Translations under genes and position numbers: made by a program
Notes under the pieces: generated by a model
Seen by the model: the letters and a program-made list of their open reading frames with translations, nothing else
Database searches by the model: none
What the model was told of the DNA's origin: nothing
Assembly: GCA_000372185.1 (NCBI GenBank)
Contig: AQUA01000005.1
Span: 1 to 64,000 of the forward strand
Direction of reading: 5' to 3'
DNA: 64,000 bases
Source of the DNA: an actinobacterium SCGC AAA278-O22
GTDB lineage: Bacteria > Actinomycetota > Actinomycetes > Nanopelagicales > Nanopelagicaceae
In this document: positions 1 through 64,000 of the stretch, in pieces
Layout: every line of letters starts with the position of its first letter
Numbering within the stretch: position 1 is the first letter of the stretch

Positions 1-690
1 GAACTTCCATTTAATATCGGACCTGAAAAAGTTGTCGAGCGCATTGCAGATCTTGCAAAGGCAAAGAAGATTCAGGGAATCTCTGACATCGTCGATCTCA
101 CCGATGGTCAGACCGGCACCAATGTCGTTATCGAGTTAAAGAACGGATTTGAGCCAGAAGATGTCCTTGAAAAGCTCTTCAAACTCACCCCTATGGAAGA
201 TGCCTTCGCCATTAATGCGGTTGCGCTGGTCAAGGGAAAGCCACAGACATTGGGACTCAAAGAACTTTTACAAGTCTTTATCGACCACCGCATCGAAGTA
301 GTTCGCCGCCGCTCTGAATTTCGTAAAGCGAAGGCTGAAGATCGTCTCTCACTTGTTGATGGTCTGCTCAAAGCCATCATTGATATCGATAAGGTCATCA
401 AGATTATCCGTGGAAGCGATGATGCAGCTGCTGCAAAAGAGAAGTTGATTAAAGATTTTAAGCTCAATGAAGAACAAGCAACCTATATCTTGGATATGCC
501 GCTACGTCGCCTTACCAAGATGAGCAAGCTTGAACTCGAAACTGAGTCAAAAGAGCTCAAGGCAACTATCGCAGCCCTGACAACGCTACTTAAGAGTGAT
601 GATGCAATCCGCAAGCAAGTTTCAGATGAACTTACAGAGGTAGGAAAATCTTTCGCAGTACCTCGTCGTACCCGTATCGGTAAGGAATAG
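1..690 (+). CDS. parC: DNA topoisomerase IV / gyrase subunit A, C-terminal part (5' end outside window)
   Basis: This is the end of a type IIA topoisomerase A subunit, which cuts and rejoins DNA. The frame is open from base 1. It starts in the tower/coiled-coil part of the breakage-reunion domain (ELPFNIGPEKVVERIADL, then KKIQGISDIVDLTD). It continues through TPMEDAFAINAVAL and the coiled coil with YILDMPLRRLT, and stops just after FAVPRRTRIGKE. Family members normally carry a beta-pinwheel C-terminal domain of roughly 300 residues after this point; none is encoded here. The partner B subunit lies nearby at 3124-5211 on the opposite strand, which favours ParC over GyrA, but the truncated view cannot exclude GyrA. 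The stop codon abuts the stop of the convergent methyltransferase gene. Confidence 0.9.
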   Translation, partial: ELPFNIGPEKVVERIADLAKAKKIQGISDIVDLTDGQTGTNVVIELKNGFEPEDVLEKLFKLTPMEDAFAINAVALVKGKPQTLGLKELLQVFIDHRIEVVRRRSEFRKAKAEDRLSLVDGLLKAIIDIDKVIKIIRGSDDAAAAKEKLIKDFKLNEEQATYILDMPLRRLTKMSKLELETESKELKATIAALTTLLKSDDAIRKQVSDELTEVGKSFAVPRRTRIGKE

Positions 691-1446
691 TTACTGAGGC
701 AGTAGTACTGCCGTTCCCTTTTCATGCGGTAGAAATTCAAGTCTGTGGTTAGGCAGAGCCTTCGCAAATTGGTGAGCCAAATCTTTCTCACCATCGCGTC
801 CAGCATCATCAATCACCACGATAGCGCGCGGATTCAGTCTGCTTAAGCACTCTGCGAGTGCAGGGTGGCGAGCACGATCATTCTTTGATCCAGGAGGCCC
901 GTCTACAAAGAGAATATCGATCGCTGAAATATCTCCCAGTTTGGCAAGGTCATACCATTCCACGCCGGATGTATGTGAGGTCAGTGGAGCAACGCGGATA
1001 TCAACATTAGTTATTCCATGCGAGGCAAGCAGCTGAGAAGTCTTAGCTGCATACTCAGCAGAATTATCGATGCTAATGACTGTCGCATTTGGCGCACTTA
1101 CTGCAAGAACCAAAGTGGACATTCCTGATCCAAGATCAAGAATGCGAGAAGGCTTTGAGTTCTTTGCCACATCCATCAAAGTCAGTAAGACATCCGGAGA
1201 TGCTGCCCAATTACGGGTAGCTGGAATGGGTGCCTTGAGATCTAACAATCTGATGAGTTGGGTGTAATACTCACTTTGACGATAATTTTCCCGTGCTGAT
1301 TCTCGTAGATCTTTTGCGATACGTCGGATATCTCTTTCAGGTGAAGCTAATTTGGTGAGTTTTCCATTCATTCGTCTTAATAATCTAATCTGATAGATAA
1401 CTGCAATAAGAATCAAAGTTGAAACGACTGTGAGATACGCGGTCAT
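691..1446 (-). CDS. Membrane-anchored class I SAM-dependent methyltransferase
   Basis: About 251 residues. One hydrophobic segment at residues 3-20 (YLTVVSTLILIAVIYQI) followed by RLLRR suggests an N-terminal anchor with the enzyme domain in the cytoplasm. The central part has the class I SAM-binding motif ILDLGSGMSTLVLA, an acidic second strand (VISIDNS) and a later DILFVDGPPG strand. It resembles the Methyltransf_24 type. I chose the ATG at 1446, because the longer reading frame would run into the promoter of the divergent ABC-F gene and its extra 19 residues precede the membrane segment. The substrate is unknown. Confidence 0.75.
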   Translation of the reverse strand: MTAYLTVVSTLILIAVIYQIRLLRRMNGKLTKLASPERDIRRIAKDLRESARENYRQSEYYTQLIRLLDLKAPIPATRNWAASPDVLLTLMDVAKNSKPSRILDLGSGMSTLVLAVSAPNATVISIDNSAEYAAKTSQLLASHGITNVDIRVAPLTSHTSGVEWYDLAKLGDISAIDILFVDGPPGSKNDRARHPALAECLSRLNPRAIVVIDDAGRDGEKDLAHQFAKALPNHRLEFLPHEKGTAVLLPQ

Positions 1447-1503
1447 GGCGTTGAGTCTAGAGTGATTACAAGGTAATCGGAATACTGTGGGAAGATACGC
1501 CAA

Positions 1504-3102
1504 ATGATTGCTACATCCGCTCTTGAACTCCGTGCCGGAGCCCGACTTTTAGTATCTGGCGTCAATGTGCGCATCAACCACGGTGATCGCATCGGATTTG
1601 TGGGTCGCAATGGCGCTGGCAAATCAACTCTTGCCAAAGTTCTGGCCGGCGAAAATCTACCCGCAGGAGGTGGAGTACAACGCACGGGAAAGATTGGATA
1701 TCTCCCCCAAGATCCACGCACTGGTGAAGATCAAGGAACTGCACTCGATCGAATTTTATCTGCCCGCGACCTTGATCAAATTGCTGCACGAATGACCCAG
1801 GTCGAGCAAGAGATGGCCACCACCGAAGGTGCCGAACTTGAAAAGGCTTTAGAGCGTTACACCCGCGTCGATGCCGAATTCAATGCAGCAGGTGGTTATG
1901 CAGCAACTGCCGAAGCAGAAGCGATAGCAACATCTCTTGGAGTTTCTGAAGCAGTCTTTCATAATCAACTCGACACTCTTTCAGGCGGTCAGCGCCGTCG
2001 AATCGAACTTGCGCGCATCCTCTTCTCTGGCGCTGAAACACTGCTGCTTGATGAGCCAACAAACCACCTCGATGCCGACTCCATCATTTGGCTCCGTAAC
2101 TACCTCATAAATTACTCAGGTGGCTTAGTCATCATCTCTCACGATGTGAATCTGATTGAAACTGTCGTGAACAAAGTCTTCTATATCGATGGAAACCGAA
2201 ATGTCATCGATGTCTACAACATGGGTTGGAAGCAATACCTCGTGCAGCGCGAACAAGATGAACATCGCCGCAAGAAAGAGCGCGCCAACGCAGAGAAGAA
2301 AGCTGAAATTCTGCAGAAACAGGGCGAGAAGATGCGTGCAAAGGCTTCTAAAGCAACCGCGGCTCAAGGTATGTTGCGACGAGCTGAGAAACTTCGCTCT
2401 GGCCTAGAAGACGTTCGCGTAAAAGATAAGGTCGCAAAACTTCGCTTTCCAACTCCTGCTCCATGTGGCAAAACTCCACTCTCTGGTGAAGAGCTCTCCA
2501 AGAATTATGGCTCTCTTGAAATCTTTACCGATGTTTCATGTGTCATTGATAAGGGCTCTCGCGTTGTAATTTTGGGACTCAATGGTGCTGGAAAGACCAC
2601 TCTTCTCAAGATTCTGGCCAACCAACTTGAATCCGATACCGGAAAAGTTGAACATGGCCACGGATTAAAACTCGGGTATTACGCCCAAGAACATGAAATG
2701 CTCGATTTTGAGCGAACAATTCTTGAAAATATGTTGTCATCAAAAGATGATTTGCGCGAACCAGAAGCGCGCAACGTCTTAGGTTCATTCCTCTTTGTGG
2801 GAGATGATGTTCATAAGCCGGTGAAGGTCTTATCTGGTGGCGAAAGAACTCGTTTAGCTCTTGCAACACTCGTTGTATCTGCTGCCAATGTGCTACTTCT
2901 TGATGAGCCAACTAATAACTTAGACCCTGCCTCACGTGAAGAAATTCTGGGAGCGCTGACGGAATATCAAGGCGCAGTGATCATGGTGTCTCACGATGAA
3001 GGGGCCGTGCAGGCGCTCAAACCAGAGCGCGTGATCTTGCTGCCTGATGGCGATGAAGATATCTGGAAAGACGAGTACTTCGACTTAGTCTCTATTGATT
3101 AG
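1504..3102 (+). CDS. ABC-F family ATPase (ribosome-associated type)
   Basis: A 532-residue soluble protein with two ABC ATPase domains and no membrane segments, the architecture of ABC-F translation factors and ribosome-protection proteins. Domain 1 has Walker A GRNGAGKST, signature LSGGQRRR and Walker B LLLDEPTNHLD. Domain 2 has GLNGAGKTT, LSGGERTR and LLLDEPTNNLD. Between them (about residues 240-310) lies a charged, Lys/Glu-rich helical linker (the P-site tRNA interaction motif region). The C-terminus, DGDEDIWKDEYFDLVS, is typical of one actinobacterial ABC-F subgroup. The family acts at the ribosome E site. Whether this member is a housekeeping factor or gives antibiotic tolerance cannot be told from sequence. 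The ATG at 1504 is the only sensible start. Confidence 0.88.
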   Translation: MIATSALELRAGARLLVSGVNVRINHGDRIGFVGRNGAGKSTLAKVLAGENLPAGGGVQRTGKIGYLPQDPRTGEDQGTALDRILSARDLDQIAARMTQVEQEMATTEGAELEKALERYTRVDAEFNAAGGYAATAEAEAIATSLGVSEAVFHNQLDTLSGGQRRRIELARILFSGAETLLLDEPTNHLDADSIIWLRNYLINYSGGLVIISHDVNLIETVVNKVFYIDGNRNVIDVYNMGWKQYLVQREQDEHRRKKERANAEKKAEILQKQGEKMRAKASKATAAQGMLRRAEKLRSGLEDVRVKDKVAKLRFPTPAPCGKTPLSGEELSKNYGSLEIFTDVSCVIDKGSRVVILGLNGAGKTTLLKILANQLESDTGKVEHGHGLKLGYYAQEHEMLDFERTILENMLSSKDDLREPEARNVLGSFLFVGDDVHKPVKVLSGGERTRLALATLVVSAANVLLLDEPTNNLDPASREEILGALTEYQGAVIMVSHDEGAVQALKPERVILLPDGDEDIWKDEYFDLVSID

Positions 3103-3123
3103 CTTGACGAGCAAGAAAGAGTT

Positions 3124-5211
3124 TTAAGCGTCAATCTGCTCGCGATCAATTTCGGCAGTTGCAATAAATTCCTTGCGTGGGGCTACATCTGAGCCCATCA
3201 AGAGCTCGAACATCTGCTCAGCAGCTTCTCCATCTGGAACGGTGATACGACGCAGTGTGCGGGCATCTGGATCCATCGTGGTCTCGCGGAGCTGATCTGC
3301 ATCCATTTCACCAAGGCCCTTGTATCGCTGAATAGGTTCTTTCCAGCGCTTGCCCTGCTTCTTTAAATCTGCGGTGACTTTCTTCATCTCATCATCGGAG
3401 TAGGTATAGATGTATTCACCCTTCTTGCCGCCGGCACCCATAGTTTCAATGCGGTGCAGTGGAGGAATTGCAGCAAAGACGCGACCAGCATCGAGCATCG
3501 GGCGCATATAGCGATACATCAAAGTAAGAAGGAGGCAACGAATATGTGCGCCATCTACGTCAGCATCTGACATCAGAATGATTCGGCCATAACGCGCTTC
3601 ATCGAGTTCGAAAGATTTACCTGATCCTGCACCAATGACCTGAATGATTGATCCGCACTCTTTATCATCGAGCATCTGAGAAAGCGATGCTTTCTGCACA
3701 TTAAGAATCTTTCCGCGAATTGGCAAGATTGCTTGGAACTCTGAATTACGTGCTGCCTTGGTGGTACCGAGCGCAGAATCACCTTCAACGATAAAGAGTT
3801 CGGTACGTGTGACATCTTCAGAACGGCAATCTGAAAGTTTGGTAGGAAGTGAAGAAGATTCGAGCGCATTCTTACGTCGTTGCAAATCTTTATGTGCGCG
3901 GGCGCTAATACGAGTGCGGGATGCGCCGGCAATTTTCTCCATAATCAACTTGCCATTGGCTTTATCGATGCGTCGTGTTGTGGAGAAGAACTCTTTCAAT
4001 TTATCGGCAACGACTGTTGAGACAATCTTGGTGGCTGCAGCAGTTCCAAGAACTTCCTTGGTCTGGCCTTCGAATTGTGGTTCGGACATACGAACTGTGA
4101 CAACGGCTGTAAGACCTTCCATCACGTCATCTTTGATGACATCAGCTTCGTTCTTCTTCAGAATTCCGGCGCTACGCATCGCTTCATTAAAGGCCTTTGT
4201 GATGGCGCGTTCAAAACCGAGTACATGTGAACCACCTTTAGGGGTTGCGATGATGTTGACGAATGAGCGTAAGGTGGTATCAAAGCCAGTTCCCCACTTC
4301 ATGGCGATATCAACTTCCATATCGCGCTCGACATCGGTAGAAACCATGTGCCCCTTGTCATCGAGTACTGGAACTGTCTCTTGATAGTGACCAGTCCCGT
4401 AGATACGAATGACATCGCCTACAGGTGCATCGGGTTGCAAGAAGTCGCAGTATTCAGAGATTCCACCTTTATGGAAGAAGGTTTGAGTTGTCTTCTCTTT
4501 CTTACGGTTATCGTTGACTGTGATGGAAAGTCCTGGAACTAAGAATGAAGTTTGGCGTGCACGTGCGTAGATATCTTCAAGATCGAGTTCGGCATCCTTA
4601 AGGAAGATCTGTCGATCGGACCACCACTTCGTGCGAGTGCCCGTTACCTTTGCTGAAATCTTTCCGATGGTGCGTAAACCAGATTGCGGTGTGAACTCAG
4701 CCTTGGGGCCATCGCCATCGAAGACACCAGCAACGCCGCGCTTAAAAGACATCCAATAAATCTTGCCGTTGCGATCAACTTCCACATCAAGGCGTTCAGC
4801 AAGGGCATTGACAACCGAGGCGCCAACGCCGTGAAGTCCACCGGATGCTGCATACGAACCGCCGCCAAACTTTCCGCCGGCATGCAGCTTTGTCATCACA
4901 ACTTCTACACCGGTAAGACCAGTCTTTGGCTCTTTATCTACAGGAATTCCGCGACCATCGTCATGTACTTCTACTGAACCATCTGCCTCAAGATTAATTT
5001 CAATCTTCTTGCAGTGTCCTGCCAATGATTCATCGACAGAGTTATCGATAATTTCCCAGAGGCAATGTTGCAATCCGCGCGAATCGGTAGAGCCGATATA
5101 CATTCCAGGGCGTTTACGAACTGCATCGAGGCCTTCGAGGACTGCTAGGTCTTTAGCGGTATAGCTATCTTTAGAATCCACCGCTGCATCGAAGTTCAAT
5201 TCATCTGCCAC
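3124..5211 (-). CDS. parE: DNA topoisomerase IV / gyrase subunit B
   Basis: ATP-driving subunit of a type IIA topoisomerase, about 695 residues. The GHKL ATPase domain shows EIIDNSVDESLAG, DDGRGIPV and GGLHGVGASVVNALAE; the Toprim domain shows LFIVEGDSALG and MSDADVDGAHIR; the C-terminal part has YKGLGEMDADQL. It follows the ParE pattern (GMYIGSTDSRGLQHC, GGKFGGGSYAASGGLHGVG). I chose the GTG at 5211 (VADELNF...), because related proteins start about 20 residues before the TAKDLAVLEGLDAVRKRPG block. The frame stays open to an ATG at 5271 as an alternative start. A TAACCT -10-like element ends 8 bases before the GTG. It faces the A-subunit gene at the left edge of the window. Confidence 0.9.
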   Translation of the reverse strand: MADELNFDAAVDSKDSYTAKDLAVLEGLDAVRKRPGMYIGSTDSRGLQHCLWEIIDNSVDESLAGHCKKIEINLEADGSVEVHDDGRGIPVDKEPKTGLTGVEVVMTKLHAGGKFGGGSYAASGGLHGVGASVVNALAERLDVEVDRNGKIYWMSFKRGVAGVFDGDGPKAEFTPQSGLRTIGKISAKVTGTRTKWWSDRQIFLKDAELDLEDIYARARQTSFLVPGLSITVNDNRKKEKTTQTFFHKGGISEYCDFLQPDAPVGDVIRIYGTGHYQETVPVLDDKGHMVSTDVERDMEVDIAMKWGTGFDTTLRSFVNIIATPKGGSHVLGFERAITKAFNEAMRSAGILKKNEADVIKDDVMEGLTAVVTVRMSEPQFEGQTKEVLGTAAATKIVSTVVADKLKEFFSTTRRIDKANGKLIMEKIAGASRTRISARAHKDLQRRKNALESSSLPTKLSDCRSEDVTRTELFIVEGDSALGTTKAARNSEFQAILPIRGKILNVQKASLSQMLDDKECGSIIQVIGAGSGKSFELDEARYGRIILMSDADVDGAHIRCLLLTLMYRYMRPMLDAGRVFAAIPPLHRIETMGAGGKKGEYIYTYSDDEMKKVTADLKKQGKRWKEPIQRYKGLGEMDADQLRETTMDPDARTLRRITVPDGEAAEQMFELLMGSDVAPRKEFIATAEIDREQIDA

Positions 5212-5407
5212 GGTGGCAAAGGTTAGCCAGCGAATCGTTCGCATCTGCGTAAGCGCGCCGATGAGTCTCATATATTGATAGAAGAGGGTGAAAATTCAGA
5301 AAATATCGATATTTTCACAATGTATTTGGCGAGCGGGGAATAAAGAGAACTGGCATGATGTTCCATAGAAGTACAGAACTTCCCACCTGAGCGAAACGGA
5401 GAGCGCG

Positions 5408-5617
5408 ATGACCGAGCAAGTAATCCTCGAATCCACACCTCTAAATGCCCTCGATCGATGCGATCGATGCGGTGCACAAGCTTATGTGCGTGCAACTCTT
5501 ATGACTGGCGGAGAATTAATGTTCTGCGCTCATCACGGTAAAGAGTATGCAGAAAAGCTTAAGACTGTCGCTGCAAAGATCCAGGACGAGTCAGAGAAGC
5601 TGGTTGAAGTAAAGTAA
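5408..5617 (+). CDS. DUF7455-type small zinc-binding protein
   Basis: A 69-residue protein with a CDRCG knuckle near residue 18 and a FCAHH motif near residue 40, suggesting a single zinc site. The layout (LNALDRCDRCGAQAYVRA, then LMFCAHHGKEY) matches the small actinobacterial DUF7455 family, often encoded beside the primary sigma factor gene, as here. The ATG follows a GGAGAG ribosome binding site by a few bases. Its function is not known. It converges on the CDGSH gene, and its terminator hairpin lies within that gene. Confidence 0.8.
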   Translation: MTEQVILESTPLNALDRCDRCGAQAYVRATLMTGGELMFCAHHGKEYAEKLKTVAAKIQDESEKLVEVK

Positions 5618-5803
5618 TTAATCCTTAAGAAGGCCCTTATGCGAACCATCGCATAAGGGTTTTTCTTTTGATTGGCCACACCCACAGAACTTTGGATTCT
5701 CAACAGTTTCGATCACATTGCCTTCAGCATCGACAATATCTACCACCCCAGTGATGCGGATTGATCCGCTCTTGGGATTGATAAAAACCTTTGCGTCAGA
5801 CAC
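5618..5803 (-). CDS. CDGSH iron-sulfur domain protein
   Basis: A 61-residue protein ending in a complete CDGSH motif: FCGCGQSKEKPLCDGSHKG gives the three Cys and one His ligands of a mitoNEET-type [2Fe-2S] cluster. No signal peptide or membrane segment, so it is cytoplasmic. Bacterial CDGSH proteins are thought to act in electron or cluster transfer; the partner here is unknown. It lies 10 bases after the sigma-factor stop on the same strand, probably transcribed with an upstream neighbour or from its own promoter. The last part of the coding region also carries, on the other strand, the terminator of the convergent DUF7455 gene. Confidence 0.85.
   Translation of the reverse strand: MSDAKVFINPKSGSIRITGVVDIVDAEGNVIETVENPKFCGCGQSKEKPLCDGSHKGLLKD
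5634..5669 (+). terminator. Rho-independent terminator of the DUF7455 gene
   Basis: A perfect 10-bp stem (CCCTTATGCG / CGCATAAGGG) with a 6-base loop is followed by TTTTTCTTTT. It lies 17 bases after the stop at 5617 and is wholly inside the coding region of the opposite-strand CDGSH gene. Confidence 0.85.
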
Positions 5804-5813
5804 TCGTTACTTC

Positions 5814-7766
5814 TTAATCGAGGTAATCGCGCAGTGATTGCGAACGAGAAGGGTGGCGCAGCTTCGACATCGTCTTCGATTCAATCTGACGAATACGTTC
5901 GCGGGTTACGCCATGGACTTTACCAATTTCATCGAGGGTCTTTGGCTGACCATCTGTAAGTCCATAGCGAGCCTTGATTACATCTGCTTCGCGGTTGGTA
6001 AGCCCACCGAGAACCTGCATCAATTGCTCCTGCAAGATCGTAAATGTCACTGACTCTTCTGGCTTGACCGCTTCAGAATCTTCAATCAAATCACCGAATT
6101 CTGAGTCGCCTTCTTCACCCAGTGGTGTGTGAAGAGAGATTGGTTCGCGACCATACTTCTGAACTTCAACAACCTTTTCTGGTGTCATATCTAATTCTTT
6201 AGCGAGCTCTTCAGGTGTTGGTTCGCGTCCAAGATCTTGAAGCATCTGGCGCTGTACACGTGCCAACTTATTGATGACTTCAACCATGTGCACCGGAATA
6301 CGGATTGTGCGCGCCTGGTCTGCCATCGCACGAGTGATTGCCTGGCGGATCCACCATGTGGCGTAGGTCGAGAACTTGTAGCCCTTTGTATAGTCGAACT
6401 TTTCAACGGCACGGATAAGACCAAGGTTTCCTTCTTGAATCAGATCAAGGAACAACATGCCGCGTCCGGTGTAACGCTTAGCAAGAGATACAACAAGACG
6501 TAAGTTTGCCTCGAGCAAGTGATTCTTGGCGCGCTTTCCATCTTCAACGATCCACTCAAGTTCGCGCTTGAGTTTCTTATCGATTTTCTTAGTGTTCTTC
6601 AACGCTTCTTCAGCAAAGAGACCAGCTTCGACACGAGTTGCAAGTTCTACTTCGAGTTCTGCATTGAGAAGTGCAACGCGACCGATCTGCTTGAGGTAGT
6701 CCTTTACAGGGTCAGCAGTTGCACCAGCAGTGAGAACGGTCTGTTCTGGTGGGAGGCGCTTGATTTCAATCTGAATAAATCGCGCTTGCTCATTGAAAAA
6801 GTACTGCAAATCTTCGAGATTTTTAAGATATCCCTGGTTCACTGCTTCAGCAATAAGTTTGGCCGACTTTTCATTGAAGGTACTCATCGCAAATTGCTGT
6901 TGGATCTGCTTGAAGGTCAGCGCCTTTGCATCTGCCTGATCAATATTGTGCTTTGGCGGAACTTCAACACCTTGAATTTTGCCGTTAATGGCTTCAAGGA
7001 CGAGGTTTACATTCTTGAGATCTTTCTTATGCTTCTCGCGCTCGTTCTTATCTTCTTCTTCATCATCAACATCAGTGTCGAGAAGGGTAAAAGAGCCTTC
7101 TTCATTCTTAGTGTCATCCGAAAGGGTGACAACGCGTGGCTGATCTTTTCCATCTGACTCGGCATCAATAATTTCAGAGGCTTCGGCGATAAGAGTTTCG
7201 ACATCCTCTAGTTCAACTTCTTCAACAACGATTTCGTTGCCATCTTCATCGAGGACAACCGCTGCCTTGCTCGCCTTACCTTCAGCTGCTGCCTTTGGCT
7301 CTTCCTTAGGTGCGATAAGGGCAAGTTGTGCCTTCGACAAGATACGACTTGGTGCGCCAAGTCCTGCCTTGCGGGCTTTTTCCGTTGCCTCAGGGATTTC
7401 TATATCAAGTTGGCGCGCTTCTTGAGCGAGCGCCATAAATTCTTTCTTCACTGCCTTGCGATAATTATCGATACCGCTTGCTGCAAGAGTTTCAACGATC
7501 TCTTTCTGACGAGCAATCGCATTCTTCAGATCGACAAGTTGCTGAACTTCCTTAGCTGTGAGCTCTTTCTTAATCTCGACCTTAGCTGGCTTTGCAGCAA
7601 CTTTCTTTACTGGTGCTGCTTTCTTTGCTGCCGGCTTCTTGGCAACTGCTTTCTTCGCTACTGCCTTCTTAACGGGAGATTTCTTGGCAACTGCCTTCTT
7701 TGCTGCTGGCTTTGCCGCAGCTTTCTTGCCTTTTGCCTTGTTTTTGAGCGCACTAAATACAGCCAC
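5814..7766 (-). CDS. sigA: Primary RNA polymerase sigma factor (HrdB/SigA group) with a long H1-like N-terminus
   Basis: About 650 residues, longer than usual actinobacterial primary sigma factors (roughly 510-530). Conserved core: region 1.2 [19 protein letters not shown] (from about residue 350), region 2 [19 protein letters not shown] and [13 protein letters not shown], region 3 [16 protein letters not shown], and region 4 [16 protein letters not shown] with the helix-turn-helix [10 protein letters not shown]. The first 70 residues are a Lys/Ala/Pro-rich repeat (KKAVAKK units) like histone H1 tails. Residues about 70-340 are a poorly conserved, partly acidic segment. Start is a GTG at 7766 with an AAAGGAT ribosome binding site. 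It directs housekeeping transcription, and its -10 box appears to lie inside the end of metX. Confidence 0.93.
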
Positions 7767-7808
7767 AATTATCCTTTGGGTTTTTCTTCGAACTGCTCGA
7801 AGTAATAC

Positions 7809-8906
7809 CTATATTGTACCCGCAACCTTCAAGGCGTGCCGAATCGCATCGCCCATCGCCTCGGCTTCGACTAAGAATCCGTCATGTCCAAAGTCAGAGC
7901 TGATGACAATTGGGGGTTCTGCGGTCGGTACTAGCTCGGAAATCTCAACCTGAAGTCGAGGTGGGAAGAGGCGATCGGTATCAATCGAGACCACAACGAC
8001 AGGAACTGTGACGCCTTCCAGCGCTGCAGCCACTCCTCCACGGTCGCGGCCGATGTCATGAGAGTTCATGGCATCTGTCAGAGCGATATAGGTATTGGCA
8101 TCAAAGCGCTTGGCAAGTTTTGCAGCCTGATGATCAAGGTATGACTCAACGGCATAGCGGCCGGTGTCATCTCCCTGAAGCTGGCGCCCAAAGCGCACAT
8201 CCATCTCGGACTCGGTGCGATAGGTCAGATGGGCGATGCGGCGTGCAATTCCCATGCCATCGACTGGCCCACGACTTTGTTCATAGTAATCACCGTTATT
8301 GAAATGTGGATCATTTTTAATTGCACGGATTTGAATCGACGCAGTTCCGATTTGATCACCAGTTGCAACTGCCGAAGAGCCAATCGTGCAAATCGCACCC
8401 ACGCGATCGGGAAGTTGGACCGCCCATTCCAGCGAACGCATTCCGCCGAGAGATGGGCCGACTGCCAAGAGATATTTGTGAATTCCTAGCGCATCGCTAA
8501 ATGCAACTTCGGCGTTGACCATGTCGCGAATCGTGATGATTGGAAAACGTGAACCGTAACGCTTTCCGTCGGGGGCCATGCTTGATGGACCAGTGGATCC
8601 CTGACATCCACCAATCACATTGGGACAGACGATGAAATATTTATTGGTATCAAATGGCAAACCTGGTCCCACCATCTGTGGCCACCAACCAGTGACATCA
8701 GACCAACCAGTCATTGCATGGTTAATCAAAATTGCATTGGATTTATCAGCGTTGAGCGTTCCCCAGGTTTGGTATGCGATGGTGATATCCGGAAGAGTCT
8801 CGCCATTTTCAAGAAGCAGATAACCAATCTTGATAAATTGACGATCACCAGGATCGTCTCCTTCAAGCCACGCACCAGTGACTTCGAAGTTAGGTCTTCT
8901 GCTCAT
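7809..8906 (-). CDS. metX: Homoserine O-acetyltransferase
   Basis: Makes O-acetylhomoserine from homoserine and acetyl-CoA for methionine synthesis. About 365 residues, alpha/beta-hydrolase fold. Seen in the sequence: ITIAYQTWGTLN, the acyltransferase signature NAILINHAMTG, CPNVIGGCQGSTGPSS, the nucleophile region VGPSLGGMRSLEWA, the Asp of the triad near IDTDRLFPP and the His in DFGHDGFLVE. The start is the ATG at 8906 (MSRRPNFEV). The frame is open further upstream, but that part overlaps a SAM-type riboswitch and is not protein-like. Control by S-adenosylmethionine through the leader is therefore expected. No metY is seen beside it. Confidence 0.92.
   Translation of the reverse strand: MSRRPNFEVTGAWLEGDDPGDRQFIKIGYLLLENGETLPDITIAYQTWGTLNADKSNAILINHAMTGWSDVTGWWPQMVGPGLPFDTNKYFIVCPNVIGGCQGSTGPSSMAPDGKRYGSRFPIITIRDMVNAEVAFSDALGIHKYLLAVGPSLGGMRSLEWAVQLPDRVGAICTIGSSAVATGDQIGTASIQIRAIKNDPHFNNGDYYEQSRGPVDGMGIARRIAHLTYRTESEMDVRFGRQLQGDDTGRYAVESYLDHQAAKLAKRFDANTYIALTDAMNSHDIGRDRGGVAAALEGVTVPVVVVSIDTDRLFPPRLQVEISELVPTAEPPIVISSDFGHDGFLVEAEAMGDAIRHALKVAGTI
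7813..7818 (-). promoter_or_regulatory. Probable -10 element for the sigma factor gene
   Basis: On the minus strand TACAAT lies 46 bases before the GTG at 7766, inside the last codons of metX. I see no good -35 at the expected distance, so this rests on the -10 match alone. Confidence 0.4.
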
Positions 8907-8924
8907 AGATAATTCCTTCACGCA

Positions 8925-9035
8925 CTTGCAGCTGCACACAGAGTGCACCTGCCTGGTCGTCACCCGGAGCACCCCACCGCGGTGGAGGGTTGCCGTCTCA
9001 TCAGCCGGGGCTATCGATGAGAACTCGTGACCGCT
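8925..9035 (-). ncRNA. SAM-IV-type (SAM-I/IV) riboswitch in the metX leader
   Basis: Read on the minus strand from about 9032, the leader shows GGTCACGAG, GCCCCGGC, CGGCAACCCTCC, CCGCGGTGGGGTG and CCGGGTGACGACC, in the order and pairing of the actinobacterial SAM-IV/SAM-I-IV aptamer: GGTC pairs with GACC to close the core, and CGGCAACCCTCCNNCCGCGGTGGGGTGC forms the conserved arm. A further hairpin and pseudoknot region follows to about 8925, before the metX ATG at 8906. SAM binding should repress metX. The exact 3' limit is uncertain. Confidence 0.85.
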
Positions 9036-9042
9036 GCATATA

Positions 9043-10035
9043 TTACCCGAAGATTCCCGCCACAACTTTGGGGTGAAGTTCAGCGCGCATCGAAGTGAAA
9101 GAGTGCGGTGGCCAGCCTGCAGTGAAGACGCGACGCAGCAGTAGCGCCAATGAATATTGGTCATCATCATGCAGCGCACGATCGAGCGCCTTGTGGGCAA
9201 GGGCGCCTTCCCCACGTTCGTATGCCATCGCTGCAAAGAGACAGGCAACCGGTGCAACGAATCCGCGCGGAGCAATCCGCAGCAAATCTCGCCACATTGT
9301 CCAATAGCTTTCAGAAGTTTCATCGGAGTGAGAACCCAATGCAAAATCACGTACTTGGATATCGCTAAGGCGGCCAATCACGCGCGCAACGAGTTCACGA
9401 TCTTCGGCACCACGACTGTGCAGATATTCGCCTGCTAAATCAATGACTGCGGTAGCACCATCGCGTTGTAGGTCATTAACTTCTTCTGCATCACTAGGAA
9501 TCCAGAACTGCTGTACCTCATCTTGCCAACTGATGTCGAAGGAAGAAGGAACTGCTGCAATAGATTGCACCAGCCCATCGACGTTTTCAAATGGCATCGG
9601 ATGTCCGGCAATCACATGTTCTGCGGCGATTCGAGAGGTATCTAATGCAGGGATAGCGCTGCCTTCGGGTGGGCAGCATGTGGGATCAGAACAGAGTATC
9701 GAGCGAAAACGATTGTTCTGCACTATCAGCGACTCTTTAACATCAATGCCAGCGCGCATCAAAGCTGCTGAGGTATTAATCAGAACTGCCTCTGGGTCGG
9801 ATGCAGAGTCATCGGCATAGGCCACGATAAATGCGGCCTGGGCTTCTTCGCGCACAAAGTGGGAAGCGAGTAAATCGTAACTTTCTGCCGCAATGTCACT
9901 TGGTAAGTCAACGCGCATCGCCATTCCAACGGCGTCATCTTTGAGAGCGACCATTACTAGCGAATTGTGAGGGTGGTAGCCGATGAGAAATGGAATAGCT
10001 GCGAGCAGATCGTGTGGAGAAGTAAGGGTTGTCAT
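9043..10035 (-). CDS. DUF4192 family protein
   Basis: About 330 residues, no signal peptide or membrane segment. It opens with SPHDLLAAIPFLIGYHPHNSLVMVALKD, the start block of the actinobacterial DUF4192 family, and ends in a helical region (AYERGEGALAHKALDRAL, then DDQYSLALLLRR) typical of its C-terminus. The family is widespread in actinobacteria and has no established function. I use the ATG at 10035 after a GAAAGG ribosome binding site; a TTG one codon earlier is possible. It sits between metX and a secreted-protein gene without clear functional linkage. Confidence 0.8.
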   Translation of the reverse strand: MTTLTSPHDLLAAIPFLIGYHPHNSLVMVALKDDAVGMAMRVDLPSDIAAESYDLLASHFVREEAQAAFIVAYADDSASDPEAVLINTSAALMRAGIDVKESLIVQNNRFRSILCSDPTCCPPEGSAIPALDTSRIAAEHVIAGHPMPFENVDGLVQSIAAVPSSFDISWQDEVQQFWIPSDAEEVNDLQRDGATAVIDLAGEYLHSRGAEDRELVARVIGRLSDIQVRDFALGSHSDETSESYWTMWRDLLRIAPRGFVAPVACLFAAMAYERGEGALAHKALDRALHDDDQYSLALLLRRVFTAGWPPHSFTSMRAELHPKVVAGIFG

Positions 10036-10059
10036 CAAAAACCTTTCTGGGATTAATGT

Positions 10060-10806
10060 TTATTTGGAGAAGAGAACAGGAGGTGTGAAACGAGAAGGAG
10101 CTGCAACAACGGTGATCGGAAGAACTGAGACGCTCTTAATCTCACCCGGAATATGTGCCTTCACTCCCTGCACTGTGAAGTCACCATCCCAACTGGTAAT
10201 GAGTTCGACGAGATAGTGGCCAGGTGTCGAATAGGTATGTCGAATTTCGCCATCGGGAAATGAGGCACCAGCTTTGCGTGTGGCGAAGAAGGTGCCATCG
10301 CCGTAATGCCAGATGAATGTGGGCTTCAGTGACACCTCAACGAGCTCGCCAACAATTTCGATTTTCTTAGTCACTACCTCTGGTATGTCGCACCAGAAGA
10401 AGACGGGCACTTTGATCAGTGGTTGAAACGATGGTGCATATGCGATGCCAGCAGTTGGAAGTAGTTCCACTAATTTATCGCTCAGCGATGTTGCACTCGA
10501 TATTGGTGACGCAGTTGGCCGCTTGCGCACCACCGGCTTTCTTGTCGACGTAACAACTTTTGGTTTACTCGAGCCTGTCACCTTTGGTTTTGGCGCGGTA
10601 GGTTTTCGGATTACCGCTTTTCGACTCTTAGCCGGTGCTGGTGCTACTGCTTTTTTCTCAATAGCGCCGCTGCCTTTGCGACCTTCAATCACGATCTTGC
10701 CGTCTTGGGTATAGACATCGATACATGCCTTCTCGATGCAATCTGCTGCCTGTGCTGAAGTAGAAAGTGATGTAAGAAATAGTGCGAGTGCAATCAACGT
10801 CTTCAT
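10060..10806 (-). CDS. Secreted protein with a PKD-like C-terminal domain
   Basis: About 248 residues. The N-terminus MKTLIALALFLTSLSTSAQA is a clear signal peptide with an AQA cleavage site. Two nearby cysteines follow, then a Lys/Pro/Ser-rich, low-complexity linker (about residues 45-105). A C-terminal beta-rich part has FIWHYGDGT and IRHTYSTPGHYLVEL, a PKD-like pattern (YGDG and a TYSTPGHYLV strand) seen in actinobacterial exported proteins. Probably cell-surface or secreted; no enzyme motif seen. I chose the ATG at 10806 because the signal peptide begins there; the longer frame overlaps the divergent NUDIX gene's upstream region. Confidence 0.65.
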   Translation of the reverse strand: MKTLIALALFLTSLSTSAQAADCIEKACIDVYTQDGKIVIEGRKGSGAIEKKAVAPAPAKSRKAVIRKPTAPKPKVTGSSKPKVVTSTRKPVVRKRPTASPISSATSLSDKLVELLPTAGIAYAPSFQPLIKVPVFFWCDIPEVVTKKIEIVGELVEVSLKPTFIWHYGDGTFFATRKAGASFPDGEIRHTYSTPGHYLVELITSWDGDFTVQGVKAHIPGEIKSVSVLPITVVAAPSRFTPPVLFSK

Positions 10807-10884
10807 GCGCGGGAGATTAGGTGCGTATCTCGCGCAAATACCGCAAAAAATAGGAACTGTGGACAGTTGTGAGAGGCTAGGCAC

Positions 10885-11352
10885 ATGAGCGCGCGCGATG
10901 GTGATGGCTGGATCGAATGCGTATGCGGCTCCAAGCATTGGGGCAAGCATGGTGCAGCAGGTTTACTTATCATCCGCGACGGCGCCATCCTCTTGCAACA
11001 TCGCGCACCATGGGTTCATAACGGCGACACCTGGGGAATTCCAGGCGGTGCTCGTGATTCTCACGAAACAATTATTGAAGGTGCCATTCGTGAAGCAGTA
11101 GAAGAAACTGGAATCAATCCAGCAGATCTACAACCCGTGCACACCTTTACCGATGATCACAACGGTTGGAGCTATTCAACTGTTATTGCTCTGGCAAATG
11201 AGCACTTAGAGGGCCATGAACTCAATGATGAATCGCATGAAGTTCGTTGGGTGAAATTTGATGACGTTACTCGCTTGCCGCTACATCCCAGCTTTGCCAA
11301 GACGTGGCCGCAGGTGCGCACCATCATTGATGAATTAGAGGCTATCGCGTAG
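10885..11352 (+). CDS. NUDIX hydrolase
   Basis: 155 residues with a full Nudix box from residue 54, GGARDSHETIIEGAIREA followed by VEETG, fitting GX5EX7REUXEEXGU. The N-terminus has a CVCGSKHWG motif before the barrel strand GAAGLLIIRDGAILLQHRA. Nudix enzymes hydrolyse nucleoside diphosphates linked to another group, with Mg2+ held by the box glutamates. The substrate here cannot be deduced; an ADP-ribose or oxidised-nucleotide role is possible. Its last 18 bases overlap the end of the convergent helicase gene. Confidence 0.85.
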   Translation: MSARDGDGWIECVCGSKHWGKHGAAGLLIIRDGAILLQHRAPWVHNGDTWGIPGGARDSHETIIEGAIREAVEETGINPADLQPVHTFTDDHNGWSYSTVIALANEHLEGHELNDESHEVRWVKFDDVTRLPLHPSFAKTWPQVRTIIDELEAIA

Positions 11353-13335
11353 TCGTTTAAGCGAATCGCGAACTACAGCAGCATCGCTAGTGCGCCACAG
11401 TGGTGGCATTGAGTTAAGTAGGACACTTCCATAGCGTTTTGTCACGATACGTGAATCAAGAATTGCGACAACTCCACGATCATCAATACTGCGAATCAAA
11501 CGGCCAGTCCCCTGCGCCAATAAGAGCGCAGCACGCGGCACTGATACCTGCATAAATCCACTACCTCCTGATGCATCAGCGAGTGAAGATCGCGCAGACA
11601 TAACAGGTTCATCGGGGCGAGGAAATGGAATTCGGTCAATGGCCACCAAGATGCATGAATTTCCGGGCACATCGACGCCCTGCCACAATGACATCGTTCC
11701 TAAAAGAATGGATGTTTCATCTTTTGCAAAACGTTCAACAAGTGGGCCCACTGCATCGCCACGTTTTTGCGTGATGATCGAAATCGGAAGATCTACCAAC
11801 ACTTTTCGCAAATGTGCATCAGCTGCTTCGACTCCACGCCATGAACTAAAGAGCGCCAAGGTGCGACCACCTGCTGCATCAATCAGTTCGCCGAGTTCAT
11901 CTAACACTTCTTGGCTAGGGCCTTCACGGCCTGGCTCGGGTAGATGCTTAGGCATATACAAAACGCCCTGATTAGCAAAATCAAAAGGTGAACCCACATC
12001 GAGCATCTGCACATTGGCAGGATCAATATCTCCGGGTTCAATCTCCTCATCGGCATCAGAGCCCACTACGAAACCGATACTGCGCGCCATGGCATCAAAA
12101 TTATTTCCGACTGACAGGGTTGCAGAAGTTGCGATTACTGGATTTTTGGTTAACAAGTTACTGCGCAGAACATGAGATACCGATAGCGGTGCTAAATGCA
12201 ATGTAGAAAATGTTGGTTCATACCAGAGCACATGTTCGTTGCCCATCTTGAGCAACTTGCCAGCTGTTGTTGCAATCTCTTGTACCGCACCTTTGACGCG
12301 GGCACGTTCGGCATTTTCATCGGGATCGATAATCTCATCATCGGCATTAATCAATTGAATGAGCGTTGTGGCAGCCTCTTTTACCTTACGGATTGGCGCC
12401 TCTAGCGAAGATGGGATTTCTTCGAGCCTGCCTTGCGCAGCAAAGTCACCTTTAACGGATTGGCCATAATCTTCCATCGCATCATGGAAACTATCTGCTG
12501 CATTGGTAAATCCATCTGATGGTTTTCCGGGCATAAATTTGCGAGCCATAGCGGCAGCTCGTTGCACGCGTCCTGACGTTAGCTCTTCCGTTACTGCCTG
12601 CGTTGTGCGATCCATAAATTCATGGGCTTCATCCAAAATCACTGCATCACGTTCGGGCAAGATGGGATGAGAATCAACAATTTCAATAGCCAGCAAGGTG
12701 TGGTTGGTAACGACTACATCGGCATCTTGTGCTTTTGCCTTTGCCTTTGCTGCAAAACATTGTGCGCCCCATGCACAAGAATCAGCACCTACACATTCGC
12801 GGCCCGATAGAGAATTTGCTGCCCAGACTCTGCGATCTACTTCAGGTGCATCATCGCGATCTCCTGAAACACCTGGAGTCTTCGCCCACGCAATAAGTCT
12901 CTTGGCATCCTTCTCTAAATAGGATGCTTCGAGTAGTACCTCTGCATCAGGATCTGGTTCATCTGCATTCATCTTCTGCAGACAGACATAGTTGCCCACA
13001 CCTTTATAAATTGCATAGGTAATGTCGCGACCGAGCTCTTTCTCAAGTGCTGGAACAACAGCAGGCAGATCGCGTTCGACTAGCTGACGTTGCAGTGCAA
13101 GCGTTGCAGTTGCCACCAATACTTTGCGGCCGTGAACTAGCGCTGGAATGAGATAGGCCAGTGATTTTCCGGTGCCCGTACCTGCTTGGACCATGAGGTG
13201 ATGGCGATCTGTCAGCGCATTGGCAACTGCTTCGGCCATTTCAATCTGGCCTTCACGCGCAGAGCCTCCGATAGCGGTGACAGCAGCATCGAGTGCGCTT
13301 CGCACCTGTGCTGAAAGATCGCTCACGGTGCGCAC
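11335..13335 (-). CDS. dinG: DinG/XPD-family ATP-dependent DNA helicase
   Basis: About 666 residues, superfamily 2 iron-sulfur helicase. Motif I is QAGTGTGKSLAYLIPAL; motif II is VILDEAHEF. Four cysteines between them (NYVCLQK, RECVG, DSCAWG, AQCFA) fit the [4Fe-4S] cluster of XPD/DinG enzymes, followed by VVTNHTLL. C-terminal motifs include LFSSWRGVE, MSLWQGVDVPG and QGTGRLIRS. Such enzymes unwind R-loops and D-loops in repair. There is no exonuclease domain. Two GTG starts compete, 13335 and 13326; the second lies 7 bases after a TAGAGT -10-like element and would be leaderless. Its 3' end overlaps the NUDIX gene by 18 bases. Confidence 0.85.
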   Translation of the reverse strand: MRTVSDLSAQVRSALDAAVTAIGGSAREGQIEMAEAVANALTDRHHLMVQAGTGTGKSLAYLIPALVHGRKVLVATATLALQRQLVERDLPAVVPALEKELGRDITYAIYKGVGNYVCLQKMNADEPDPDAEVLLEASYLEKDAKRLIAWAKTPGVSGDRDDAPEVDRRVWAANSLSGRECVGADSCAWGAQCFAAKAKAKAQDADVVVTNHTLLAIEIVDSHPILPERDAVILDEAHEFMDRTTQAVTEELTSGRVQRAAAMARKFMPGKPSDGFTNAADSFHDAMEDYGQSVKGDFAAQGRLEEIPSSLEAPIRKVKEAATTLIQLINADDEIIDPDENAERARVKGAVQEIATTAGKLLKMGNEHVLWYEPTFSTLHLAPLSVSHVLRSNLLTKNPVIATSATLSVGNNFDAMARSIGFVVGSDADEEIEPGDIDPANVQMLDVGSPFDFANQGVLYMPKHLPEPGREGPSQEVLDELGELIDAAGGRTLALFSSWRGVEAADAHLRKVLVDLPISIITQKRGDAVGPLVERFAKDETSILLGTMSLWQGVDVPGNSCILVAIDRIPFPRPDEPVMSARSSLADASGGSGFMQVSVPRAALLLAQGTGRLIRSIDDRGVVAILDSRIVTKRYGSVLLNSMPPLWRTSDAAVVRDSLKRLRDSL

Positions 13336-13344
13336 TCTATCTTT

Positions 13345-14223
13345 CTACGCAGTCGTTTCGCTCTTAACCACAAGGTAAACGCCCAATAGGAGTAGCGCAC
13401 CTGCAATCAATTGGACCACTCCTAGCTTTTGTCCAAATGCGAAGTACCCAATAATTCCGGCAACCAGTGGATTAACAAATGCAAATGATGTAAGTAGCGC
13501 CGGTGAGACTCTGCGAGAAATTCCAAGATATGCCCAATACTGCGAAGCAAGGGCGATAATCAGAAAGATCATGGTGGGGTTAAGTACATCTTGTATGTGC
13601 ACCGCAGGTGCCTTCATCACAAAGTGAACTATTGTGGTTCCAATTGCTCCAATAAATACTTGGAGAAATATGGCGAAGATAAGCGGGTAGCCACTTTCGT
13701 ATTTGATCCAGATCTCAGTCGCGGCAAACCAAGCAAAGGTAGAGAGTAATGCCGCGAAGATTCCAGCAATTTGTACGCTTCCTTGAGGTGCACCGATGAG
13801 AAAGACCATAGCAATGGATGCAACTACTACCCCACTTGTTGCAAGTCGAGAAGGTCGCTGGCCCTTAAGTGCGAGGAAAATAATCGACATCGCAGGAAGC
13901 GTTGAATAGAGAAGTGATGTGATGGCACCCGGAATTCGTGAGCTCGACCATGCCAACGAGATGCTGCACAACGGCGAATACATCGCGGAAGAAATCACAA
14001 TAGGGATAAATGACCTATCGAATCTAAAAGTGTGTGGAGATTTCGGCGCCAAAATGAGTACTGCCAGAAAGAGAATCGTCGCCGATCCCCACGCTCGAAT
14101 CAACACGATATTTATCGGATTAATGGTTTCAGCAGCATGTGAGAGAAATGGATAGATGCCACCACCAACAAACCACATCACACCCACCCCAAAGATGGTC
14201 ATGCGGTTGAGTCGAGTGCTCAT
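13345..14223 (-). CDS. EamA/DMT-family transporter
   Basis: About 292 residues in roughly ten hydrophobic segments arranged as two EamA repeats (first from MTIFGVGVMWFVGGGIYPF, second from GIFAALLSTFAWFAATEIW). It ends with GALLLLGVYLVVKSE, typical of drug/metabolite exporters of the inner membrane. The substrate is unknown. It lies 6 bases after the dehydrogenase at 14230 on the same strand, so it is likely the last gene of the accessory metabolic operon and might export a pathway product. The ATG at 14223 is preferred; a TTG precedes it. Confidence 0.8.
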   Translation of the reverse strand: MSTRLNRMTIFGVGVMWFVGGGIYPFLSHAAETINPINIVLIRAWGSATILFLAVLILAPKSPHTFRFDRSFIPIVISSAMYSPLCSISLAWSSSRIPGAITSLLYSTLPAMSIIFLALKGQRPSRLATSGVVVASIAMVFLIGAPQGSVQIAGIFAALLSTFAWFAATEIWIKYESGYPLIFAIFLQVFIGAIGTTIVHFVMKAPAVHIQDVLNPTMIFLIIALASQYWAYLGISRRVSPALLTSFAFVNPLVAGIIGYFAFGQKLGVVQLIAGALLLLGVYLVVKSETTA

Positions 14224-14229
14224 CAACTC

Positions 14230-15120
14230 TTACTTAAAGCGAAGTGGGGTGTTGGTGTCATCCTCGTACATCTTTGCTGGAATCATCTCGCCCGCCTTAT
14301 CGCCGTAACGAGCACGTGCTCTGCGGTAAACATTTTCGACAGTTGCTCCAACTTCCATTGGTACACCGACAGATCGAGCAAGATCGCCAGCTAAACGCAA
14401 GTCCTTACACGCAAGCGCAACTGCAAATCCCTCGTCGTAATCGCCATCTTTGAGCATTCCAAGGATGTCGCGTTCAAGAAGAATTGAGTTACAAGGTGAT
14501 CCAACGAGAGATTGGCGAAGAGTTTCAAGATCTACACCAGCTTTGACTCCAAGTAGTAGTGCTTCGGTAGTTGCGACGAAAGAGTTGAACCAGAGCATAT
14601 TGAGAACAAGTTTTACAGCATACCCAGTTCCGCGTTTTCCGCAGTTAAAGAATTTTTCGGGATCTCCCATGATGTCAAAGAGTGGTTTCGCATATGCAAA
14701 GTCTGCAGGATCTCCTCCGGCAAAGATCGACATGGTTCCTTTATCTGCGCCTACAGACATTCCTGCAACGGGTGCATCGATGATGCGCACAGTCTTATCA
14801 AAGGATTTCTCAACGATGGCTGCGGTTTCAGGCACTGATGTTGACATATCAATCCACATCGAACCTGGTTTCATCGCGGCAGCCACACCGCTAGTGACCA
14901 TGCAGCCTTCAATTGCTTGAGGAGTTGGCAGCATTGTGATGAGTACATCTGCTCCGGTCACGCATTCGACTCCTGAAGTTGCAGCTTTGGCGCCAGCAGC
15001 AATCGGCTTCTGCATGCTCTCTTTATTGAGATCAAAGACAGTGATGTCGATACCTGCTGCAGCGAGGTTGCGCGACATGCTTCCGCCCATACTGCCTGTT
15101 CCGATAAATGCGACCTTCAC
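14230..15120 (-). CDS. NAD(P)-dependent beta-hydroxyacid dehydrogenase (HIBADH/tartronate-semialdehyde-reductase family)
   Basis: 296 residues. The N-terminal Rossmann fold has FIGTGSMGGSMSRNLAAAG; DAPVAGMSVGADKGTMSIF is the substrate-binding loop; KLVLNMLWFNS carries the family's catalytic lysine. Members reduce or oxidise 3-hydroxyisobutyrate, tartronate semialdehyde, beta-hydroxypropionate or succinic semialdehyde; the exact substrate is open. GTG start at 15120 with AAGGGAG upstream. It is followed closely by the EamA exporter and preceded by an aldehyde dehydrogenase and a MR/MLE enzyme, which suggests successive steps on a small hydroxy or aldehyde acid. Confidence 0.82.
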   Translation of the reverse strand: MKVAFIGTGSMGGSMSRNLAAAGIDITVFDLNKESMQKPIAAGAKAATSGVECVTGADVLITMLPTPQAIEGCMVTSGVAAAMKPGSMWIDMSTSVPETAAIVEKSFDKTVRIIDAPVAGMSVGADKGTMSIFAGGDPADFAYAKPLFDIMGDPEKFFNCGKRGTGYAVKLVLNMLWFNSFVATTEALLLGVKAGVDLETLRQSLVGSPCNSILLERDILGMLKDGDYDEGFAVALACKDLRLAGDLARSVGVPMEVGATVENVYRRARARYGDKAGEMIPAKMYEDDTNTPLRFK

Positions 15121-15146
15121 TTATTGCTCCCTTTGTAGTGATTAAT

Positions 15147-16637
15147 TTAGGAAAGATCTACCCACGTAGTTTTTAGCGCACTGTAATTATTGAGCGCATG
15201 GAGGGACTTATCGCGCCCTGCACCCGAACCGTTAAACCCACCAAATGGAGTGATGACATCTGACATATCAAAGGTGTTGACCCACACTGTTCCTGCGCGA
15301 AGTTTGCGAGCAAAATTATGAGCTCGTGAAATATCGCCCGACCACACGGATGCAGCTAAACCGTATTCGGTGCCATTGGCTTTTGCTAGCGCATCAGCTT
15401 CGTCTTTTGCATCGACAGCGACAATGACTGGACCAAAGATTTCCTCTTGAGAGAGAACTGATTCATGCTTGACTCCATCAATCAGAGTTGGCTTGATGAG
15501 ATTGTCATCGCCAGTTGGCTGATTTCCGCCATACACAAATGATTCGCCATTCTTGCCCACCATGTTGAGGTAGTGATTGACGCGATCGCGTTGCTGAGTA
15601 GAGACGATGGGACCCATATAGACACTTGGATCCAGGCAATCTCCTATTGGGAAGGTGTCCACAAACTTCGACATCTTTTCAAAGAGCGCCTCTTTAATCT
15701 TCTGCCCATGAATGATCACGCGAGAACCTGCGTTACATGTTTGACCTGCGTTGTAATAAATGCCCCACGCGATTGTGGAGGCGCATGCATCGAGATCCTT
15801 CACATCATCGAGAACAACCTGTGGACTCTTTCCGCCGAGTTCGAGAGCTACCTGCTTCATATTTGATTCAGCTGCATACTGCAGCATCTTGCGACCGGTT
15901 GGACCGCTCCCTGTAAATGCCAACTTAGCCACATCCATGTGGCGAGCAAGTGCTTGTCCTGCCTCTGGTCCAAGTCCAGTGACAACGTTAAAGACACCGT
16001 TCGGAATTCCAGCTTCTGTTGCAAGTCGAGCCAGAAGAATTGCAGATAGCGATGATTGCTCTGCTGGTTTTAGAACGACGCTATTTCCCATTGCAAGTGC
16101 CGGTGCAACTTTCCACGAAGCGATAATCATCGGATAGTTCCAAGGGACGACGGCACCGATTACTCCAAGTGGTTCGCGGGTAATCATGGCGAGAGCGTTA
16201 CGTGGCGCAGGTGCAATTTCATCGTAAGTTTTATCTATTGCCTCGCCATACCACTGCACGGTGCGAGCACAACCCATGACATCGACATTGAGCGAATCAG
16301 ATATGGGCTTGCCGACATCGAGAGTTTCAAGGAGGGCTAACTCTTCTTGGTGCTCGCGGATGAGATCAGCCCATTTGAGCATGATTGCTTTCTTATCGCG
16401 CGGATTCATCTCGCGCCAGATACCTGAGTCAAAGGCGGACTTGGCTGCAGAAACTGCGCGGTTCACATCTTCGGTATCGCCTGCAGCAATCTTTGCAATG
16501 ACGCGTTGATCGCGAGGAGAAATATCATCAAATGTTTTTCCGCTTGCAGAGTCAACATAAGCACCGTTGATATACATGCGTGATTCAGGCTTAAGTTCGA
16601 GGGCGCGCTTTATCCAAGCATCTTTATCGAGTGCCAC
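15147..16637 (-). CDS. NAD(P)-dependent aldehyde dehydrogenase
   Basis: 496 residues, standard ALDH superfamily length. Seen: VVPWNYPMIIASWKVAPALAMGN, the catalytic glutamate in LELGGKSPQ, the nucleophilic cysteine in NAGQTCNAGSR, and EEIFGPVI near the C-terminus. It oxidises an aldehyde to an acid in the cytoplasm. It resembles the broad-specificity branch that includes betaine-aldehyde and gamma-glutamyl-aminobutyraldehyde dehydrogenases. Start is GTG at 16637 with an AAGGAG ribosome binding site. It lies between the MR/MLE enzyme (11 bases) and the HIBADH-like gene (26 bases), in the block downstream of the quaternary-amine importer. Confidence 0.88.
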   Translation of the reverse strand: MALDKDAWIKRALELKPESRMYINGAYVDSASGKTFDDISPRDQRVIAKIAAGDTEDVNRAVSAAKSAFDSGIWREMNPRDKKAIMLKWADLIREHQEELALLETLDVGKPISDSLNVDVMGCARTVQWYGEAIDKTYDEIAPAPRNALAMITREPLGVIGAVVPWNYPMIIASWKVAPALAMGNSVVLKPAEQSSLSAILLARLATEAGIPNGVFNVVTGLGPEAGQALARHMDVAKLAFTGSGPTGRKMLQYAAESNMKQVALELGGKSPQVVLDDVKDLDACASTIAWGIYYNAGQTCNAGSRVIIHGQKIKEALFEKMSKFVDTFPIGDCLDPSVYMGPIVSTQQRDRVNHYLNMVGKNGESFVYGGNQPTGDDNLIKPTLIDGVKHESVLSQEEIFGPVIVAVDAKDEADALAKANGTEYGLAASVWSGDISRAHNFARKLRAGTVWVNTFDMSDVITPFGGFNGSGAGRDKSLHALNNYSALKTTWVDLS

Positions 16638-16648
16638 TGTAATTCTCC

Positions 16649-17752
16649 TTATGCAACTGACTTTTTGAAGTGAGACCAGTTTGGTTCAATTCCAAGTCCT
16701 GCGCCAGAAGGAACATGGAGTAATCCATCACTGCCTACAGTGAGCGGCTTTGCCATAAGGAAATCGCGACGTTCGCTGGTCCAGGTAGGTGGGTCGAACG
16801 GAAATTCGATAAATGGAGCTCCGCCGATTCCTGCGGTGACATGCAAATTGGCAGCTAGTCCATATCCATTGGACCAGGTGTGAGGAGTAAAGATATGGCC
16901 ACGCGCATTGGCACGTCGGGCAATCTCACGTGAGCGTTCCATCCCCGCAGCCAGAACTACATCTGCTTGAATAATATCGAGCGCATCGTTATCAATGATG
17001 GTGTTGATTTCGTGGATTGTACGAACCATTTCGCCGCCGGCAATGCGAGTACCTCGTCCACGCAACTTCTTAAGGCCCTCTAGGTCTTCCATTGGAAGTG
17101 GTTCTTCAATCCAATAAACGCCGTAGTCAACTGCTTGATCGACAAACTTCATCGCCGTAGCTACATCAATTGACTTACGAGTATCTCCAGGCATGCGCCA
17201 CGCCTGGTTAAGGTCAACCATGATTTCGAGATCTGAACCAATCGCTTCTCGAATTTGTTTGAGTGTTTCTATTCCTAAATCGAGTTGAGTTTGTGGCACA
17301 CGAATTTTCATCGCTGTAAATCCAGCATCACGTATTGCAACTGCACTTGCTGCTCGTTCAGGGGCGGTCATGATTGCTCCTGTTGATGCATACGCGGGTA
17401 TGGAATCTTCGGCGCCACCAAAGAGCGAAGCCACTGTCTCGTGCTTTGCTTTACCAATAGCATCCCAAATTGCGACTTCTATCGGCCAATAGCGACCTGC
17501 ATGAAAAGTAATTGTCTCGAGAGTGCGCACATGTTCTTCAATATCAAAGAGATCTTTACCGATGAAGTGTTTCTCATATCCTTCGAATCCCCCCATGTCA
17601 TCGCCTGCGCCGTAACCAATGATTCCGCCATCGGTTTCAACAATGGTCAGCGTTGCGCCAAAGGTGCGACGTGGTGTGGGGTCCCAGTTTGGACAGAAAG
17701 GCGGATCGAGCTGCAACGTTGCTCGCTCGAAACGAATATTCGTGATCTTCAT
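16649..17752 (-). CDS. Enolase-superfamily (mandelate racemase / sugar-acid dehydratase) enzyme
   Basis: 367 residues. Metal-binding and acid/base residues of the mandelate racemase branch are visible: KIRVP (catalytic KxR), MVDLNQAW (first metal Asp), WIEEPL and AGGEM (second and third metal carboxylates), then DIIQADV and FTPHTW, giving an Asp-His dyad. These enzymes take a proton next to a carboxylate and then racemise or dehydrate a hydroxy acid such as a sugar acid. The substrate cannot be named. It sits between the Fae homologue (52 bases away) and the aldehyde dehydrogenase, in one apparent operon. Confidence 0.82.
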   Translation of the reverse strand: MKITNIRFERATLQLDPPFCPNWDPTPRRTFGATLTIVETDGGIIGYGAGDDMGGFEGYEKHFIGKDLFDIEEHVRTLETITFHAGRYWPIEVAIWDAIGKAKHETVASLFGGAEDSIPAYASTGAIMTAPERAASAVAIRDAGFTAMKIRVPQTQLDLGIETLKQIREAIGSDLEIMVDLNQAWRMPGDTRKSIDVATAMKFVDQAVDYGVYWIEEPLPMEDLEGLKKLRGRGTRIAGGEMVRTIHEINTIIDNDALDIIQADVVLAAGMERSREIARRANARGHIFTPHTWSNGYGLAANLHVTAGIGGAPFIEFPFDPPTWTSERRDFLMAKPLTVGSDGLLHVPSGAGLGIEPNWSHFKKSVA

Positions 17753-17804
17753 CGAAGGTGCTCGACTCTTTCAGGTAGAAGGAAAATTCTATTTATCTAA
17801 AGAT

Positions 17805-18305
17805 TTATTGCCTAAAGAATGGGTTGGCGACATTTTCAGTTGCCTTCATGACATCAGCAGCAGTTGGTTTACCGGACTTGCCATTGGTGAGCGCATCAAT
17901 CATGGCTTGACGTTGATTTCTAAAAACCTCTTCTTCATCGTTTGCAGATGGGTTGAGCCACACTGCTGCAACGATGACGAGATCATCGGTTTTATTGACA
18001 TCAATGACTCCTGCACGAAGTGCCTCGCCAACACCTGCAGCTACTCCAGCTTGCGCTGCTCCCCATGTGAAGAGACCATGCTGATCATTTTCAACTGCTG
18101 CCTTATTTACAAAGAGCGTGGGTGGAGTTACTGCAATTCCTGGTTGAGCAACGACCATAAACGGAACGTGCCCCGCGCGCGGAGTGGCAAGGGCAGTTGC
18201 CCATGCCACTCCAGCGGGTCCAGATCTGGCACCAAGGATTGTGTTGGTGTGAGCCGCATTGGGCCCAGAGCCCACAAATCCTTCGCCGATCTGGATTTCA
18301 ATCAT
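17805..18305 (-). CDS. fae: Formaldehyde-activating enzyme (Fae) family protein
   Basis: 166 residues. The sequence follows Fae throughout: IGEGFVGSGPNAAHTNTILG (the His equals the conserved Fae histidine), PPTLFVNKA, FTWGAAQAGVAAGVGEAL, DDLVIVAAVWLNP and a C-terminal FRNQRQAM block. Methylotroph Fae condenses formaldehyde with tetrahydromethanopterin; homologues exist in organisms without that cofactor, with less certain roles. No other pterin-pathway gene is in the window. It starts 5 bases after the binding-protein stop and is followed by the MR/MLE and aldehyde dehydrogenase genes, so it belongs to the IclR-flanked importer operon. Formaldehyde handling during breakdown of a methylated substrate is a reasonable inference, not shown. 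Confidence 0.85.
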   Translation of the reverse strand: MIEIQIGEGFVGSGPNAAHTNTILGARSGPAGVAWATALATPRAGHVPFMVVAQPGIAVTPPTLFVNKAAVENDQHGLFTWGAAQAGVAAGVGEALRAGVIDVNKTDDLVIVAAVWLNPSANDEEEVFRNQRQAMIDALTNGKSGKPTAADVMKATENVANPFFRQ

Positions 18306-18309
18306 TTCT

Positions 18310-19242
18310 TTACTTCACCAACCCTGATGCTGACAAGAAGCTCTTCGCAACTGTGTCTGCATCTTCTCCGAGAACGTCAACGCGAGCGTTGAGGTTCTGC
18401 ATTGTTGCATTGCTGATCTTTGCCGCAATTGGAGCCAAAGCCTTTACAAGCTGTGGGTACTTCTTTGCAGTTGCATCAGTCATTGTCAATGCAGCGTTGT
18501 ATGGAGGGAAGTATGAAATATCTTCCTGAGGAACCATCAAGCCAAGAGCTCCGATACGTCCATCAGTTGCGAATACTTCACCGACCATGCACTGTCCATC
18601 CTTAGTTGCCTGATAGATAGCACCTGTATCGAGAACCTTGGTTGTGATATTTGAATCTGAGATGCTGTACGCCTTCTTAAATCCTGCCCATCCATCTGGA
18701 CGGCTCTGGAATTCAGATTCAACGCACCAAGCAGAACCTGCAGGAAGCTTCTTTGCAAGATCTGAGTATGTCTTAATGCCGTACTTAGTTGCATTTGCCT
18801 TAGTAATTGCCCATGCATAAGTATCGTTAAATGATGTCATTGGGAGCCATGTCACTTTTGCAGCCTTGTCTCCTGCAACTACCTTCTTGTAAAGCACATC
18901 TGGTGCGATATTCACATCAGTCTGCTTCTGGTACACAAGCCATGCTGTTCCGGTGTATTCCCAGTACATGTTGATGTCGCCAGAGACCATAGCTTCACGA
19001 GTTGTTGATGAACCCTTGATATTTGTCTTATCTACAACTTTTCCACCATTGGCGAGAATGAATTGCGTCACAATCTTCGAGAGAACGATTGACTCTGTGA
19101 AGTCCTTCGAACCAACGATGACGCTTACTCCCTTGAGGGATTTTCCAGCTGCGTTAGCTGATGTTGATGTTGCTGCTGATCCGACAACTGCGAGAGCAAT
19201 TGCAGCTGCAATAGCAACTACTTTGTGGCTTTTTACCTGCAT
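18310..19242 (-). CDS. Glycine betaine/choline-type ABC transporter substrate-binding protein
   Basis: 310 residues. The signal peptide runs to about residue 32 (AIAAAIALAVVGSAATS, ANA cleavage). The mature part has VIVGSKDFTESIVLSKIV and MYWEYTGTAWLVY, hallmarks of OpuCC/OsmF-type proteins binding quaternary ammonium compounds; it ends with AKSFLSASGLVK. It is exported and feeds the two permeases at 19263 and 21016. The ATG follows a GGAAGGG ribosome binding site. It lies 20 bases after the second permease gene and directly before the Fae homologue, a strong sign that import and the following enzymes serve one pathway. Confidence 0.88.
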   Translation of the reverse strand: MQVKSHKVVAIAAAIALAVVGSAATSTSANAAGKSLKGVSVIVGSKDFTESIVLSKIVTQFILANGGKVVDKTNIKGSSTTREAMVSGDINMYWEYTGTAWLVYQKQTDVNIAPDVLYKKVVAGDKAAKVTWLPMTSFNDTYAWAITKANATKYGIKTYSDLAKKLPAGSAWCVESEFQSRPDGWAGFKKAYSISDSNITTKVLDTGAIYQATKDGQCMVGEVFATDGRIGALGLMVPQEDISYFPPYNAALTMTDATAKKYPQLVKALAPIAAKISNATMQNLNARVDVLGEDADTVAKSFLSASGLVK

Positions 19243-19262
19243 TTTTTACCCTTCCTTAGGTA

Positions 19263-20054
19263 TTAAATCCCTCGTGGTCGAAGGAGTTCTTCAGCAGCAC
19301 GCGCCAACCAATCCATTGTGAATGCAACGATGACCGTCAACATTCCGCCGGTGACTAGAACGAGCTCCCGATTGAGCTTTAGGCCAGGAATGATGAGCGT
19401 TCCTAGACCTCCACCATTAACGAAGACACCAAGAGTGGCTACGCCAACGGTAAGAATGAGTGTGGTGCGAACACCTGCCAGAATGACTGGCACTGCGAGT
19501 GGAAGTTCAATCTGACGAAGCGCTTGCTTCGGCGTCATTCCCATACCCATCGCCGATTCGATAATAAAGGGGTCAATCTCTTGCAGTCCAACAATCGTGT
19601 TGCGCAATATGGGAAGAATTCCAAATGCTGCGAAAGAGAAAATGGCGATTGGTTTTCCAAAGCCAAAGAGAATTCCAGCGATGATGAGCACGCCCACTGC
19701 GGGAAAAGCCTGACCAATATTGGCAAGAATCAACACAATCGGTGTGAACTTCTTATAGCGACGACGAGTAAGCAATATGCCGGCAGGAACTGCAACTGCA
19801 AGGATGACTGCAGCTGATGCAAATGAGAGAATCAAATGATCTTGAATTGCTCTGAAGATAAATTTCTTATTGATTGTCACCTTTTCGATAACATCAAGAT
19901 GAGCCTGGCTGAGAGTGATGGCAAGAGCTGCCGATAAAACGAGAATCAAAATCGGTTGAATAATGAGTGAACGGTGGCGCTTAAATATTAAACGGGCAGA
20001 TTGCGAGTAAAGCGACCCCGCTGTGAGATTTGGTTGTGCTAACGCTTTAGCCAT
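19263..20054 (-). CDS. Quaternary-amine-type ABC transporter permease
   Basis: 263 residues with about six hydrophobic segments and the binding-protein-dependent permease (EAA) loop ESAMGMGMTPKQALRQIELP. Related to OpuCB/OpuCD and YehW/YehY. It has an N-terminal cytoplasmic tail of about 25 residues. It starts 3 bases after the ATPase gene and probably forms a heteromeric pore with the permease at 21016. Confidence 0.87.
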   Translation of the reverse strand: MAKALAQPNLTAGSLYSQSARLIFKRHRSLIIQPILILVLSAALAITLSQAHLDVIEKVTINKKFIFRAIQDHLILSFASAAVILAVAVPAGILLTRRRYKKFTPIVLILANIGQAFPAVGVLIIAGILFGFGKPIAIFSFAAFGILPILRNTIVGLQEIDPFIIESAMGMGMTPKQALRQIELPLAVPVILAGVRTTLILTVGVATLGVFVNGGGLGTLIIPGLKLNRELVLVTGGMLTVIVAFTMDWLARAAEELLRPRGI

Positions 20055-20057
20055 TTT

Positions 20058-21023
20058 CTACTTTGCTCCTGCTCGGGTATGGCTGATTGCGCTTTGCAGA
20101 GCTTCAAAGGTGAGGTGTCCGCGAGCACCAATATTGATTGCTTTTGCACCAGTAATGAAACCCTCCATCGCTTCACGCAGAGTTGCACTCTCGGAAAGTG
20201 TCGGTCCATCAACTGATCCCGGTGCAACAGAGACGCTAGCTAGCGAAACAAGTCCCAACATGCGCACGCTGGCTGCCTCACCAACAAAACTTTCGACCTT
20301 CTTTGTTGCTGGTGCTGAAAGGATTTCCAATGGGGTTCCGTACTGCTCCACCTTTGACTGGTCAGAAAGAACAGCAATTCGATCGCCAAGAAGGAGAGCT
20401 TCCTCAAAGTCGTGAGTCACGAAGACAACAGTCTTCTTGAGCTCACGTTGGAGCGCACGGAATTCTTTTTGTAGGCGAACGCGCGTAATGGGATCAGTAG
20501 CACCAAATGGTTCGTCCATGAGAAGTACAGCAGGGTCAGCCGCAAGTGCACGAGCAACACCTACGCGTTGTTGTTGTCCGCCAGAAAGTTGCTTGGGATA
20601 GCGAGATCCGTATTCAGAAGGATCGAGTCCGACAAGATCAAGTAGTTCATTCACTCGAGCACGCGTCTTTGATTTTTCCCAACCAAGTAATTGCGGAACA
20701 GTTGCTACGTTGTCCGCAATTGTCATGTGAGGGAAGAGGCCGATTTGCTGAATGACATAGCCAATATTGCGACGTAACTCATGCGCTGGTGTTTTAGTGA
20801 CATCTTCGCCACCGATGACAATCCGGCCAGATGTTGGCTCAATAATGCGGTTAATCATCTTCATTGTGGTGGTTTTGCCGCACCCTGATGGTCCGACAAA
20901 GACAACACATTCGCCTGCAGGAATCACCAAGTTGAATTCGGAGACGGCATCCTTTGAAGTATTGGGATATCGCTTAGTGAGTTTTTCTAAGCGAATTTCT
21001 TGTCCATGCGTTGTATTAGACAC
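20058..21023 (-). CDS. Quaternary-amine-type ABC transporter ATP-binding protein
   Basis: About 321 residues. Walker A GPSGCGKTTTMKMIN, Q-loop YVIQQIGLFPHMT, signature LSGGQQQRVGVARAL, Walker B VLLMDEPFGATDP and switch FVTHD are all present; this pattern (with NRIIEPTSG) is that of OpuCA/ProV-type ATPases. The C-terminal 90 residues look like a reduced regulatory domain rather than a full CBS pair. I chose the GTG at 21023, whose GTGTCTAA overlaps the end of the upstream permease, implying translational coupling; the frame could also begin upstream at 21074. Confidence 0.87.
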   Translation of the reverse strand: MSNTTHGQEIRLEKLTKRYPNTSKDAVSEFNLVIPAGECVVFVGPSGCGKTTTMKMINRIIEPTSGRIVIGGEDVTKTPAHELRRNIGYVIQQIGLFPHMTIADNVATVPQLLGWEKSKTRARVNELLDLVGLDPSEYGSRYPKQLSGGQQQRVGVARALAADPAVLLMDEPFGATDPITRVRLQKEFRALQRELKKTVVFVTHDFEEALLLGDRIAVLSDQSKVEQYGTPLEILSAPATKKVESFVGEAASVRMLGLVSLASVSVAPGSVDGPTLSESATLREAMEGFITGAKAINIGARGHLTFEALQSAISHTRAGAK

Positions 21024-21711
21024 GTAGCCCCCTTGGCGTAGTAACACGTCGAACAAAGACGAAAAGACCATCAAATATCAGAGCCAGGATTGTGATGCCA
21101 AATGCTCCAACTAGAGTTTGATTCATGGAGTTAAAGGAGCCAAGATTGGCAAGTCCGCTGAAGAGATAATCTCCCAATCCTGGTCCACCGACATATGCGG
21201 CAATTGCTGAGATACCAAAGATCAACATGGCTGAGACGCGAATGCCAACAATAATGACGGGCCACGCGAGCGGAAATTGAATCTTTCGAAGAACGGTAAG
21301 TGGTTTCATGCCCATCGCCGCCGCAGATTCCATCACCGCAGGTTCGACAGAACGTAAACCAACGATGGTGTTACGCACAACCGGCAACTGTCCGTAGAGA
21401 ACCAGGGCGATTACCGCAGGCAACCAACCAAGACCAAAAGGCCCAATAAAGAAGATAAACATGGCAAGAGATGGAATCGTGAAGACCACCGACCAAAATC
21501 CTGTGACAGCTTCAGATGCAGCAGTTGATTTCCACACCACAAGTCCAGTGATGATGGCGGTAAATGAAACTAGTGCCATAACAAGTAAGACGAGTTCAAT
21601 CTGTGCAAGTACCGCACGCAGAATTTTTTCATGTTGGATATTGATAAATTGAAAAAGGTTCGGCGGCGTTAGTGGCACGATGATGTCTTCCAACAAATTC
21701 ACAAGCGCCAT
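21016..21711 (-). CDS. Quaternary-amine-type ABC transporter permease (first gene of the operon)
   Basis: About 231 residues, five to six membrane segments, with the EAA loop ESAAAMGMKPLTVLRKIQFP and the preceding GLRSVEP, like OpuCB/YehY permeases. It heads the leftward operon permease - ATPase - permease - binding protein - Fae - MR/MLE - aldehyde dehydrogenase - HIBADH - EamA. I chose the ATG at 21711 because the extra upstream codons overlap the divergent IclR promoter. The 59-base space to the IclR gene holds the likely control region. Confidence 0.85.
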   Translation of the reverse strand: MALVNLLEDIIVPLTPPNLFQFINIQHEKILRAVLAQIELVLLVMALVSFTAIITGLVVWKSTAASEAVTGFWSVVFTIPSLAMFIFFIGPFGLGWLPAVIALVLYGQLPVVRNTIVGLRSVEPAVMESAAAMGMKPLTVLRKIQFPLAWPVIIVGIRVSAMLIFGISAIAAYVGGPGLGDYLFSGLANLGSFNSMNQTLVGAFGITILALIFDGLFVFVRRVTTPRGLRV

Positions 21712-21732
21712 ATTGCTCCTGAGTCTGGGGGT

Positions 21733-21770
21733 GTTGCAATAGGCGCACCAAGAGTTGTACTGTCTGCAAC
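21733..21770. promoter_or_regulatory. Divergent control region between importer operon and IclR gene
   Basis: TTGCAA (21734-21739) and TACTGT (21758-21763), 18 bases apart, make a plausible promoter for the IclR gene; its ATG at 21771 lies 7 bases after the -10, so the message could be leaderless. GTTGCA (21733-21738) and TGCAAC (21765-21770) form an inverted repeat that could be the IclR operator. Both points are pattern readings only. Confidence 0.4.
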
Positions 21771-22538
21771 ATGCCAAATACGCCCGTTAGAAATAACGGT
21801 TTAGAGCGTGATCTCGAGATTATCGAGGCTGTCGCTGCAGCCTCCCCTATCCCCCAACGTAATGGCGACCTTGCGAATGCAACAAAGCGCGAGAAGAGCC
21901 AGGTATCTCGCGCTATTTCGAGACTTTTAGATAACGGTTTGTTATTACGACAAGGTGCAGGGGTGATAGTTGGCCCGCGACTATACGCAATTGCACGTTT
22001 TACCTTTGAAGCACAACTTGTCACCGCAGCTCGTGGAGAAATGCATGGACTTGTACATAAACTCGGAGAAACAGTTCACCTGACAGTGTTGCAAGGACTT
22101 GAAGTAGTCACAATCCATTCAGAATCACCAGCACATGGATTCCGTGCCTTAAGTTGGATGGGCGTGACTGCGCCTTCCTATATGACTTCATCGGGACGAG
22201 TGCTTCTCTCTGGCCTTGATGACGAGCAGATCGAAAGAATTTATCCTGCTAAGAAGAAAATCGAGGGTGCGCCACCTTTGTGCCTGACCAAAACTGGTGA
22301 AGAGCTGATTGCTGCTATACAGAAAATTCGCCGTGACGGCTATGCAACTGTTATTGAGGAATTTGAACCTGGACTCGTAGGTGCATCTGTACCAGTCCGA
22401 GATTTCAATGGTTCAATTGTGGCTGCCATCAACGTGGCTGCTCCTAAGGCGCGTTTTGAACCACATCTCATTGCAGCTGCTCAAGAGATGAAAAAGGCAG
22501 CAGACCGAATCACTCAATCACTCATAGCAAGTAAATAA
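21771..22538 (+). CDS. IclR-family transcriptional regulator
   Basis: 255 residues. The N-terminal winged helix-turn-helix is about residues 10-70 (EIIEAVAAAS, then SQVSRAISRLLDNGLLLR). The C-terminal IclR effector domain has MTSSGRVLLSGL, RRDGYATVIEEFEPGLVGASVPV and NVAAPKARF. It probably controls the divergent nine-gene importer/enzyme operon and the alcohol dehydrogenase 23 bases downstream. IclR proteins usually sense a small aromatic or carboxylic effector; the identity here is unknown. Confidence 0.88.
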   Translation: MPNTPVRNNGLERDLEIIEAVAAASPIPQRNGDLANATKREKSQVSRAISRLLDNGLLLRQGAGVIVGPRLYAIARFTFEAQLVTAARGEMHGLVHKLGETVHLTVLQGLEVVTIHSESPAHGFRALSWMGVTAPSYMTSSGRVLLSGLDDEQIERIYPAKKKIEGAPPLCLTKTGEELIAAIQKIRRDGYATVIEEFEPGLVGASVPVRDFNGSIVAAINVAAPKARFEPHLIAAAQEMKKAADRITQSLIASK

Positions 22539-22561
22539 ACTCCAACGAGCAAAGGCAGAAG

Positions 22562-23698
22562 ATGAACGCATTTACACTCACACCGGGATCAGTCAATATT
22601 CGATTTGGAGCAGGTTCTGTCTCTCAGTTGCCCGAAGTAATTGCCGGACTCAATAAGAAGAAGGTCTTTATTGTCACTGACCCCGGAGTGGCGGCTGCTG
22701 GGGTGCTTGCAAAAGTTGAAGCAATTTTGAAGAGCGCTGGTTTAGAGTCAGCGTCATACACTGAGATCAAGCCGAACCCCACAACGACGCTGATTGATAA
22801 TGCTGCAAAGGTGGGCGTTAATTTCGGAGCAGATTGCATTGTTGCACTCGGTGGTGGCTCATCCCTCGATTCATCAAAGGGAATTGCACTTGTAGTGGCT
22901 AATCCAACTTTCTCTTCAGCGAAATTTGATTACTCCATTAGCCCTGAACGACCAGCGCTCCCCATCATCGCAATTCCAACCACATCGGGAACTGGATCTG
23001 AGACAAATAACTGGGGCGTCATTGATGATCCAATTCGCCAATGTAAATTCTATGTTGGAGATGCCAGCACGACTCCGATTGCTGCCATTTTGGATCCTGA
23101 ACTCACTGTTGGACTCCCACCACGTCCCACTGCAGGTACCGGAATTGATGCACTTACTCATGCAATCGAATCTCTTACTTCAAGAGGTCGCACACCCGTC
23201 TCTGCGGCGTATGCGCACGAAGCAATAAAATTAATTTCAAAAGCACTTCCTATTGCAGTAAAAGAAGGTTCCAATATCGATGCTCGAGGCGATATGTTAA
23301 TGGGAGCGCACTTAGCTGGACTTGCTCTCACCTTATCTGGACTAGGACTCGTTCACGGAATTGCGCATTCTGTTTCTGCTCACGTCGGTGCAGCACACGG
23401 CGAAGCGCTTGCCACAGTTCTCCCCGAGGTTATGGAATTTAATGCACGCGAAGTTTCAGATATTTATGCAACTGTCGGAAACGATATGGGCGTCTCTGCA
23501 AACTCCGCTACAGCAATCGATGCAGTACGTGATCTCTCAGAATCAATCAACATCCGCAACTCGCTTTCTCACTATGGCGTGAAGCAAGAGATGATCGGTG
23601 AGATTGCCAAGACTGTTCTTGCTGACTCAGTGACAAGTAATAACCCAATTGCACCCACTGAAGGTGAAGTTCAGGGAATCCTGACTTCCCGCCTCTAA
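22562..23698 (+). CDS. Iron-type (group III) alcohol dehydrogenase
   Basis: 378 residues. NAD-binding GGGSSLDSSKGIAL and TTSGTGSETNNWGVI, followed by metal ligands in GIDALTHAIESL and LVHGIAHSVSAHVGAAHG, mark a group III metal-dependent alcohol dehydrogenase. Related enzymes act on methanol, ethanol, 1,3-propanediol, lactaldehyde or maleylacetate; specificity is not readable. An AAAGG ribosome binding site lies before the ATG, and it is co-directional with the IclR gene. With Fae across the divergent promoter, production or removal of formaldehyde is an attractive but unproven role. Confidence 0.87.
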   Translation: MNAFTLTPGSVNIRFGAGSVSQLPEVIAGLNKKKVFIVTDPGVAAAGVLAKVEAILKSAGLESASYTEIKPNPTTTLIDNAAKVGVNFGADCIVALGGGSSLDSSKGIALVVANPTFSSAKFDYSISPERPALPIIAIPTTSGTGSETNNWGVIDDPIRQCKFYVGDASTTPIAAILDPELTVGLPPRPTAGTGIDALTHAIESLTSRGRTPVSAAYAHEAIKLISKALPIAVKEGSNIDARGDMLMGAHLAGLALTLSGLGLVHGIAHSVSAHVGAAHGEALATVLPEVMEFNAREVSDIYATVGNDMGVSANSATAIDAVRDLSESINIRNSLSHYGVKQEMIGEIAKTVLADSVTSNNPIAPTEGEVQGILTSRL

Positions 23699-23702
23699 AG
23701 AT

Positions 23703-24278
23703 TTAATGTAGTTCGGGATCTGCTTCGCCTTCAGACCACTTTGTAAAGGTGGTTTTTAATCCAGCGCGCGTTGGCGCACATGCCATTGGTCCTGCGCTCC
23801 AGGTGCGCGAAGGATCAAGCGGAGCTACGCGAAGTAGGCGTAAATCGCCACCTATTCCGGCTCGAATAGTTACGGCATCTCCTGATCTGCTGGCGCGAAC
23901 TGTGACTTCCTTATTCATCCACTCGGGAACTTGCGCAACAGACCAATCAGATTTCACTGACGTCACAACTGCGCCTGCCTGCGGGAAACCATCGCAGAAT
24001 TCAACTCCGGCCTTTATCCAATGTTCTGGGCCGCTGGTAATAAAGATTCCTGCTTGATCGAACTGTTCTGTGTAATTGAGAATAAAGGAGACTTCAACCG
24101 CAGAATCTTGTGGGAATTCCTTCACGAGCGCATGGCCATCATCATGGATAAATCCATACGAGGTAGTGCGCCACCAATCGCTGCCCTCGAAGGATTCGAT
24201 GACCAGTGATGAACCCGCTTCGACAACAGATGCCGGATTGCGCGTCCAGGTACCGGCGTTCCAGGGAATGTTTTTCAT
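23703..24278 (-). CDS. DUF1349 family protein
   Basis: About 191 residues. WRTTSYGFIHDDGHALVKEF, then EQFDQAGIFITSGPEHWIKAGVEF and a C-terminal GPMACAPTRAGLKTTFTKW match the DUF1349 family (concanavalin-like beta sandwich, related to yeast Ree1 and bacillar YteT-neighbourhood proteins). No signal peptide, so cytoplasmic. The function is not established; a carbohydrate-related role is often assumed. It starts 7 bases after ribH and so reads as the last gene of the riboflavin operon, an unusual companion. Its end lies 4 bases from the convergent alcohol dehydrogenase end. Confidence 0.75.
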   Translation of the reverse strand: MKNIPWNAGTWTRNPASVVEAGSSLVIESFEGSDWWRTTSYGFIHDDGHALVKEFPQDSAVEVSFILNYTEQFDQAGIFITSGPEHWIKAGVEFCDGFPQAGAVVTSVKSDWSVAQVPEWMNKEVTVRASRSGDAVTIRAGIGGDLRLLRVAPLDPSRTWSAGPMACAPTRAGLKTTFTKWSEGEADPELH

Positions 24279-24285
24279 ATCCAAG

Positions 24286-24741
24286 TTACATTCCTAAGAG
24301 AGCAAGAGCAGCAATGGCGCTGTCATAACCCTTATCTTCTTTACTTCCGGCCCGGCCAGAACGAGCGATTGCTTGCTCGAGATCGTTGCACATCAAAACA
24401 CCGTAACCAATTGGTTTTGAGAATTTCAGCTGGACATCAATGACGCCTTGGGTAACTCCTTGGCAGACATAATCAAAGTGTGGGGTTTCACCTTTGAGTA
24501 CAAGACCTACTGCAACCACTGCGTCGTAACCTTTTTCAAAGGCCTTCTGCGCAGCAAGTGGAATTTCGAAGGACCCTGGAACAAAAATGACTTTAATTTT
24601 CTTCACTTCTGCCGCTTCAAGTGCACGAGTGGCACCTGCAATGAGATCGTTACATATATCAAGGTGCCATGATGAAGAGATGATGGCGACCTTTGCCTTG
24701 GGAAATTTCGGTACTGCGATATCTGGTGCGTGGCCGGCCAT
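24286..24741 (-). CDS. ribH: 6,7-dimethyl-8-ribityllumazine synthase
   Basis: 151 residues, the usual lumazine synthase length. It condenses 3,4-dihydroxybutanone phosphate with the ribitylaminopyrimidine. Motifs: ATRALEAAEV, VPGSFEIPLAAQKA (substrate-binding loop), AVGLVLKGETPHFDYVC with the catalytic His, and GVLMCNDLEQAIARSG. Its ATG overlaps the ribBA stop as TAATG, so translation is coupled. Confidence 0.95.
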   Translation of the reverse strand: MAGHAPDIAVPKFPKAKVAIISSSWHLDICNDLIAGATRALEAAEVKKIKVIFVPGSFEIPLAAQKAFEKGYDAVVAVGLVLKGETPHFDYVCQGVTQGVIDVQLKFSKPIGYGVLMCNDLEQAIARSGRAGSKEDKGYDSAIAALALLGM

Positions 24742-25964
24742 TACTCTCCTCCTGTGCGATGCGCTGAATTGTGCCCCAGGCGATCTGCCTTAGTGGCAAG
24801 GTATTTCTCATTAAATTCATTAGGTTCAATAACAAGTGGAACTTGCGTGCAGGCAATTCCACTCTCAGCTACCGCCCTTACTTTTTCGGGGTTATTGGTA
24901 AGAAGTTGGATGGTTGTCAGGTTGAGATTTTTCAGAATGGCGATAGCTTCAGTCCAATCGCGTGAATCAACAGAGTGACCTAACTGTAGATTGGCATCGA
25001 CTGTGTCGAGTCCCTGATTTTGCAGTATATACGCCTTGAGTTTTTCAGTAAGTCCAATGCCGCGACCTTCGTGATCGCGTAGATATAGCACGTATCCATA
25101 GCCATACTCTTCAATAGCTGCGATTGAGCGTTTCAATTGTTCGCCACAATCACAACGCTGAGAGTGAATGACATCTCCCGTAAAGCATTCAGAGTGCATG
25201 CGCACAAGTGGTGGCTTATCACCAGCACCAAAGCGCATCACTACTTGCTCGCGATGTTTCAATGATGGGTAGGTTGCCAAACTCCAGAGTCCATTTTCGA
25301 GTTGAACATCAACCCATTCGAATTGGTGACGCGGATAGTTGACGACGCGAGGTAGCGGCGATAACGATGCTTGGTGCTGCTTGATCTCTGCAATCGAAAT
25401 AATTGGGATGTGATTTTCGAGGGCGAACTGTGTAAGGGTTTCACCACGCGCCATCGATCCATCTTCGGCAACAATTTCAGAGAGAAGCGCTGCTGGATAT
25501 GACCCAGTCAGCTCAGCTAGCGCAATTCCTGCCTCTGTATGTCCTCCACGGGCTGCCAAACCATCCTTATGTGCGATAAGCGGATAGACATGTCCTGGGC
25601 GGATAAAGTCAGTAGCGCGTGATGTTGCACTTCCGAGAGCGCGAATTGTCGCAGTGCGCTCGATAGCGCTGACTCCCGTCGTGATTCCTTCTGCCAGATC
25701 GATTGAAACTGTAAATGCAGTCTTACGTACATCTTGGCTCTGTTCGACCATATAGGGAAGCCGGAGTTGATGTGCGTGCTCTGCAGTGATTGCTACACAC
25801 AAGATTCCGGTGGTGTGACGGACCATAAAAGCGGTCTTTTCGGCAGTGGCATGTTCTGCCAACATAATGAGATCACCTTCATTTTCGCGATCGTGATCAT
25901 CAACAACGATCACCATCTCTCCACGGCGGAAGCGATCGAGTGCCTCAAGGAAATTATTCGGCAC
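24741..25964 (-). CDS. ribBA: Bifunctional DHBP synthase / GTP cyclohydrolase II
   Basis: 407 residues with two full domains. The N-terminal 3,4-dihydroxy-2-butanone-4-phosphate synthase shows MVIVVDDHDRENEGDLIMLAE and the RPGHVYPL / RGGHTEAGI blocks. The C-terminal GTP cyclohydrolase II shows MHSECFTGDVIHSQRCDCGE with the three zinc cysteines and YLRDHEGRGIGL. It supplies both starting branches of riboflavin synthesis. It starts at a GTG (25964) overlapping the end of ribE by 11 bases and is followed by ribH with a 1-base overlap. Confidence 0.95.
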   Translation of the reverse strand: MPNNFLEALDRFRRGEMVIVVDDHDRENEGDLIMLAEHATAEKTAFMVRHTTGILCVAITAEHAHQLRLPYMVEQSQDVRKTAFTVSIDLAEGITTGVSAIERTATIRALGSATSRATDFIRPGHVYPLIAHKDGLAARGGHTEAGIALAELTGSYPAALLSEIVAEDGSMARGETLTQFALENHIPIISIAEIKQHQASLSPLPRVVNYPRHQFEWVDVQLENGLWSLATYPSLKHREQVVMRFGAGDKPPLVRMHSECFTGDVIHSQRCDCGEQLKRSIAAIEEYGYGYVLYLRDHEGRGIGLTEKLKAYILQNQGLDTVDANLQLGHSVDSRDWTEAIAILKNLNLTTIQLLTNNPEKVRAVAESGIACTQVPLVIEPNEFNEKYLATKADRLGHNSAHRTGGE

Positions 25965-26565
25965 GAGTGACCCCCTTTGAAATGAGGCGCTCTACATACT
26001 TTGCCAGAATATCGACTTCAATATTGACGAGATCTCCTGGTTTCTTATGTGAAAGATTTGTCTTGGCAAGCGTTTCAGGAATCAACCAGACAGTCAGTGA
26101 ATTTGTTGCATCATCGATGGCTCCGACAGTCAGTGAAACTCCGTCGAGTGTGATTGAACCTTGCGCCACCACATATTTTGTTAAATGTGCTGGTGCTGTA
26201 ATGACAAACTCCGCCCACTTTTCACCTGGAGTCAGACTTACAACTGTGCCAGTACCGTCGACATGTCCCTGCACAATATGGCCACCCATCCGCATATCCA
26301 TCTGAGCGGCAAGTTCAAGGTTCACAACAGAACCGATACCAAGTTGGCCAAGGGATGTCAGTGACAAGGTCTGCACCATGACATCTGCAGTAAAACAATC
26401 GCCGGTAAGTGAAGTTGCCGTTAGGCAGGTGCCATTGACTGCAATGGAATCACCTATTGCTAAGCCCTGCACTGAGCGAGGCGCAGTGATGGTAAAGATG
26501 GCAGAGCTTTCGCCGCGTTCGATAGCGGTAACTCTTCCGAGTTCAGTGATAAGACCAGTAAACAT
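25954..26565 (-). CDS. ribE: Riboflavin synthase, alpha subunit
   Basis: 203 residues with the internal duplication typical of riboflavin synthase: repeat 1 from MFTGLITELGRVTAIE with SIAVNGTCLTAT, repeat 2 from GHIVQGHVDGTGTVVSL with GSITLDGVSLTVG. Catalyses dismutation of two lumazines to riboflavin. The ATG directly abuts the ribD stop (TAAATG). Confidence 0.95.
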   Translation of the reverse strand: MFTGLITELGRVTAIERGESSAIFTITAPRSVQGLAIGDSIAVNGTCLTATSLTGDCFTADVMVQTLSLTSLGQLGIGSVVNLELAAQMDMRMGGHIVQGHVDGTGTVVSLTPGEKWAEFVITAPAHLTKYVVAQGSITLDGVSLTVGAIDDATNSLTVWLIPETLAKTNLSHKKPGDLVNIEVDILAKYVERLISKGVTRAE

Positions 26566-27561
26566 TTAACGTCCCTTCACGAGGTAGTGAGATTTGATAT
26601 CGCTACCAAATGGCTGGACGGAGAGAAGTTCAAGCTCAATATGATCGTCGAGCGTTGAAATTCCAAGGTGGCTTACAAACTCTTTGCCCGCACCAAGAAT
26701 CTTCGGTGCTTGATAGGTAATAAGTTCATCAATCTTGCCCGAAGCCATCAGCGCCGAACCCAGAGTTGGACCTGCTTCGACTAATACTTGGTTAAAGCCT
26801 TCATCACTTAATACTTTGATGAGTTCAGGAATAGATTTGCTCTTCACCGCAATTGTGCGAGCTTCGCCATCAAAGACTTTGTGGGTAGAAGGAATTTCTT
26901 GTTCACCTGAAATCACACGAACTGGGCGCGCACCATGGCCGCGTGGAATCAGATGTGGGTTATCAACCAGCGCAGTATTTGTTCCAATCAGAATGGCATC
27001 AGACTGTGCACGTAGTGATTGGACATCTTCACGAGATTCAGGACCTGTAATCCATTGCGATGTTCCATCACTTGCTGCCACTTTGCTATCGACAGTGGTG
27101 GCAACCTTCCAAATCATCAGTGGACGACCAGTACGCTCTTTATGTAGCCATGCGCGCTGGGCAAATTCAAGTTCAGATGATGGGTGGTTTTCTACTTCTA
27201 TTCCGGCAGCGCTTAACTTCTTGGCTCCCCCAGCGGCAATCGGATTGGGATCTGCAACTGCATAAATAACTTTTGAAATTCCTGCATCGATAATCGCTTG
27301 CACACAAGGCGGTGTTGTTCCGGTGTGCGCGCATGGTTCGAGGGATACAACCATCGTTGCTCCGCGAGCAGCAGCTCCTGCCTTTGTGAGTGCAACCACT
27401 TCTGCGTGATCTACCGAGACTTTACGATTATGGAACCCGTCAGCAATCAAGGTTCCATTAGCTGCATAGATGGCAGCAGAAACATTTGGGTTAGGCGTAC
27501 TAACGCCAAGGCCAGCAAGGCTGAGCGAGTACAGATGCGCGTAGGCGTCATCGATAAACAT
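26566..27561 (-). CDS. ribD: Bifunctional diaminohydroxyphosphoribosylaminopyrimidine deaminase / reductase
   Basis: 331 residues. The N-terminal cytidine-deaminase-like domain has zinc ligands in DHAEVVAL and [14 protein letters not shown]. The C-terminal reductase (from about residue 145) has [35 protein letters not shown] and [10 protein letters not shown]. It carries out the second and third steps after GTP ring opening. First gene of the operon, directly behind the FMN riboswitch. Confidence 0.95.
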
Positions 27562-27580
27562 GGTGCACCGATTCCGCTGT

Positions 27581-27699
27581 TATCTCTCATCCGGACTTTA
27601 ACCGTCGGTCTCAGAATTTCACTGAGTCAACCGCCCATTGGATATGTGCGGGTCGCGGACTATAACCGCCGGTTCGAAATTACATCGACCCCGATAACA
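27581..27699 (-). ncRNA. FMN riboswitch (RFN element)
   Basis: On the minus strand the leader contains GGGGTC, GAACCGGCGGTTATAGTCCG, CGACCC, GGTTGACTCAGTGAAATTCT, GAGACCGACGGTTAAAGTCC and GGATGAGAG, the conserved RFN segments in the right order. It lies 20 bases upstream of ribD, so FMN should repress the whole rib operon, probably at translation initiation of ribD, since I see no U-tract between it and the ATG. Confidence 0.95.
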
Positions 27700-27707
27700 A
27701 CAAGGCC

Positions 27708-27713
27708 AGTCTA
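27708..27713 (-). promoter_or_regulatory. Probable -10 element of the riboflavin operon
   Basis: TAGACT on the minus strand lies just upstream of the riboswitch, placing transcription start near 27701. The -35 is weak. Confidence 0.45.
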
Positions 27714-27731
27714 ATGCACTGGTGGGAATGC

Positions 27732-27761
27732 AAAAACCCCGCTGAAATCAGCGGGGTTTTT
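27732..27761 (-). terminator. Rho-independent terminator after nrdJ (possibly bidirectional)
   Basis: AAAACCCCGCTGA and TCAGCGGGGTTTT form a near-perfect stem with a 4-base centre, followed on the minus strand by T residues. It lies 20 bases after the nrdJ stop and just upstream of the riboflavin promoter. The symmetric A/T flanks would let it work on either strand. Confidence 0.9.
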
Positions 27762-27781
27762 GAACGGGGTATGGATAAGAC

Positions 27782-30619
27782 TTAGCTGCAACCAGATGTG
27801 TTGCCACAGCCTTCGCATACGAAGCATGCACCTGACATACGCATCTTCACGCCACATGTCATACAGAGCGGTGCATCAGATTTGATTCCCATTGATTCAA
27901 GGAGATCAGATGATGATCCAATTGTTGGAGCAACTGCAGGTGCCGCCTCAATCTTTACCGCTACCGGCTTTGGTGCCTCAACCTTTGCAGGAGCAGCTAC
28001 CGCCGCAGGCGCAACCGCTTTTGGGGTATCGGTTTCCTTTGCGATTGGTGCATATTCGCCACCGTTATCGAGAGCTGCTGCGCGCTCTGCTGCTGTGTAG
28101 AGACCCATTGCTGAACGCTGTTCGAATGGAAGGTAATCAAGTGCCAAACGACGGAAGATGTAATCCATCATTGACTGTGCGATGCGAACATCTGCATCAT
28201 CTGTCATACCTGCTGGTTCAAAGCGCAAGTTGGTGAACTTCTCAACGAATGTCTCGAGAGGTACTCCGTATTGAAGACCAATTGATACTGCGATTGAGAA
28301 TGCATCCATGACGCCTGCAAGAGTTGATCCCTGCTTGCCTAGCTTTAGGAAGACTTCGCCAAGAGTTCCATCAGCGTATGCACCAGCGGTCATGTAACCC
28401 TCGGCGCCTCCGACTGAGAATGATGTCGTTGTTGCAGGACGTGACTTTGGAAGGCGCTTACGAACTGGGGTTGAGAGTTCTTCTTCAACAACAGCTTCTT
28501 TCTTCTTCGCCTTTCCATCTGAAAGTGGCTGACCGACCTTGCAGTTATCGCGATAGACAGCAAGCGCCTTGAGACCGAGCTTCCAACCTTCGTAATAGAC
28601 CTGTTCGACTTCTTCGACAGTTGCTTCTTCTGGAAGGTTCACTGTCTTTGAAATCGCACCTGACAAGAATGGCTGGCAGGCAGCCATCATGCGGACGTGG
28701 CCCATTGGAGCGATTGAACGCGCACCAAGTGCACAGTCGAATACGTCGTAGTGCTCTTGCTTAAGTCCTGGTGCATCGATGACGTGGCCATTTGCTGCGA
28801 TAAATTCAACAATCGCTTCGATGGTTTCGTCGGTGTAGCCAAGCTTCTTGAGAGCCTGTGGAACTGTCTGGTTAACGATCTGCATAGATCCGCCACCGAC
28901 AAGCTTCTTGAACTTAACGAGTGAGAAGTCAGGCTCGATACCAGTGGTATCGCAATCCATCATCAAACCAATTGTTCCTGTTGGTGCAAGAACTGAGATC
29001 TGCGCATTTCGCCATCCGTTCTTATCGCCGATTGTGAGGCATGCATCCCACGCCTTATTTGCTTCTGCCCAAACATCGATATCGAGTGTGGTTTCTTGCT
29101 TTGCAGCAGATGAAGCAGCAGCGTGCTTACGCATAACGCGAGCATGTGCTGACGCATTACGTGCGAAGCCATCGTATGGACCAACAATGCCTGCAAGTTC
29201 AGCTGAGCGCTTGTAGGTGATACCTGACATCAACGATGTGATTGCACCAGCGAGTGCGCGGCCGCCTTCTGAATCGTATGCAAGACCTGATGCCATAAGA
29301 AGTGCGCCGAGGTTTGCATATCCAATTCCGAGCTGACGGTATGCACGAGTTGTCTCGCCAATTGCCTGTGTTGGGAAGTCTGCGAAGCAGATTGAAATAT
29401 CCATCGCAGTGATGATCATTTCTGCTGCCTTTGCAAATGTCTTTGAATCAAATGAACCATCTGCTTTGAGGAACTTCATCAAGTTCAGTGAAGCCAAGTT
29501 ACATGATGAGTTATCAAGTGACATGTACTCAGAGCAAGGGTTAGATGCATTGATACGACCTGTTTCAGGATTGGTGTGCCAATCGTTGATGGTGTCGTCG
29601 TACTGGATTCCAGGATCAGCACATGCCCATGCAGCTTCTGCCATCTTGCGGAAGAGCTTGCGAGCATCTGTTGTCTCGATGACTTCGCCAGTTGAGCGAG
29701 CCTTCAAACCGAATTCAGTGCCGTTCTCGTATGCGCGCATAAATTCATCGCTGACGCGAACTGAGTTATTTGCATTCTGATATTGCACAGAGATGATGTC
29801 TTTTCCACCGAGATCCATATCGAAGCCCGCATCGCGAAGTGCGCGAATCTTCTGCTCTTCAGAGACCTTAGTTTCAATGAACTCTTCGATATCTGGGTGA
29901 TCGACATCGAGAACAACCATCTTTGCAGCGCGACGGGTTGCACCCCCTGACTTGATTGTTCCTGCAGATGCATCTGCTCCACGCATAAATGAAACTGGGC
30001 CAGAAGCTGTTCCACCTGACTTAAGGAGTTCCTTTGAAGAACGGATACGTGACAAGTTAAGACCGGCACCAGAACCGCCCTTAAAGATCATTCCTTCTTC
30101 GCGATACCAATTAAGGATTGATTCCATAGTGTCATCAACAGACAAGATAAAGCAGGCAGATACTTGCTGTGGGGCAGCAGTTCCGACGTTAAACCAGACT
30201 GGGGAGTTGAAAGAGAAGATTTGGTGCATGAGCATGTGGGTGAGTTCGTGCTCGAAAATTGTTGCATCGTTATCTGTTGCAAAGTAACCGAACTCTTTTC
30301 CGGCCTTTACATAGGTAAGTACAACGCGATCGATGACCTGCTTGAGAGACCATTCGCGATTTTCGGCACCGACTGCGCCACGGAAGTACTTGGTGGTTAC
30401 GATCGTTGAAGCATTCACTGACCAGAAGTCAGGGAATTCAACGCCGCGTTGTTCGAAAACAACTTCGCCAGTCTTCCAATTCTGTTGAACAACATCGCGG
30501 CGATCCCATGTGACTGTGTCATAAGGATGTACGCCTTCTGTTGTGTAAATACGTTCGACGGTAAGAGCCTTTCCGCCCTTGACCTTCGAAGTTGGTCGAT
30601 TGATGACCGTATCTGACAT
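27782..30619 (-). CDS. nrdJ: Adenosylcobalamin-dependent (class II) ribonucleoside-diphosphate reductase
   Basis: 945 residues. Converts ribonucleotides to deoxyribonucleotides using vitamin B12. Seen: SACFILSVDDTMESI, FKGGSGAGLNLSRIRSS, RGADASAGTIKSGG, the active-site block NASNPCSEYMSLDNSSCNLA, and DNCKVGQPLSDG. The last 30 residues carry a Cys-rich tail (CMTCGVKMRMSGACFVCEGC) as in other long class II enzymes, probably for redox exchange or zinc. The central C-terminal linker is Ala/Pro-rich. It follows nrdR by 3 bases and shares its NrdR-boxed promoter. No cobalamin riboswitch is visible upstream. Confidence 0.95.
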   Translation of the reverse strand: MSDTVINRPTSKVKGGKALTVERIYTTEGVHPYDTVTWDRRDVVQQNWKTGEVVFEQRGVEFPDFWSVNASTIVTTKYFRGAVGAENREWSLKQVIDRVVLTYVKAGKEFGYFATDNDATIFEHELTHMLMHQIFSFNSPVWFNVGTAAPQQVSACFILSVDDTMESILNWYREEGMIFKGGSGAGLNLSRIRSSKELLKSGGTASGPVSFMRGADASAGTIKSGGATRRAAKMVVLDVDHPDIEEFIETKVSEEQKIRALRDAGFDMDLGGKDIISVQYQNANNSVRVSDEFMRAYENGTEFGLKARSTGEVIETTDARKLFRKMAEAAWACADPGIQYDDTINDWHTNPETGRINASNPCSEYMSLDNSSCNLASLNLMKFLKADGSFDSKTFAKAAEMIITAMDISICFADFPTQAIGETTRAYRQLGIGYANLGALLMASGLAYDSEGGRALAGAITSLMSGITYKRSAELAGIVGPYDGFARNASAHARVMRKHAAASSAAKQETTLDIDVWAEANKAWDACLTIGDKNGWRNAQISVLAPTGTIGLMMDCDTTGIEPDFSLVKFKKLVGGGSMQIVNQTVPQALKKLGYTDETIEAIVEFIAANGHVIDAPGLKQEHYDVFDCALGARSIAPMGHVRMMAACQPFLSGAISKTVNLPEEATVEEVEQVYYEGWKLGLKALAVYRDNCKVGQPLSDGKAKKKEAVVEEELSTPVRKRLPKSRPATTTSFSVGGAEGYMTAGAYADGTLGEVFLKLGKQGSTLAGVMDAFSIAVSIGLQYGVPLETFVEKFTNLRFEPAGMTDDADVRIAQSMMDYIFRRLALDYLPFEQRSAMGLYTAAERAAALDNGGEYAPIAKETDTPKAVAPAAVAAPAKVEAPKPVAVKIEAAPAVAPTIGSSSDLLESMGIKSDAPLCMTCGVKMRMSGACFVCEGCGNTSGCS

Positions 30620-30622
30620 GTG

Positions 30623-31147
30623 TTATTTCCCCGTCTTCTGTTGTGCTGTTGATGTGTCTGGTGTTGTTACTTTTACTGCTGGTGTTGCTTGTTTTGCGTT
30701 CGAAGGAAGGGCGCGGAGAAGTGCAATCTCACCTTCGAAATCTTCAAGGGATGCAAAGTTACGGTACACAGACGCGTATCGGAGGTAAGCAACCTCATCG
30801 AGTTCGCGGAGTGGCGCAAGGATTGCCAACCCAACTTCTTGAGCTTCGATCTCTGCCTGTCCTGTTGAGCGAAGGGTCTCTTCTACTCGCTGGGCTAGGA
30901 GAACCAAATCATCTTCATCTACTGGGCGACCTTGGCACGCCTTGCGAACGCCGACAAGAACTTTCTCGCGGCTAAAAGGTTCGGTAGCACCTGATCGCTT
31001 GATGATGTTAAGGAGTGCAACCTCTTGGGTTGAAAAGCGCTGGCCGCATTTAGGGCATTCGCGGCGGCGGCGGATTTCTGTGCCATCTACGACCGGGCGG
31101 GAGTCGACGACGCGGGAATCATCGTGTCTGCAGAACGGACAAATCAT
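30623..31147 (-). CDS. nrdR: Transcriptional repressor NrdR
   Basis: 174 residues. The N-terminal zinc ribbon has [13 protein letters not shown] and [14 protein letters not shown]; the ATP-cone (about residues 48-138) has [22 protein letters not shown]. NrdR senses ATP/dATP and represses ribonucleotide reductase genes. It is the first gene of the nrdR-nrdJ operon and has two NrdR boxes upstream, so it should control itself. The C-terminal 25 residues are a Thr/Pro/Ala-rich extension not seen in short homologues. Confidence 0.94.
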
Positions 31148-31224
31148 CTCGGCGTGTCTCCCTTCGAATGCTCTACTTTTCCCAAAATCGGGTGTATTGG
31201 CGAATTGGCTAAACTACCGTAAAA

Positions 31225-31240
31225 ACACTACTTATGGAAG
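31225..31240. promoter_or_regulatory. NrdR box 1
   Basis: ACACTACTTATGGAAG fits the NrdR box (acaCwAnATnTwG type) with the core C-T-A and T-x-G in place; the right half is weaker. It lies 78 bases upstream of the nrdR start. Confidence 0.65.
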
Positions 31241-31255
31241 TTTTTGCCTTTTTGA

Positions 31256-31271
31256 CCCCTACATATAGTGG
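31256..31271. promoter_or_regulatory. NrdR box 2
   Basis: CCCCTACATATAGTGG matches the NrdR box core (CTACATATAG) well. It is offset by exactly 31 bases from box 1, about three helical turns, the usual arrangement for cooperative NrdR binding. Confidence 0.75.
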
Positions 31272-31351
31272 GAACTATAAAGCATTTCTTGAGACTCTGC
31301 CTCTCCAGTAGCCAATTCGACTTCGTGTCGCGAATCGACCCTGCCGTACGC

Positions 31352-31720
31352 CTACTTGAGCGGGATACGCAGCTTCTGCCCTGTTGCTACATCGACAGAC
31401 GGGAGCGAGTTGACCGAGATGATCTCGGCGACGAGCGAGCGCACATCGCCACCTGCTGCAAGGCGGTTGGCGAGGGACCAGACGGTATCTCCTGGGGCCA
31501 CGGTGACGGTGATGAAGGATCCGGCTGTGGCAGGTGCCGCGCTTGTTCCGGCCCCAGCCTTTGCGCTGACAACTGAACCCAGGACGATAGCGAGAGAGAG
31601 AACCACGAAGGTGCGAGCTAAGCGACCACGGCGATTTAAATGAACGCCTGACGGAACGGCCGAAAGTGCCTGATTTACACTGACTTTAGAGCTGTATGGA
31701 GAAAGTGTGAGCGTGCTCAT
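31352..31720 (-). CDS. LysM-domain protein next to lexA (SOS-induced, Rv2719c/DivS-like)
   Basis: 122 residues. A short cytoplasmic N-terminus, a membrane segment at about residues 36-58 (TFVVLSLAIVLGSVVSA), then a LysM domain (TVTVAPGDTVWSLANRL, ending KLRIPLK) exposed outside the membrane. The same gene order (nrdR, LysM protein, lexA) occurs in mycobacteria and corynebacteria, where the LysM protein is a DNA-damage-induced cell-division inhibitor or cell-wall factor. It has a perfect LexA box 45 bases upstream of its ATG, so SOS induction is likely. The protein is short and lacks a catalytic domain. Confidence 0.78.
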   Translation of the reverse strand: MSTLTLSPYSSKVSVNQALSAVPSGVHLNRRGRLARTFVVLSLAIVLGSVVSAKAGAGTSAAPATAGSFITVTVAPGDTVWSLANRLAAGGDVRSLVAEIISVNSLPSVDVATGQKLRIPLK

Positions 31721-31764
31721 GGTTCGTCTCTTTCGCTACTGACGTTAACCTTGGGGGAAGGTTT

Positions 31765-31780
31765 TCGAACACTTGTTCGA
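31765..31780. promoter_or_regulatory. LexA (SOS) box, perfect palindrome
   Basis: TCGAACACTTGTTCGA matches the actinobacterial SOS box (TCGAACnnnnGTTCGA) with both arms perfect. Lies in the divergent LysM-lexA spacer, nearer the LysM gene. Confidence 0.93.
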
Positions 31781-31823
31781 TAGGAAAACCATATACCCGC
31801 CCGCCGACATCTGCAACTTTTTT

Positions 31824-31839
31824 TCGAACATTTGTTTGA
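31824..31839. promoter_or_regulatory. LexA (SOS) box, one mismatch
   Basis: TCGAACATTTGTTTGA differs from the palindrome at one right-arm position. It lies 31 bases before the lexA start, suited to autoregulation, and 59 bases from the first box. Confidence 0.88.
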
Positions 31840-31870
31840 ATTTATCCCCAACCTGTGGAACACTCTGTGT

Positions 31871-32521
31871 ATGGCAAAAAAGGACTCCCCAGCAACAGGC
31901 AAGGCTGAGCTCACCGCTCGCCAGATCACCATCCTCGACTTCATCAAGACCGCTACCGAATCGCAGGGCTACGCCCCCTCCATGCGAGAAATCGGCGAAG
32001 CTGCAGGGCTCAACTCCCCTGCCTCAGTCTCTTATCAACTCGACATCCTTCAGAAGAAGGGGCTCATCCGCCGCGATGCCGAACGTGGCCGCGCCATGGA
32101 GGTCATCCTTCCTGACAGCATGACCGGCGAAAGCGCGCACACCGATAAGACTCGCTTTATCCCACTCGTTGGTTCAATCGCAGCAGGTGTACCTATCACT
32201 GCCGATCAACAGGTCGAAGAAACTTTCCCACTTCCTGAATCTCTTGTCGGCAAGGGCGATCTCTTTATGCTCAAGGTCAAGGGCGAATCCATGATCGATG
32301 CAGCTATCTGCGATGGCGATTACGTTGTTATTCGTCAACAGAAAGATGCCACCAATGGCGACATCGTTGCAGCGATGATCGATGGCGAAGCAACAGTCAA
32401 AACTTTCTCACGCAAAGGTGGCCATATCTGGCTGCTTCCTGCCAACGATGACTTCGCGCCTATCGACGGCGACCACTGCGAAGTTCTAGGAATCGTTACT
32501 GCAGTACTGCGCTCGCTGTAA
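31871..32521 (+). CDS. lexA: LexA SOS repressor
   Basis: About 216 residues. The N-terminal winged helix ([20 protein letters not shown], then [13 protein letters not shown]) binds SOS boxes. The C-terminal S24 peptidase domain has the Ala-Gly self-cleavage site ([12 protein letters not shown]), catalytic Ser in GESMIDAAI and catalytic Lys in [11 protein letters not shown] use the ATG at 31871 ([15 protein letters not shown]), which fits family alignments; an earlier start would overlap the second LexA box. Confidence 0.95.
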
Positions 32522-32902
32522 TTACTTCTTTCCTTCGACATCCTTCAATACTTGATGGATCTCTTTTGCAATCGCTTTGAGCTCTTTGAGCTCTTGATCC
32601 GCCAACGAGCGCGCCTCTTTTGCGAGTTCGAATTCGCCAAGGGATGCTGTGTGAGTCTCTGTAATCATCTCTTCCACACTTTGTGAAGAGACTTGCTGCC
32701 CCACCATGATGATCGAGAGCAGCACCAGCTGCAGAAAGGTCTGCGCAACCCAGGCCACGATCACAACTACATCACCTGTCTTGATGGCAGCCGGCAATGA
32801 GATCAGCGCAAGAGCTGCGAAGATATAGGCACACCACATCGTCGATACAAATGAGGTGATCTTCTCGGCTAAGCGGCGATTAAATTCATTGATGCGCTTC
32901 AT
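32522..32902 (-). CDS. Small membrane protein, DUF1003-like
   Basis: 126 residues. Two hydrophobic segments (about 18-38, MWCAYIFAALALISLPAAI, and 45-68, VVVIVAWVAQTFLQLVLLSI) are followed by a 55-residue charged helical tail. The layout FNRRLAEKIT, MW, and WVAQTFLQLVLLSIIMVGQ resembles the core of DUF1003 membrane proteins. No function is known. Its ATG overlaps the end of the cupin gene as ATGA; it converges on lexA without a gap. Confidence 0.68.
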   Translation of the reverse strand: MKRINEFNRRLAEKITSFVSTMWCAYIFAALALISLPAAIKTGDVVVIVAWVAQTFLQLVLLSIIMVGQQVSSQSVEEMITETHTASLGEFELAKEARSLADQELKELKAIAKEIHQVLKDVEGKK

Positions 32903-33243
32903 AGCCGGCCGAAATCATCCTCAAGGCGAACAATGTCATCTTCGCCAAAGTAGGTACCTGACTGCACCTCTATAAAAGTCACACCGTTACTTTCAGGCGC
33001 TGCCATGCGGTGAGCAACCCCAATTCCAATATCTACTGATTCACCAGCCTGAAGTGTCTTTGTCACTCCATCAATGGTGACGATGGCTGGCCCCTGAGTA
33101 ATGAACCAATGCTCGGCGCGCTTTTGATGAGTTTGATACGAAAGTCGAGCGCCAGCTTTGACGGTGATCTCTTTTACTTGTGAGAAGGCATTGGTGTGAA
33201 GCACTTGATAGCTGCCCCACGGACGTTCGGAATATTCCAACAC
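32899..33243 (-). CDS. Cupin protein related to the phosphomannose isomerase type II C-terminal domain
   Basis: 114 residues, a single cupin. SERPWGSYQVLH, SYQTHQKRAEHWFITQG (metal-binding His and Glu) and GESVDIGIGVAHRM match the mannose-6-phosphate isomerase half of GDP-mannose pyrophosphorylase/isomerase enzymes. Alone it may isomerise a sugar phosphate or just bind one. I chose the GTG at 33243, one base past the TAA of the ROK kinase gene (stop at 33245), over an earlier start that would overlap it. The pair suggests joint sugar handling. Confidence 0.75.
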   Translation of the reverse strand: MLEYSERPWGSYQVLHTNAFSQVKEITVKAGARLSYQTHQKRAEHWFITQGPAIVTIDGVTKTLQAGESVDIGIGVAHRMAAPESNGVTFIEVQSGTYFGEDDIVRLEDDFGRL

Positions 33244-33244
33244 G

Positions 33245-34150
33245 TTATGCCCTCTCTTCTCGTGGGATGAATCCAACCAAACCTGCACCAACAAGTCCTG
33301 AATCTTTACCGAGTGTTGCCTTCTTTAGCTCCACTTTTCCGGGAAAGTTTAGGTTTTTCATCTCTTTCTCAAAGTGCTTGACCAAGATGGGCCAATAGAC
33401 ATCATCAGCGTTCATCACCCCACCGCCCACCACAATGGTGTCGAGATCCATCAGCGCCACTGAATTCAGTAATCCCAGCGCCAATACAGCTGCTCCCTTT
33501 TCGATTGAAGCAACTGCCTTCGCATCTCCTGCACGCGCAGCATCAGCAACTGCTTCAAAGTTTTCTACCCCATAATCTTTTGCCATATTGGTTCCACTTG
33601 CATATGCCTCAACACATCCGCGTTGCCCACACGCACAGAGATTTCCATTCTGCACAACAACTGCGTGACCGATATATCCAGCGTTTCCTGTGCGCCCCAC
33701 ATGAAATTGCCCATTGAGAACTACACCGCCACCAATACCGGTAGAGACCACAATGCCCATCAGGTTGGTTGCACCTCGTCCCGCCCCTAAACGAAATTCT
33801 GCGTAAGCAAGTGCGCTGGCATCACCAATAATGCGCACCTCTTTGATTCCAGAAACTTTCTTCACAAAATCTACGAGTGAGAAATCAACCCAATGTGCAA
33901 TATTGACCGGATTGATGGTGCCTTTATCTTTATCGATAGGACCTGCTGATCCGATACCTGCGCCCAGAATTCGCACACCATCGCGATGACATACCTGTGC
34001 AATGGCAGTTGCCAATGAATCGTTGAGTTCATCTAACGTTGCCACTTTCGAGCTGATATCAACCCGCGCAAGGAGTTCGCCATCGCTTGCAACCAAGCCG
34101 ACCGCCACCTTGGTGGCACCGACATCGATGGCAAGTGCTGCGTTTTTCAT
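33245..34150 (-). CDS. ROK-family sugar kinase (glucokinase-like)
   Basis: 301 residues. ALAIDVGATKVAVGLVA is the ATP-binding start; VVSTGIGGGVVLNG and the zinc motif CACGQRGCVEAYASG (CxCGxxGCxE) mark an active ROK kinase. No helix-turn-helix domain, so an enzyme not a regulator. It phosphorylates a hexose such as glucose or an N-acylated amino sugar. I use the ATG at 34150; the frame before it is out of family alignment. Followed by a coupled cupin isomerase gene. Confidence 0.85.
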   Translation of the reverse strand: MKNAALAIDVGATKVAVGLVASDGELLARVDISSKVATLDELNDSLATAIAQVCHRDGVRILGAGIGSAGPIDKDKGTINPVNIAHWVDFSLVDFVKKVSGIKEVRIIGDASALAYAEFRLGAGRGATNLMGIVVSTGIGGGVVLNGQFHVGRTGNAGYIGHAVVVQNGNLCACGQRGCVEAYASGTNMAKDYGVENFEAVADAARAGDAKAVASIEKGAAVLALGLLNSVALMDLDTIVVGGGVMNADDVYWPILVKHFEKEMKNLNFPGKVELKKATLGKDSGLVGAGLVGFIPREERA

Positions 34151-34170
34151 AGCTCGCCAAGAGTATCGTG

Positions 34171-34218
34171 GCAAGGAAAGACCCCCTCAGCGGGGGCGCC
34201 GAAGGGGTCTTTCCTTGC
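34171..34218. terminator. Strong 15-bp hairpin upstream of the ROK kinase gene
   Basis: GCAAGGAAAGACCCC (34171-34185) pairs perfectly with GGGGTCTTTCCTTGC (34204-34218); the 18-base centre is CG-rich and may pair further. No U-tract follows on either strand, so it could be an intrinsic terminator variant, a processing site or an mRNA stabiliser. It lies 21 bases from the ROK ATG. Confidence 0.5.
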
Positions 34219-34227
34219 TACAAATTC

Positions 34228-34253
34228 TTCGTCAGACCCTCATTCAGACGAAG
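34228..34253 (-). terminator. Possible terminator of the metallophosphatase gene
   Basis: CTTCGTC (34228-34234) and GACGAAG (34247-34253) form a 7-bp stem. It is 33 bases past the gene's stop, with AATTTG following on the minus strand, a weak tail. Confidence 0.4.
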
Positions 34254-34286
34254 CTTTTGTTTCTTGCTGTCCCGATGGAGAAAGTC

Positions 34287-35387
34287 TTAGGCAGCAGGTG
34301 TGTGAACATCCACGTTGCCAGGGATGACGTGAACCTTGAAGTTCCACAAATTCTTGCTATGCGGATCCACTACCAATTCAACCCAATGATTGAATCCTGA
34401 ACCGAATGTCTGAACTCTTGTGAAGTTCTCAACGAGTGAGCCCTTATCCTTTTCAACCAGCTTTCCAGCTGTCTCATTCATTGGCATATCGACCTGGTAC
34501 CAGTGCTCATCGCCATTCTGAAGAAGTACTGGCTTTCCAAACTTGATTGTGTTTGTAAGGAGTGCCTGCTTCACAGCTGCAAATGCTGCAGTGTTTTCAT
34601 TGTTAGGTGAAGCCTGGTCACGTAGATAGCCTTCCCAGTCCATATTTGCTTGGACAACAACAATGACTCCAACTGAGCCATCTGCCTTTGCCTTGTCAAA
34701 GCCTTTATTGATCCATGCAACGTTTGCAGCATCTCGAGCCTTGTATTCTGCATCGTCACCATCAGTTGCTTTATCGTTGTATGTCTTAAATGTTGGAGTT
34801 GCAACTGCTGCGTTATTTGCAGATCCCGGTACGTGAGGAATGATGAAGGTGATGCCGTTGTAGGTGAACATCTGCATCTCTGGATACTTCGCATCGTGTA
34901 GAACACCGATACGTGAAAGTGGAGTTCCGAGGTTGATATATGAACCATCAGCCTTCTGGAAGTATGTTGAACGCACTAGCGCCAAACGGTTATTGGGATC
35001 GAAACCTCCCTTGACAGCACGGTCGCAGTCAACCCATTCGTTGTCGCCAACTGAGTAGAAGATTGGCTTGGCAAATTTATCGAAGAAATCTGTCTTGATG
35101 CGTGTGTATGCAGCATCTTCACACTTGTCGCCCTTACCGCTCATCGTGTCACCATCGAAGAGCACAATTTTTGCGTTTGATGCATTGATGTCGTTGATGA
35201 CCGCAGGAGTCTGTGTCTGACCTTTGGCGTCGTATGGCATATCGCCAATGAGAGCGATGCTGAAGCGGTATGACGCTGCAGCATTTGCGGGAGTATTGGC
35301 AGCAACTGCTGCACTAACAGCAAGACCAGCTGCAACGAAAACTGCAGCGGCTTTCTTGAGTGATTGCGGAGTGAGTGAAAGTTTCAT
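34287..35387 (-). CDS. Secreted calcineurin-like metallophosphatase protein
   Basis: About 366 residues. The signal peptide spans about 1-38 (AAAVFVAAGLAVSAAVAAN, with ANAA before the mature part). IALIGDMPYD, VLFDGDTMSGKGD, YSVGDNEWVDCD and QNGDEHWYQV are spaced like the metal-binding motifs of metallophosphoesterases. Exported, so possibly releasing phosphate from organic compounds outside the cell; this is inference. I chose the ATG at 35387 (MKLSLTPQ) since it begins the signal peptide. No metal ligand is obviously missing, but the family is divergent. Confidence 0.72.
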   Translation of the reverse strand: MKLSLTPQSLKKAAAVFVAAGLAVSAAVAANTPANAAASYRFSIALIGDMPYDAKGQTQTPAVINDINASNAKIVLFDGDTMSGKGDKCEDAAYTRIKTDFFDKFAKPIFYSVGDNEWVDCDRAVKGGFDPNNRLALVRSTYFQKADGSYINLGTPLSRIGVLHDAKYPEMQMFTYNGITFIIPHVPGSANNAAVATPTFKTYNDKATDGDDAEYKARDAANVAWINKGFDKAKADGSVGVIVVVQANMDWEGYLRDQASPNNENTAAFAAVKQALLTNTIKFGKPVLLQNGDEHWYQVDMPMNETAGKLVEKDKGSLVENFTRVQTFGSGFNHWVELVVDPHSKNLWNFKVHVIPGNVDVHTPAA

Positions 35388-35473
35388 GACAGCACCCTTA
35401 AGGCGAAAGATGTCTTTTAGGGAAAACTCAAACGCTACAAAGGTAAACAACCTCTGAATTCACACCCTGAAAG

Positions 35474-35479
35474 TAGACT
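35474..35479 (+). promoter_or_regulatory. -10 element for a leaderless message (35487 gene)
   Basis: TAGACT ends 7 bases before the ATG at 35487, and no ribosome binding site is seen, so transcription would start at or next to the start codon. Confidence 0.5.
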
Positions 35480-35486
35480 CTTCCAC

Positions 35487-36038
35487 ATGCCTAAAGACCC
35501 AGCCCGCGAGGCCCACTTCCCCGCCATCGAAAAGCGCTACGGCGAAAAGATGTCGTACTGGTTTAAAGTCATGAAGGAAATCAAGGACGAGAAATACCCA
35601 CAGCAGATTGCGTACCTGCGCGAGAACTACGGCTTTTCACAAGCCCACGCCAACGCGCTCGTGATGTACTCGCGTGGCTCCACAACCGCTAAGCGATTTA
35701 ATACCCCTACCGAGTACTACAAAACGGTGGCACCTCGACAAGCCACCACGATGCGCAAGATCTTTAAAGTAATTCAGACCAAATATCCCAAGACCGAACT
35801 CGTGATTGCTTGGAATCAACCGATGCTCAAACTGGGCAACGATTACATCTTCGGGGTATCGGCTGCCACCAAGCACATTTTGATTGCTCCATGGTCAACC
35901 GATGTGCTCGAGACATTTCGCACTCGACTTGAGCATTTAGATCTGAAGAAGAAGACCATCGGCGTTCCCAATGATTGGAAAGTCGAAGAGAAGTTAATCT
36001 TGGATATGGTCAAAGCCAGAATCGCCGAAACTAAATGA
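35487..36038 (+). CDS. DUF4287-type protein with a DUF5655/DUF1801-like C-terminal domain
   Basis: 183 residues, cytoplasmic. The N-terminal 60 residues (REAHFPAIEKRYGEKMSYWF, then YLRENYGFSQAHANALVMY) match the DUF4287 pattern. The C-terminal part (TMRKIFKVIQTKYPKTELVIAWNQPMLKLG, shown here only in part as a DUF1801-like start: KTELVIAWNQPMLKLG) continues with FGVSAATKHILIAPW, as in DUF1801/DUF5655 domains. No enzyme role is known. Its stop overlaps the next gene's start as ATGA, so the two are translated together. Confidence 0.72.
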   Translation: MPKDPAREAHFPAIEKRYGEKMSYWFKVMKEIKDEKYPQQIAYLRENYGFSQAHANALVMYSRGSTTAKRFNTPTEYYKTVAPRQATTMRKIFKVIQTKYPKTELVIAWNQPMLKLGNDYIFGVSAATKHILIAPWSTDVLETFRTRLEHLDLKKKTIGVPNDWKVEEKLILDMVKARIAETK

Positions 36039-36766
36039 GCAAACGCGCACTCTTTATCGAACATGACCATGTCTCTTTAGGTGGCCCTATCTGGCGCGCC
36101 TTTGAAGCACGTGGATATTCCATAGAACGTTTTCTCGTAGTTCCAGAAAGTAGTTACCACGCTCCCAATGTCACCGTCACATTTCCAGATTTTTCGCAGT
36201 ACGACATCATCGTTCCGATGGGCGCTCCTTATGGTGCCTATGAAGATGAGCGTATTGGTAATTGGTTAACTCAAGAGTTAGCAGCGCTTAAAGAAGCTCA
36301 TAATGCAGGCCAACCCATCTTCGGTATCTGCTTCGGTGGTCAGATGATGGCGCGCACATTAGGTGGTTCGGTATCACGCGCTCCTGAAGCAGAACTTGGT
36401 TGGTATGAGATTCATACCGATGACCCATCATTGATTTCAGCCGGCCCTTGGTTTGAATATCACTGGGATCGTTGGATCTCACCACCACTTGCCACAGAGA
36501 TTGCACGTACCGGCCTTGCAGTGCAGGCATTTACTTTAGGTCGCACACTGGCTCTGCAATTTCATCCAGAGATCGATCCTGAAGTTTTGGAAGAGTGGCT
36601 TGCGATGGAAGGCGGCTGTGCCGAAGTTGAATCAGAAGGCGTTGATCCTGATGATTTACGGGCACAGACAAAAGCGCTCCAATCGAAGACCGATCAGAAC
36701 GCTTTTGACTTAGTGAATACCTTCCTAGACCGTATCGCTACGGCAGAAGTTATCCGCGTCGATTAA
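36035..36766 (+). CDS. Class I glutamine amidotransferase domain protein
   Basis: 243 residues. The catalytic triad is visible: Cys in GICFGGQMMARTLGG, His in LQFHPEIDPE. It is a stand-alone domain of the GuaA/TrpG type. It may release ammonia for a ligase or cleave gamma-glutamyl compounds; no synthase partner is fused. It ends with a 4-base overlap with the convergent SDR gene. A link to the neighbouring gamma-glutamyl ligase gene (38915) is possible but not shown. Confidence 0.8.
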   Translation: MSKRALFIEHDHVSLGGPIWRAFEARGYSIERFLVVPESSYHAPNVTVTFPDFSQYDIIVPMGAPYGAYEDERIGNWLTQELAALKEAHNAGQPIFGICFGGQMMARTLGGSVSRAPEAELGWYEIHTDDPSLISAGPWFEYHWDRWISPPLATEIARTGLAVQAFTLGRTLALQFHPEIDPEVLEEWLAMEGGCAEVESEGVDPDDLRAQTKALQSKTDQNAFDLVNTFLDRIATAEVIRVD

Positions 36767-37536
36767 TTATCGAGCGGTGTGACATACGCTCCTGAAATAC
36801 CGCCATCAACTAAGAAGTTAGCCGCAGTAATAAAGCTGGAGTCATCACTTGCAAGAAATGCCACAGCTGCTGCAATCTCAGTCGCTTCTGCAAATCGTCC
36901 CATTGGAATATGTACTAAGCGACGAGCAGCGCGTTCTTTATCCTTTGCAAAGAGCTCTTGCAGCAATGGTGTGTTGACTGGTCCAGGTGAAAGAGCATTG
37001 ACGCGGATACCTTCGCGACCAAATTGCACACCGAGTTCGCGACTCATCGAAAGAACTCCACCTTTGGATGCTGTGTAAGCAATCTGTGAAGTTGCAGCAC
37101 CCATGGTGGCCACGAAAGATGCGGTATTGATAATCGAACCCTTGCCTGCCTTCTGCATATAAGGAATAACTGCCTTGCAGCAAAGGAAGACGCTGGTGGT
37201 ATTAACGCGCAAGACTCGCTCCCATGCATCTATTCCGGTAGTCAAAATCGAATCATCATCCGGTGGCGAGATACCGGCATTGTTAAAGGCGATATCGATA
37301 CGGCCGTACTTATCAAATGCGACCTTATACATATTCTCGACTTGTTCGGCGTTGGTGACATCTGCTTTGACAAAGATTCCGCCAGTTTCCTTAGCGATCG
37401 CATTACCGGTGTCTTCATTGGTATCGACTGCAACCACATGAGCGCCCTCTGATGCCAGACGGAGTGCGGTTGCATAACCGATTCCACTACCTGCACCGGT
37501 AATTACTGCGACTCTTCCCTCTAAACGCTTACTCAT
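36763..37536 (-). CDS. Short-chain dehydrogenase/reductase
   Basis: 257 residues, classical SDR. Cofactor motif VITGAGSGIGYATALRLA, NNAGIS, catalytic Tyr-Lys in YTASKGGVLSMSRELG, and VRVNALSPGPVNTPL-like INPG region (RVNALSPGPVNTPL). Ends LVDGGISGAYVTP. NAD(P)-dependent, substrate unknown. It lies 13 bases after the aldehyde dehydrogenase in the amine cluster, so it may act on a hydroxy or keto intermediate there. Confidence 0.87.
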   Translation of the reverse strand: MSKRLEGRVAVITGAGSGIGYATALRLASEGAHVVAVDTNEDTGNAIAKETGGIFVKADVTNAEQVENMYKVAFDKYGRIDIAFNNAGISPPDDDSILTTGIDAWERVLRVNTTSVFLCCKAVIPYMQKAGKGSIINTASFVATMGAATSQIAYTASKGGVLSMSRELGVQFGREGIRVNALSPGPVNTPLLQELFAKDKERAARRLVHIPMGRFAEATEIAAAVAFLASDDSSFITAANFLVDGGISGAYVTPLDN

Positions 37537-37549
37537 CAGTGTCCCCTAG

Positions 37550-38911
37550 TTATTTCTCAGTTGAGATAAAAACGTTTTTTACCTCAGTAAATGAATCGAG
37601 TGCATCAGGGCCTAATTCGCGACCAAGTCCTGATTGTTTATATCCTCCAAATGGAGTCCAATAACGAACCGATGAATTGGAGTTCACCGATAAATTGCCG
37701 CTTTCAACAGCGCGCGAGACACGAATTGCCTTACCTGAATCGCGCGTCCAGATAGATCCAGATAAGCCAAATTCAGTGTCATTGGCCTTTGCAATTGCAT
37801 CATCTTCGCCATCAAATGTCATGACTGAAACAACGGGACCAAAGATCTCTTCGTTCCATGCCTTGGATTGTGTTGATGTTGGCACTAAGACAGTTGGCGG
37901 CAACCAGAATCCGGGCCCACTAGGTGCACTTCCTGTGAAGGCAACTGGTTCATCGAGATATTTTTCAACTGCTGCCTTCTGCTTCGCTGAAATCATCGGG
38001 CCCATTTCAGCAGTAGCAAGAGAAGGATCTTCCACACGGAACTTCTTCACCGCTACTTCAAAAGCTGACATAAATTTATCGAAAGCTGATTTTTCAACCA
38101 AGATGCGAGAACGTGCGCAGCAATCTTGTCCGGCATTATCAAAGACAGCACCGGGTGCATTGGCAGCAGCCTTTTCGATATCGCTGTCGGCAAAGATGAT
38201 GTTCGCACTCTTGCCACCGAGTTCGAGAGTCACACGCTTTACCTGATCGGCGCACCCAGCCATGATTGATTTACCGACTTCAGTAGAACCGGTAAAGACA
38301 ATCTTGCGCACTTTAGGATGTGTAACAAAACGTGCACCCACAATCGATCCCTTGCCAGGAATTACGGTAAAGACATCTTTCGGTAGCCCCGCTTCAAGAG
38401 CTAACTCCGCTAAGCGAATTGCAGTCATCGGTGTGTACTCAGCCGGCTTTAAAATCACTGTATTTCCTGCAGCTAGCGCAGGTGCAAATCCCCACCCTGC
38501 AATCGGCATCGGAAAGTTCCAAGGAACAATGACGCCGATGACACCGAGTGGTTCCTTAAAGGTTATGTCGATGCCATGAGGAACTGGAATCTGCTTACCA
38601 AATAAACGCTCAGGGGCTGCTGAGTAATAATTCAAAACATTGGCGACGTTATCGGCCTCCCACAGCGCATTACCGCGAGTGTGGCCAGAGTTCTCGATTT
38701 CAAGTGCCGCTAGCTCTTCGCGATGAGCGCTGACAACAGCAGCAAACGAACGCAGCAACTTGGCGCGATCTCCCGGTGCTACATGGCGCCAGCTATCAAA
38801 TGCCTTATGAGCGCGCTCAATTGCGGCATCTGTTGCTGCTTGATCTGCAAGCTCGATAGCTTTGACAACCTTTTCGGTTGCAGGGTTAATTACCTCGTAT
38901 ACCGAAGACAT
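37550..38911 (-). CDS. Aldehyde dehydrogenase (amine/polyamine cluster)
   Basis: 453 residues, slightly short for the family. PLGVIGVIVPWNFPMPIAGW, catalytic Glu in LELGGKSANII, catalytic Cys in GQDCCARSRILV, and EEIFGPVVSVM. Related to PuuC/betaine-aldehyde-type enzymes. Next to a glutamine-synthetase-like ligase and an APC permease it probably oxidises gamma-glutamyl-aminobutyraldehyde or a similar amino-aldehyde. AAAGG ribosome binding site upstream; 3 bases after the ligase stop. Confidence 0.87.
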   Translation of the reverse strand: MSSVYEVINPATEKVVKAIELADQAATDAAIERAHKAFDSWRHVAPGDRAKLLRSFAAVVSAHREELAALEIENSGHTRGNALWEADNVANVLNYYSAAPERLFGKQIPVPHGIDITFKEPLGVIGVIVPWNFPMPIAGWGFAPALAAGNTVILKPAEYTPMTAIRLAELALEAGLPKDVFTVIPGKGSIVGARFVTHPKVRKIVFTGSTEVGKSIMAGCADQVKRVTLELGGKSANIIFADSDIEKAAANAPGAVFDNAGQDCCARSRILVEKSAFDKFMSAFEVAVKKFRVEDPSLATAEMGPMISAKQKAAVEKYLDEPVAFTGSAPSGPGFWLPPTVLVPTSTQSKAWNEEIFGPVVSVMTFDGEDDAIAKANDTEFGLSGSIWTRDSGKAIRVSRAVESGNLSVNSNSSVRYWTPFGGYKQSGLGRELGPDALDSFTEVKNVFISTEK

Positions 38912-38914
38912 TGT

Positions 38915-40282
38915 TTAAAACCTTTCAAAGTTTCTAAAGAGTTCCCAATCGGTGACTGCTTTTCCAAATGCATCGAGTTCAACCTGAGCCATATTGGTGT
39001 AGTGCGCCTGCACTTCAGCGCCAAATACTGACTTCACCCATGCGCTCTCAGACCATAACTTCTGAGCTTCCTCCATGCTTGATGGTACCCGCTCTGAATC
39101 TGATGCATATGCATTACCTTCGAAGGCATCTTCTAACTTCAACTTTCGATTAATTCCATCAAGACCGGCAGCGATAATTCCTGCTACTGCTAAATATGGA
39201 TTGACATCTCCACCAGGAACTCGGTTTTCAAGTCGCAGTGATTGTCCATGGCCTACCAAACGCAGCGCACAAGTGCGGTTATCGCGACCCCAGCGAATTG
39301 CAGTAGGTGCAAAGGATCCTGGTACATATCTCTTGTAAGAGTTGATATTTGGTGCAAAGAGAAGTGAGATCTCTTTCAAATGTGCAATCTGTCCTGCGAT
39401 AAAGGAACGGCCAATATCGGAAAGGCCATGCTCTTTATCTTTATCATCTGCCATCACCATCGATCCATCGAGGCCACGGAATGAACAGTGGATATGAGAT
39501 GAATTTCCTTCCTTCTGGTTTGGCTTTGCCATAAAGGTGAGCGCATAACCCTCTTGCGCAGCAATCTCTTTAGCTCCGTTCTTATAAATCACATGGTTAT
39601 CGCAATTAGAGAGCGCATCGCTATATTTAAAAGCGATCTCATGTTGACCAAAATTACATTCACCCTTAACTGATTCGACTGTCATTCCGGCGCCAGCCAT
39701 TCCTAAACGGATAGTGCGCAATAACGGTTCAATGCGTGAGCCACCCAAGATGGAGTAATCCACGTTGTATTGATTAACCGGTGTCAGATCACGGTATGCC
39801 TTATTCCACGCCTCTTCATAGGTATCGTGGAAGACAACAAATTCCAGTTCGGTGCCAACCATGGCAACCATTCCCGCATCGGCGAGAGCTTTCACTTGCT
39901 TGCGCAATATTTGGCGAGGAGATGCGACCACATCTGTTCCATCGAGCCACTGCACATCAGCTAATAACATGGCAGCACCTGGCTGCCAAGGAATACGACG
40001 CAGGGTAGAGATGTCAGGAATCATGGCGAAGTCGGCATAGCCGCGCTCCCATGATGACATCTCATACCCTGCGACAGTATTCATATCGATATCTGCTGCC
40101 AGAAGGTAGTTACACCCTTCTGTACCGTGCTTGAGCACCTCTTCTAGGAAGAAGGTTCCATGCACGCGCTTACCCACAAGACGACCTTGCATATCAGTCA
40201 TTGCAATGACCACCGTATCTATCGCTCCTGTTGCTATCTCACTACGGAGCTCTTCTAGCGTCATTGCAGCCACGGATATCAC
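38915..40282 (-). CDS. Glutamine-synthetase-family ligase (gamma-glutamylpolyamine synthetase-like)
   Basis: About 455 residues. Glutamine synthetase fold: GTELEFVVF, the second metal block with KGECNFGQHEIAFKYSD and the C-terminal NSSHIHCSFRGLDGS, plus ATP-binding RVPGGDVNPYLAVAG. The N-terminus TDMQGRLVGKRVHG and overall form fit PuuA/GlnA3-type enzymes that join glutamate to polyamines or ethanolamine rather than true nitrogen-assimilating GlnA. Start could be the GTG at 40282 (8 bases after TATAAG) or ATG at 40264. Clustered with an APC permease and ALDH, as in polyamine use. Confidence 0.87.
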   Translation of the reverse strand: MISVAAMTLEELRSEIATGAIDTVVIAMTDMQGRLVGKRVHGTFFLEEVLKHGTEGCNYLLAADIDMNTVAGYEMSSWERGYADFAMIPDISTLRRIPWQPGAAMLLADVQWLDGTDVVASPRQILRKQVKALADAGMVAMVGTELEFVVFHDTYEEAWNKAYRDLTPVNQYNVDYSILGGSRIEPLLRTIRLGMAGAGMTVESVKGECNFGQHEIAFKYSDALSNCDNHVIYKNGAKEIAAQEGYALTFMAKPNQKEGNSSHIHCSFRGLDGSMVMADDKDKEHGLSDIGRSFIAGQIAHLKEISLLFAPNINSYKRYVPGSFAPTAIRWGRDNRTCALRLVGHGQSLRLENRVPGGDVNPYLAVAGIIAAGLDGINRKLKLEDAFEGNAYASDSERVPSSMEEAQKLWSESAWVKSVFGAEVQAHYTNMAQVELDAFGKAVTDWELFRNFERF

Positions 40283-40315
40283 ATCACTTTCTTATAGGTA
40301 GGTAGGGGAAATTAC

Positions 40316-41857
40316 TTAGATAGTGCGCTTAGGTCCTGTGAACCACTTCTTAGCAGAGAGCTGCCACCAGATCCACAAGATAATCAGCGCGCCACCAGTA
40401 ACGATTGGTGCGTAGTTCACAGATGTCCAGGTGAAGTCCTTATTACCGGGAGTACCTGTTGGTGTGAATGGCAAGATGAAGTAGATAGTCACAAAGACAA
40501 TCTCCCCCACAGCAAGTGTGCACATCCACTTGTACTTAGACCCCAGAGTCCATGCACCTGGCTTAAATGAATCTCCTGCCTTCAAACGAAGGTAGATAGG
40601 AATCATAAATGCGAGATAGAGAGAGATCACACAGACAGAGACCACTGCATAGAAGGCAGTTGGCACTCCTGTCGGTGATTTCCAGAGAGCAGGAAGTGTC
40701 AAGACTGCACCAGCAACTGCTGAGGCAATCACAGCGTTCAATGGAACACCGTGAGCGTTGACCTTCTTCCACAAGTTTCCCCCGGGCACAGCACCGTCGC
40801 GGCTAAATGCATACATCATGCGTGAGCATGAAGTAAGGCAGGCAGTAACGCAGAAGACCTGTCCCACAGTTGTAATCAGCATGATCAACTTGAACTTCAT
40901 ACCAGTGCCAAGAGCGCTAGCAAGGAGTGCGATGATCGATCCACCACCATAAGGGTTGACCTCAGGGTCGAAGGAGTTGATGAAGTCAGTATTAGTTGCC
41001 ACATAAAGAAATGACATCAAGAGGATATATCCACCGATTGCTGAGTAGAAGATGGACTTCCAAATTCCCTTAGCAGCTGAGATGTGAGCATCATGAGTCT
41101 CTTCAGAGAGGTGAGCTGATGCGTCAAATCCTGTGATGGTGTACTGAGTCAACAAGAATCCCAACGGAAGAACGAGATACCAATAAGTATTATCTCCAAA
41201 GCCAGAGTTATTGTTCTGAGTAGTAAACATCCAGTTCAAGCTCTGATGCTTATCTGTAGTAAAGAGCAAGATTCCGATAATGGCTGCAGCGCCAAAGACG
41301 TGCCACCAAACAGAAATATTGTTAAAGGCAGCAAGTAACTTTGAGCTATAGATATTGACCAGTGTTGAGAAGGCAAGGACGATCAAGAAGAGCACAAACT
41401 GCTGCTTGATGAAGTCACCACCCATAAAGCTGGTTGCATAGCTTGGAGAGTAGAGACCAATCAAGCTATTGATAAAGCCGGTAACTCCATAACCGACAGA
41501 TGCGGTGACAGAGACAAGGCCGATGAGGTTGAGCCATCCTGTAAAGAAGCCAGCCTTTGCTCCACCGAGCTTGGCAGCCCACCAGTAGATACCACCAGAT
41601 GTTGGGTATGCAGATGCAAGTTCTGACATACAGAAACCAATGATGAGAATAAATGCTGAGATGAGGGGCCAGCCGATAGAGATTGCGACTGGTCCACCGT
41701 TATTCCACGCTTGTGCGAATGTCGTGAAACATCCAGCCAAGATAGAAATAATTGAGAATGAGATTGCAAAGTTTGAGAACGAGCTCCAGCTTCGCGTGAG
41801 TTCTTGCTTGTATCCAAGATCGGCTAAGCGGCGTTCATCTTCATTGAGAGTGCTCAT
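40316..41857 (-). CDS. APC-superfamily amino acid/amine permease
   Basis: 514 residues with about 12 membrane segments. ELTRSWSSFSNFAISFSIIS and GGIYWWAAKLGG near the start and the FDASAHLSEETHDA motif match the GABA/polyamine permease branch of the APC superfamily. A cation/proton-coupled importer in the inner membrane, probably delivering amine substrates to the ligase and ALDH encoded after it. The ATG at 41857 (MSTLNEDERR) has a GGAAGGG ribosome binding site; an earlier frame start is not protein-like. Confidence 0.88.
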   Translation of the reverse strand: MSTLNEDERRLADLGYKQELTRSWSSFSNFAISFSIISILAGCFTTFAQAWNNGGPVAISIGWPLISAFILIIGFCMSELASAYPTSGGIYWWAAKLGGAKAGFFTGWLNLIGLVSVTASVGYGVTGFINSLIGLYSPSYATSFMGGDFIKQQFVLFLIVLAFSTLVNIYSSKLLAAFNNISVWWHVFGAAAIIGILLFTTDKHQSLNWMFTTQNNNSGFGDNTYWYLVLPLGFLLTQYTITGFDASAHLSEETHDAHISAAKGIWKSIFYSAIGGYILLMSFLYVATNTDFINSFDPEVNPYGGGSIIALLASALGTGMKFKLIMLITTVGQVFCVTACLTSCSRMMYAFSRDGAVPGGNLWKKVNAHGVPLNAVIASAVAGAVLTLPALWKSPTGVPTAFYAVVSVCVISLYLAFMIPIYLRLKAGDSFKPGAWTLGSKYKWMCTLAVGEIVFVTIYFILPFTPTGTPGNKDFTWTSVNYAPIVTGGALIILWIWWQLSAKKWFTGPKRTI

Positions 41858-41962
41858 GCAGTAATAACCCTTCCATTTAGCGGGGCGGGGATGGCCTCGT
41901 TCCTTGATGTACCCACCATTTCTACTCTCCGCTTCACCATAAGGGAAGGCTATTTGCATGAT

Positions 41963-41968
41963 TAGATT
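41963..41968 (+). promoter_or_regulatory. -10 element for a leaderless message (41974 gene)
   Basis: TAGATT ends 5 bases before the ATG at 41974; no ribosome binding site is visible. Confidence 0.45.
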
Positions 41969-41973
41969 GGACT

Positions 41974-42717
41974 ATGTGCAGACTTCTTGGCTTTTCTTCA
42001 AAGAATTCATCTTCTCTGCCACAACTTCTAGGCCAAGACCTTGACAATTTCGTAGCTCTGTCTCAAATACATTGCGATGGTTGGGGCTATTCCCACGTTG
42101 AGCACTCATCCCATCACGCAGAGAAATTTCGTGAACCAATCCCTGCAATAAATTCTGCCCATCTCACGGAAAAAATCAGCGCACCCACAGATGGTGCACT
42201 CCTTCATTTTCGTTGGGCCTCTAAGGGACTCGATGTGAAAGAGTCCAACACACATCCCTTCACCCATCAAGACATCACCTTTATCCATAATGGATCCTTT
42301 AGACCCTTTGATGTTCTTAAGCCCTACATCTCAGATGAATACCTCGCACGCGCAGAAGGTGATACCGACTCTGAGCTCTACTTCCTCTACCTGCTCACAG
42401 AAATAAAAAAGCATGGATTTCTACCAGGAATCAAGAGCGCTCTGACATTTATCAAGAACGATATCGACCATAGCAGCGCCAATATGATGATCATGAATAA
42501 AGATTTCTTCGTCACAGCATGCCGCTATAACCAAGATCGCATCCCTGATCTCTTTAAAAAAGATCTCGACTACTACGAGCTACGTTACAAAGAAGTAGAT
42601 GGCGCAGTACTAGTTGCCTCAAGTGGCTGGAATCAAGAAGGCTGGACAGAGCTCACCAACGATTCACTCTTAATCGTTGACCGCAGCGACCAGTCTCACT
42701 CAACTCTGACTATTTAA
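41974..42717 (+). CDS. Class II glutamine amidotransferase (YafJ/EgtC-like)
   Basis: 247 residues. Met is followed directly by the N-terminal nucleophile cysteine (MCRLLGFSSK). HCDGWGYSH, LLHFRWASKG and NTHPFTHQDITFIHNGSF are the substrate loops of the GATase II / Ntn hydrolase fold. Members such as EgtC hydrolyse gamma-glutamyl amides. It lies divergent to the APC permease of the amine cluster, so removing a gamma-glutamyl group there is a reasonable guess. Its end overlaps the convergent Gfo/Idh gene by 8 bases. Confidence 0.85.
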   Translation: MCRLLGFSSKNSSSLPQLLGQDLDNFVALSQIHCDGWGYSHVEHSSHHAEKFREPIPAINSAHLTEKISAPTDGALLHFRWASKGLDVKESNTHPFTHQDITFIHNGSFRPFDVLKPYISDEYLARAEGDTDSELYFLYLLTEIKKHGFLPGIKSALTFIKNDIDHSSANMMIMNKDFFVTACRYNQDRIPDLFKKDLDYYELRYKEVDGAVLVASSGWNQEGWTELTNDSLLIVDRSDQSHSTLTI

Positions 42718-43669
42718 TCTGAGCAAAGGCTGCATCAAAGAGCTGAGCAAAGCGTAAGGATTGCGATAACGGCATGACCCAATCACTGCCACCCATAGCC
42801 TTACGTGCAAAGTTATCGGCCATGATCTGATATGGATCAACCGGCCCAAAGTGCTCAATAGAGACCTTGCCATCAATGGTGACCTCAAGCTTGCTATCTG
42901 CATGCCGTGAGTTAAAGACGTTATCACCCAGCATCTTCGCGCTTCCCTTTTCGCCATCGACAATCAACCAACTGGTCTCAGGGATATTGCATGAACCCAC
43001 GGTTTCGCAGACAGTATTGCCCAGCTTGTAATTCACACGAGTTGTCTCATCCACACCACCTGAGTGGCGAACTGATTGCACGCGCAAATCAGTAACTGCA
43101 GGAAAATCCATCAACCACAAAGGTGCCACAGTTGAATATGGCCCCAAGTCATACAAAATTCCCCCACCAATAGTTGGGTCAAGGCGAATATTGGCATCAT
43201 CTAAACCATCGTAGGTAAACGCTGCTCGGATTCGCTTAATCGCACCAAGTTGACCAGACTTAACAATCTCTTCAATTCTCTGTGTGCGTGGATGCCATCT
43301 ATTCCACGATGCCTCAACAAATAAGACACCAGCTTTTTCAGATACTTCAATCGCCTCACGCACTTCAGCTGCATTCATTCCCAAAGGTTTTTCACATAAG
43401 ACGTGCTTACCTGCCTTCATCGCACGCATTGCTACAGGCAAATGAAAAGCATTGGGTAAAGAAATATAAACACCATCTACCTCAGGGTCTGCAAACAATT
43501 GGTCGTAATCTGTATAGATCTTGCCCTTCGGCGAAATAGTCATCGCCTTTTCAGCATCACGCGATGCCACAGCATAAATCTCACCCACGTTAGAGCGAGA
43601 GATAGCTGGATACAACGCCTTCTTGGCAATCATTCCCGCACCAACAAAGCCCCATTTAAATGTAGTCAT
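42710..43669 (-). CDS. Gfo/Idh/MocA-family oxidoreductase
   Basis: About 319 residues. N-terminal Rossmann motif FVGAGMIAKKALYPAIS, the family's CEKPLGMNA (EKP motif), NRWHPR and GGGILYDLGPYS, the last with the conserved GG..DLG. NAD(P)-dependent, commonly acting on sugars or dihydrodiols. Substrate unknown. ATG at 43669 with GGGAG upstream (a GTG lies one codon before). Confidence 0.87.
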   Translation of the reverse strand: MTTFKWGFVGAGMIAKKALYPAISRSNVGEIYAVASRDAEKAMTISPKGKIYTDYDQLFADPEVDGVYISLPNAFHLPVAMRAMKAGKHVLCEKPLGMNAAEVREAIEVSEKAGVLFVEASWNRWHPRTQRIEEIVKSGQLGAIKRIRAAFTYDGLDDANIRLDPTIGGGILYDLGPYSTVAPLWLMDFPAVTDLRVQSVRHSGGVDETTRVNYKLGNTVCETVGSCNIPETSWLIVDGEKGSAKMLGDNVFNSRHADSKLEVTIDGKVSIEHFGPVDPYQIMADNFARKAMGGSDWVMPLSQSLRFAQLFDAAFAQIK

Positions 43670-43707
43670 CACACTCTCCCTGTATTTGTTGCGAGTCTAA
43701 CTCGTAC

Positions 43708-44286
43708 TTAGCTCTTCGTCACCCAATTATCGGCAATTGCCTTTGCAATGATGGGAACTGCATCTTGATATGAGACCCCGAATACATTCTTAAACGAATT
43801 CTCAAAGCCCATTCTCTGGCCCATCAGCTTATAGAAATCAATAATTGACCCAGGTCCCTTGATAGCTACGAGCGTTTCAACAATTCTCGCCCCTAAGAAG
43901 TAATTCCAATCTCCATTGAAACTATCCCAATTATCGGAATAGTGGCGCAGATCCATGAAATCGGTGACAAATTCTGAAGTAATTCCCTCTCTTTTGATGT
44001 AGTCACCGACTGCAATCATTCGCCAATTGGCATACTTGCTGAAGTCTCCCGAATTGATAATTGCATTCTGAAGAAAGTATGCGCTTCCTTCAGTAACCCA
44101 CCGCGGCGGCCAATCTGTCTGCTGAAGATTCTTGCCAACTTGTTCCTCGCGCTGCAAGGCATGGAAATACTCATGGGCAAGCAATTGACCAGTTGTGTTG
44201 TTTTCATAAGTGCCTGGTGAGGACTTTGATTTTAATAAGCACTTTGTCGGTGGGTGTATTCCTGCGCGTGAAGATATTGGGTGCAA
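43708..44286 (-). pseudogene. Truncated metallopeptidase (HExxH) fragment
   Basis: 192 residues. AHEYFHALQREEQVG gives HExxH, and WVTEGSAYFLQNA supplies the third ligand Glu, so the catalytic half of a gluzincin-like peptidase is present. Related actinobacterial proteins are exported and have a signal peptide and a prodomain of 150-250 residues before this point. Here the frame opens only about 36 residues before HExxH, with a Pro/Ser/Lys-rich start that has no signal peptide. A 5' deletion or frameshift is likely. It may still be made as a short protein. No neighbour suggests a role. Confidence 0.55.
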
Positions 44287-44337
44287 GAACTGCGAGTGGG
44301 TTGGGATGCGCGATAGCTTGGAAAGAGAGAATTCCTA

Positions 44338-44685
44338 ATGTTTACGTGGTTTAAGCACAGAGCGATAGATCGGGAATTAACTCAGATACTCGATGAGCAC
44401 CAACGAGTGCGTGGGGATGCAGCGATGATTCGAGATTTCTTATTGCGCGTACTTGCAGATAATCGTGATGGGGTTGAGAAGTTCAGTGATGAGGCGTTAG
44501 AAGAAGCGGCTGCGATTATTGATCAGGTGGGGCCGGGTGCCTTTTATTGGATGACAGATATTGCGGCGCAGATGGTGACTTTATCTGAGGCTACTCTGCG
44601 TGGCTTTAGTACCAATGTCAGTGTTGAACTTGGGGCAAAAGCGACTGAAGATTCGATTGTTGAGATGGTGGTCATACTTCCTTAA
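44338..44685 (+). CDS. Hypothetical protein, helical
   Basis: 115 residues, no recognised family. It begins MFTWFKHRAIDRELTQILDEHQ and appears mostly alpha-helical, with an acidic middle (FSDEALEEAAAIIDQVGPG). No signal peptide, membrane segment or Cys motif. A GAGAG ribosome binding site lies before the ATG. The last 14 bases overlap a short opposite-strand frame. It follows a truncated peptidase gene and may belong to a less conserved patch. Confidence 0.5.
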   Translation: MFTWFKHRAIDRELTQILDEHQRVRGDAAMIRDFLLRVLADNRDGVEKFSDEALEEAAAIIDQVGPGAFYWMTDIAAQMVTLSEATLRGFSTNVSVELGAKATEDSIVEMVVILP

Positions 44686-44794
44686 TTTCCGTTATATCTG
44701 CTCCAAAGATGTATTCCTCAACTGGTTCCTCTTTATCTGCAACCAAAATACTCTCTTTCAATTTCTTTGATAATTCATCATTGGCCATCGACAT
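44672..44794 (-). CDS. Candidate 40-residue acidic small protein
   Basis: Open frame of 40 codons, MSMANDELSKKLKESILVAD, then KEEPVEEYIFGADITEIKEV. It is acidic, probably one helix followed by a short strand. TAGATT on this strand (44801-44806) ends 6 bases before the ATG, the same leaderless arrangement found at other genes here, and codon use looks normal. It occupies an otherwise empty gap. No homologue is known to me. Supported by promoter and frame only. Confidence 0.4.
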   Translation of the reverse strand: MSMANDELSKKLKESILVADKEEPVEEYIFGADITEIKEV

Positions 44795-44955
44795 GACACT
44801 AATCTAATAGTTTAAGCACCCAATCAACATACAAAAGTAGCCCAGCTAAAATATTTGTGTTAATTGCTTACTCAGAGTAATCCAGGGAATAGAGCGGTGT
44901 TATCCGAATTCTGGGTAGTTGGTCATATTTCAGCTTGACTCAAGTTGGACGGGTC
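44795..44955. other. 161-base gap with little recognisable content
   Basis: Holds the -10 of the short minus-strand frame near its left end (44801-44806). TTGACT near 44933 could be a plus-strand -35, but it would drive transcription against the UbiA gene. No hairpin with a U-tract and no frame over 30 codons stood out by eye. Confidence 0.4.
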
Positions 44956-45600
44956 TTATTCGAAGACTAGAGCCAGCGCCGACGTGATGAGAAGAAGTGA
45001 AACTATGACTGATAACTTTGTTCCTAAGCGCTGAGGCAGACCGTTGATCCCGCTTTGCTGATCTTCATCCATATCTTTGATGACGTTGATGAAATGTGCG
45101 GCCATTCCGAGGAGCGCTCCCCCGAGCCACATCCATGTTGGTGGGGTGATCTCTTTGGAGATTGCGACGCATGATGGAAGTGCGGCAAATGCAATGGCAT
45201 ATGGGAGTGGTGAAAGCGGTGTGAATTTAAAGTAGAAGTTATAGGCAAGGCCACATGCGATTCCGAGCATGTAGACGAGTCCGCCCTTGATACCGAGTGG
45301 GCCAAAGAGGTTTGCAAAGAATGCGAATGGAGTCATGAAGTAGATCCATTTGCGTAAGTAATTTGGCGTGATTAGCCCTGCAACAAGTGGTTTCTTGGTG
45401 CGGTTATGGCTTAGGTCGTCTTGGTAGTCATAGAGATCGTTGGTCCAACCGACAATTAATTGTCCGCAGAAGATTCCGAAGGCGATGACATACGCGGGGC
45501 CTTCCCACCAGTAATGGCTAGCGAAGAGAAAGCCGATGGTGGTGACGATGAGCGTGGGGCCAAAGTGCGAAGCTTTGCGGAGTCCTTGAAAGGTGCGCAT
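44956..45600 (-). CDS. UbiA-family prenyltransferase
   Basis: About 214 residues with six to eight membrane segments. The first Asp-rich motif NDLYDYQDD and a second KDMDED near the end mark the UbiA superfamily, which moves prenyl groups onto aromatic or other acceptors in the membrane. It is shorter than MenA or UbiA (around 290), missing some terminal helices, so the acceptor is unclear. Its ATG overlaps the mutM stop as TAATG, so it is coupled to mutM, an unusual partner. Confidence 0.78.
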   Translation of the reverse strand: MRTFQGLRKASHFGPTLIVTTIGFLFASHYWWEGPAYVIAFGIFCGQLIVGWTNDLYDYQDDLSHNRTKKPLVAGLITPNYLRKWIYFMTPFAFFANLFGPLGIKGGLVYMLGIACGLAYNFYFKFTPLSPLPYAIAFAALPSCVAISKEITPPTWMWLGGALLGMAAHFINVIKDMDEDQQSGINGLPQRLGTKLSVIVSLLLITSALALVFE

Positions 45601-46436
45601 TACTTTCTCCTTTGGCATCGTGGACAGAAGTGGGAAGAACGTTGGCCGAAGGTTATGCGTCTGATGAGCGTGCCACAACGGGGGCACGGTTCATCTTCTT
45701 GCCCATAGGCTGCAAGTGATTGTTCGAAGAATCCGGATTCACCGTTGACGTTGATATATAAGTCAGCGAAAGATGTGCCGCCTTTATTGATTGCTTCTTG
45801 CATCACTTCGGTGGCGAAGTCGATGACGGATTCGATCTTCTTCTTTGATAAATCTGCGGTGCTTACTTCTGGATGAATCTTGGCGCGCCAGAGTGTTTCA
45901 TCGGCGTAGATATTGCCGACTCCAGACATGATTTCTTGATTTAGTAGCGCAGTTTTGATTTTGATAGTGCGCTTTCGGTAATTGTTGATGGTGGCTGCTT
46001 TATCGAAGAGTGGATCAAAGGGGTCTGGTGCAATGTGTTGGGCTGATGTGGGGATGGACTTGGTGGTCTCCTCCACTGATAACCAGCCGAAGGTGCGTTG
46101 ATCATTAAAGACTAGCTCTTTGGTGCGTAGTGGTTTTGCGAGAGTGAAGTGAGCTCTGATGTGGGTTGCATGGGGGCGATTCTTTTGGTGAATCAGAAAT
46201 TGTCCGCTCATGCCAAGGTGGGCAACTAAGACATAGGGGCGGTTGAGAGTAAGCCACATAAATTTGCCGCGACGATTGGTGCCAGTGATCTTTGCACCTT
46301 GTAGTGATTCAAGAGGTGCGATTGATTCTGGTTTTAGTGCACGTGGATGAAGTTGTTGCGCGTCCTGGATGGTGTAACCGGTGACTAGGTGTTGCAAGCC
46401 GCGGCGAACTGTTTCAACTTCGGGAAGTTCGGGCAT
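45600..46436 (-). CDS. mutM: Formamidopyrimidine-DNA glycosylase
   Basis: 278 residues. Starts MPELPEVETVRRGLQ, with catalytic Pro2 and Glu3. LLNQEIMSGVGNIYADETLW holds the helix-2-turn-helix, and the C-terminal zinc finger is CPRCGTLIRRITFGQRSSHF followed by CPRCQ. Removes oxidised purines such as 8-oxoguanine and cuts the strand. Translation is linked at both ends: TAATG with a small membrane-protein frame before it and TAATG with the UbiA gene after it. Confidence 0.95.
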   Translation of the reverse strand: MPELPEVETVRRGLQHLVTGYTIQDAQQLHPRALKPESIAPLESLQGAKITGTNRRGKFMWLTLNRPYVLVAHLGMSGQFLIHQKNRPHATHIRAHFTLAKPLRTKELVFNDQRTFGWLSVEETTKSIPTSAQHIAPDPFDPLFDKAATINNYRKRTIKIKTALLNQEIMSGVGNIYADETLWRAKIHPEVSTADLSKKKIESVIDFATEVMQEAINKGGTSFADLYINVNGESGFFEQSLAAYGQEDEPCPRCGTLIRRITFGQRSSHFCPRCQRRK

Positions 46437-46561
46437 TACTCAGCGAAGTCTCCACCTCTGCCGGTAATTTTGCGACGAGCACGAGTTGGGCGTTCGTAAC
46501 TGATGATCAGAATTGCCAATACTCCCGCAAAGAGCGCAAAGACTGCTACTGCTTCGATCAT
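46436..46561 (-). CDS. 41-residue single-pass membrane protein, coupled to mutM
   Basis: Short frame starting MIEAVAVFALFAGVLAILII then SYERPTRARRKITGRGGDFAE. Residues 3-20 form one membrane helix; a positively charged tail (RPTRARRK) should face the cytoplasm. Its ATG overlaps the TGA of the preceding gene (ATGA) and its TAA overlaps the mutM ATG (TAATG), which strongly supports a real, translated gene. Function unknown; possibly a partner of the neighbouring membrane proteins. Confidence 0.7.
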   Translation of the reverse strand: MIEAVAVFALFAGVLAILIISYERPTRARRKITGRGGDFAE

Positions 46562-46938
46562 GCTGTTCCGAGTACTGCCAGAATAACAAGGGCCATGACG
46601 GCAAGACCGAGGCCGACGATTGCAATCGCTGATAGTGAGAGAAGTCCACGCGAATCTGCAATCTTCTTGGTGAGTTCTGAAGAACTCTTAAGGCGATTGA
46701 GATCAACAAGAAGCGCCTCGGCTTCACGAATCGCCGCATATTGAGAGATGATCGCAAGGATTCCAGTAGTGGCAGCGACTGCAATGGTGAGGTACTTAGC
46801 GCCATTAGATGCGGTTTCGAATTTTCCGAATGCAGCTACAACGAAGATTCCAATGAGCATAAGTGTTGGTGCCATTTGGGCTGAGATGATGCTGTTGCGC
46901 TTTTGATTCCAGAGTTTGAGAAGTGTCACTTCATCCAT
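46558..46938 (-). CDS. Membrane protein of unknown function
   Basis: 126 residues with three to four hydrophobic segments (MAPTLMLIGIFVVAAFG, YLTIAVAATTGILAII, and GLLSLSAIAIVGLGLAVMAL region near the end). Between them lies a charged loop, REAEALLVDLNRLKSSSEL. ATG at 46938 with a good AGGAG ribosome binding site, favoured over an upstream start overlapping the PsiE-like gene. No family recognised. Followed with overlap by the 41-residue membrane protein. Confidence 0.65.
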   Translation of the reverse strand: MDEVTLLKLWNQKRNSIISAQMAPTLMLIGIFVVAAFGKFETASNGAKYLTIAVAATTGILAIISQYAAIREAEALLVDLNRLKSSSELTKKIADSRGLLSLSAIAIVGLGLAVMALVILAVLGTA

Positions 46939-46954
46939 GATTTCTCCTGTGTAC

Positions 46955-47428
46955 TTATAGGGTCTTACGACGGTGGGCTGATTTGGAGAGGAAGATTGCG
47001 AAGACGAGCGCGACAACGATTCCTGCGTTGAGCCCCATCTCATAGATCGATCTGCGGAAAGCTTCATCAGACTTTGTGGATTCGAGTGTCAATGAAGCTC
47101 CAACGGTAAGAATGTGTCGAACGGCGGCGATGACGCCGATGATGAGAAATTTATCGAGTTGATAGACGCCGTCGGTGAACCGTGAGATAACGGTTCGTAA
47201 AATCTCGAGGATGATGACGATAAAGAGGATGTCATTGACGCCTTGAATCATTCCGTTCGGAAAGAACGGGTCGGTCTGCACGAGGCGTTTGATGCTGTAG
47301 AAGAAGGCGCCTATGCCGATTGCAAAGAGTGCAAGTGCAAGGATTGCGTGAAAGATATCTTCAACGAGATCGACGTACTTGAGAGGAAGAATTGATGTCT
47401 CGACGTCGAGATTTTCTCTTTTGGCCAT
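46955..47428 (-). CDS. PsiE-family (phosphate-starvation-inducible E) membrane protein
   Basis: 157 residues, four membrane segments. The pattern EDIFHAILALALFAIGIGAF, then LFIVIILEILRTVISRF and DKFLIIGVIAAVRHIL matches the PsiE family. The E. coli gene responds to phosphate and cAMP but its function is unknown. TACTTT ends 5 bases before the ATG, so the message may be leaderless. Probably first gene of the run ending in UbiA. Confidence 0.75.
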   Translation of the reverse strand: MAKRENLDVETSILPLKYVDLVEDIFHAILALALFAIGIGAFFYSIKRLVQTDPFFPNGMIQGVNDILFIVIILEILRTVISRFTDGVYQLDKFLIIGVIAAVRHILTVGASLTLESTKSDEAFRRSIYEMGLNAGIVVALVFAIFLSKSAHRRKTL

Positions 47429-47478
47429 GAGTAAAAGTACTGGTAGTTCTGGGGGTCTGCTAGTTGGAATTCAGGTTT

Positions 47479-48003
47479 TTATTGAGCGGGATACGCGGGT
47501 ATGACGATTTCGTTATATTGCATAAAGCCGGGTTTGTAGGGCGGATCAAAGCGGCAGATACGAGTTTCATCTGACAAGGAGATATTTTCTTTAGCAGCAG
47601 CTGCGCGAAGTTGCTTTGCTACGTGTGCAGCTTTTTCTGGTGTGGCTCTGCCGCGAAACGACGTGGCGATACAAGTGTGCGCATCGAGATCACGCAAGAT
47701 GACGTGTGGGTCATCAGGGTGTGGCAAGTGGCCAAAGGTGCTGCCTGATGGCATAACGAAAGAGACGAACCATTCGTTGGAAGTGTTCTCTTTCTGAGAA
47801 GTGATGACAGGTGCTGTCATTGCAATCTTTTCTTGGGATGCATTTCCTTTGGAGATATATCGGAAAAGGCGCGAAAAAGCTGAGCTCGTTGCTGATGAGT
47901 AATCGGCAGAGACTTTTATTTCTGCGAGAACGCAGGGCATGTATTCGCGGACTTCGAAATCTTTATAGGTGCGCGTTACTCGAAATTCTTGTCGCTGCGT
48001 CAT
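47479..48003 (-). CDS. SOUL heme-binding family protein
   Basis: 174 residues. YKDFEVREYMPCVLAEIKV, FRYISKGNASQEKIAMTAPV and the late PPYKPGFMQYNEIVIP block are typical of SOUL/HEBP proteins, which bind haem or porphyrin. No signal peptide, so cytoplasmic. The ATG at 48003 lies 7 bases after TACGAT. Confidence 0.87.
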   Translation of the reverse strand: MTQRQEFRVTRTYKDFEVREYMPCVLAEIKVSADYSSATSSAFSRLFRYISKGNASQEKIAMTAPVITSQKENTSNEWFVSFVMPSGSTFGHLPHPDDPHVILRDLDAHTCIATSFRGRATPEKAAHVAKQLRAAAAKENISLSDETRICRFDPPYKPGFMQYNEIVIPAYPAQ

Positions 48004-48010
48004 AACAGCA

Positions 48011-48016
48011 ATCGTA
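48011..48016 (-). promoter_or_regulatory. -10 element for a leaderless message (SOUL gene)
   Basis: TACGAT on the minus strand, 7 bases before the ATG at 48003, without a ribosome binding site. Confidence 0.45.
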
Positions 48017-48105
48017 GGTGTATTTGCTGGTGGCGGCTATCGACTAAGTCACTGATTGGGTTTATGGTCAGGTGCTATATCGAGATGCCTGGAGAGAGGC
48101 CCTTT

Positions 48106-49281
48106 ATGGATACGCAGGTAGCTCGCGCGGTCAGATCGCTTCGGATTAATTTCTTCTTTATGGGCGTGCTGGCAGGTGGATGGTCTACTCGAATTCCTGA
48201 ATTGAAAACTGCCTTGCATATGAATGATGCAACTTTGGGGCGCACTCTGATTGGTTCATCTCTTGCTGCTTTGCTCTCATCACGAATTACCGGCAAATTA
48301 ATCCGCGGATTGGGAAGAAAGAAAGTCTTCTACTTAGGCAGCGTAATCTTTCCTCTGGGCTATCTGCTGATTGCCTATGCGCCTAATGCGTTCTTTGTCT
48401 TTCTTGGAATCTTTGCCTTTGTTGTGGGCTACATCTTTTTGGATAACCCACTGACGCTGATTGCTCAAGATCTTGAGGCGGCCGAAGATCGTAAATACCT
48501 TTCGGGCTTTCATGCATTTTGGTCATTGGGAACACTGAGCGCTGCCTTCTTTGGTTCCTTTCTGATTGGCCATGTGCGCTACTCATATCACCTCACTGGT
48601 ATTGCAGTGATTGTCTTTACAGTGCTGATCTTTTCGGCTCGTTCACTAGAAGAGAAGAAAGAGAGCGAAGAGAAGAAAGCTGCTGTGAAGCTCGAATGGT
48701 TTGGTCCCTTTGGGCGCATCATCTTCATTGCAGCACTCGGCATGTTGTTCTCCAATAGCGCTGAATGGGGCGCTACCGATTGGTCGGCGCTCTTTTTGCG
48801 CGATGTCATTGGAATTACGGGCTCTTCTTATGTGGGCGCATACCTTGCATTTGAGACAGGAATGATTATTAGCCGGCTTCGTGGCGATAAAACTATTCAT
48901 GCATATGGCGCAGCAACTGTCATTAAATTCTCTGGAATCGTGGGTGCGCTTTCGTGGCTAGCAACGATGCTTATTGGTGTGAGTATCGATCACTTCAATC
49001 GCCCATTGGCTTACGCAGTAATTCTGATTGGTTACTTCATCGCTGGCGCTGGTGTGGGTCCTATTTATCCAGGGTTTATTACCATCTTAGGAAATACACC
49101 TGGGATCGATATGGCATCTGCCTTAGCGCGTGCCTTCATGATCGCCATGATTGGTGTGGCAATTGTTCCTGCCACGATTGGATTTGTCTCTGATGCAACC
49201 AATCTGACTATCGGAATGTTGATTCCGATCTCCTTACTATTTGGAGCAGGTTTGTTGTCACGTTTTGGCCGTAGCAAGTAA
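48106..49281 (+). CDS. Major facilitator superfamily transporter
   Basis: About 391 residues, 12 predicted membrane segments in two halves separated by a charged loop (SLEEKKESEEKKAAVKLEW). FFFMGVLAGGWSTRIPELK and GFHAFWSLGTLSAAFFGSFL resemble the YbjJ/FucP-like branch. Substrate unknown. Start at ATG 48106 with GGAGAG nine bases upstream; CTATAT at 48075-48080 is a possible -10. An upstream start at 48085 cannot be excluded. Confidence 0.83.
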   Translation: MDTQVARAVRSLRINFFFMGVLAGGWSTRIPELKTALHMNDATLGRTLIGSSLAALLSSRITGKLIRGLGRKKVFYLGSVIFPLGYLLIAYAPNAFFVFLGIFAFVVGYIFLDNPLTLIAQDLEAAEDRKYLSGFHAFWSLGTLSAAFFGSFLIGHVRYSYHLTGIAVIVFTVLIFSARSLEEKKESEEKKAAVKLEWFGPFGRIIFIAALGMLFSNSAEWGATDWSALFLRDVIGITGSSYVGAYLAFETGMIISRLRGDKTIHAYGAATVIKFSGIVGALSWLATMLIGVSIDHFNRPLAYAVILIGYFIAGAGVGPIYPGFITILGNTPGIDMASALARAFMIAMIGVAIVPATIGFVSDATNLTIGMLIPISLLFGAGLLSRFGRSK

Positions 49282-50118
49282 TTAGCGTGAGTTGAGCAAG
49301 AAAGAAATCACCTGCTCGGCAAAATCACTGGGCAATCTGGGGCTATGCGAACCTTTTGCAATTTTCCAGAATTGCAGATGGGTATGAGAATTGCACGAGT
49401 AGTTAATAACTGTAGTTTCTGGGCCCTTTATGGTGGGTTCGAAATCTTTCTGAGATGATGTTGAGTTCGAGCATTGATTGACTTCTGCGAATTTTGAAAT
49501 AGTGCTTGATGCACTTGTATAGGAGTTCTGATTCATGACTCCCCCATTGAATTTAATGGTCTTATCGGCAGTTCCGTGGATATCGAGAAGTGATACGGGT
49601 GTGGATGGCGAGCAATCTGGATTGGTATCCATGGCGCCTGCAATTGCGACAATTGCTGCGACTTTATTGGTCTTGCAGGCATATGTGTAGGACCTAAATG
49701 CACCGTTGCTATGGCCGACTAAGTAGATGCGCTTGGGGTCAACCGGAGTCTTGATATTGATTTCATCGATCAGTGAGTTGATATAGGCAACATCATCTAC
49801 TTCTTGCTTGTATTTATTGCAACAGGATTTCGATGCGTTCCAGAAACGTTTTCCTTCAGGGTTCTTTGTGCCGTCTGGTGCTATATAGATCAGACCATTT
49901 TTCTTGGCGACAGGTCCTAACTTCATGTAATTCTCTTCGTGGGCACCCGATGTCGATGCTGAATGCAGCAAGATGAGAAGTGGAGCTGGTTTTGCCAGAG
50001 TATCGGGAAGATAGACAGTCACGGGGCGATCGCCACCTACGATGTAGTTATTACTTGCAGGTGCTGGAGTAATCAGAGCAAGAGTTAGCGCAAGAGCTGT
50101 GAATATGCGTAACTTCAT
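49282..50118 (-). CDS. Secreted esterase of the LpqC / PHB-depolymerase / feruloyl esterase group
   Basis: About 278 residues. Signal peptide MKLRIFTALALTLALITPAP. Alpha/beta-hydrolase: LILLHSASTSG (oxyanion area), nucleophile in LVGHSNGAFRSY, Asp in DIHGTADKTIKF and His in KIAKGSHSPRLP. Several cysteines suggest disulfides. It hydrolyses an ester outside the membrane, natural substrate unknown. ATG at 50118 begins the signal peptide. Confidence 0.82.
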   Translation of the reverse strand: MKLRIFTALALTLALITPAPASNNYIVGGDRPVTVYLPDTLAKPAPLLILLHSASTSGAHEENYMKLGPVAKKNGLIYIAPDGTKNPEGKRFWNASKSCCNKYKQEVDDVAYINSLIDEINIKTPVDPKRIYLVGHSNGAFRSYTYACKTNKVAAIVAIAGAMDTNPDCSPSTPVSLLDIHGTADKTIKFNGGVMNQNSYTSASSTISKFAEVNQCSNSTSSQKDFEPTIKGPETTVINYSCNSHTHLQFWKIAKGSHSPRLPSDFAEQVISFLLNSR

Positions 50119-50175
50119 TGCTTTATCTTCGTACGAAGAAGTGTATTTGTCATACTGAACTGCGATACTGCGCAT

Positions 50176-50619
50176 ATGAACTTTTCAGAGGCTCGTAGAT
50201 CCAAAGGCTGGATAGTTTTGCTTGCCACAGTTGTTGGTATTTCACTCGGTGCATACTCATTTATCTCTAACGCACGAGCCAATCACGTCTACACAATTAC
50301 CTGCGGCATCGTCGATTACAAACCTGGGGTCTTCTTTAAATCATGCTCCGATGGTGGCATGGCGGTCGGCCAGATTGAATGGGAATCCTGGTCTCAAGAT
50401 GGTGCGCGCGGAAAAGGAATTTATGCCATCAACGATTGCAAACCCGACTGCAAAACCGGCACTTTAATCAAAGTTCCTGTCACTGTAGTTCTCACGGGCA
50501 GCAAGCCACTTGATGAAGTTCGTGGCAAGCGCGTGCTCAATCACATTCAAATAGCGACTGCCGATAAGAAACCGCTGCCGCTTGGTACCTCTAATACCGA
50601 TAGTTGGGTACTCGAGTAA
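50176..50619 (+). CDS. Membrane-anchored or exported protein of unknown function
   Basis: 147 residues. A helix at about 11-31 (GWIVLLATVVGISLGAYSF) followed by ARA suggests a signal peptide or anchor; the rest is outside. Four cysteines (TCGIV, SCSDGG, DCKPDC) could form two disulfides. GATACT ends 6 bases before the ATG, so the message may be leaderless. No family recognised. Followed by the YqhA-like gene on the same strand. Confidence 0.6.
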   Translation: MNFSEARRSKGWIVLLATVVGISLGAYSFISNARANHVYTITCGIVDYKPGVFFKSCSDGGMAVGQIEWESWSQDGARGKGIYAINDCKPDCKTGTLIKVPVTVVLTGSKPLDEVRGKRVLNHIQIATADKKPLPLGTSNTDSWVLE

Positions 50620-50651
50620 GTAAAATTTCATCAACCTTTACTGGAGGAAAT

Positions 50652-51167
50652 ATGGAAAAGCTCGAGCACTTTCTTGAGAAGTTAATCTTCGCAGGGCGCT
50701 GGTTATTGGCTCCTCTCTACATCGGTCTGCTCTTAGCTCTTCTACCTATTCTCTATCGCTTCTTCCACGCCTTCTGGCACATGGCAACCCATATCGCCGA
50801 TCTATCATCTGGAGAAATCACTCTCGAAGTTCTTGAACTTCTCGACACAGTATTGCTTGGCAATCTCATCATCATCGTGCTCTTTGCGGGGTATGAAAAC
50901 TTTGTCTCCAAAATCAAAATTGCTGAAGGCGCTGAAGATCGCCCACATTGGATGGGACATGTGGATTACAGCGGCTTGAAGATCAAGCTGATCGGTTCAT
51001 TGGTGGCAATATCAGTTATCGAATTGCTCAAGGACTTTATGCACGAGGGAACATTCGATGCCAAACGTGAAGGTTGGCGTATTGGTATTCATATGACCTT
51101 CGTAATCTCAGGAGTTCTCTTTGCCTTGATGGACACCATGGCTGATCGCCACAAATCTGAACGTTAA
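50652..51167 (+). CDS. YqhA/UPF0114 family membrane protein
   Basis: 171 residues, about four membrane segments. RWLLAPLYIGLLLALLPILY, FAGYENFVSKIKIAEGAEDR and HWMGHVDYSGLKIKLIGSLV follow E. coli YqhA (TIGR00645) closely. Function unknown. The ATG is preceded by GGAGG; upstream codons in frame are not protein-like. Its end overlaps the convergent FAH-family gene by 4 bases. Confidence 0.85.
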   Translation: MEKLEHFLEKLIFAGRWLLAPLYIGLLLALLPILYRFFHAFWHMATHIADLSSGEITLEVLELLDTVLLGNLIIIVLFAGYENFVSKIKIAEGAEDRPHWMGHVDYSGLKIKLIGSLVAISVIELLKDFMHEGTFDAKREGWRIGIHMTFVISGVLFALMDTMADRHKSER

Positions 51168-52009
51168 GAAGCGATAGTTTTCGAACGCATCTCTCCGAGA
51201 CCTTCGATACCTGTAATAACTTCTTGACCTGCAGTTAAATACTTTGTTGGCTTAAAGCCCATGCCGACACCTTCTGGTGTTCCGGTATTGATGATGTCGC
51301 CTGGGAATAGCTCCATAAATTGGCTGAGGTACCAGACGATGTGATCGATACCGTAGATGAGGTCGCTGGTTCGTGAATCTTGGCGCTTTTCGCCATCGAC
51401 TGTGCAGTACAGACGAACATCATCTGGCTTAAATTCATCTTCAGTAACTATTGTTGGACCCATGGGATTAAATGTTGGGAAAGATTTTCCCTTTACCCAT
51501 TGGCCAGCTCTTTCAATCTGCCAGTGGCGTTCTGAAACATCTTGGCTAATTGAGTAACCAAGGATGTGGCTACGCGCTTCTGATTCATTCTTTAGGTAGA
51601 GCGCACGCTTTCCGATAACAATGGCGAGCTCTACTTCGTAATCAGTAGCAGTTGAATTCGGTGGAATCGCAATCTCATCATTAGGTCCGATGAGGCAATC
51701 AGGGGCCTTCATAAAGACAACAGGTTCTGGCGGCGGTGACATTCCTGATTCAGCTGCGTGGCGCGCATAGTTAAGACCGATACAGATCAATTTAGTAGGG
51801 CGTTCAACGGGGCTAGCAATACGAAGTCCTGCAATATCGAAGGGAGCCTGCGACGCAAGGTCAGCTGCCTTTACCTTCTCATATGCACCTGCCTCGAGTT
51901 CGGGGCGGTTCCAATCCTTAATCAGGTGATCTACATAGACTGCTTGAGTCTGATTGACCATGACTGCAGGACGCTCTGAACCAACGTTTCCGAATCTCGC
52001 GATTTTCAT
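51164..52009 (-). CDS. Fumarylacetoacetate-hydrolase-family protein
   Basis: 281 residues. LICIGLNYARHAAESG, VVFMKAPDCLIGPNDEI, TDYEVELAIVIG with the metal ligands, and NTGTPEGVGMGF mark the FAH C-terminal domain family, which includes acylpyruvate hydrolases and decarboxylases such as HpaG-type. Substrate unknown. Leaderless start likely (TAATCT 7 bases before the ATG). Divergent from glycerate kinase with only 37 bases between. Confidence 0.86.
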   Translation of the reverse strand: MKIARFGNVGSERPAVMVNQTQAVYVDHLIKDWNRPELEAGAYEKVKAADLASQAPFDIAGLRIASPVERPTKLICIGLNYARHAAESGMSPPPEPVVFMKAPDCLIGPNDEIAIPPNSTATDYEVELAIVIGKRALYLKNESEARSHILGYSISQDVSERHWQIERAGQWVKGKSFPTFNPMGPTIVTEDEFKPDDVRLYCTVDGEKRQDSRTSDLIYGIDHIVWYLSQFMELFPGDIINTGTPEGVGMGFKPTKYLTAGQEVITGIEGLGEMRSKTIAS

Positions 52010-52016
52010 AGCATGA

Positions 52017-52040
52017 AGATTACCCCAGCGCTCTTATTAT
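52017..52040. promoter_or_regulatory. Back-to-back -10 elements for divergent FAH-family and glycerate kinase genes
   Basis: TAATCT on the minus strand (52017-52022), 7 bases from the ATG at 52009, and TATTAT on the plus strand (52035-52040), 6 bases from the ATG at 52047. Both genes would be leaderless, and any -35 of each would fall on or beyond the other's start. Confidence 0.5.
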
Positions 52041-52046
52041 TCATAC

Positions 52047-53207
52047 ATGAAGATTGTCATCGCCCCAGATTCATTTAAGGGAAGCGCATCTTCACCTGAA
52101 ATTGCAGAGTGGATAGAGATTGGAATTCATTCAGTTATCCCAGACTGTGAAACGGTGAAGGTCGCAATTGGTGATGGTGGAGAAGGATCTCTCGATGCAA
52201 TTTTGAGCGCAGGATTTAGTGCGCACACTTATGAGGTAACTGGTCCGCTCGGAAATCCAGTGACCGCAATGATTGCAATCAAAGGTGAGACCGCATTTAT
52301 CGAGATGGCGCAGGCATCGGGGCTATCACAGCTACCTGGTGGTGAGAAGTCAGCACTTACTGCATCTTCATTTGGGGCAGGACAACTTATTCTTGCAGCC
52401 CTTAACAATGGTGCGAAGAAGATCATTCTTGCAGTCGGTGGAAGTGCAACAACGGATGCAGGTTCCGGTGCGCTCCAAGCGCTCGGTGCAAAACTCACTG
52501 ATAGTGCAGGAAATGAGATTGCACGTGGTGGTGGCGCACTCATCGACTGCGTGAAGATAGATGTTGCTGGGTTAGATCCACGTCTTGCGAATACTTCATT
52601 TGTTCTGGCAAGTGATGTTGAAAATCCACTGTTGGGCGTGGAGGGTGCTGCGAGAGTATTTTCACCACAGAAGGGTGCATCACCGAAAGAAGTGGAGCTC
52701 CTTGAGAAATCACTTGCCCACTTTGCATCTATCGTTGGTGGCCAATACGCAACAGCTCCTGGTTCAGGTGCTGCTGGCGGCTTTGGCTTTATGGCATATA
52801 CATTCCTATCTGCCACAGCAGAGAGCGGTATTGATCTCATCCTCGACCTTGTTGAATTCGATAGGCAGGTAATTGGCGCCGATTACATCATCACCGGTGA
52901 AGGTCGCTTTGATTCGCAGAGCGTTAAGGGAAAAGCTCCATGGGGGATCTTGCAGCGCGCTGCGAAATCCTCAATCCCCACATTCTTAATCTGCGGTGAT
53001 GCGGATACGCATCAAGGTTCGCCCTTCAAGGAAGTCCTCACGCTTACTTCGCTTGAGCCAGATATTGATACATGCATCAGCAATCCTGCTCCCCTAGTTA
53101 CTCAACTGGGTGCAGAGATTGCAGTACGTATCACTCGTCGTAGAGAAAAAGAAAACCCGCCCACAGTGTGCGTGGACGGGCCTTCCTTACCGCTAATTTA
53201 TCCGTGA
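52047..53207 (+). CDS. Glycerate kinase (GlxK/GarK type)
   Basis: 386 residues. Begins MKIVIAPDSFKGSASSPEIA, the glycerate kinase I start; VAIGDGGEGSLDAI, ILAVGGSATTDAGSGALQAL and GEGRFDSQSVKGKAP are family blocks. Phosphorylates D-glycerate, the entry point for glycolate, glucarate or serine breakdown products. The C-terminal 15 residues run over a hairpin that serves as terminator of the opposite-strand permease gene; its end overlaps that gene by 10 bases. Confidence 0.9.
   Translation: MKIVIAPDSFKGSASSPEIAEWIEIGIHSVIPDCETVKVAIGDGGEGSLDAILSAGFSAHTYEVTGPLGNPVTAMIAIKGETAFIEMAQASGLSQLPGGEKSALTASSFGAGQLILAALNNGAKKIILAVGGSATTDAGSGALQALGAKLTDSAGNEIARGGGALIDCVKIDVAGLDPRLANTSFVLASDVENPLLGVEGAARVFSPQKGASPKEVELLEKSLAHFASIVGGQYATAPGSGAAGGFGFMAYTFLSATAESGIDLILDLVEFDRQVIGADYIITGEGRFDSQSVKGKAPWGILQRAAKSSIPTFLICGDADTHQGSPFKEVLTLTSLEPDIDTCISNPAPLVTQLGAEIAVRITRRREKENPPTVCVDGPSLPLIYP
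53146..53182 (-). terminator. Terminator of the APC permease gene inside glycerate kinase
   Basis: CCCGCCCAC (53156-53164) and GTGGACGGG (53172-53180) form a stem of four plus four pairs with one mismatch. On the minus strand it is followed by TTTTCTTTTT. Located 16 bases past the permease stop, within coding sequence of glycerate kinase. Confidence 0.75.
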
Positions 53208-54634
53208 ATAGTTGCAACCTCATTGATTGCAGCTGGCTTACTTGACTTCAAGTAGACAAGTGCGATCAGACCTAGAACCATCCATGCGCCCATTGCATAA
53301 GCACCGTATGTCAGTGGTGATGCAAGTTTGACGATAAAGCTCAATCCTGGCATTCCAGTAATTCCTGCTGCATTGAAGAAGCCTGGAATTAAGAATAGGA
53401 AGCCAACGATTGGTACGAGGATGTGGATTACAGGGTGACGCTCTTCCTTGCGGTGCTTGGAGAAGTAACCAATACATGCAAGGTTTGCAACCATGTAAAC
53501 AGGAACAACTGCAACAACAAGACCTGTTGCGATAATTCCGAAGGCCATCTGAGGTGTGTACTTAGCGCCAAGACCTAGGGCAAGCACAAGTCCAATAACA
53601 AGCTGGACGATAACTGCGTTGCGAGGTGTCTTGTGCTTCTGATCAATCTCAGCAAGTGCCTTAGGGAAGACTCCTGCGCGACCAAATGCATACGCTGTAC
53701 GGGTAAATACGTTCGCACCAGCATTAGCGTTAGCAATCGTTGAGTTGATGATTGCAAAGAGAACCAAGATCCAGAATATAGTTCCAAGACCCTTTGCTAG
53801 ACCATCCCACGGAGCTCCGTTGTTTGATGCTGCAAAGTCCTTGAACTTTTCAGGACCAAATGCAACTGTTGCTGCATATGTTGTAAATGCATAGAGAGCT
53901 CCGATTGAGAGCGTTGCATACATCACAGCCTTAGGAATGTTCTTCCGTGGGTTCTCTGTCTCTTCAGCAAGTGGTGCTGCAGCTTCAAAGCCTGAGAATG
54001 CAAGGAGACAGAAGACAGATCCTGCGATTACGCCTGACCAACCGGTGAATCCTTCAGCATTTGCATAGTGTGGTGAGAAGACTGCGAGGTCGTTATTTCC
54101 GCCAGCCTTCACAACGAGGATGATGCCAACAATAAGGAAGACGCCGATTTCAATCGCACCAAGGATGACACCTGTGCGAGCTGATGAACGAACACCCTTA
54201 TAAACAATCCAACCAACAAGAAGAGTTCCAGCAACTGTGAAGATCCACCAGTTATTTGTTGAGAATGATTCTTGTTCAGAGTGCCATTCACCAGCAACGG
54301 TATAACCGAGTTGAAGCATGACAAGTGGAACGATCAAGATTTCAACTGCTGCATAAGCCCAACCAACAAGGAATCCAACCCAAGGGCGAAGACCAACAGC
54401 GCTATAGGTAGCAACTGATCCTGCTGAAGGAATATGTGCGGCTAGCTGACCGATGCTTGATGCTGTAAAGAAGATGCCAAAGAAGGCAAAGACGACTGCT
54501 AATGGAAGCGCGCCACCTGCAAGAGGTGATCCAAATGGAATTGAGGCTGCGATTGCAGCTCCTGGGGCCATGGAACAGATTGATTGGAATACGACTTCGC
54601 GTAATCCAACGGCATTACGTTCGAGTTGAGCCAC
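53198..54634 (-). CDS. APC-superfamily permease
   Basis: 478 residues, about 12 membrane segments. GLREVVFQSICSMAPGAAIA, SVATYSAVGLRPWVGFLVGW and FSGFEAAAPLAEETENPRKN are typical of amino acid/amine transporters of this superfamily. Substrate unknown; the neighbours (formamidase family, glycerate kinase) suggest small nitrogen or acid compounds. GTG start at 54634 with AAGGAG eight bases upstream, preferred over a start 13 codons earlier. Confidence 0.87.
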   Translation of the reverse strand: MAQLERNAVGLREVVFQSICSMAPGAAIAASIPFGSPLAGGALPLAVVFAFFGIFFTASSIGQLAAHIPSAGSVATYSAVGLRPWVGFLVGWAYAAVEILIVPLVMLQLGYTVAGEWHSEQESFSTNNWWIFTVAGTLLVGWIVYKGVRSSARTGVILGAIEIGVFLIVGIILVVKAGGNNDLAVFSPHYANAEGFTGWSGVIAGSVFCLLAFSGFEAAAPLAEETENPRKNIPKAVMYATLSIGALYAFTTYAATVAFGPEKFKDFAASNNGAPWDGLAKGLGTIFWILVLFAIINSTIANANAGANVFTRTAYAFGRAGVFPKALAEIDQKHKTPRNAVIVQLVIGLVLALGLGAKYTPQMAFGIIATGLVVAVVPVYMVANLACIGYFSKHRKEERHPVIHILVPIVGFLFLIPGFFNAAGITGMPGLSFIVKLASPLTYGAYAMGAWMVLGLIALVYLKSSKPAAINEVATIHG

Positions 54635-54737
54635 TGTTGATTCTCCTTGTAGTTCGTAAGTGGGTGATTCCACTTTCTATACAAGGAAAAGTTTCCTCTG
54701 AGCTATATGCCTCTAGCAAGCACATTCACTCAAGTGT

Positions 54738-55661
54738 TTACATATTTTTAAAGGGGTGTGGAGCGCGTGAAATCTTCGGTACGCGCATCTTCGCCACAGC
54801 AAATCCATCTGGCATTGGGTGACAGTTCTGGGCAATACCCAAATCCCCTGCCACAGATAGGAAGATAAAGGCATCTTCAATGGTAAAGCCCCATTCATCA
54901 ACGAGAAGCTTTGCAGCTTCATCGCATGCAATTTTGAGAGCATCTTGAATATTGCTGGCTGTGCCATGTGTTACCCAAGAGTCTTTAAGTTCTGTAATTG
55001 GCCAACCACCAGCATTGCCCTTGATCAAATCAACTTTAATAATTCCTTTTCCACCGATTTCAACACCAGTACCTGAAATCTCGCCATCGCCCATAGATGC
55101 ATGCATATCTCCAATTGCAAGCATTGCACCTGGCTGGAAGACAGGAAGGTGAACAGTTGCACCAATGCCATTGAGGTGATCATCCATATTTCCACCATGG
55201 CGATCTGCAAAGAATGTTCCAATCTCTCCCTTTGCAGGTGCAACACCAATCACACCAAACATAGGACGTGCAGGAAAAGTCACTCCATTAGATTCCATTG
55301 TGATCGTGCCATCTTTTACATGAAAGATTCGAGTTGACGGTGCTTGTGACTTATCAACGAGTTGGCCCCACTCAGGGATCACCATTCCAGCACCCTTAGG
55401 TCCTGGTTGTATATCAATCAGAGTCACAGAAAGTGAATCTCCTGGCTCGGCACCGATTACTTCGATAGGACCTGTCGCGCTATTGATGCGCGTCATATCG
55501 AGATTGAGCAAAGTGTCTTCTTGCGATTGAACCTGCCCTGTAAAGCAATCCCACGTCTCAATTTCAATGACAGTTCCTGGCTCCACAGAAACCACAGGCT
55601 TCATTGATGCTTCGTACTTCCAGATGTGTTGGTCTTTTGAAATCTTGACGGTTGGGTTCAT
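54738..55661 (-). CDS. Acetamidase/formamidase family protein
   Basis: 307 residues, normal for the family. VEPGTVIEIETWDCFTGQV, GAEPGDSLSVTLIDIQPG, LPVFQPGAMLAIGDMHASMG and DGEISGTGVEIGGKG match FmdA/AmdA enzymes, which release ammonia from short amides. TAAGTT ends 6 bases before the ATG, so probably leaderless. Followed by an APC permease gene 104 bases away; import of an amide or its product is plausible. Confidence 0.88.
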   Translation of the reverse strand: MNPTVKISKDQHIWKYEASMKPVVSVEPGTVIEIETWDCFTGQVQSQEDTLLNLDMTRINSATGPIEVIGAEPGDSLSVTLIDIQPGPKGAGMVIPEWGQLVDKSQAPSTRIFHVKDGTITMESNGVTFPARPMFGVIGVAPAKGEIGTFFADRHGGNMDDHLNGIGATVHLPVFQPGAMLAIGDMHASMGDGEISGTGVEIGGKGIIKVDLIKGNAGGWPITELKDSWVTHGTASNIQDALKIACDEAAKLLVDEWGFTIEDAFIFLSVAGDLGIAQNCHPMPDGFAVAKMRVPKISRAPHPFKNM

Positions 55662-55667
55662 ATGAAA

Positions 55668-55673
55668 AACTTA
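55668..55673 (-). promoter_or_regulatory. -10 element for a leaderless message (formamidase-family gene)
   Basis: TAAGTT on the minus strand, 6 bases before the ATG at 55661. Confidence 0.5.
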
Positions 55674-55704
55674 GCAGGAGAGCAAGGAAAATACAGCGTG
55701 AAAC

Positions 55705-57096
55705 TTAAGAAAAGATTTTGCCAGGGTTGAGAATTCCGTTGGGGTCTAAAGCCAATTTGATGGATTTCATGACGGCAATAGATGACTCCCCTGCCTCTTC
55801 AAGGAGTGAATCAATCTTTCCGGCGCCGATTCCATGTTCGCCGGTACATGTTCCACCCATGGCGATAATCGCTGATGTCGTCTTATGTGTGAGCTCGCGA
55901 ATCTGATCGAGCTCTTCTGGCTTAGTTGGGTCGGTAACGATAAAGGTGTGGAAATTTCCATCTGCAACATGGCCCAGAATCGAATGTGGAAATGGGGATT
56001 CCTTTAAATATTTCTCAGCAATTGCAACGGCATCAGCAAGTTTTGAAAGTGGAACTGCAGCATCGGTGCTGATTGCGCGCTTACCCGGAAATGCTGCAAT
56101 TCCTGCCCAATATGCATTGTGGCGCGCCTGCCATAACTTACGTCGTTCACCTTCTTCAGATGTCCACTCGAAATCAGTTCCGCCGAAGTCGCTCGTTATC
56201 TCTTGGACAACTTTGGCATCTTCTTCAACGCCACGAGGCGAACCATGGAATTCAAAGAGAAGAGTGGGGGCTTCTTGAAGAGTCAGACCATCATGCGCGT
56301 TGACGTTTCTAATTGATTGCGCATCGAGGAATTCGCAGCGAGCAATCGCAACGCCAGAACGAACAATTGCGATTGCCGCTTGTACTCCATCGGCAAGAGA
56401 TGGAAAACGTGAAACTGCGGCTGCCATCTTTTCAGGGATGCCAAATACGCGCAGAGTTACTTCGGTAACGATTGCGAGAGTTCCTTCAGATCCGACAATT
56501 AAGCGCGTTAAGTCATAACCAGCAGAAAGTTTGCGAGTCTCGCGTCCTGCATGGATTACTGTTCCATCTGCAAGAACTGCGGTGAGTTTTAATACGTTTT
56601 CGCGCATCGACCCGTAGCGAACAGTCGTTGTTCCGGCGGCTCCGGTAGATGTCATCCCACCGATAGTTGCATCGGCACCAGGATCGACTGAGAAGAAGAG
56701 TCCATCATTGGCCAACTTCTTATTAAGCGCCATGCGCTTAACGCCAGCCTGCACAGTGACAGTGAGATCGTCTGGTGAAATCGCAAGGATTTTATCCATC
56801 TCACTTAAGTCGAGTGAGATTCCGCCAAAGAGCGGCAAGACATGCCCTTCGAGAGATGAGCCCACACCAAATGCAACTACAGGAATCTTTTCGGAGTTGC
56901 AGTAAGCAAGAACTTTTGAAACTTCTTCGGTGGAGTGCACTGTGACTACAGCAGATGGTCGAACGGGTGGAAAGGCTGATTCATCGCGCCCATGGGCATC
57001 AAGCACGGATTCATTTTGTGAGATGCGCCCGCTTACAAAAGATGAGAGTGCCCGTACTTGCGCATCTGTGAGATCAACGCGTTCTGCAAAAGCCAT
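55705..57096 (-). CDS. FAD-linked oxidase, glycolate/D-lactate dehydrogenase (GlcD) type
   Basis: About 463 residues. FAD-binding type 4 domain: VVAFGVGSSLEGHVLPLFGG, VDPGADATIGGMTSTGAAGT and LIVGSEGTLAIVTEVTLRVFG. C-terminal GCS-like block: LGHVADGNFHTFIV and GGTCTGEHGIGAGK. Oxidises a 2-hydroxy acid such as glycolate or D-lactate. No GlcE/GlcF partners nearby. With glycerate kinase close by, glycolate use via glyoxylate is possible. ATG at 57096; upstream TTG and GTG starts are less likely. Confidence 0.87.
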   Translation of the reverse strand: MAFAERVDLTDAQVRALSSFVSGRISQNESVLDAHGRDESAFPPVRPSAVVTVHSTEEVSKVLAYCNSEKIPVVAFGVGSSLEGHVLPLFGGISLDLSEMDKILAISPDDLTVTVQAGVKRMALNKKLANDGLFFSVDPGADATIGGMTSTGAAGTTTVRYGSMRENVLKLTAVLADGTVIHAGRETRKLSAGYDLTRLIVGSEGTLAIVTEVTLRVFGIPEKMAAAVSRFPSLADGVQAAIAIVRSGVAIARCEFLDAQSIRNVNAHDGLTLQEAPTLLFEFHGSPRGVEEDAKVVQEITSDFGGTDFEWTSEEGERRKLWQARHNAYWAGIAAFPGKRAISTDAAVPLSKLADAVAIAEKYLKESPFPHSILGHVADGNFHTFIVTDPTKPEELDQIRELTHKTTSAIIAMGGTCTGEHGIGAGKIDSLLEEAGESSIAVMKSIKLALDPNGILNPGKIFS

Positions 57097-57133
57097 CACT
57101 ATCTCGATTCTTATCGATGTGCGCAACGAACTG

Positions 57134-57206
57134 TAGCCCCGAAGGGATTCGAACCCTCGTAGCTGACTTGAGAAGCCAGAGTCCTAGGCCGCTAGACGAC
57201 GGGGCC
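57134..57206 (-). tRNA. tRNA-Glu (anticodon CUC)
   Basis: Reads as a full cloverleaf: acceptor GGCCCCG/CGGGGCT (first pair G-U), anticodon arm CTGGC-TTCTCAA-GTCAG giving anticodon CUC, T-arm GAGGG-TTCGAAT-CCCTT (with one G-U pair), discriminator A. No CCA encoded. 73 bases. Close upstream of the tRNA-Gln, and both lie by gltX. Confidence 0.95.
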
Positions 57207-57262
57207 GTGCCAAAAAATAACTAGGACAAACATATGTAATTGTTATTCACTTGTGTACTGCG

Positions 57263-57334
57263 CTGGGGTACCAGGACTCGAACCTAGACTTACTGAACCA
57301 GAATCAGCAGGGCTGCCAATTACCCCATACCCCA
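57263..57334 (-). tRNA. tRNA-Gln (anticodon CUG)
   Basis: Acceptor TGGGGTA/TACCCCA, anticodon arm GCTGA-TTCTGGT-TCAGT giving CUG (codon CAG), T-arm with GGTTCGAGTCC and discriminator G. 72 bases, no encoded CCA. 56 bases before tRNA-Glu. In actinobacteria this tRNA is usually first charged with Glu by GltX and then amidated. Confidence 0.95.
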
Positions 57335-57425
57335 ATATTTCTCAGATATTTTCGATGACTATCTCAAAGATCTGATTTCTTACCTTTAGGCAAGGCAGAA
57401 GTTTACCTCAAGAAATTAGCGAGGG

Positions 57426-58889
57426 TTACAGAGCCAGAGCCTGAGAAATACGGGCTAAGCAGGCCGCTTTGCCGAGTAACTCCATTGATTCAAAGAGTGG
57501 TGGAGAAATTGTGCTGCCTGTCGTTGCAATGCGAAGTGCAGTAAATGCAATACGTGGCTTGAGACCAAGTTCTTCAATCAGTGAGGCGCGAAGTACTGCC
57601 TCGATTGATTCATGGTTCCACGTTGCAACGCCTTCAAGATCTGCAAGTGAACGCTTCAAAATATCTCTGGCAGATGCATCAGCAATTTTACTTACTGCAT
57701 CGGCATCAACTGCAAACTCTTTGACGAAGAGAAACTTAAGAAGTTGTGGAGCTTCATCGAGCTTAACGATACGTTCTTGAATGAGTGGAAGCGCCTTCTT
57801 GACCAGTGCAATTTCGCCGTCTGTGCCGGTAATGACGCCCGCCTTGATGAGAAATGGCTGTGTCCAGTGCGCAAACTCTTCGAGGCTAAGCGCACGGATT
57901 TTATCTCCGTTAATTGCCTCAAGCTTCTTCATATCAAAACGTGCAGGAGATGAGTGAACCTTTTCAACGGTGAAGAGTTCGGTAAGTTCCTGCATCGAAA
58001 TATTTTCTCGATCATCACCTGGTGACCAGCCAAGCAGTGCCAGATAGTTACAGATTGCTTCAGGTAAATAACCTTGTTCGCGATACCACGCGATAGAGAC
58101 TTCGCCGTTGCGCTTAGAGAGCTTGGCGTTGTCTTGGCCCATCACAAATGGAAGGTGGGCAAAGACTGGGTAATCCTCTTCTTTAACGCCCATCGCTTGA
58201 TAGACGCGAATTTGGCGAGGAGTAGATGAGAGCAGATCTTCACCACGAAGAACGTGGGTGACGCCCATCAAAACATCATCGACAGCAACTGCGAGGGTGT
58301 AGAGCGGTGAACCGTCAGCGCGAACAAGAACAAAATCAGGAACAAATTTGTGATCAAAGGTGACTTCGCCACGTATCTCATCTTTAAAAGTAGTTGTGCC
58401 ATCAGGCATGCGCATACGCACTACACCTTCACGACCCTGTGCCTTATATGCCGCAATTTGATCTGCAGTGAGATCACGACAATGGCCGTTATAACCAGGT
58501 GCAACATTTGCTTTACGCTGTTCTTCGCGCACTGCTTCAAGTTCTTCTGGTGAGCAGTAGCAGTAGTACGCATCCTTCTGATCTAAAAACTTCTGCGCCC
58601 ATTCTGCATAGATACCAAGTCGCTGTGATTGCAGGTAAGGACCATTTGGTCCCCCAACTTCTGGGCCCTCATCCCATTGAAGACCAAGCCACTTGAGAGT
58701 GTCGATGGCAGCTTTAATGTATTCATCGGTCACACGCGTCGTATCGGTATCTTCGATGCGGAACAAGAATGTTCCACCGGTGTGGCGCGCATAAGCCCAG
58801 TCGAAGAGCGCAGTGCGGATATTGCCGACGTGAAGATCACCGGTTGGAGATGGTGCAAAGCGGACCTTAACTTTTTTAGTAGTGCTCAT
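57426..58889 (-). CDS. gltX: Glutamyl-tRNA synthetase
   Basis: 487 residues. Class I synthetase: RFAPSPTGDLHVGNIRTALF (HIGH motif as HVGN), FLFRIEDTD, and KLSKRNGEVS as the KMSKS motif. Charges tRNA-Glu and, in organisms using the amidotransferase route, tRNA-Gln. Its start overlaps the FAH-family gene's end by 4 bases (ATGA). The anticodon-binding region after residue 330 is full length. Confidence 0.96.
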   Translation of the reverse strand: MSTTKKVKVRFAPSPTGDLHVGNIRTALFDWAYARHTGGTFLFRIEDTDTTRVTDEYIKAAIDTLKWLGLQWDEGPEVGGPNGPYLQSQRLGIYAEWAQKFLDQKDAYYCYCSPEELEAVREEQRKANVAPGYNGHCRDLTADQIAAYKAQGREGVVRMRMPDGTTTFKDEIRGEVTFDHKFVPDFVLVRADGSPLYTLAVAVDDVLMGVTHVLRGEDLLSSTPRQIRVYQAMGVKEEDYPVFAHLPFVMGQDNAKLSKRNGEVSIAWYREQGYLPEAICNYLALLGWSPGDDRENISMQELTELFTVEKVHSSPARFDMKKLEAINGDKIRALSLEEFAHWTQPFLIKAGVITGTDGEIALVKKALPLIQERIVKLDEAPQLLKFLFVKEFAVDADAVSKIADASARDILKRSLADLEGVATWNHESIEAVLRASLIEELGLKPRIAFTALRIATTGSTISPPLFESMELLGKAACLARISQALAL

Positions 58890-59674
58890 GGACGCGCGCT
58901 CACCTTATTGGTTAATTGGCCGAGGCCTTCGATGGATACAGCAATAGTAGATTTTTCAGGCATTGGACCAATTCCTGCTGGTGTTCCGGTGATGATGACA
59001 TCGCCGGGCAGCAGTGTCATTACTTGGGTAACAAAGTGAACAATATCTTCGACGGTAAAGATCATGTCAGAAAGCTTTGCATCTTGCTTGATCTCACCAT
59101 TAAGAGTTGAGGTGATGCGTTGTGTTCCCGGTACAAATTCAGTCTCAATCCAAGGTCCTAGCGGACAGAAGGTATCGAATGATTTTGCCCGCATCCATTG
59201 GCCATCACGCTTTTGTAGTTCGCGACAGGTCACATCATTTGCCAAGGTGTATCCAAAAATCACATCTTTCACGCGCTCTTTAGGAACTTCTTTGCAGACA
59301 CGGCCAATAACAATGGCAAGCTCTGCTTCGTAATCAATGGATGGAGCCATCGCAGGCCAGACAATGGTGTCCCCTGGCCCAATCACTGCAGTATTTGGCT
59401 TTAAGAAGATGATGGGTTCGTCGGGCACTACGCCGCCCATTTCAGCAGCGTGATCTGCATAGTTTTTACCTACTGCAACAATTTTGGAGCGCGGGATAAC
59501 TGGAGCCAAGAGGCGCACTTTAGTGAGATCAATCTTTGCCGCTGTCTTCTGGATACCATGATAAATCGGATCGCCAGAGATGATCGAAATCTGATTATCT
59601 TCTTCAAGGATTCCAAAGAGCGGATCGGTGCCGACACCTGCATCAGGTTGAGGTGTAAATCGAACAACGCGCAT
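58886..59674 (-). CDS. Fumarylacetoacetate-hydrolase-family protein
   Basis: 262 residues. KIVAVGKNYADHAAEMGG, IIFLKPNTAVIGPGDTIVWP, DYEAELAIVIGRV and VIITGTPAGIGPM are the FAH-family blocks, close to YcgM/FAHD1-type acylpyruvase/oxaloacetate decarboxylases. This protein is often encoded beside gltX in actinobacteria. TAAGAT ends 6 bases before the ATG, so likely a leaderless message carrying gltX with it. Confidence 0.88.
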   Translation of the reverse strand: MRVVRFTPQPDAGVGTDPLFGILEEDNQISIISGDPIYHGIQKTAAKIDLTKVRLLAPVIPRSKIVAVGKNYADHAAEMGGVVPDEPIIFLKPNTAVIGPGDTIVWPAMAPSIDYEAELAIVIGRVCKEVPKERVKDVIFGYTLANDVTCRELQKRDGQWMRAKSFDTFCPLGPWIETEFVPGTQRITSTLNGEIKQDAKLSDMIFTVEDIVHFVTQVMTLLPGDVIITGTPAGIGPMPEKSTIAVSIEGLGQLTNKVSARP

Positions 59675-59680
59675 TGGGCA

Positions 59681-59686
59681 ATCTTA
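59681..59686 (-). promoter_or_regulatory. -10 element for a leaderless message (FAH-gltX)
   Basis: TAAGAT on the minus strand, 6 bases before the ATG at 59674; no ribosome binding site visible. Confidence 0.5.
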
Positions 59687-59706
59687 TCTTTAAGCGGTAA
59701 ATAAGG

Positions 59707-60018
59707 CTAAAGCGCGCTTTCCTTACCGTCTGAATCGATGTAGAAAATCGTGGCAGTAGGTGCAAAATCCTTAATTGCCTTGCTATTTGCAGGTTGTGAT
59801 CCAGCAGCAACAACGCTCTCAATCCCAGTAATTCCTGATGCAAGTGCAACTGTGAGAACTGCTTCAAAAGCATCAAGGTTCAGCGAAGGTGATGTCACGT
59901 TGATTGCAATGTAGGTGCGCCCTGTGTTATCGCGAAGTGCGGCAGCTTGTTGCGCACCACTACGGGCAAGAGTGGAAGTAGCGAGAGTGACCAGCTTTGT
60001 ATCTTCTGGATTATTCAT
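59707..60018 (-). CDS. Degenerate cytidine-deaminase-like protein
   Basis: 103 residues. Position after corC and the pattern GRTYIAINVTSPSLNLDAFE, then VLTVALASGITGIESVV correspond to the short cytidine-deaminase fold protein found between corC and era in actinobacteria. The zinc motifs (C/HAE and PCxxC) are missing, so deaminase activity is unlikely. Starts at 60018 (or 60024), overlapping the end of corC by 8 bases. era does not follow here. Confidence 0.6.
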   Translation of the reverse strand: MNNPEDTKLVTLATSTLARSGAQQAAALRDNTGRTYIAINVTSPSLNLDAFEAVLTVALASGITGIESVVAAGSQPANSKAIKDFAPTATIFYIDSDGKESAL

Positions 60019-60874
60019 GCTCATCAATCTCCTGTTCGGGGCGCTCAATGATAACCGAGCTGATGCGACGTCGACGTCCTACTGGTCGCTCGGATGTTAT
60101 AGACCATCCCTGCAAATCGATAGTTGAACCTGCGATTGGCACACGACCTAACTTCTCAGCCATATATCCGCCAATGGTGTCGACATCTTCAAATTCTTCA
60201 CGGTCGATTTCAATCTTGAGTTCGTCTGCTAAATCTTCAACATGCATGCTCGCTTTTGCACGTGCCTTTTTCTCACTAATCCATGTGAATGATTCAACTC
60301 CATCATCGTATTCATCAGCGATCTCACCAACAATTTCCTCGATGATATCTTCGATAGTGATGATTCCCGCTGTGCCACCATACTCATCAACGACAATGGC
60401 AAGGTGAATCTGATTGCGCTGCATCTCTTTCAGCAGCTCTGCCGCCTCTTTATTTTCAGGCACGAAGACAGCAGGGCGTGTGTGCTGTTCTACCTTTTCA
60501 GTAGTTTCTGCTTCGTGATGATCGAGTGCGCGCTTTGCCAAATCTTTCACATAGGTAATGCCGATGATGTTATCGATGCCGTCTCCGACTACGGGAATGC
60601 GCGAATATCCAGAGCGAAGCGCCAGCGATAGCCCTTGACGCAACGTCTTATCTTTTTCAATCCAGACCATCTCAGTGCGAGGAACCATTAATTCGCGAAC
60701 CAAAGTATCGCCGAGTTCAAATACATTGTGGATCATCTCGTGTTCATCAGATTCAACGAGACCGCGGTGATGGGCGTGATCCATCAATTGGCGAAGCTCT
60801 TCTTCATCTGCCAATAAGCCCATAGCAAAGCCTTTAAATGCCAGATTGATCTTTTTAAAGAAATGTAACTTCAC
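60011..60874 (-). CDS. CorC/HlyC-family CBS-domain protein without DUF21 membrane domain
   Basis: About 287 residues. Two CBS domains (VRELMVPRTEMVWIEKDKTL; VVDEYGGTAGIITIEDIIEE) and a C-terminal CorC-HlyC domain (DTIGGYMAEKLGRVP). Most actinobacterial versions have an N-terminal DUF21 membrane domain; here the protein starts with a short KLHFFKKINLAFKGFAMG segment, as in E. coli CorC. Linked to Mg2+/Co2+ efflux. Start taken as GTG 60874, 2 bases after the ybeY stop. Confidence 0.85.
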   Translation of the reverse strand: MKLHFFKKINLAFKGFAMGLLADEEELRQLMDHAHHRGLVESDEHEMIHNVFELGDTLVRELMVPRTEMVWIEKDKTLRQGLSLALRSGYSRIPVVGDGIDNIIGITYVKDLAKRALDHHEAETTEKVEQHTRPAVFVPENKEAAELLKEMQRNQIHLAIVVDEYGGTAGIITIEDIIEEIVGEIADEYDDGVESFTWISEKKARAKASMHVEDLADELKIEIDREEFEDVDTIGGYMAEKLGRVPIAGSTIDLQGWSITSERPVGRRRRISSVIIERPEQEIDEHE

Positions 60875-60876
60875 GA

Positions 60877-61320
60877 TTAATTGGCCACCTGTTGTGACCA
60901 CTCCTGCACAATCTTCTCTTGCAGTGCAAACATTACTTTCTCTTCATCAGGATCAGCATGGTCATAGCCCAATATGTGAAGCAAACCGTGTGTGGCAAGA
61001 ATATACATTTCATGTTCAACGCTATGTCCTGCCTCGGTTGCTTGCTTTGCAGCAACGGCAGGAGCAATGACGATATCTCCAAGCGTGACGACATCGCCTC
61101 TCTTCTCGGGCATATCCATAGGAAATGAAAGAACGTCAGTGGGACCTGCTTCGTCCATCCATTTAATGTGAAGCTCTTCCATCTCTTGTGGATCGACAAA
61201 AGTTAATGAAATTTCACACTCAGGGTTGAGCTCCATATATTCGATACCGTAATTAATCAGGGTATGCATCTGGCTTTCAGGCACCAGCGCTCCGGAGCGA
61301 TTTACTAATTCAACTGTCAT
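60877..61320 (-). CDS. ybeY: Endoribonuclease YbeY (16S rRNA maturation)
   Basis: 147 residues with the zinc motif THGLLHILGYDHADPDEE (HX3HX5H) and TDVLSFPMD. Acts in 16S rRNA 3' processing and ribosome quality control. Its ATG overlaps the phoH end by 4 bases. Confidence 0.95.
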   Translation of the reverse strand: MTVELVNRSGALVPESQMHTLINYGIEYMELNPECEISLTFVDPQEMEELHIKWMDEAGPTDVLSFPMDMPEKRGDVVTLGDIVIAPAVAAKQATEAGHSVEHEMYILATHGLLHILGYDHADPDEEKVMFALQEKIVQEWSQQVAN

Positions 61321-62300
61321 GAGTGACGAATCGGACGCGGCACAGATTTTGTCGCATCATAAGCATCGTACGCTTTCACAATGTCACCGATGAGTCGATG
61401 GCGGACTACGTCATCTGCGGTGAGCTCCATAAAGGAAATATCATCGACGCCTTCGAGAATGTCGCGAATAATTCCAAGTCCTGAACGTTGACCGTTTGGC
61501 AGATCGTTCTGCGTCACATCCCCAGTAATGACCATCTTGGAGCCAAAACCTAAGCGGGTAAGAAACATCTTCATTTGCTCAGGGGTGGTGTTCTGCGCCT
61601 CGTCCAAGATAATAAATGCATCATTGAGTGTGCGACCACGCATAAAGGCAAGTGGGGCAACTTCGATAACACCGGTCTGCATCAGACGTGGAATTGCTTC
61701 AGAATCAATCATGTCGTGAAGTGCATCAAAGAGTGGGCGTAGATAAGGATCAATCTTTTCATTGAGAGTTCCTGGTAGGAAGCCCAACTTTTCTCCTGCT
61801 TCTACTGCAGGGCGAGACAAGATAATGCGATTTACTTTCTTTGCTTGCAGCGCTGCAACTGCCTTAGCCATTGCAAGGTAGGTCTTTCCAGTACCAGCAG
61901 GACCAATGCCAAAGGTGATGGTGTTATTTTCAATTGCATCAACATATAACTTCTGATTTGCAGTCTTGGGGCGAATAGTCTTGCCACGGTTAGAGACAAT
62001 ATTGAGAGATAGAACTTCGCCAGGGCTTTGAGCAGGTTCTGCCTCAAGCATCGCGATGCTTCGAGTAATTGCATCGACGTTGAGATTCTGCCCTGAACGA
62101 ATTACGACCATCATCTCATTGATCAATTTCTCCATCGCAAGACAATCGATGTGAGGTCCGCGCAGAGTAATTTCATTTCCGCGGACTGTGACATTGACTG
62201 ATGGAAATGCTGCCTCGATTGCCAACATATTTGCATCATTTATTCCAACGAGTGAAACCATTGGGATGGCAGGTGGGACGGTGATTAAGAGGCGTTCCAT
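61317..62300 (-). CDS. phoH: PhoH-like ATPase
   Basis: 327 residues. Walker A GIGPAGTGKTYLAMAKAVAA, LSRPAVEAGEKLGFLPG, Walker B AFIILDEAQNTTPEQMKMF and TGDVTQNDLP. N-terminal KH-like segment of about 90 residues. PhoH-type NTPases are thought to act in RNA metabolism together with YbeY, encoded next. Confidence 0.94.
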   Translation of the reverse strand: MERLLITVPPAIPMVSLVGINDANMLAIEAAFPSVNVTVRGNEITLRGPHIDCLAMEKLINEMMVVIRSGQNLNVDAITRSIAMLEAEPAQSPGEVLSLNIVSNRGKTIRPKTANQKLYVDAIENNTITFGIGPAGTGKTYLAMAKAVAALQAKKVNRIILSRPAVEAGEKLGFLPGTLNEKIDPYLRPLFDALHDMIDSEAIPRLMQTGVIEVAPLAFMRGRTLNDAFIILDEAQNTTPEQMKMFLTRLGFGSKMVITGDVTQNDLPNGQRSGLGIIRDILEGVDDISFMELTADDVVRHRLIGDIVKAYDAYDATKSVPRPIRHS

Positions 62301-62332
62301 ATGACTGAAAATCTATCGGTATTGAGGTGAAA

Positions 62333-63049
62333 TCACCACACGGAAAGGGCGGTGTTGACCGCAGATAGTGCAGCAAGTCCAGCATGTGCTGAGCGCAGAA
62401 CGGGACGGCCCATCAGTGCAACCTTTGCACCAGCTGCTGCGAAGGTATCAATTTCACCATCTGTTAACCCACCTTCAGGGCCGATAATGATTGCAACCTT
62501 CTTGCATCCAGGAACGACTAGTTGTGAGACTTTCATCGTTGCAGATTCATGAAATACCAGAGCCAAATCTGCTTGTGCAATCTGATCGATCACTGCATTG
62601 GTAGTAGCTACTCCAATGACTTCGGGGATACGAAAACGCCGAGATTGCTTACTTGCTTCACGCGCTGTGGTCTGTAGCTTTTCAATTTTATCATCAGATT
62701 TTCCGATACTTCGTTCAGCTTTCCACATCACGATGCGATCTGCTCCACCCTCTGTGCAGAGCTCGATTGACTCTTTGATGCGATCGCCTTTAGGAATGGC
62801 TTGAATAACGGTGAAGTGAGTAGTTAGTGCTTCTTCAAATCCTGATTCAAGAACTTCTACGGTCATATGTTTTTTATGTACTTCTTTCGCTTCTACGTGA
62901 GACCAACGACCTTTTCCATCAGAGAGATTGAAAAGATCACCGCTTTTCATGCGAAGAACGCGGATAGCGTGCAGAGCATCTTCGTTATTAAATTCATAGA
63001 TAGACCCAACAGTTGTTGGCAAGTCATCGACGAAGAAAAGAGTCAGCAT
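62333..63049 (-). CDS. rsmE: 16S rRNA (uracil1498-N3)-methyltransferase
   Basis: 238 residues. VLRMKSGDLFNLSDGKGRW near the N-terminal PUA-like part, RIVMWKAERS, and the SPOUT knot IIGPEGGLTDGEIDTF with MGRPVLRSAHAGLAAL. Methylates 16S rRNA. Start overlaps the dnaJ stop (TAATG). Confidence 0.93.
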   Translation of the reverse strand: MLTLFFVDDLPTTVGSIYEFNNEDALHAIRVLRMKSGDLFNLSDGKGRWSHVEAKEVHKKHMTVEVLESGFEEALTTHFTVIQAIPKGDRIKESIELCTEGGADRIVMWKAERSIGKSDDKIEKLQTTAREASKQSRRFRIPEVIGVATTNAVIDQIAQADLALVFHESATMKVSQLVVPGCKKVAIIIGPEGGLTDGEIDTFAAAGAKVALMGRPVLRSAHAGLAALSAVNTALSVW

Positions 63050-64000
63050 TAGCGACCAAAGGCATCGCGGAATTTAGAGAAGAGGCCTTCTCGGTGGCCC
63101 TTAACCTTCACTTCGCCAACTCTTTCACCGCGCGATGAAGCAAATTCTTTGAGTAATTTCTCTTGATCTCGGCTGAGCTTATGTGGCGTTGCCACATCGA
63201 CATGAACAATCAAATCTCCGCGATGTGTTGTGCGCAGACGAGTCATACCTTTGCCCTTGACTGGAATTGTCGTGCCGCTCTGTGTGCCGGCTTTGATATC
63301 GACCTTTACTGGGCCGTCAAGAGTTTCAACTTGCACGGTTGTGCCAAGTGCTGCGGCAGCAAAAGATATTTCGATTTGGATATGTAAGTTATCTCCATCG
63401 CGAAGCAGGAATTCATGTTCTGCCTCAACAATTTCAACGTAGAGATCTCCTGCCGGTCCACCACCTTGACCTACTTCACCGCGCCCAGCCATCTGAATAC
63501 GGTTTCCGGTTTCTACACCTGCAGGAACTTTTACATTAATTGTTTGGCGCGCGCGTACTCGTCCATCTCCTCCGCATTCGCGGCAAGGATCGGTAATCAC
63601 GCTTCCGTACCCTGAACAGTTATTGCACGGACGCGATGTCATTACTTGGCCAAGGAATGACTTCTGAACAAATTGTGTTTCACCGCGCCCTTTGCAGACG
63701 GGACACATTGTGGGTGCGCTTTGATTTGCAGTTCCTTGTCCTTCGCACTTCTGGCACACAACTGCAGATTCCAAAGTGATATCGCGCTCTGTTCCAAAGC
63801 ATGCTTCGTTGAGATCTACCTCAACGCGAATGAGTGCATCTTGTCCTTGTCGCATACGTGGACGTGGTCCGCGATTTCCACCGCCACCAAAGAATGCATC
63901 CATGATGTCGCTAAATCCGCCGCCTCCGAATCCGCCACCGAATCCACCGCCAAAACCTTGTCCACCCATGTCATATTGCTGACGCTTCTGAGGATCAGAG
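63049..64000 (-). CDS. dnaJ: Chaperone DnaJ (5' end outside window)
   Basis: Partial, frame open to the right edge. The visible part begins SDPQKRQQYD at the end of the J-domain, then a Gly/Phe-rich region (GGFGGGFGGGGF), then four CxxCxGxG zinc motifs (CQKCEGQG, CPVCKGRG, CNNCSGYG, CRECGGDG), then the substrate-binding C-terminus. The J-domain with HPD is beyond the window. Cofactor of DnaK. It leads the operon dnaJ-rsmE-phoH-ybeY-corC-cdd-like. Confidence 0.95.
   Translation of the reverse strand, partial: SDPQKRQQYDMGGQGFGGGFGGGFGGGGFSDIMDAFFGGGGNRGPRPRMRQGQDALIRVEVDLNEACFGTERDITLESAVVCQKCEGQGTANQSAPTMCPVCKGRGETQFVQKSFLGQVMTSRPCNNCSGYGSVITDPCRECGGDGRVRARQTINVKVPAGVETGNRIQMAGRGEVGQGGGPAGDLYVEIVEAEHEFLLRDGDNLHIQIEISFAAAALGTTVQVETLDGPVKVDIKAGTQSGTTIPVKGKGMTRLRTTHRGDLIVHVDVATPHKLSRDQEKLLKEFASSRGERVGEVKVKGHREGLFSKFRDAFGR

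Follow-up and report, generated by a model that had tools for sequence, protein, structure and literature searches.

An operon in the tiny freshwater actinobacterium SCGC AAA278-O22 joins an OpuC-type importer, an enolase-superfamily (MR/MLE) enzyme and alcohol and aldehyde dehydrogenases (ADH, ALDH) to a non-canonical homologue of Fae, and the gene set seems to import and break down a small molecule. The set lies in a stretch of 64,000 nucleotides, the whole of which was analysed and is here called the window, and it is real, beyond a chance neighbourhood. Judged by its residues, the Asn-type Fae appears to retain the catalytic site of the family with a changed pterin contact. It is unlikely to be a methylotrophy enzyme, because the tetrahydromethanopterin (H4MPT) genes for Mch and beta-RFAP synthase are missing from all 22 of the Fae-bearing genomes searched, and it probably does something new, since its hosts appear unable to make the usual partner cofactor.

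Gene content and arrangement

Profile scans and open reading frames (Table 1) bear out the original prediction of nine tightly spaced, co-directional genes divergent from an IclR regulator and an iron-type alcohol dehydrogenase, as to both gene families and strands. The span then given, 14230-23698, holds the gene set except for the EamA gene, which lies outside it. The minus-strand frames are separated from their neighbours by 3-52 bases, with one overlapping pair. The coordinates of the permease at 21016-21777 rest on a mechanical TTG start, and an ATG near 21711 (MALVNLLEDII) is the likelier start. No inverted repeat was found as a candidate operator in the intergenic stretch between the IclR and permease genes. 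The gene after EamA, on the same strand, reads as a putative DinG.

Table 1. Features of the operon and its divergent flank, with positions in the window
Feature	Position	Strand	Profile match or residues
EamA-type exporter	13345..14226	-	PF00892
Beta-hydroxyacid dehydrogenase (HIBADH/tartronate-semialdehyde-reductase-like)	14230..15120	-	PF03446 + PF14833
Aldehyde dehydrogenase, PuuC/KauB/BADH-like	15147..16637	-	PF00171, 529 bits
Enolase-superfamily (MR/MLE) enzyme	16649..17752	-	PF13378; K-x-R, D-x-N, E, E, His-Asp dyad pattern
Non-canonical Fae homologue (H19, N21, K68, Q85)	17805..18305	-	PF08714, 156 bits
Substrate-binding protein, OpuAC/OsmF/ProX-type	18310..19242	-	PF04069, 190.5 bits
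ABC permease, OpuC/ChoW-like	19263..20054	-	PF00528; TIGR03416, 70.3 bits, below cut-off
ABC ATPase, ProV-like	20058..21074	-	TIGR01186, 305 bits, slightly below cut-off of 326.6
ABC permease	21016..21777	-	PF00528, 78.6 bits
IclR-family regulator, divergent	21771..22538	+	TIGR02431, 109.9 bits, below cut-off
Iron-containing alcohol dehydrogenase, lactaldehyde-reductase/GbsB-like	22562..23698	+	PF00465; TIGR02638, 293.7 bits, and NF053866, 261.1 bits, both below cut-off

Recurrence of the gene set

Among 135 genomes of the genus, Fae and MR/MLE share one set of 10, in which the two genes lie side by side with their matches 40-64 bases apart. Of 396 genomes of the phylum, 17 contain Fae and 46 contain MR/MLE at E 1e-50 or better; the two occur together in eight, the window's own included, against 1.97 expected, and are adjacent in all eight, although these counts, like those for the genus, ignore shared ancestry and their p-values are therefore rough. 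Given this co-occurrence, chance insertion of Fae as a single gene is unlikely. Because MR/MLE is often found without Fae (38 of the 46 phylum genomes that carry it), Fae is not obligatory for the module of ADH, ALDH, MR/MLE enzyme and importer. Nine Fae-less loci fetched with MR/MLE matches of at least 49% have an OpuC-type binding protein nearby in seven cases, an ALDH in nine and an ADH in eight.

The comparison of gene order among relatives, proposed with the original prediction, found the order FeADH-IclR / permease-ATPase-permease-SBP-Fae-MR/MLE-ALDH-HIBADH-EamA entire in 10 of 14 compared loci (L007-L013, L015, L016 and L019), the first permease often being shown under the label of the second. 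Among the others, L014 is truncated on both sides by the ends of its contig, and L017, L018 and L020 depart from the full order; L017, from an Actinomycetes MAG, has the importer and Fae without MR/MLE. Outside the family but within the class, locus L119 carries a cassette of IclR, OpuC-type importer, Fae, MR/MLE, ALDH, HIBADH-like enzyme and Fe-ADH at 39-58% identity. IclR is thus kept with the cassette both there and in the whole-order relatives, whereas EamA, kept in all of the latter, was not seen at L119. Three large genomes (L045, L115, L116) have the cassette with an MFS transporter, which in L045 is of the sugar type and has homologues in the other two.

The Fae homologue

Fae is the tetrahydromethanopterin hydro-lyase by which methylotrophs and methanogens activate formaldehyde. 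The window protein shares with it the family, the fold and the catalytic His, Lys and Gln, but differs in having Asn for the pterin-contact Asp and in its neighbours, which are ADH, ALDH and MR/MLE genes, whereas canonical fae at comparison loci L063 and L064 adjoins mch and methylene-H4MPT dehydrogenase genes. It exceeds the TIGR03126 cut-off (129.2 against 118.05 bits) and is about 26-32% identical to canonical Fae. The predicted model matches 1y60/1y5y in Foldseek (TM 0.72-0.78, E 3.3e-10); with an alignment that took in 12 of the 14 compared loci it is of middling quality (pLDDT 71, residues 41-72 poor), and therefore no pocket argument is built on it.

The positions of the catalytic His, the nearby Lys and Gln and the pterin-contact Asp and Thr follow the UniProt entry for M. 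extorquens Fae. At the first three the window protein has H19, K68 and Q85, which are kept in all 36 non-canonical rows, 12 of which are the window protein and its kin at 76-97% identity, and in all four canonical rows, so that the formaldehyde site, the lack of which would have counted against the original prediction, appears to be present. The pterin-contact Asp, found in all four canonical rows, is N21 in the window protein and Asn in 35 of the 36 non-canonical rows, the remaining one having Thr. The Thr contact is replaced by A70, and Thr is kept in 11 of the 36.

In the Fae tree the four canonical sequences group as a single clade (100/100), the long branch of which attaches beside Streptomyces clavuligerus L021 (98/94), and therefore the Asn-type rows need not form a single clade. 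MR/MLE-linked Fae requires at least three changes on the starred branches of this tree, but 15 of its 38 inner branches lack firm resolution, and the long branches L062, L056 and L050 are unsure.

Cofactor and source of formaldehyde

Mch and beta-RFAP synthase were each absent from all 22 Fae-bearing genomes searched (of 32 found), with positive controls; the window genome is 75% complete, and the 22 include G051, at 99%. The ORF list and profile scans of the operon itself likewise gave no mch, methylene-H4MPT dehydrogenase or H4MPT biosynthesis genes. H4MPT methylotrophy is accordingly judged unlikely. On the side of tetrahydrofolate (THF), FolD is present in five of six Nanopelagicales genomes. 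It is rather doubtful, but conceivable, that Asn-type Fae captures formaldehyde on THF, or acts without a pterin on other aldehyde-amine adducts, within a new catabolic pathway that includes the MR/MLE enzyme. He et al. 2020 (PMC7073904) describe the uncatalysed reaction of formaldehyde with THF as too slow to feed growth, and suggest that a THF-accepting Fae variant might already exist through evolution or be obtained by it. As an enzyme that would join formaldehyde to THF, Asn-type Fae homologues are direct and cheap test candidates, because their catalytic residues are kept, H4MPT markers were not found in their hosts and the pterin contact is changed.

Within the operon no recognised formaldehyde-making enzyme was found. 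A Rieske betaine demethylase as the source was set aside, there being no Rieske-type demethylase in six Nanopelagicales genomes. An HpcH/HpaI aldolase freeing formaldehyde from a 2-oxo-4-hydroxybutyrate is not a constant partner: some match was obtained in all 14 genomes and is strong in 10 (including G000, G049 and G054), but it is weak in the other four, the complete relative G051, G042, G013 and G204, the first three having it in 482-aa frames read as pyruvate kinase. The open-licence literature yielded no paper joining Fae with the enolase superfamily, and the pairing with mandelate racemase led to a single paper, with text on Gfa, which is a different enzyme.

Importer, MR/MLE enzyme and dehydrogenases

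With an OpuAC-domain binding protein, two permeases and a ProV-like ATPase, the importer has the make-up of the OsmF/OpuC type. The closest solved relatives of the binding protein are named as osmoprotection, choline, ergothioneine and acetylcholine/nicotine-sensor proteins, and it shares EYTGT, TY, FATDG and PPY stretches with the acetylcholine-sensor precursor 6uru; yet it scores 139.7 bits against the OsmF model, far below the cut-off of 400, and for the importer every equivalog model listed stays under its cut-off.

In an alignment of 16 rows the MR/MLE enzyme has the pattern of the mandelate racemase subgroup (columns K-x-R, D-x-N, EEPL, A(A/G)GE, Q-x-D and PH(T/S)W), the residues of which we take to be the Lys ending strand 2, three metal ligands and a His-Asp dyad. 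It resembles the acid-sugar dehydratases (L-talarate/galactarate, galactonate, arabinonate) in its MR_MLE_C domain, Lys, metal-ligand pattern and dyad pattern. It is, however, far below the cut-off of all 15 NCBIfam models listed, the top one being L-talarate/galactarate dehydratase (102.7 bits against 500), and is set apart by K-x-R (16/16), WDPxPR (14/16) and PPxWxxxxRD (16/16). Its best solved relatives are 3ozm/3h12. The closest solved chains to the ALDH are 5iuu and KauB 6b4r, and the HIBADH-like enzyme has TIGR01505 as its best NCBIfam model (185.4 bits, below the cut-off of 340.75). Bacillus GbsB/GbsA oxidise choline to betaine; the window resembles that system in having an Fe-type ADH and a BADH-like ALDH beside an Opu-type importer, but both enzymes fall below the equivalog cut-offs, and MR/MLE, Fae and HIBADH are extra.

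Fae in other gene neighbourhoods

The link between importer and Fae holds beyond the genus but is not exclusive. An OpuAC-type importer adjoins Fae in L021, L017, L117 and L119, and in Meiothermus L018 the importer is of another subtype, yet an OpuAC binding protein (172 bits) lies near Fae. The original prediction would have been refuted by Fae occurring elsewhere without the importer, and this was found in part: with MFS transporters (L045, L115, L116), in Burkholderiales and paired with a 2OG oxygenase. Of the 16 other loci from the phylum, seven have a HalD-family 2OG oxygenase adjoining Fae, and the pair closes an array containing metF and purH in L020, L054 and L056. As a rule, halogenases lack the Asp of HxD; a halogenase role for these HalD-like proteins is unlikely because HxD is intact in all eight that are linked to Fae, L020 included.

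SSADH and a reductase recur with Fae in Burkholderiales L022, L023 and L025, Ensifer L024, L021, L117 and L018, and in L046, L047 and L049 Fae accompanies a GABA-permease-like protein, an agmatinase-like enzyme, SSADH and GABA transaminase. Since an SSADH-type dehydrogenase and a reductase are usual near Fae that lacks both MR/MLE and 2OG oxygenase, a larger aldehyde, rather than formaldehyde, is suggested as the substrate. The L117 operon runs on into a KduD-like SDR, a GlcD-like oxidase and an FGGY kinase. L048 and L118 have Fae with no recognised partner.

Proposed pathway and alternatives

The reading tentatively preferred here is a catabolic operon of two modules, in which a solute would be imported, its alcohol oxidised to an acid and the acid subjected to elimination by the MR/MLE enzyme, while an H4MPT-independent Fae would handle a C1 unit or an aldehyde, with THF as a possible acceptor. 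In the order of reactions that we infer, the OpuC-type importer of module A would bring in a small hydroxylated solute, probably quaternary-ammonium-like or similar, the primary alcohol of which Fe-ADH and ALDH would convert to a carboxylate; the MR/MLE enzyme would then abstract the proton adjacent to the carboxylate and expel water or an amine as the beta leaving group. In module B the non-canonical Fae, for which use of H4MPT is unlikely, would accept an aldehyde or C1 unit released downstream, and the HIBADH-like enzyme (in relatives, AKR and SSADH) would complete the leftover short semialdehyde. The favoured partner of Fae would be THF, formaldehyde giving methylene-H4F.

Somewhat unlikely is a route with neither pterin nor free formaldehyde, in which Fae would be a C-N (iminium/carbinolamine) hydro-lyase that splits an amine-aldehyde adduct, made by MR/MLE or, elsewhere, by the 2OG oxygenase, to release an amine together with a semialdehyde; the semialdehyde would be reduced or oxidised by HIBADH or AKR, or oxidised by SSADH. 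The recurrent SSADH, reductase and GABA-type genes argue for such a route, as do the nearness of the window ALDH to KauB/PuuC aminoaldehyde dehydrogenases and the retention of His, Lys and Gln in Fae while the pterin contact is altered; but the seven phylum loci with Fae and 2OG oxygenase gave no match to ALDH, SSADH or AKR queries in stretches of 8.7-18 kb, and we know of no citable non-pterin activity for the Fae fold. The breakdown of a sugar acid or polyol, already raised as an alternative, has gained weight from the His-Asp dyad and top model of the MR/MLE enzyme, its solved relatives, the sugar-type MFS and the L117 genes. ADH and ALDH would here form an aldonic acid that MR/MLE dehydrates, HIBADH taking tartronate-semialdehyde-like products and Fae acting as an incidental aldehyde detoxifier. 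The importer, however, is of the OpuAC and not of a sugar type in the window, in L119 and in seven of the nine Fae-less loci, and the tie between Fae and MR/MLE in the genus is too strict for an incidental Fae, so this too is unlikely.

The original prediction was of an imported methylated amine or alcohol-bearing solute, for instance betaine or choline, the demethylation of which would release formaldehyde for capture by Fae. The OpuC-type importer and the sub-threshold BADH-like and GbsB-like scores are consistent with it, but the conserved cassette holds no demethylase, the six Nanopelagicales genomes have none of the Rieske type, and the choline-betaine pathway is not known to include an MR/MLE step. 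Release of formaldehyde by demethylation is thus unproven and improbable, H4MPT genes being likewise not found, and the formaldehyde account as a whole is partly supported.

The score of the window protein entitles it to the name 'formaldehyde-activating enzyme', but this name may lead metabolic models astray. Through the operon a conserved MR/MLE-ALDH-ADH-importer route becomes apparent, which some members of an abundant freshwater group possess. In support of the acI affiliation assumed in the original prediction, the nearest named relative is IMCC25003, a strain of the acI-A1 tribe (PMC5301498), and it has a Fae 97% identical to that of the window.

A conserved catabolic cassette

The minus strand of the window carries nine genes, for a permease, an ATPase, a second permease, a binding protein, Fae (a formaldehyde-activating enzyme homologue), MR/MLE (an enolase-superfamily enzyme), an aldehyde dehydrogenase (ALDH), an HIBADH-like protein and EamA; IclR and an iron-type alcohol dehydrogenase (FeADH) are divergent from them. 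The original prediction had this content right, but its limits, 14230-23698, leave EamA outside. The same cassette is present in the complete genome of acI-A1 strain IMCC25003 (locus L007), the nearest named relative (Fae 97%). When gene order was compared among related genomes, as had been proposed as a check on the operon, the full order FeADH-IclR / importer-Fae-MR/MLE-ALDH-HIBADH-EamA was found in 10 of 14 loci. Contig ends cut the cassette in one of the 14 (L014); L017 has the importer and Fae but no MR/MLE, the Meiothermus version (L018) is rearranged, and in an Acidimicrobiaceae locus (L020) a 2OG oxygenase lies beside Fae. The cassette is real, conserved and catabolic, and it almost certainly forms a functional unit. 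In the window it is flanked by a putative DinG-like gene and putative riboflavin-type genes; homologues of both flanks occur in L007-L009 and L011, and L012, L013 and L015 have the cassette without homologues of either flank in the stretch compared.

Coordinates of the features discussed
Feature	Sequence	Positions	Strand
Fae	window	17805-18305	-
MR/MLE	window	16649-17752	-
Putative DinG-like gene	window	11335-13335	
Putative riboflavin-type genes	window	23703-27561	
HalD-family 2OG-Fe oxygenase next to Fae	L020, Acidimicrobiaceae	9279-10495	
Two fae genes in tandem	L061, Methylocystis iwaonis plasmid	5986-7170	
'Aldehyde-activating protein'	L062, Methylobacterium plasmid	2989-3537	
ALDH C-terminus-like piece	L021, S. 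clavuligerus plasmid	11086-11232	
Fae-to-kinase run	L117, class-level locus	8643-15270	
GABA/agmatinase-like cluster	L046, phylum locus	5712-14488	

Within the genus, MR/MLE was found in 10 of 135 genomes, many of them incomplete, and Fae in those same 10, the two matches being 40-64 bases apart. This rare but whole occurrence suggests that the cassette was gained horizontally or lost repeatedly. Across the phylum sample of 396 genomes, Fae occurs in 17, MR/MLE at E 1e-50 or better in 46, and both in 8, the window's own genome counted, versus 1.97 expected. Among 16 phylum loci, window excluded, Fae adjoins MR/MLE in seven (L045, L047, L049, L057-L060) and a HalD-family 2OG oxygenase in another seven (L050-L056), lies in a GABA/agmatinase-like cluster in one (L046), and is beside neither MR/MLE nor the oxygenase in one (L048). 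A class-level search found Fae in 10 of 394 genomes, six of them new: Fae adjoins MR/MLE in L115, L116 and L119, adjoins HIBADH without MR/MLE in L117 and L120, and has no recognised partner in L118. L119 repeats the window's order from first permease to HIBADH, with IclR divergent; FeADH follows next on the operon strand, EamA is absent, and the cassette proteins are 39-58% identical to those of the window.

Fae and its cofactor

The window Fae scores above the cut-offs of Pfam and NCBIfam, and the first matches to its predicted model, of middling confidence (pLDDT 71), are M. extorquens Fae structures. A plasmid search with Fae yielded, among the best 40 of 53 matches, two groups, canonical-type proteins with ~29-32% identity and others with 44-55%. 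Four proteins made up the canonical set, from the plasmid-borne tetrahydromethanopterin (H4MPT) clusters L063 and L064 and from the tandem pair of Methylocystis (L061). At the alignment columns that we take to be active-site positions, every one of the 36 non-canonical rows retains His, Lys and Gln; the Asp column is Asp in 4/4 canonical rows and Asn (35/36) or Thr (1/36) in the others, and the Thr column is Thr in 4/4 canonical rows and Ala (13), Thr (11) or other residues (12) in the rest, counts that leave out L062 and eight later-found stretches (L107, L108, L115-L120). L062 encodes a divergent Methylobacterium homologue lacking the active-site His; Glu occupies that position, and genes for glutamate synthase and glutamate-ammonia ligase are nearby. 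In the Fae tree a long branch leads to a single clade of the four canonical proteins and joins the tree next to L021 (98/94); therefore, the other Fae rows need not be a clade.

The search for two H4MPT marker genes came up empty: Mch and beta-RFAP synthase were each absent from 22 of 22 Fae-bearing genomes, a count made before ten more such genomes were found, and control genomes were positive. The window Fae is non-canonical and its use of H4MPT unlikely; very probably Fae does not use this cofactor. Of six Nanopelagicales genomes, five have FolD, the exception being the window's own, which is 75% complete, and the IMCC25003 paper describes all acI strains as prototrophic for folic acid (PMC5301498), so tetrahydrofolate (H4F) is probably the tetrahydropterin available to these cells. 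In connection with formaldehyde, that paper also discusses hexulose-6-phosphate synthase, in two other acI strains (PMC5301498). An array sucC-sucD-purH-metF-acyltransferase-mdh ends with the 2OG oxygenase-Fae pair in L020, L054 and L056, the last two being genomes of one family; it is consistent with a link to folate C1 metabolism, though the order could also be a housekeeping one.

The HalD-family oxygenase directly adjoins Fae in eight loci (L020, L050-L056), with HxD intact; the family was assigned by Pfam in all except L050, where it rests on similarity to the L020 protein. This makes a second, distinct partnership of Fae, which may couple an oxidative demethylase to a formaldehyde trap.

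Modules, substrate and pathway

All 16 aligned MR/MLE rows share K-x-R, the metal-ligand pattern, the His-Asp dyad pattern and PPxWxxxxRD, and 14 have WDPxPR (not L042 or L043). Enzymes of the enolase superfamily commonly abstract the proton alpha to a carboxylate and then carry out a beta-elimination. The NCBIfam models nearest to the window enzyme are acid-sugar dehydratases, and it scores far below their cut-offs.

Fae-less MR/MLE stretches were examined in 11 of 38 such phylum genomes; G401 (MR/MLE 53% identity) is outside this set. In the nine with MR/MLE of at least 49% identity (L095-L103), ALDH is close by in nine, a Fe- or Zn-type ADH in eight and an OpuC-type binding protein in seven, that of L098 confirmed as OpuAC. 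Importer, ADH, ALDH and MR/MLE therefore make up one module. ALDH, ADH and OpuC-type binding protein are all missing from L104, which is a short contig, and from L105, which has an oligopeptide-type importer. At other loci, the partners of Fae are SSADH-type ALDH and HIBADH or AKR: importer, Fae, HIBADH and SSADH on the S. clavuligerus plasmid (L021), and Fae, AKR, SSADH and MFS on Caballeronia/Burkholderia plasmids (IclR in L022); Ensifer and L117 are further such loci. Between Fae and HIBADH of L021 lies a 49-residue piece resembling the end of the ALDH (49% identical to its C-terminus, E 1.3e-11), with no significant MR/MLE remnant. This suggests that the middle of a former Fae-MR/MLE-ALDH-HIBADH cassette has been lost there. 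The importer-ADH-ALDH-MR/MLE module is combined with Fae and HIBADH in the window and L119, and SSADH is added in L045, L115, L116 and Meiothermus L018.

Sequence relationships favour an amine-bearing solute. Among proteins of solved structure, the window binding protein is most closely related to osmoprotection proteins, EgtU, ProX, OpuBC/OpuC and sensors of acetylcholine or nicotine; an importer of another subtype, that of Meiothermus, shares the OpuAC type of binding protein; and the closest relatives of the window ALDH are the aminoaldehyde dehydrogenases KauB/PuuC. Other loci call for caution, with a sugar-type MFS in L045, an oligopeptide-type importer in L057, L059 and L060, and the gene run of L117: the substrate could be an acid resembling a sugar or polyol, or could vary with lineage. 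In L117, genes for KduD-like SDR, GlcD-like FAD oxidase and FGGY kinase come after Fae-HIBADH-SSADH, mostly as overlapping ORFs; a divergent IclR and an OpuC-type importer adjoin.

For the amine-bearing or other solute, the importer would effect uptake, ADH and ALDH would convert alcohol to acid, and MR/MLE would perform the elimination, an ADH-ALDH-MR/MLE order that we consider somewhat probable. Fae would then capture or release a small aldehyde, preferably formaldehyde on H4F, an acceptor that we propose with considerable doubt, and HIBADH would do the clean-up. In L059, two Zn-ADHs flank Fae-MR/MLE; their best scores, below cut-off, are to NDMA-dependent and class III/mycothiol-dependent formaldehyde dehydrogenases. 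In L046, L047 and L049 a cluster of GABA-permease-like, agmatinase-like, SSADH and GABA transaminase genes encloses Fae, and in L047 and L049 an MR/MLE-ALDH-FeADH block separates Fae from SSADH.

Follow-up and report, generated by a model that had tools for sequence, protein, structure and literature searches.

What does a homologue of the formaldehyde-activating enzyme (Fae) do in an actinobacterium that carries no recognisable methanopterin pathway? The gene lies in a 64,000-nucleotide stretch of DNA from the actinobacterium SCGC AAA278-O22 (contig AQUA01000005.1; hereafter the window). The host genus is one that we take to be acI-type, that is, small-genome freshwater Actinobacteria. A preliminary description, made from the sequence of the window, identified a full-length Fae homologue, observed that methanopterin genes were absent and suggested that the protein uses another pterin or is a non-enzymatic or repurposed relative. 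We conclude with high confidence that the protein belongs to a separate Fae subfamily that is independent of tetrahydromethanopterin (H4MPT) and is co-inherited within a transferable catabolic operon. The reaction that it catalyses is assigned more tentatively below.

The gene and its cassette

The open reading frame is intact. It lies on the minus strand, begins with an ATG at 18305, closes with a stop codon whose last base is 17805 and encodes 166 amino acids. Full-length homology to Fae holds as described: the Pfam profile PF08714 aligns residues 6–163 with profile positions 1–158 of 159 (E 1e-45), and phmmer gives a full-length match to M. extorquens Fae (1Y5Y/1Y60; E 1.2e-21). The protein also scores 129.2 bits against the NCBIfam model TIGR03126 (one_C_fae; cut-off 118.05). 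An AlphaFold model (pLDDT 93), built on an alignment of 30 relatives, matches 1Y60 at a TM score of 0.92, an r.m.s.d. of 1.5 Å and 28% identity. PF08714 is the single Pfam domain present; there is no C-terminal Hps domain, and the Pfam profile search gave no match to a Gfa domain.

The preliminary description overlooked the setting of the gene. Fae is one member of a conserved 11-gene catabolic cassette, which in the window comprises the following features:

13345..14226, minus strand: EamA-like transporter, last gene of the acI cassette; named from sequence, found in each of the five acI relatives examined
14230..15120, minus strand: beta-hydroxyacid dehydrogenase of the 3-hydroxyisobutyrate/tartronate-semialdehyde family (HIBADH); profile searches, conserved neighbour
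15147..16637, minus strand: NAD(P) aldehyde dehydrogenase (ALDH), PuuC/betaine-aldehyde-dehydrogenase-like; profile searches, conserved neighbour
16649..17752, minus strand: MR/MLE enolase-superfamily protein, 367 aa; Pfam PF13378, invariant residues, PDB relatives
17805..18305, minus strand: Fae-family protein of the H-N-x-K-x-Q subfamily, 166 aa; conserved H19, N21, H46, K68, H76, Q85
18310..19242, minus strand: substrate-binding protein, glycine-betaine type (OpuAC); PF04069, PDB relatives ProX, EgtUC and choline binders
19263..20054, minus strand: ABC permease, ProW/OpuAB type; profile searches, cassette conservation
20058..21074, minus strand: ABC ATPase, ProV/OpuAA type; profile searches, cassette conservation
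21016..21777, minus strand: second ABC permease, whose true start is probably further in than 21777; cassette conservation
21771..22538, plus strand: IclR-family regulator, divergent; PF01614, conserved in the cassette
22562..23698, plus strand: iron-containing alcohol dehydrogenase (Fe-ADH); profile searches, conserved in the cassette

This order (Fe-ADH and IclR on one side; permease, ATPase, permease, betaine-type binding protein, Fae, enolase, ALDH, HIBADH and EamA on the other) is the same in all six acI-type genomes with Fae. In the window, the binding-protein gene stops 4 nt from the Fae start codon. The flanks of the cassette vary among the six genomes, indicating that it occupies several chromosomal positions. 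A closed acI-type genome (IMCC25003, 1.35 Mb) and four other drafts carry the same gene and cassette, which rules out contamination or misassembly of a methylotroph gene. The ratio dN/dS against five relatives is 0.02–0.07, indicating purifying selection; with the intact reading frame, this also rules out a pseudogene.

The enolase, HIBADH, ALDH and Fe-ADH all score far below every curated NCBIfam equivalog cut-off. Nearly all of 34 cassette homologues of the enolase retain the MR-type D264/H291 dyad and K149-x-R151, and an N-terminal segment, P-x-F-x3-WDPxPR, is strongly conserved, so all of these homologues probably act as one specific acid dehydratase or epimerase. The Fe-ADH has its nearest solved relative in an NAD-dependent methanol dehydrogenase (8zrl; E 3e-71). 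For the binding protein, the closest proteins are ProX, EgtUC and those of choline type. Across 43 cassette members Arg181 and two cysteines are invariant, and the Tyr of the EYTGT motif and a series of further aromatic positions vary little or not at all. These residues would fit a cationic or zwitterionic small-molecule ligand, but MFS importers take the place of this transporter in Streptomyces and Burkholderiales. The protein may be called no more than betaine-like, and the cassette substrate is putatively of a sugar or betaine type.

In two relatives (L007 16153–16923 and L010 15906–16679) a LigB/DODA-like dioxygenase, named from its sequence start, lies by the Fe-ADH gene; it is missing at the corresponding site of the window. 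Elsewhere in the window, judged by their sequence starts, positions 36766–41959 hold a cluster resembling a polyamine (Puu-like) pathway, with an SDR, an ALDH, a glutamine-synthetase-like protein and a permease, and positions 54741–55661 hold an acetamidase/formamidase-like reading frame, another possible C1 gene.

Phylogeny, residues and methanopterin genes

A Fae phylogeny, proposed in the preliminary description, was built from 89 sequences, 73 of them from this subfamily and none from archaeal Fae or Fae–Hps. It places the window gene in a separate subfamily within the Fae family, large and mainly actinobacterial, split with support of 99/95 from canonical Fae together with proteobacterial paralogues that lack the catalytic His. 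Because long branches converge beyond this split, the branching order among the three groups is not firm. Holding the acI sequences with canonical Fae costs 15 log units, a borderline result in the AU test (p-AU 0.051).

In M. extorquens Fae we take the catalytic residue to be His22 and the pterin contacts to be D24, L53, K71, T73 and Q88 (UniProt Q9FA38). Canonical Fae reads HDLKTQ at these six positions in 17 of 17 sequences, the paralogues (putative Fae2/3) read M/E-E-F-K-T/S-Q, and the present subfamily reads H-N-x-K-x-Q. The His of the AAHTNTILG motif, singled out in the preliminary description, does align with His22 of 1Y60, and no aligned subfamily member lacks it. This residue (H19), the Lys and the Gln are each 100% conserved across 104 subfamily sequences. 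By contrast, the equivalents of the pterin contacts in the window protein are N21, M50, K68, A70 and Q85, so that just the Lys and Gln are retained; across the 104 sequences Asp24 is replaced by Asn in 99% and conservation of Thr73 is lost. In total, 14 columns are fixed differently from canonical Fae, including two that gain a histidine in 99% of sequences (F49 to H46 and Q79 to H76). These extra near-invariant histidines suggest altered chemistry. A Fae2/3-type identity is ruled out for the window protein by the presence of the catalytic His and of Asn, not Glu, at the Asp24 position. Four loci (L024–L027, in genomes G138, G301, G268 and G204) form a divergent actinobacterial Fae branch with 100/100 support that keeps the His-Asn-Lys-Gln residues and is without Mch.

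Mch (methenyl-H4MPT cyclohydrolase) was found in none of the 70 distinct genomes that carry this subfamily alone, many of which are drafts, but in each of the 13 proteobacterial carriers of canonical Fae. One of these 13 (G782) has a second, lower-scoring Fae that resembles the present subfamily. An Azospirillum plasmid with canonical Fae likewise carries Mch. Ftr was found in none of 13 genomes tested, and control genomes gave the expected matches. The window's own genome, a 1.14-Mb draft that is 75% complete and has a single Fae gene, yielded neither Mch nor Ftr, nor did the closed IMCC25003 genome (G051). The reported absence of methanopterin genes therefore extends beyond the window, and we set aside an H4MPT pathway elsewhere in the genome. 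H4MPT chemistry is missing across the subfamily, with the caveat that many of the genomes are drafts, and the contrast with canonical carriers indicates that the usual acceptor is unavailable to it.

The suggestion of another pterin or a repurposed relative thus pointed in the right direction: three things set the subfamily apart from canonical Fae, namely its place in the tree, its switched residues and the pattern of co-occurrence with Mch. A non-enzymatic role is unlikely, given that the His, Lys and Gln never vary here, whereas the proteobacterial paralogues have lost the His.

Distribution and gene neighbourhoods

The gene is no isolated oddity, as it had first been framed. We found at least 508 relatives on scanning 84,980 species genomes, and in a sample of 396 genomes from across the phylum, 17 have a Fae-family gene. 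Within the window's genus, Fae occurs in 6 of 61 genomes and an orthologue of the enolase (70–100% identity; next best 32%) in 9 of 121. Among the 61 genomes searched for both, exactly the same six carry the two genes, showing that Fae is inherited with the operon and not alone. In open-licence papers we found no description of an actinobacterial Fae or of the present operon.

We read 80 loci from the scan, most of them actinobacterial, and five plasmid loci. All were chosen for having Fae, so the counts that follow show its companions and not how often it is needed. Enolase cassettes account for 35 loci (acI, Microbacteriaceae, Pseudonocardiaceae, Streptomycetaceae, Thermomonosporaceae and Thermaceae) and usually include the same ABC importer. 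Related cassette versions occur in other Actinobacteria, Thermaceae and Burkholderiales, with MFS importers in place of the ABC importer in Streptomyces and Burkholderiales. HIBADH without the enolase is found at 15 loci, some pared down to Fae and HIBADH; six of the 15 add an SDR, an FAD oxidase and an FGGY kinase (Nocardioides, Umezawaea and a metagenome-assembled genome). Loci L045, L046, L050, L054 and L087 (Nocardioides, Umezawaea and an Actinomycetes MAG) show this different, polyol-like catabolic set, in which Fae is followed by HIBADH, ALDH, SDR, a GlcD-like FAD oxidase and an FGGY kinase.

Nineteen loci place Fae with a PF23169 (HalD-like) 2-oxoglutarate/Fe(II) oxygenase, whose end lies anywhere from 92 nt short of the first aligned Fae codon to 6 nt beyond it. 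The oxygenase has an invariant HxD motif, of the hydroxylase type and not the HxG of halogenases, and a distal His. The two genes form a conserved pair with the oxygenase directly upstream (L057 7168–7998, L108 7294–8004 and 17 other loci) in Acidimicrobiia, Ilumatobacteraceae and Myxococcota, and the Ilumatobacteraceae gene run includes methylenetetrahydrofolate reductase. Five loci have a Zn-ADH that is related to NDMA-dependent alcohol dehydrogenases and thiol-dependent formaldehyde dehydrogenases but falls below their cut-offs. Another five, all proteobacterial, pair Fae with an AKR and an ALDH, and the remaining six have other contexts or lie at contig ends. No mycothiol-dependent formaldehyde dehydrogenase scores above the curated cut-off in the six acI carriers, whereas larger actinobacterial carriers of Fae do have this enzyme, indicating that detoxification alone does not explain Fae there.

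Candidate reactions and known systems

The reading that we prefer, tentatively and at somewhat less than even confidence, is that Fae of this subfamily condenses formaldehyde with tetrahydrofolate (H4F), which is the near-universal remaining C1 pterin. A compound would be imported through the betaine-type ABC transporter, whose presence and co-inheritance with Fae are observed, and would be worked through the MR-type enolase, the aldehyde dehydrogenase and the alcohol/hydroxyacid dehydrogenases, with formaldehyde released at one step. Assuming that it forms a pentamer as Fae does, the Fae-fold protein would hold the amine of a pterin, most likely H4F, in its subunit cleft; His19 would protonate the hydroxymethyl adduct to give 5,10-methylene-H4F, and the C1 unit would enter folate metabolism instead of poisoning the cell. 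We favour H4F capture because the catalytic residues are kept, Fae is paired with an oxygenase or an ADH, the Fe-ADH is closest to methanol dehydrogenases, methylenetetrahydrofolate reductase lies in the Ilumatobacteraceae neighbourhood and the acI carriers are without an above-threshold mycothiol formaldehyde dehydrogenase. The oxygenase, Zn-ADH and Fe-ADH neighbours would each fit formaldehyde production. Several points count against formaldehyde as the substrate or H4F as the acceptor. No recognised formaldehyde producer (N- or O-demethylase) is found among the acI cassette enzymes, the changes at Asp24 and Thr73 and the extra H46 and H76 would weigh against a formaldehyde–H4F site, and M. 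extorquens Fae is reportedly specific for H4MPT. A further argument for H4F capture is that the uncatalysed reaction of formaldehyde with H4F has been reported to be too slow to support growth (PMC7073904).

Nearly as likely is a repurposed Fae fold that works without a pterin, performing a carbonyl or hydro-lyase step (retro-aldol, dehydration, or hemiaminal or lactol opening) on an intermediate that is made by the enolase and passed to the aldehyde and hydroxyacid dehydrogenases. This would suit the tight operon position between importer and dehydrogenases, the recurrence of Fae with HIBADH, AKR, ALDH and ADH while importers and other partners vary, the remodelled pocket with its 14 switched columns, and a main cassette that has no C1-specific gene and no recognised source of formaldehyde. 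Yet the His, Lys and Gln of the formaldehyde/pterin site are all retained, and the oxygenase–Fae pairs hold no further pathway enzyme for which such a step would be required. A non-enzymatic buffer or sensor of formaldehyde or another aldehyde, acting on the IclR-regulated operon, is improbable: the protein is small and adjoins a regulator in many loci, and Fae2/3 paralogues have no known activity and their mutants show no C1 growth defect (PMC5023235), but those putative paralogues have lost the His, whereas here all catalytic residues are kept under strong constraint. Slightly less probable again is an ordinary H4MPT-dependent Fae whose methanopterin-like cofactor is either acquired from neighbours or the product of unrecognised genes. 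The shared fold and the equivalog call, 129 against 118 bits, speak for it; the missing Mch and Ftr, the clear subfamily split, the switched residues and the borderline topology test speak against it, and we set the equivalog call aside as over-annotation.

Returning to H4F capture and framing it more broadly, we consider it possible, if somewhat doubtful, that this widespread subfamily is the missing enzyme for condensing formaldehyde with tetrahydrofolate, or else carries out a wholly new carbonyl reaction, in transferable catabolic operons and oxygenase-coupled pairs of methanopterin-free bacteria including freshwater acI-type Actinobacteria. If formaldehyde is loaded onto folate, the subfamily would provide the catalyst for a reaction regarded as spontaneous and too slow in vivo (PMC7073904), with uses in C1 metabolism and engineering. 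If the function is another, the Fae fold would have a new reaction, and the gene would mark a catabolic pathway of freshwater bacteria that has yet to be described. In hundreds of genomes the gene bears the name of an H4MPT enzyme, which the hosts are almost certainly unable to use. The database name 'H4MPT-dependent' is probably wrong for this subfamily, and both the label 'formaldehyde-activating enzyme' and the inference of methylotrophy from fae are firmly to be regarded as unsafe; whichever function holds, in Actinobacteria fae should serve as a methylotrophy marker only after the H-N signature and mch have been checked.

Among known systems, the archaeal Fae–Hps fusion shares the Fae domain, but the window protein is without the hexulose-phosphate synthase domain (NF009833 score 86; cut-off 274). 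Gfa has an analogous role, condensing formaldehyde with a carrier, but belongs to an unrelated family. The operon resembles acid-sugar and betaine operons with MR-type enolases, such as that of talarate/galactarate dehydratase, in its arrangement of enolase, ALDH, HIBADH and ABC importer; that of the hydroxyproline betaine epimerase HpbD is a further example. To our knowledge no such operon has a Fae-family gene as a fixed member. The putative Fae2/Fae3 paralogues belong to the same Pfam family and have likewise diverged from canonical Fae, but they form a separate branch, replace the catalytic His with Met or Glu and Asp24 with Glu, and sit beside canonical Fae in the same genomes. Canonical M. 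extorquens Fae shares with the window protein its fold, full-length homology and the equivalents of the catalytic His, Lys71 and Gln88. It differs in most of its sequence, in keeping Asp24 and Thr73, in lacking the two extra histidines, in its Mch-bearing hosts and in its setting, which is an mch/mtdB/mptG cluster (compare Azospirillum) and not a sugar/betaine-type catabolic operon. By fold and profile the window protein thus belongs to the Fae family, but it departs from canonical H4MPT-dependent Fae in pathway, in clade and at Asp24 and Thr73.
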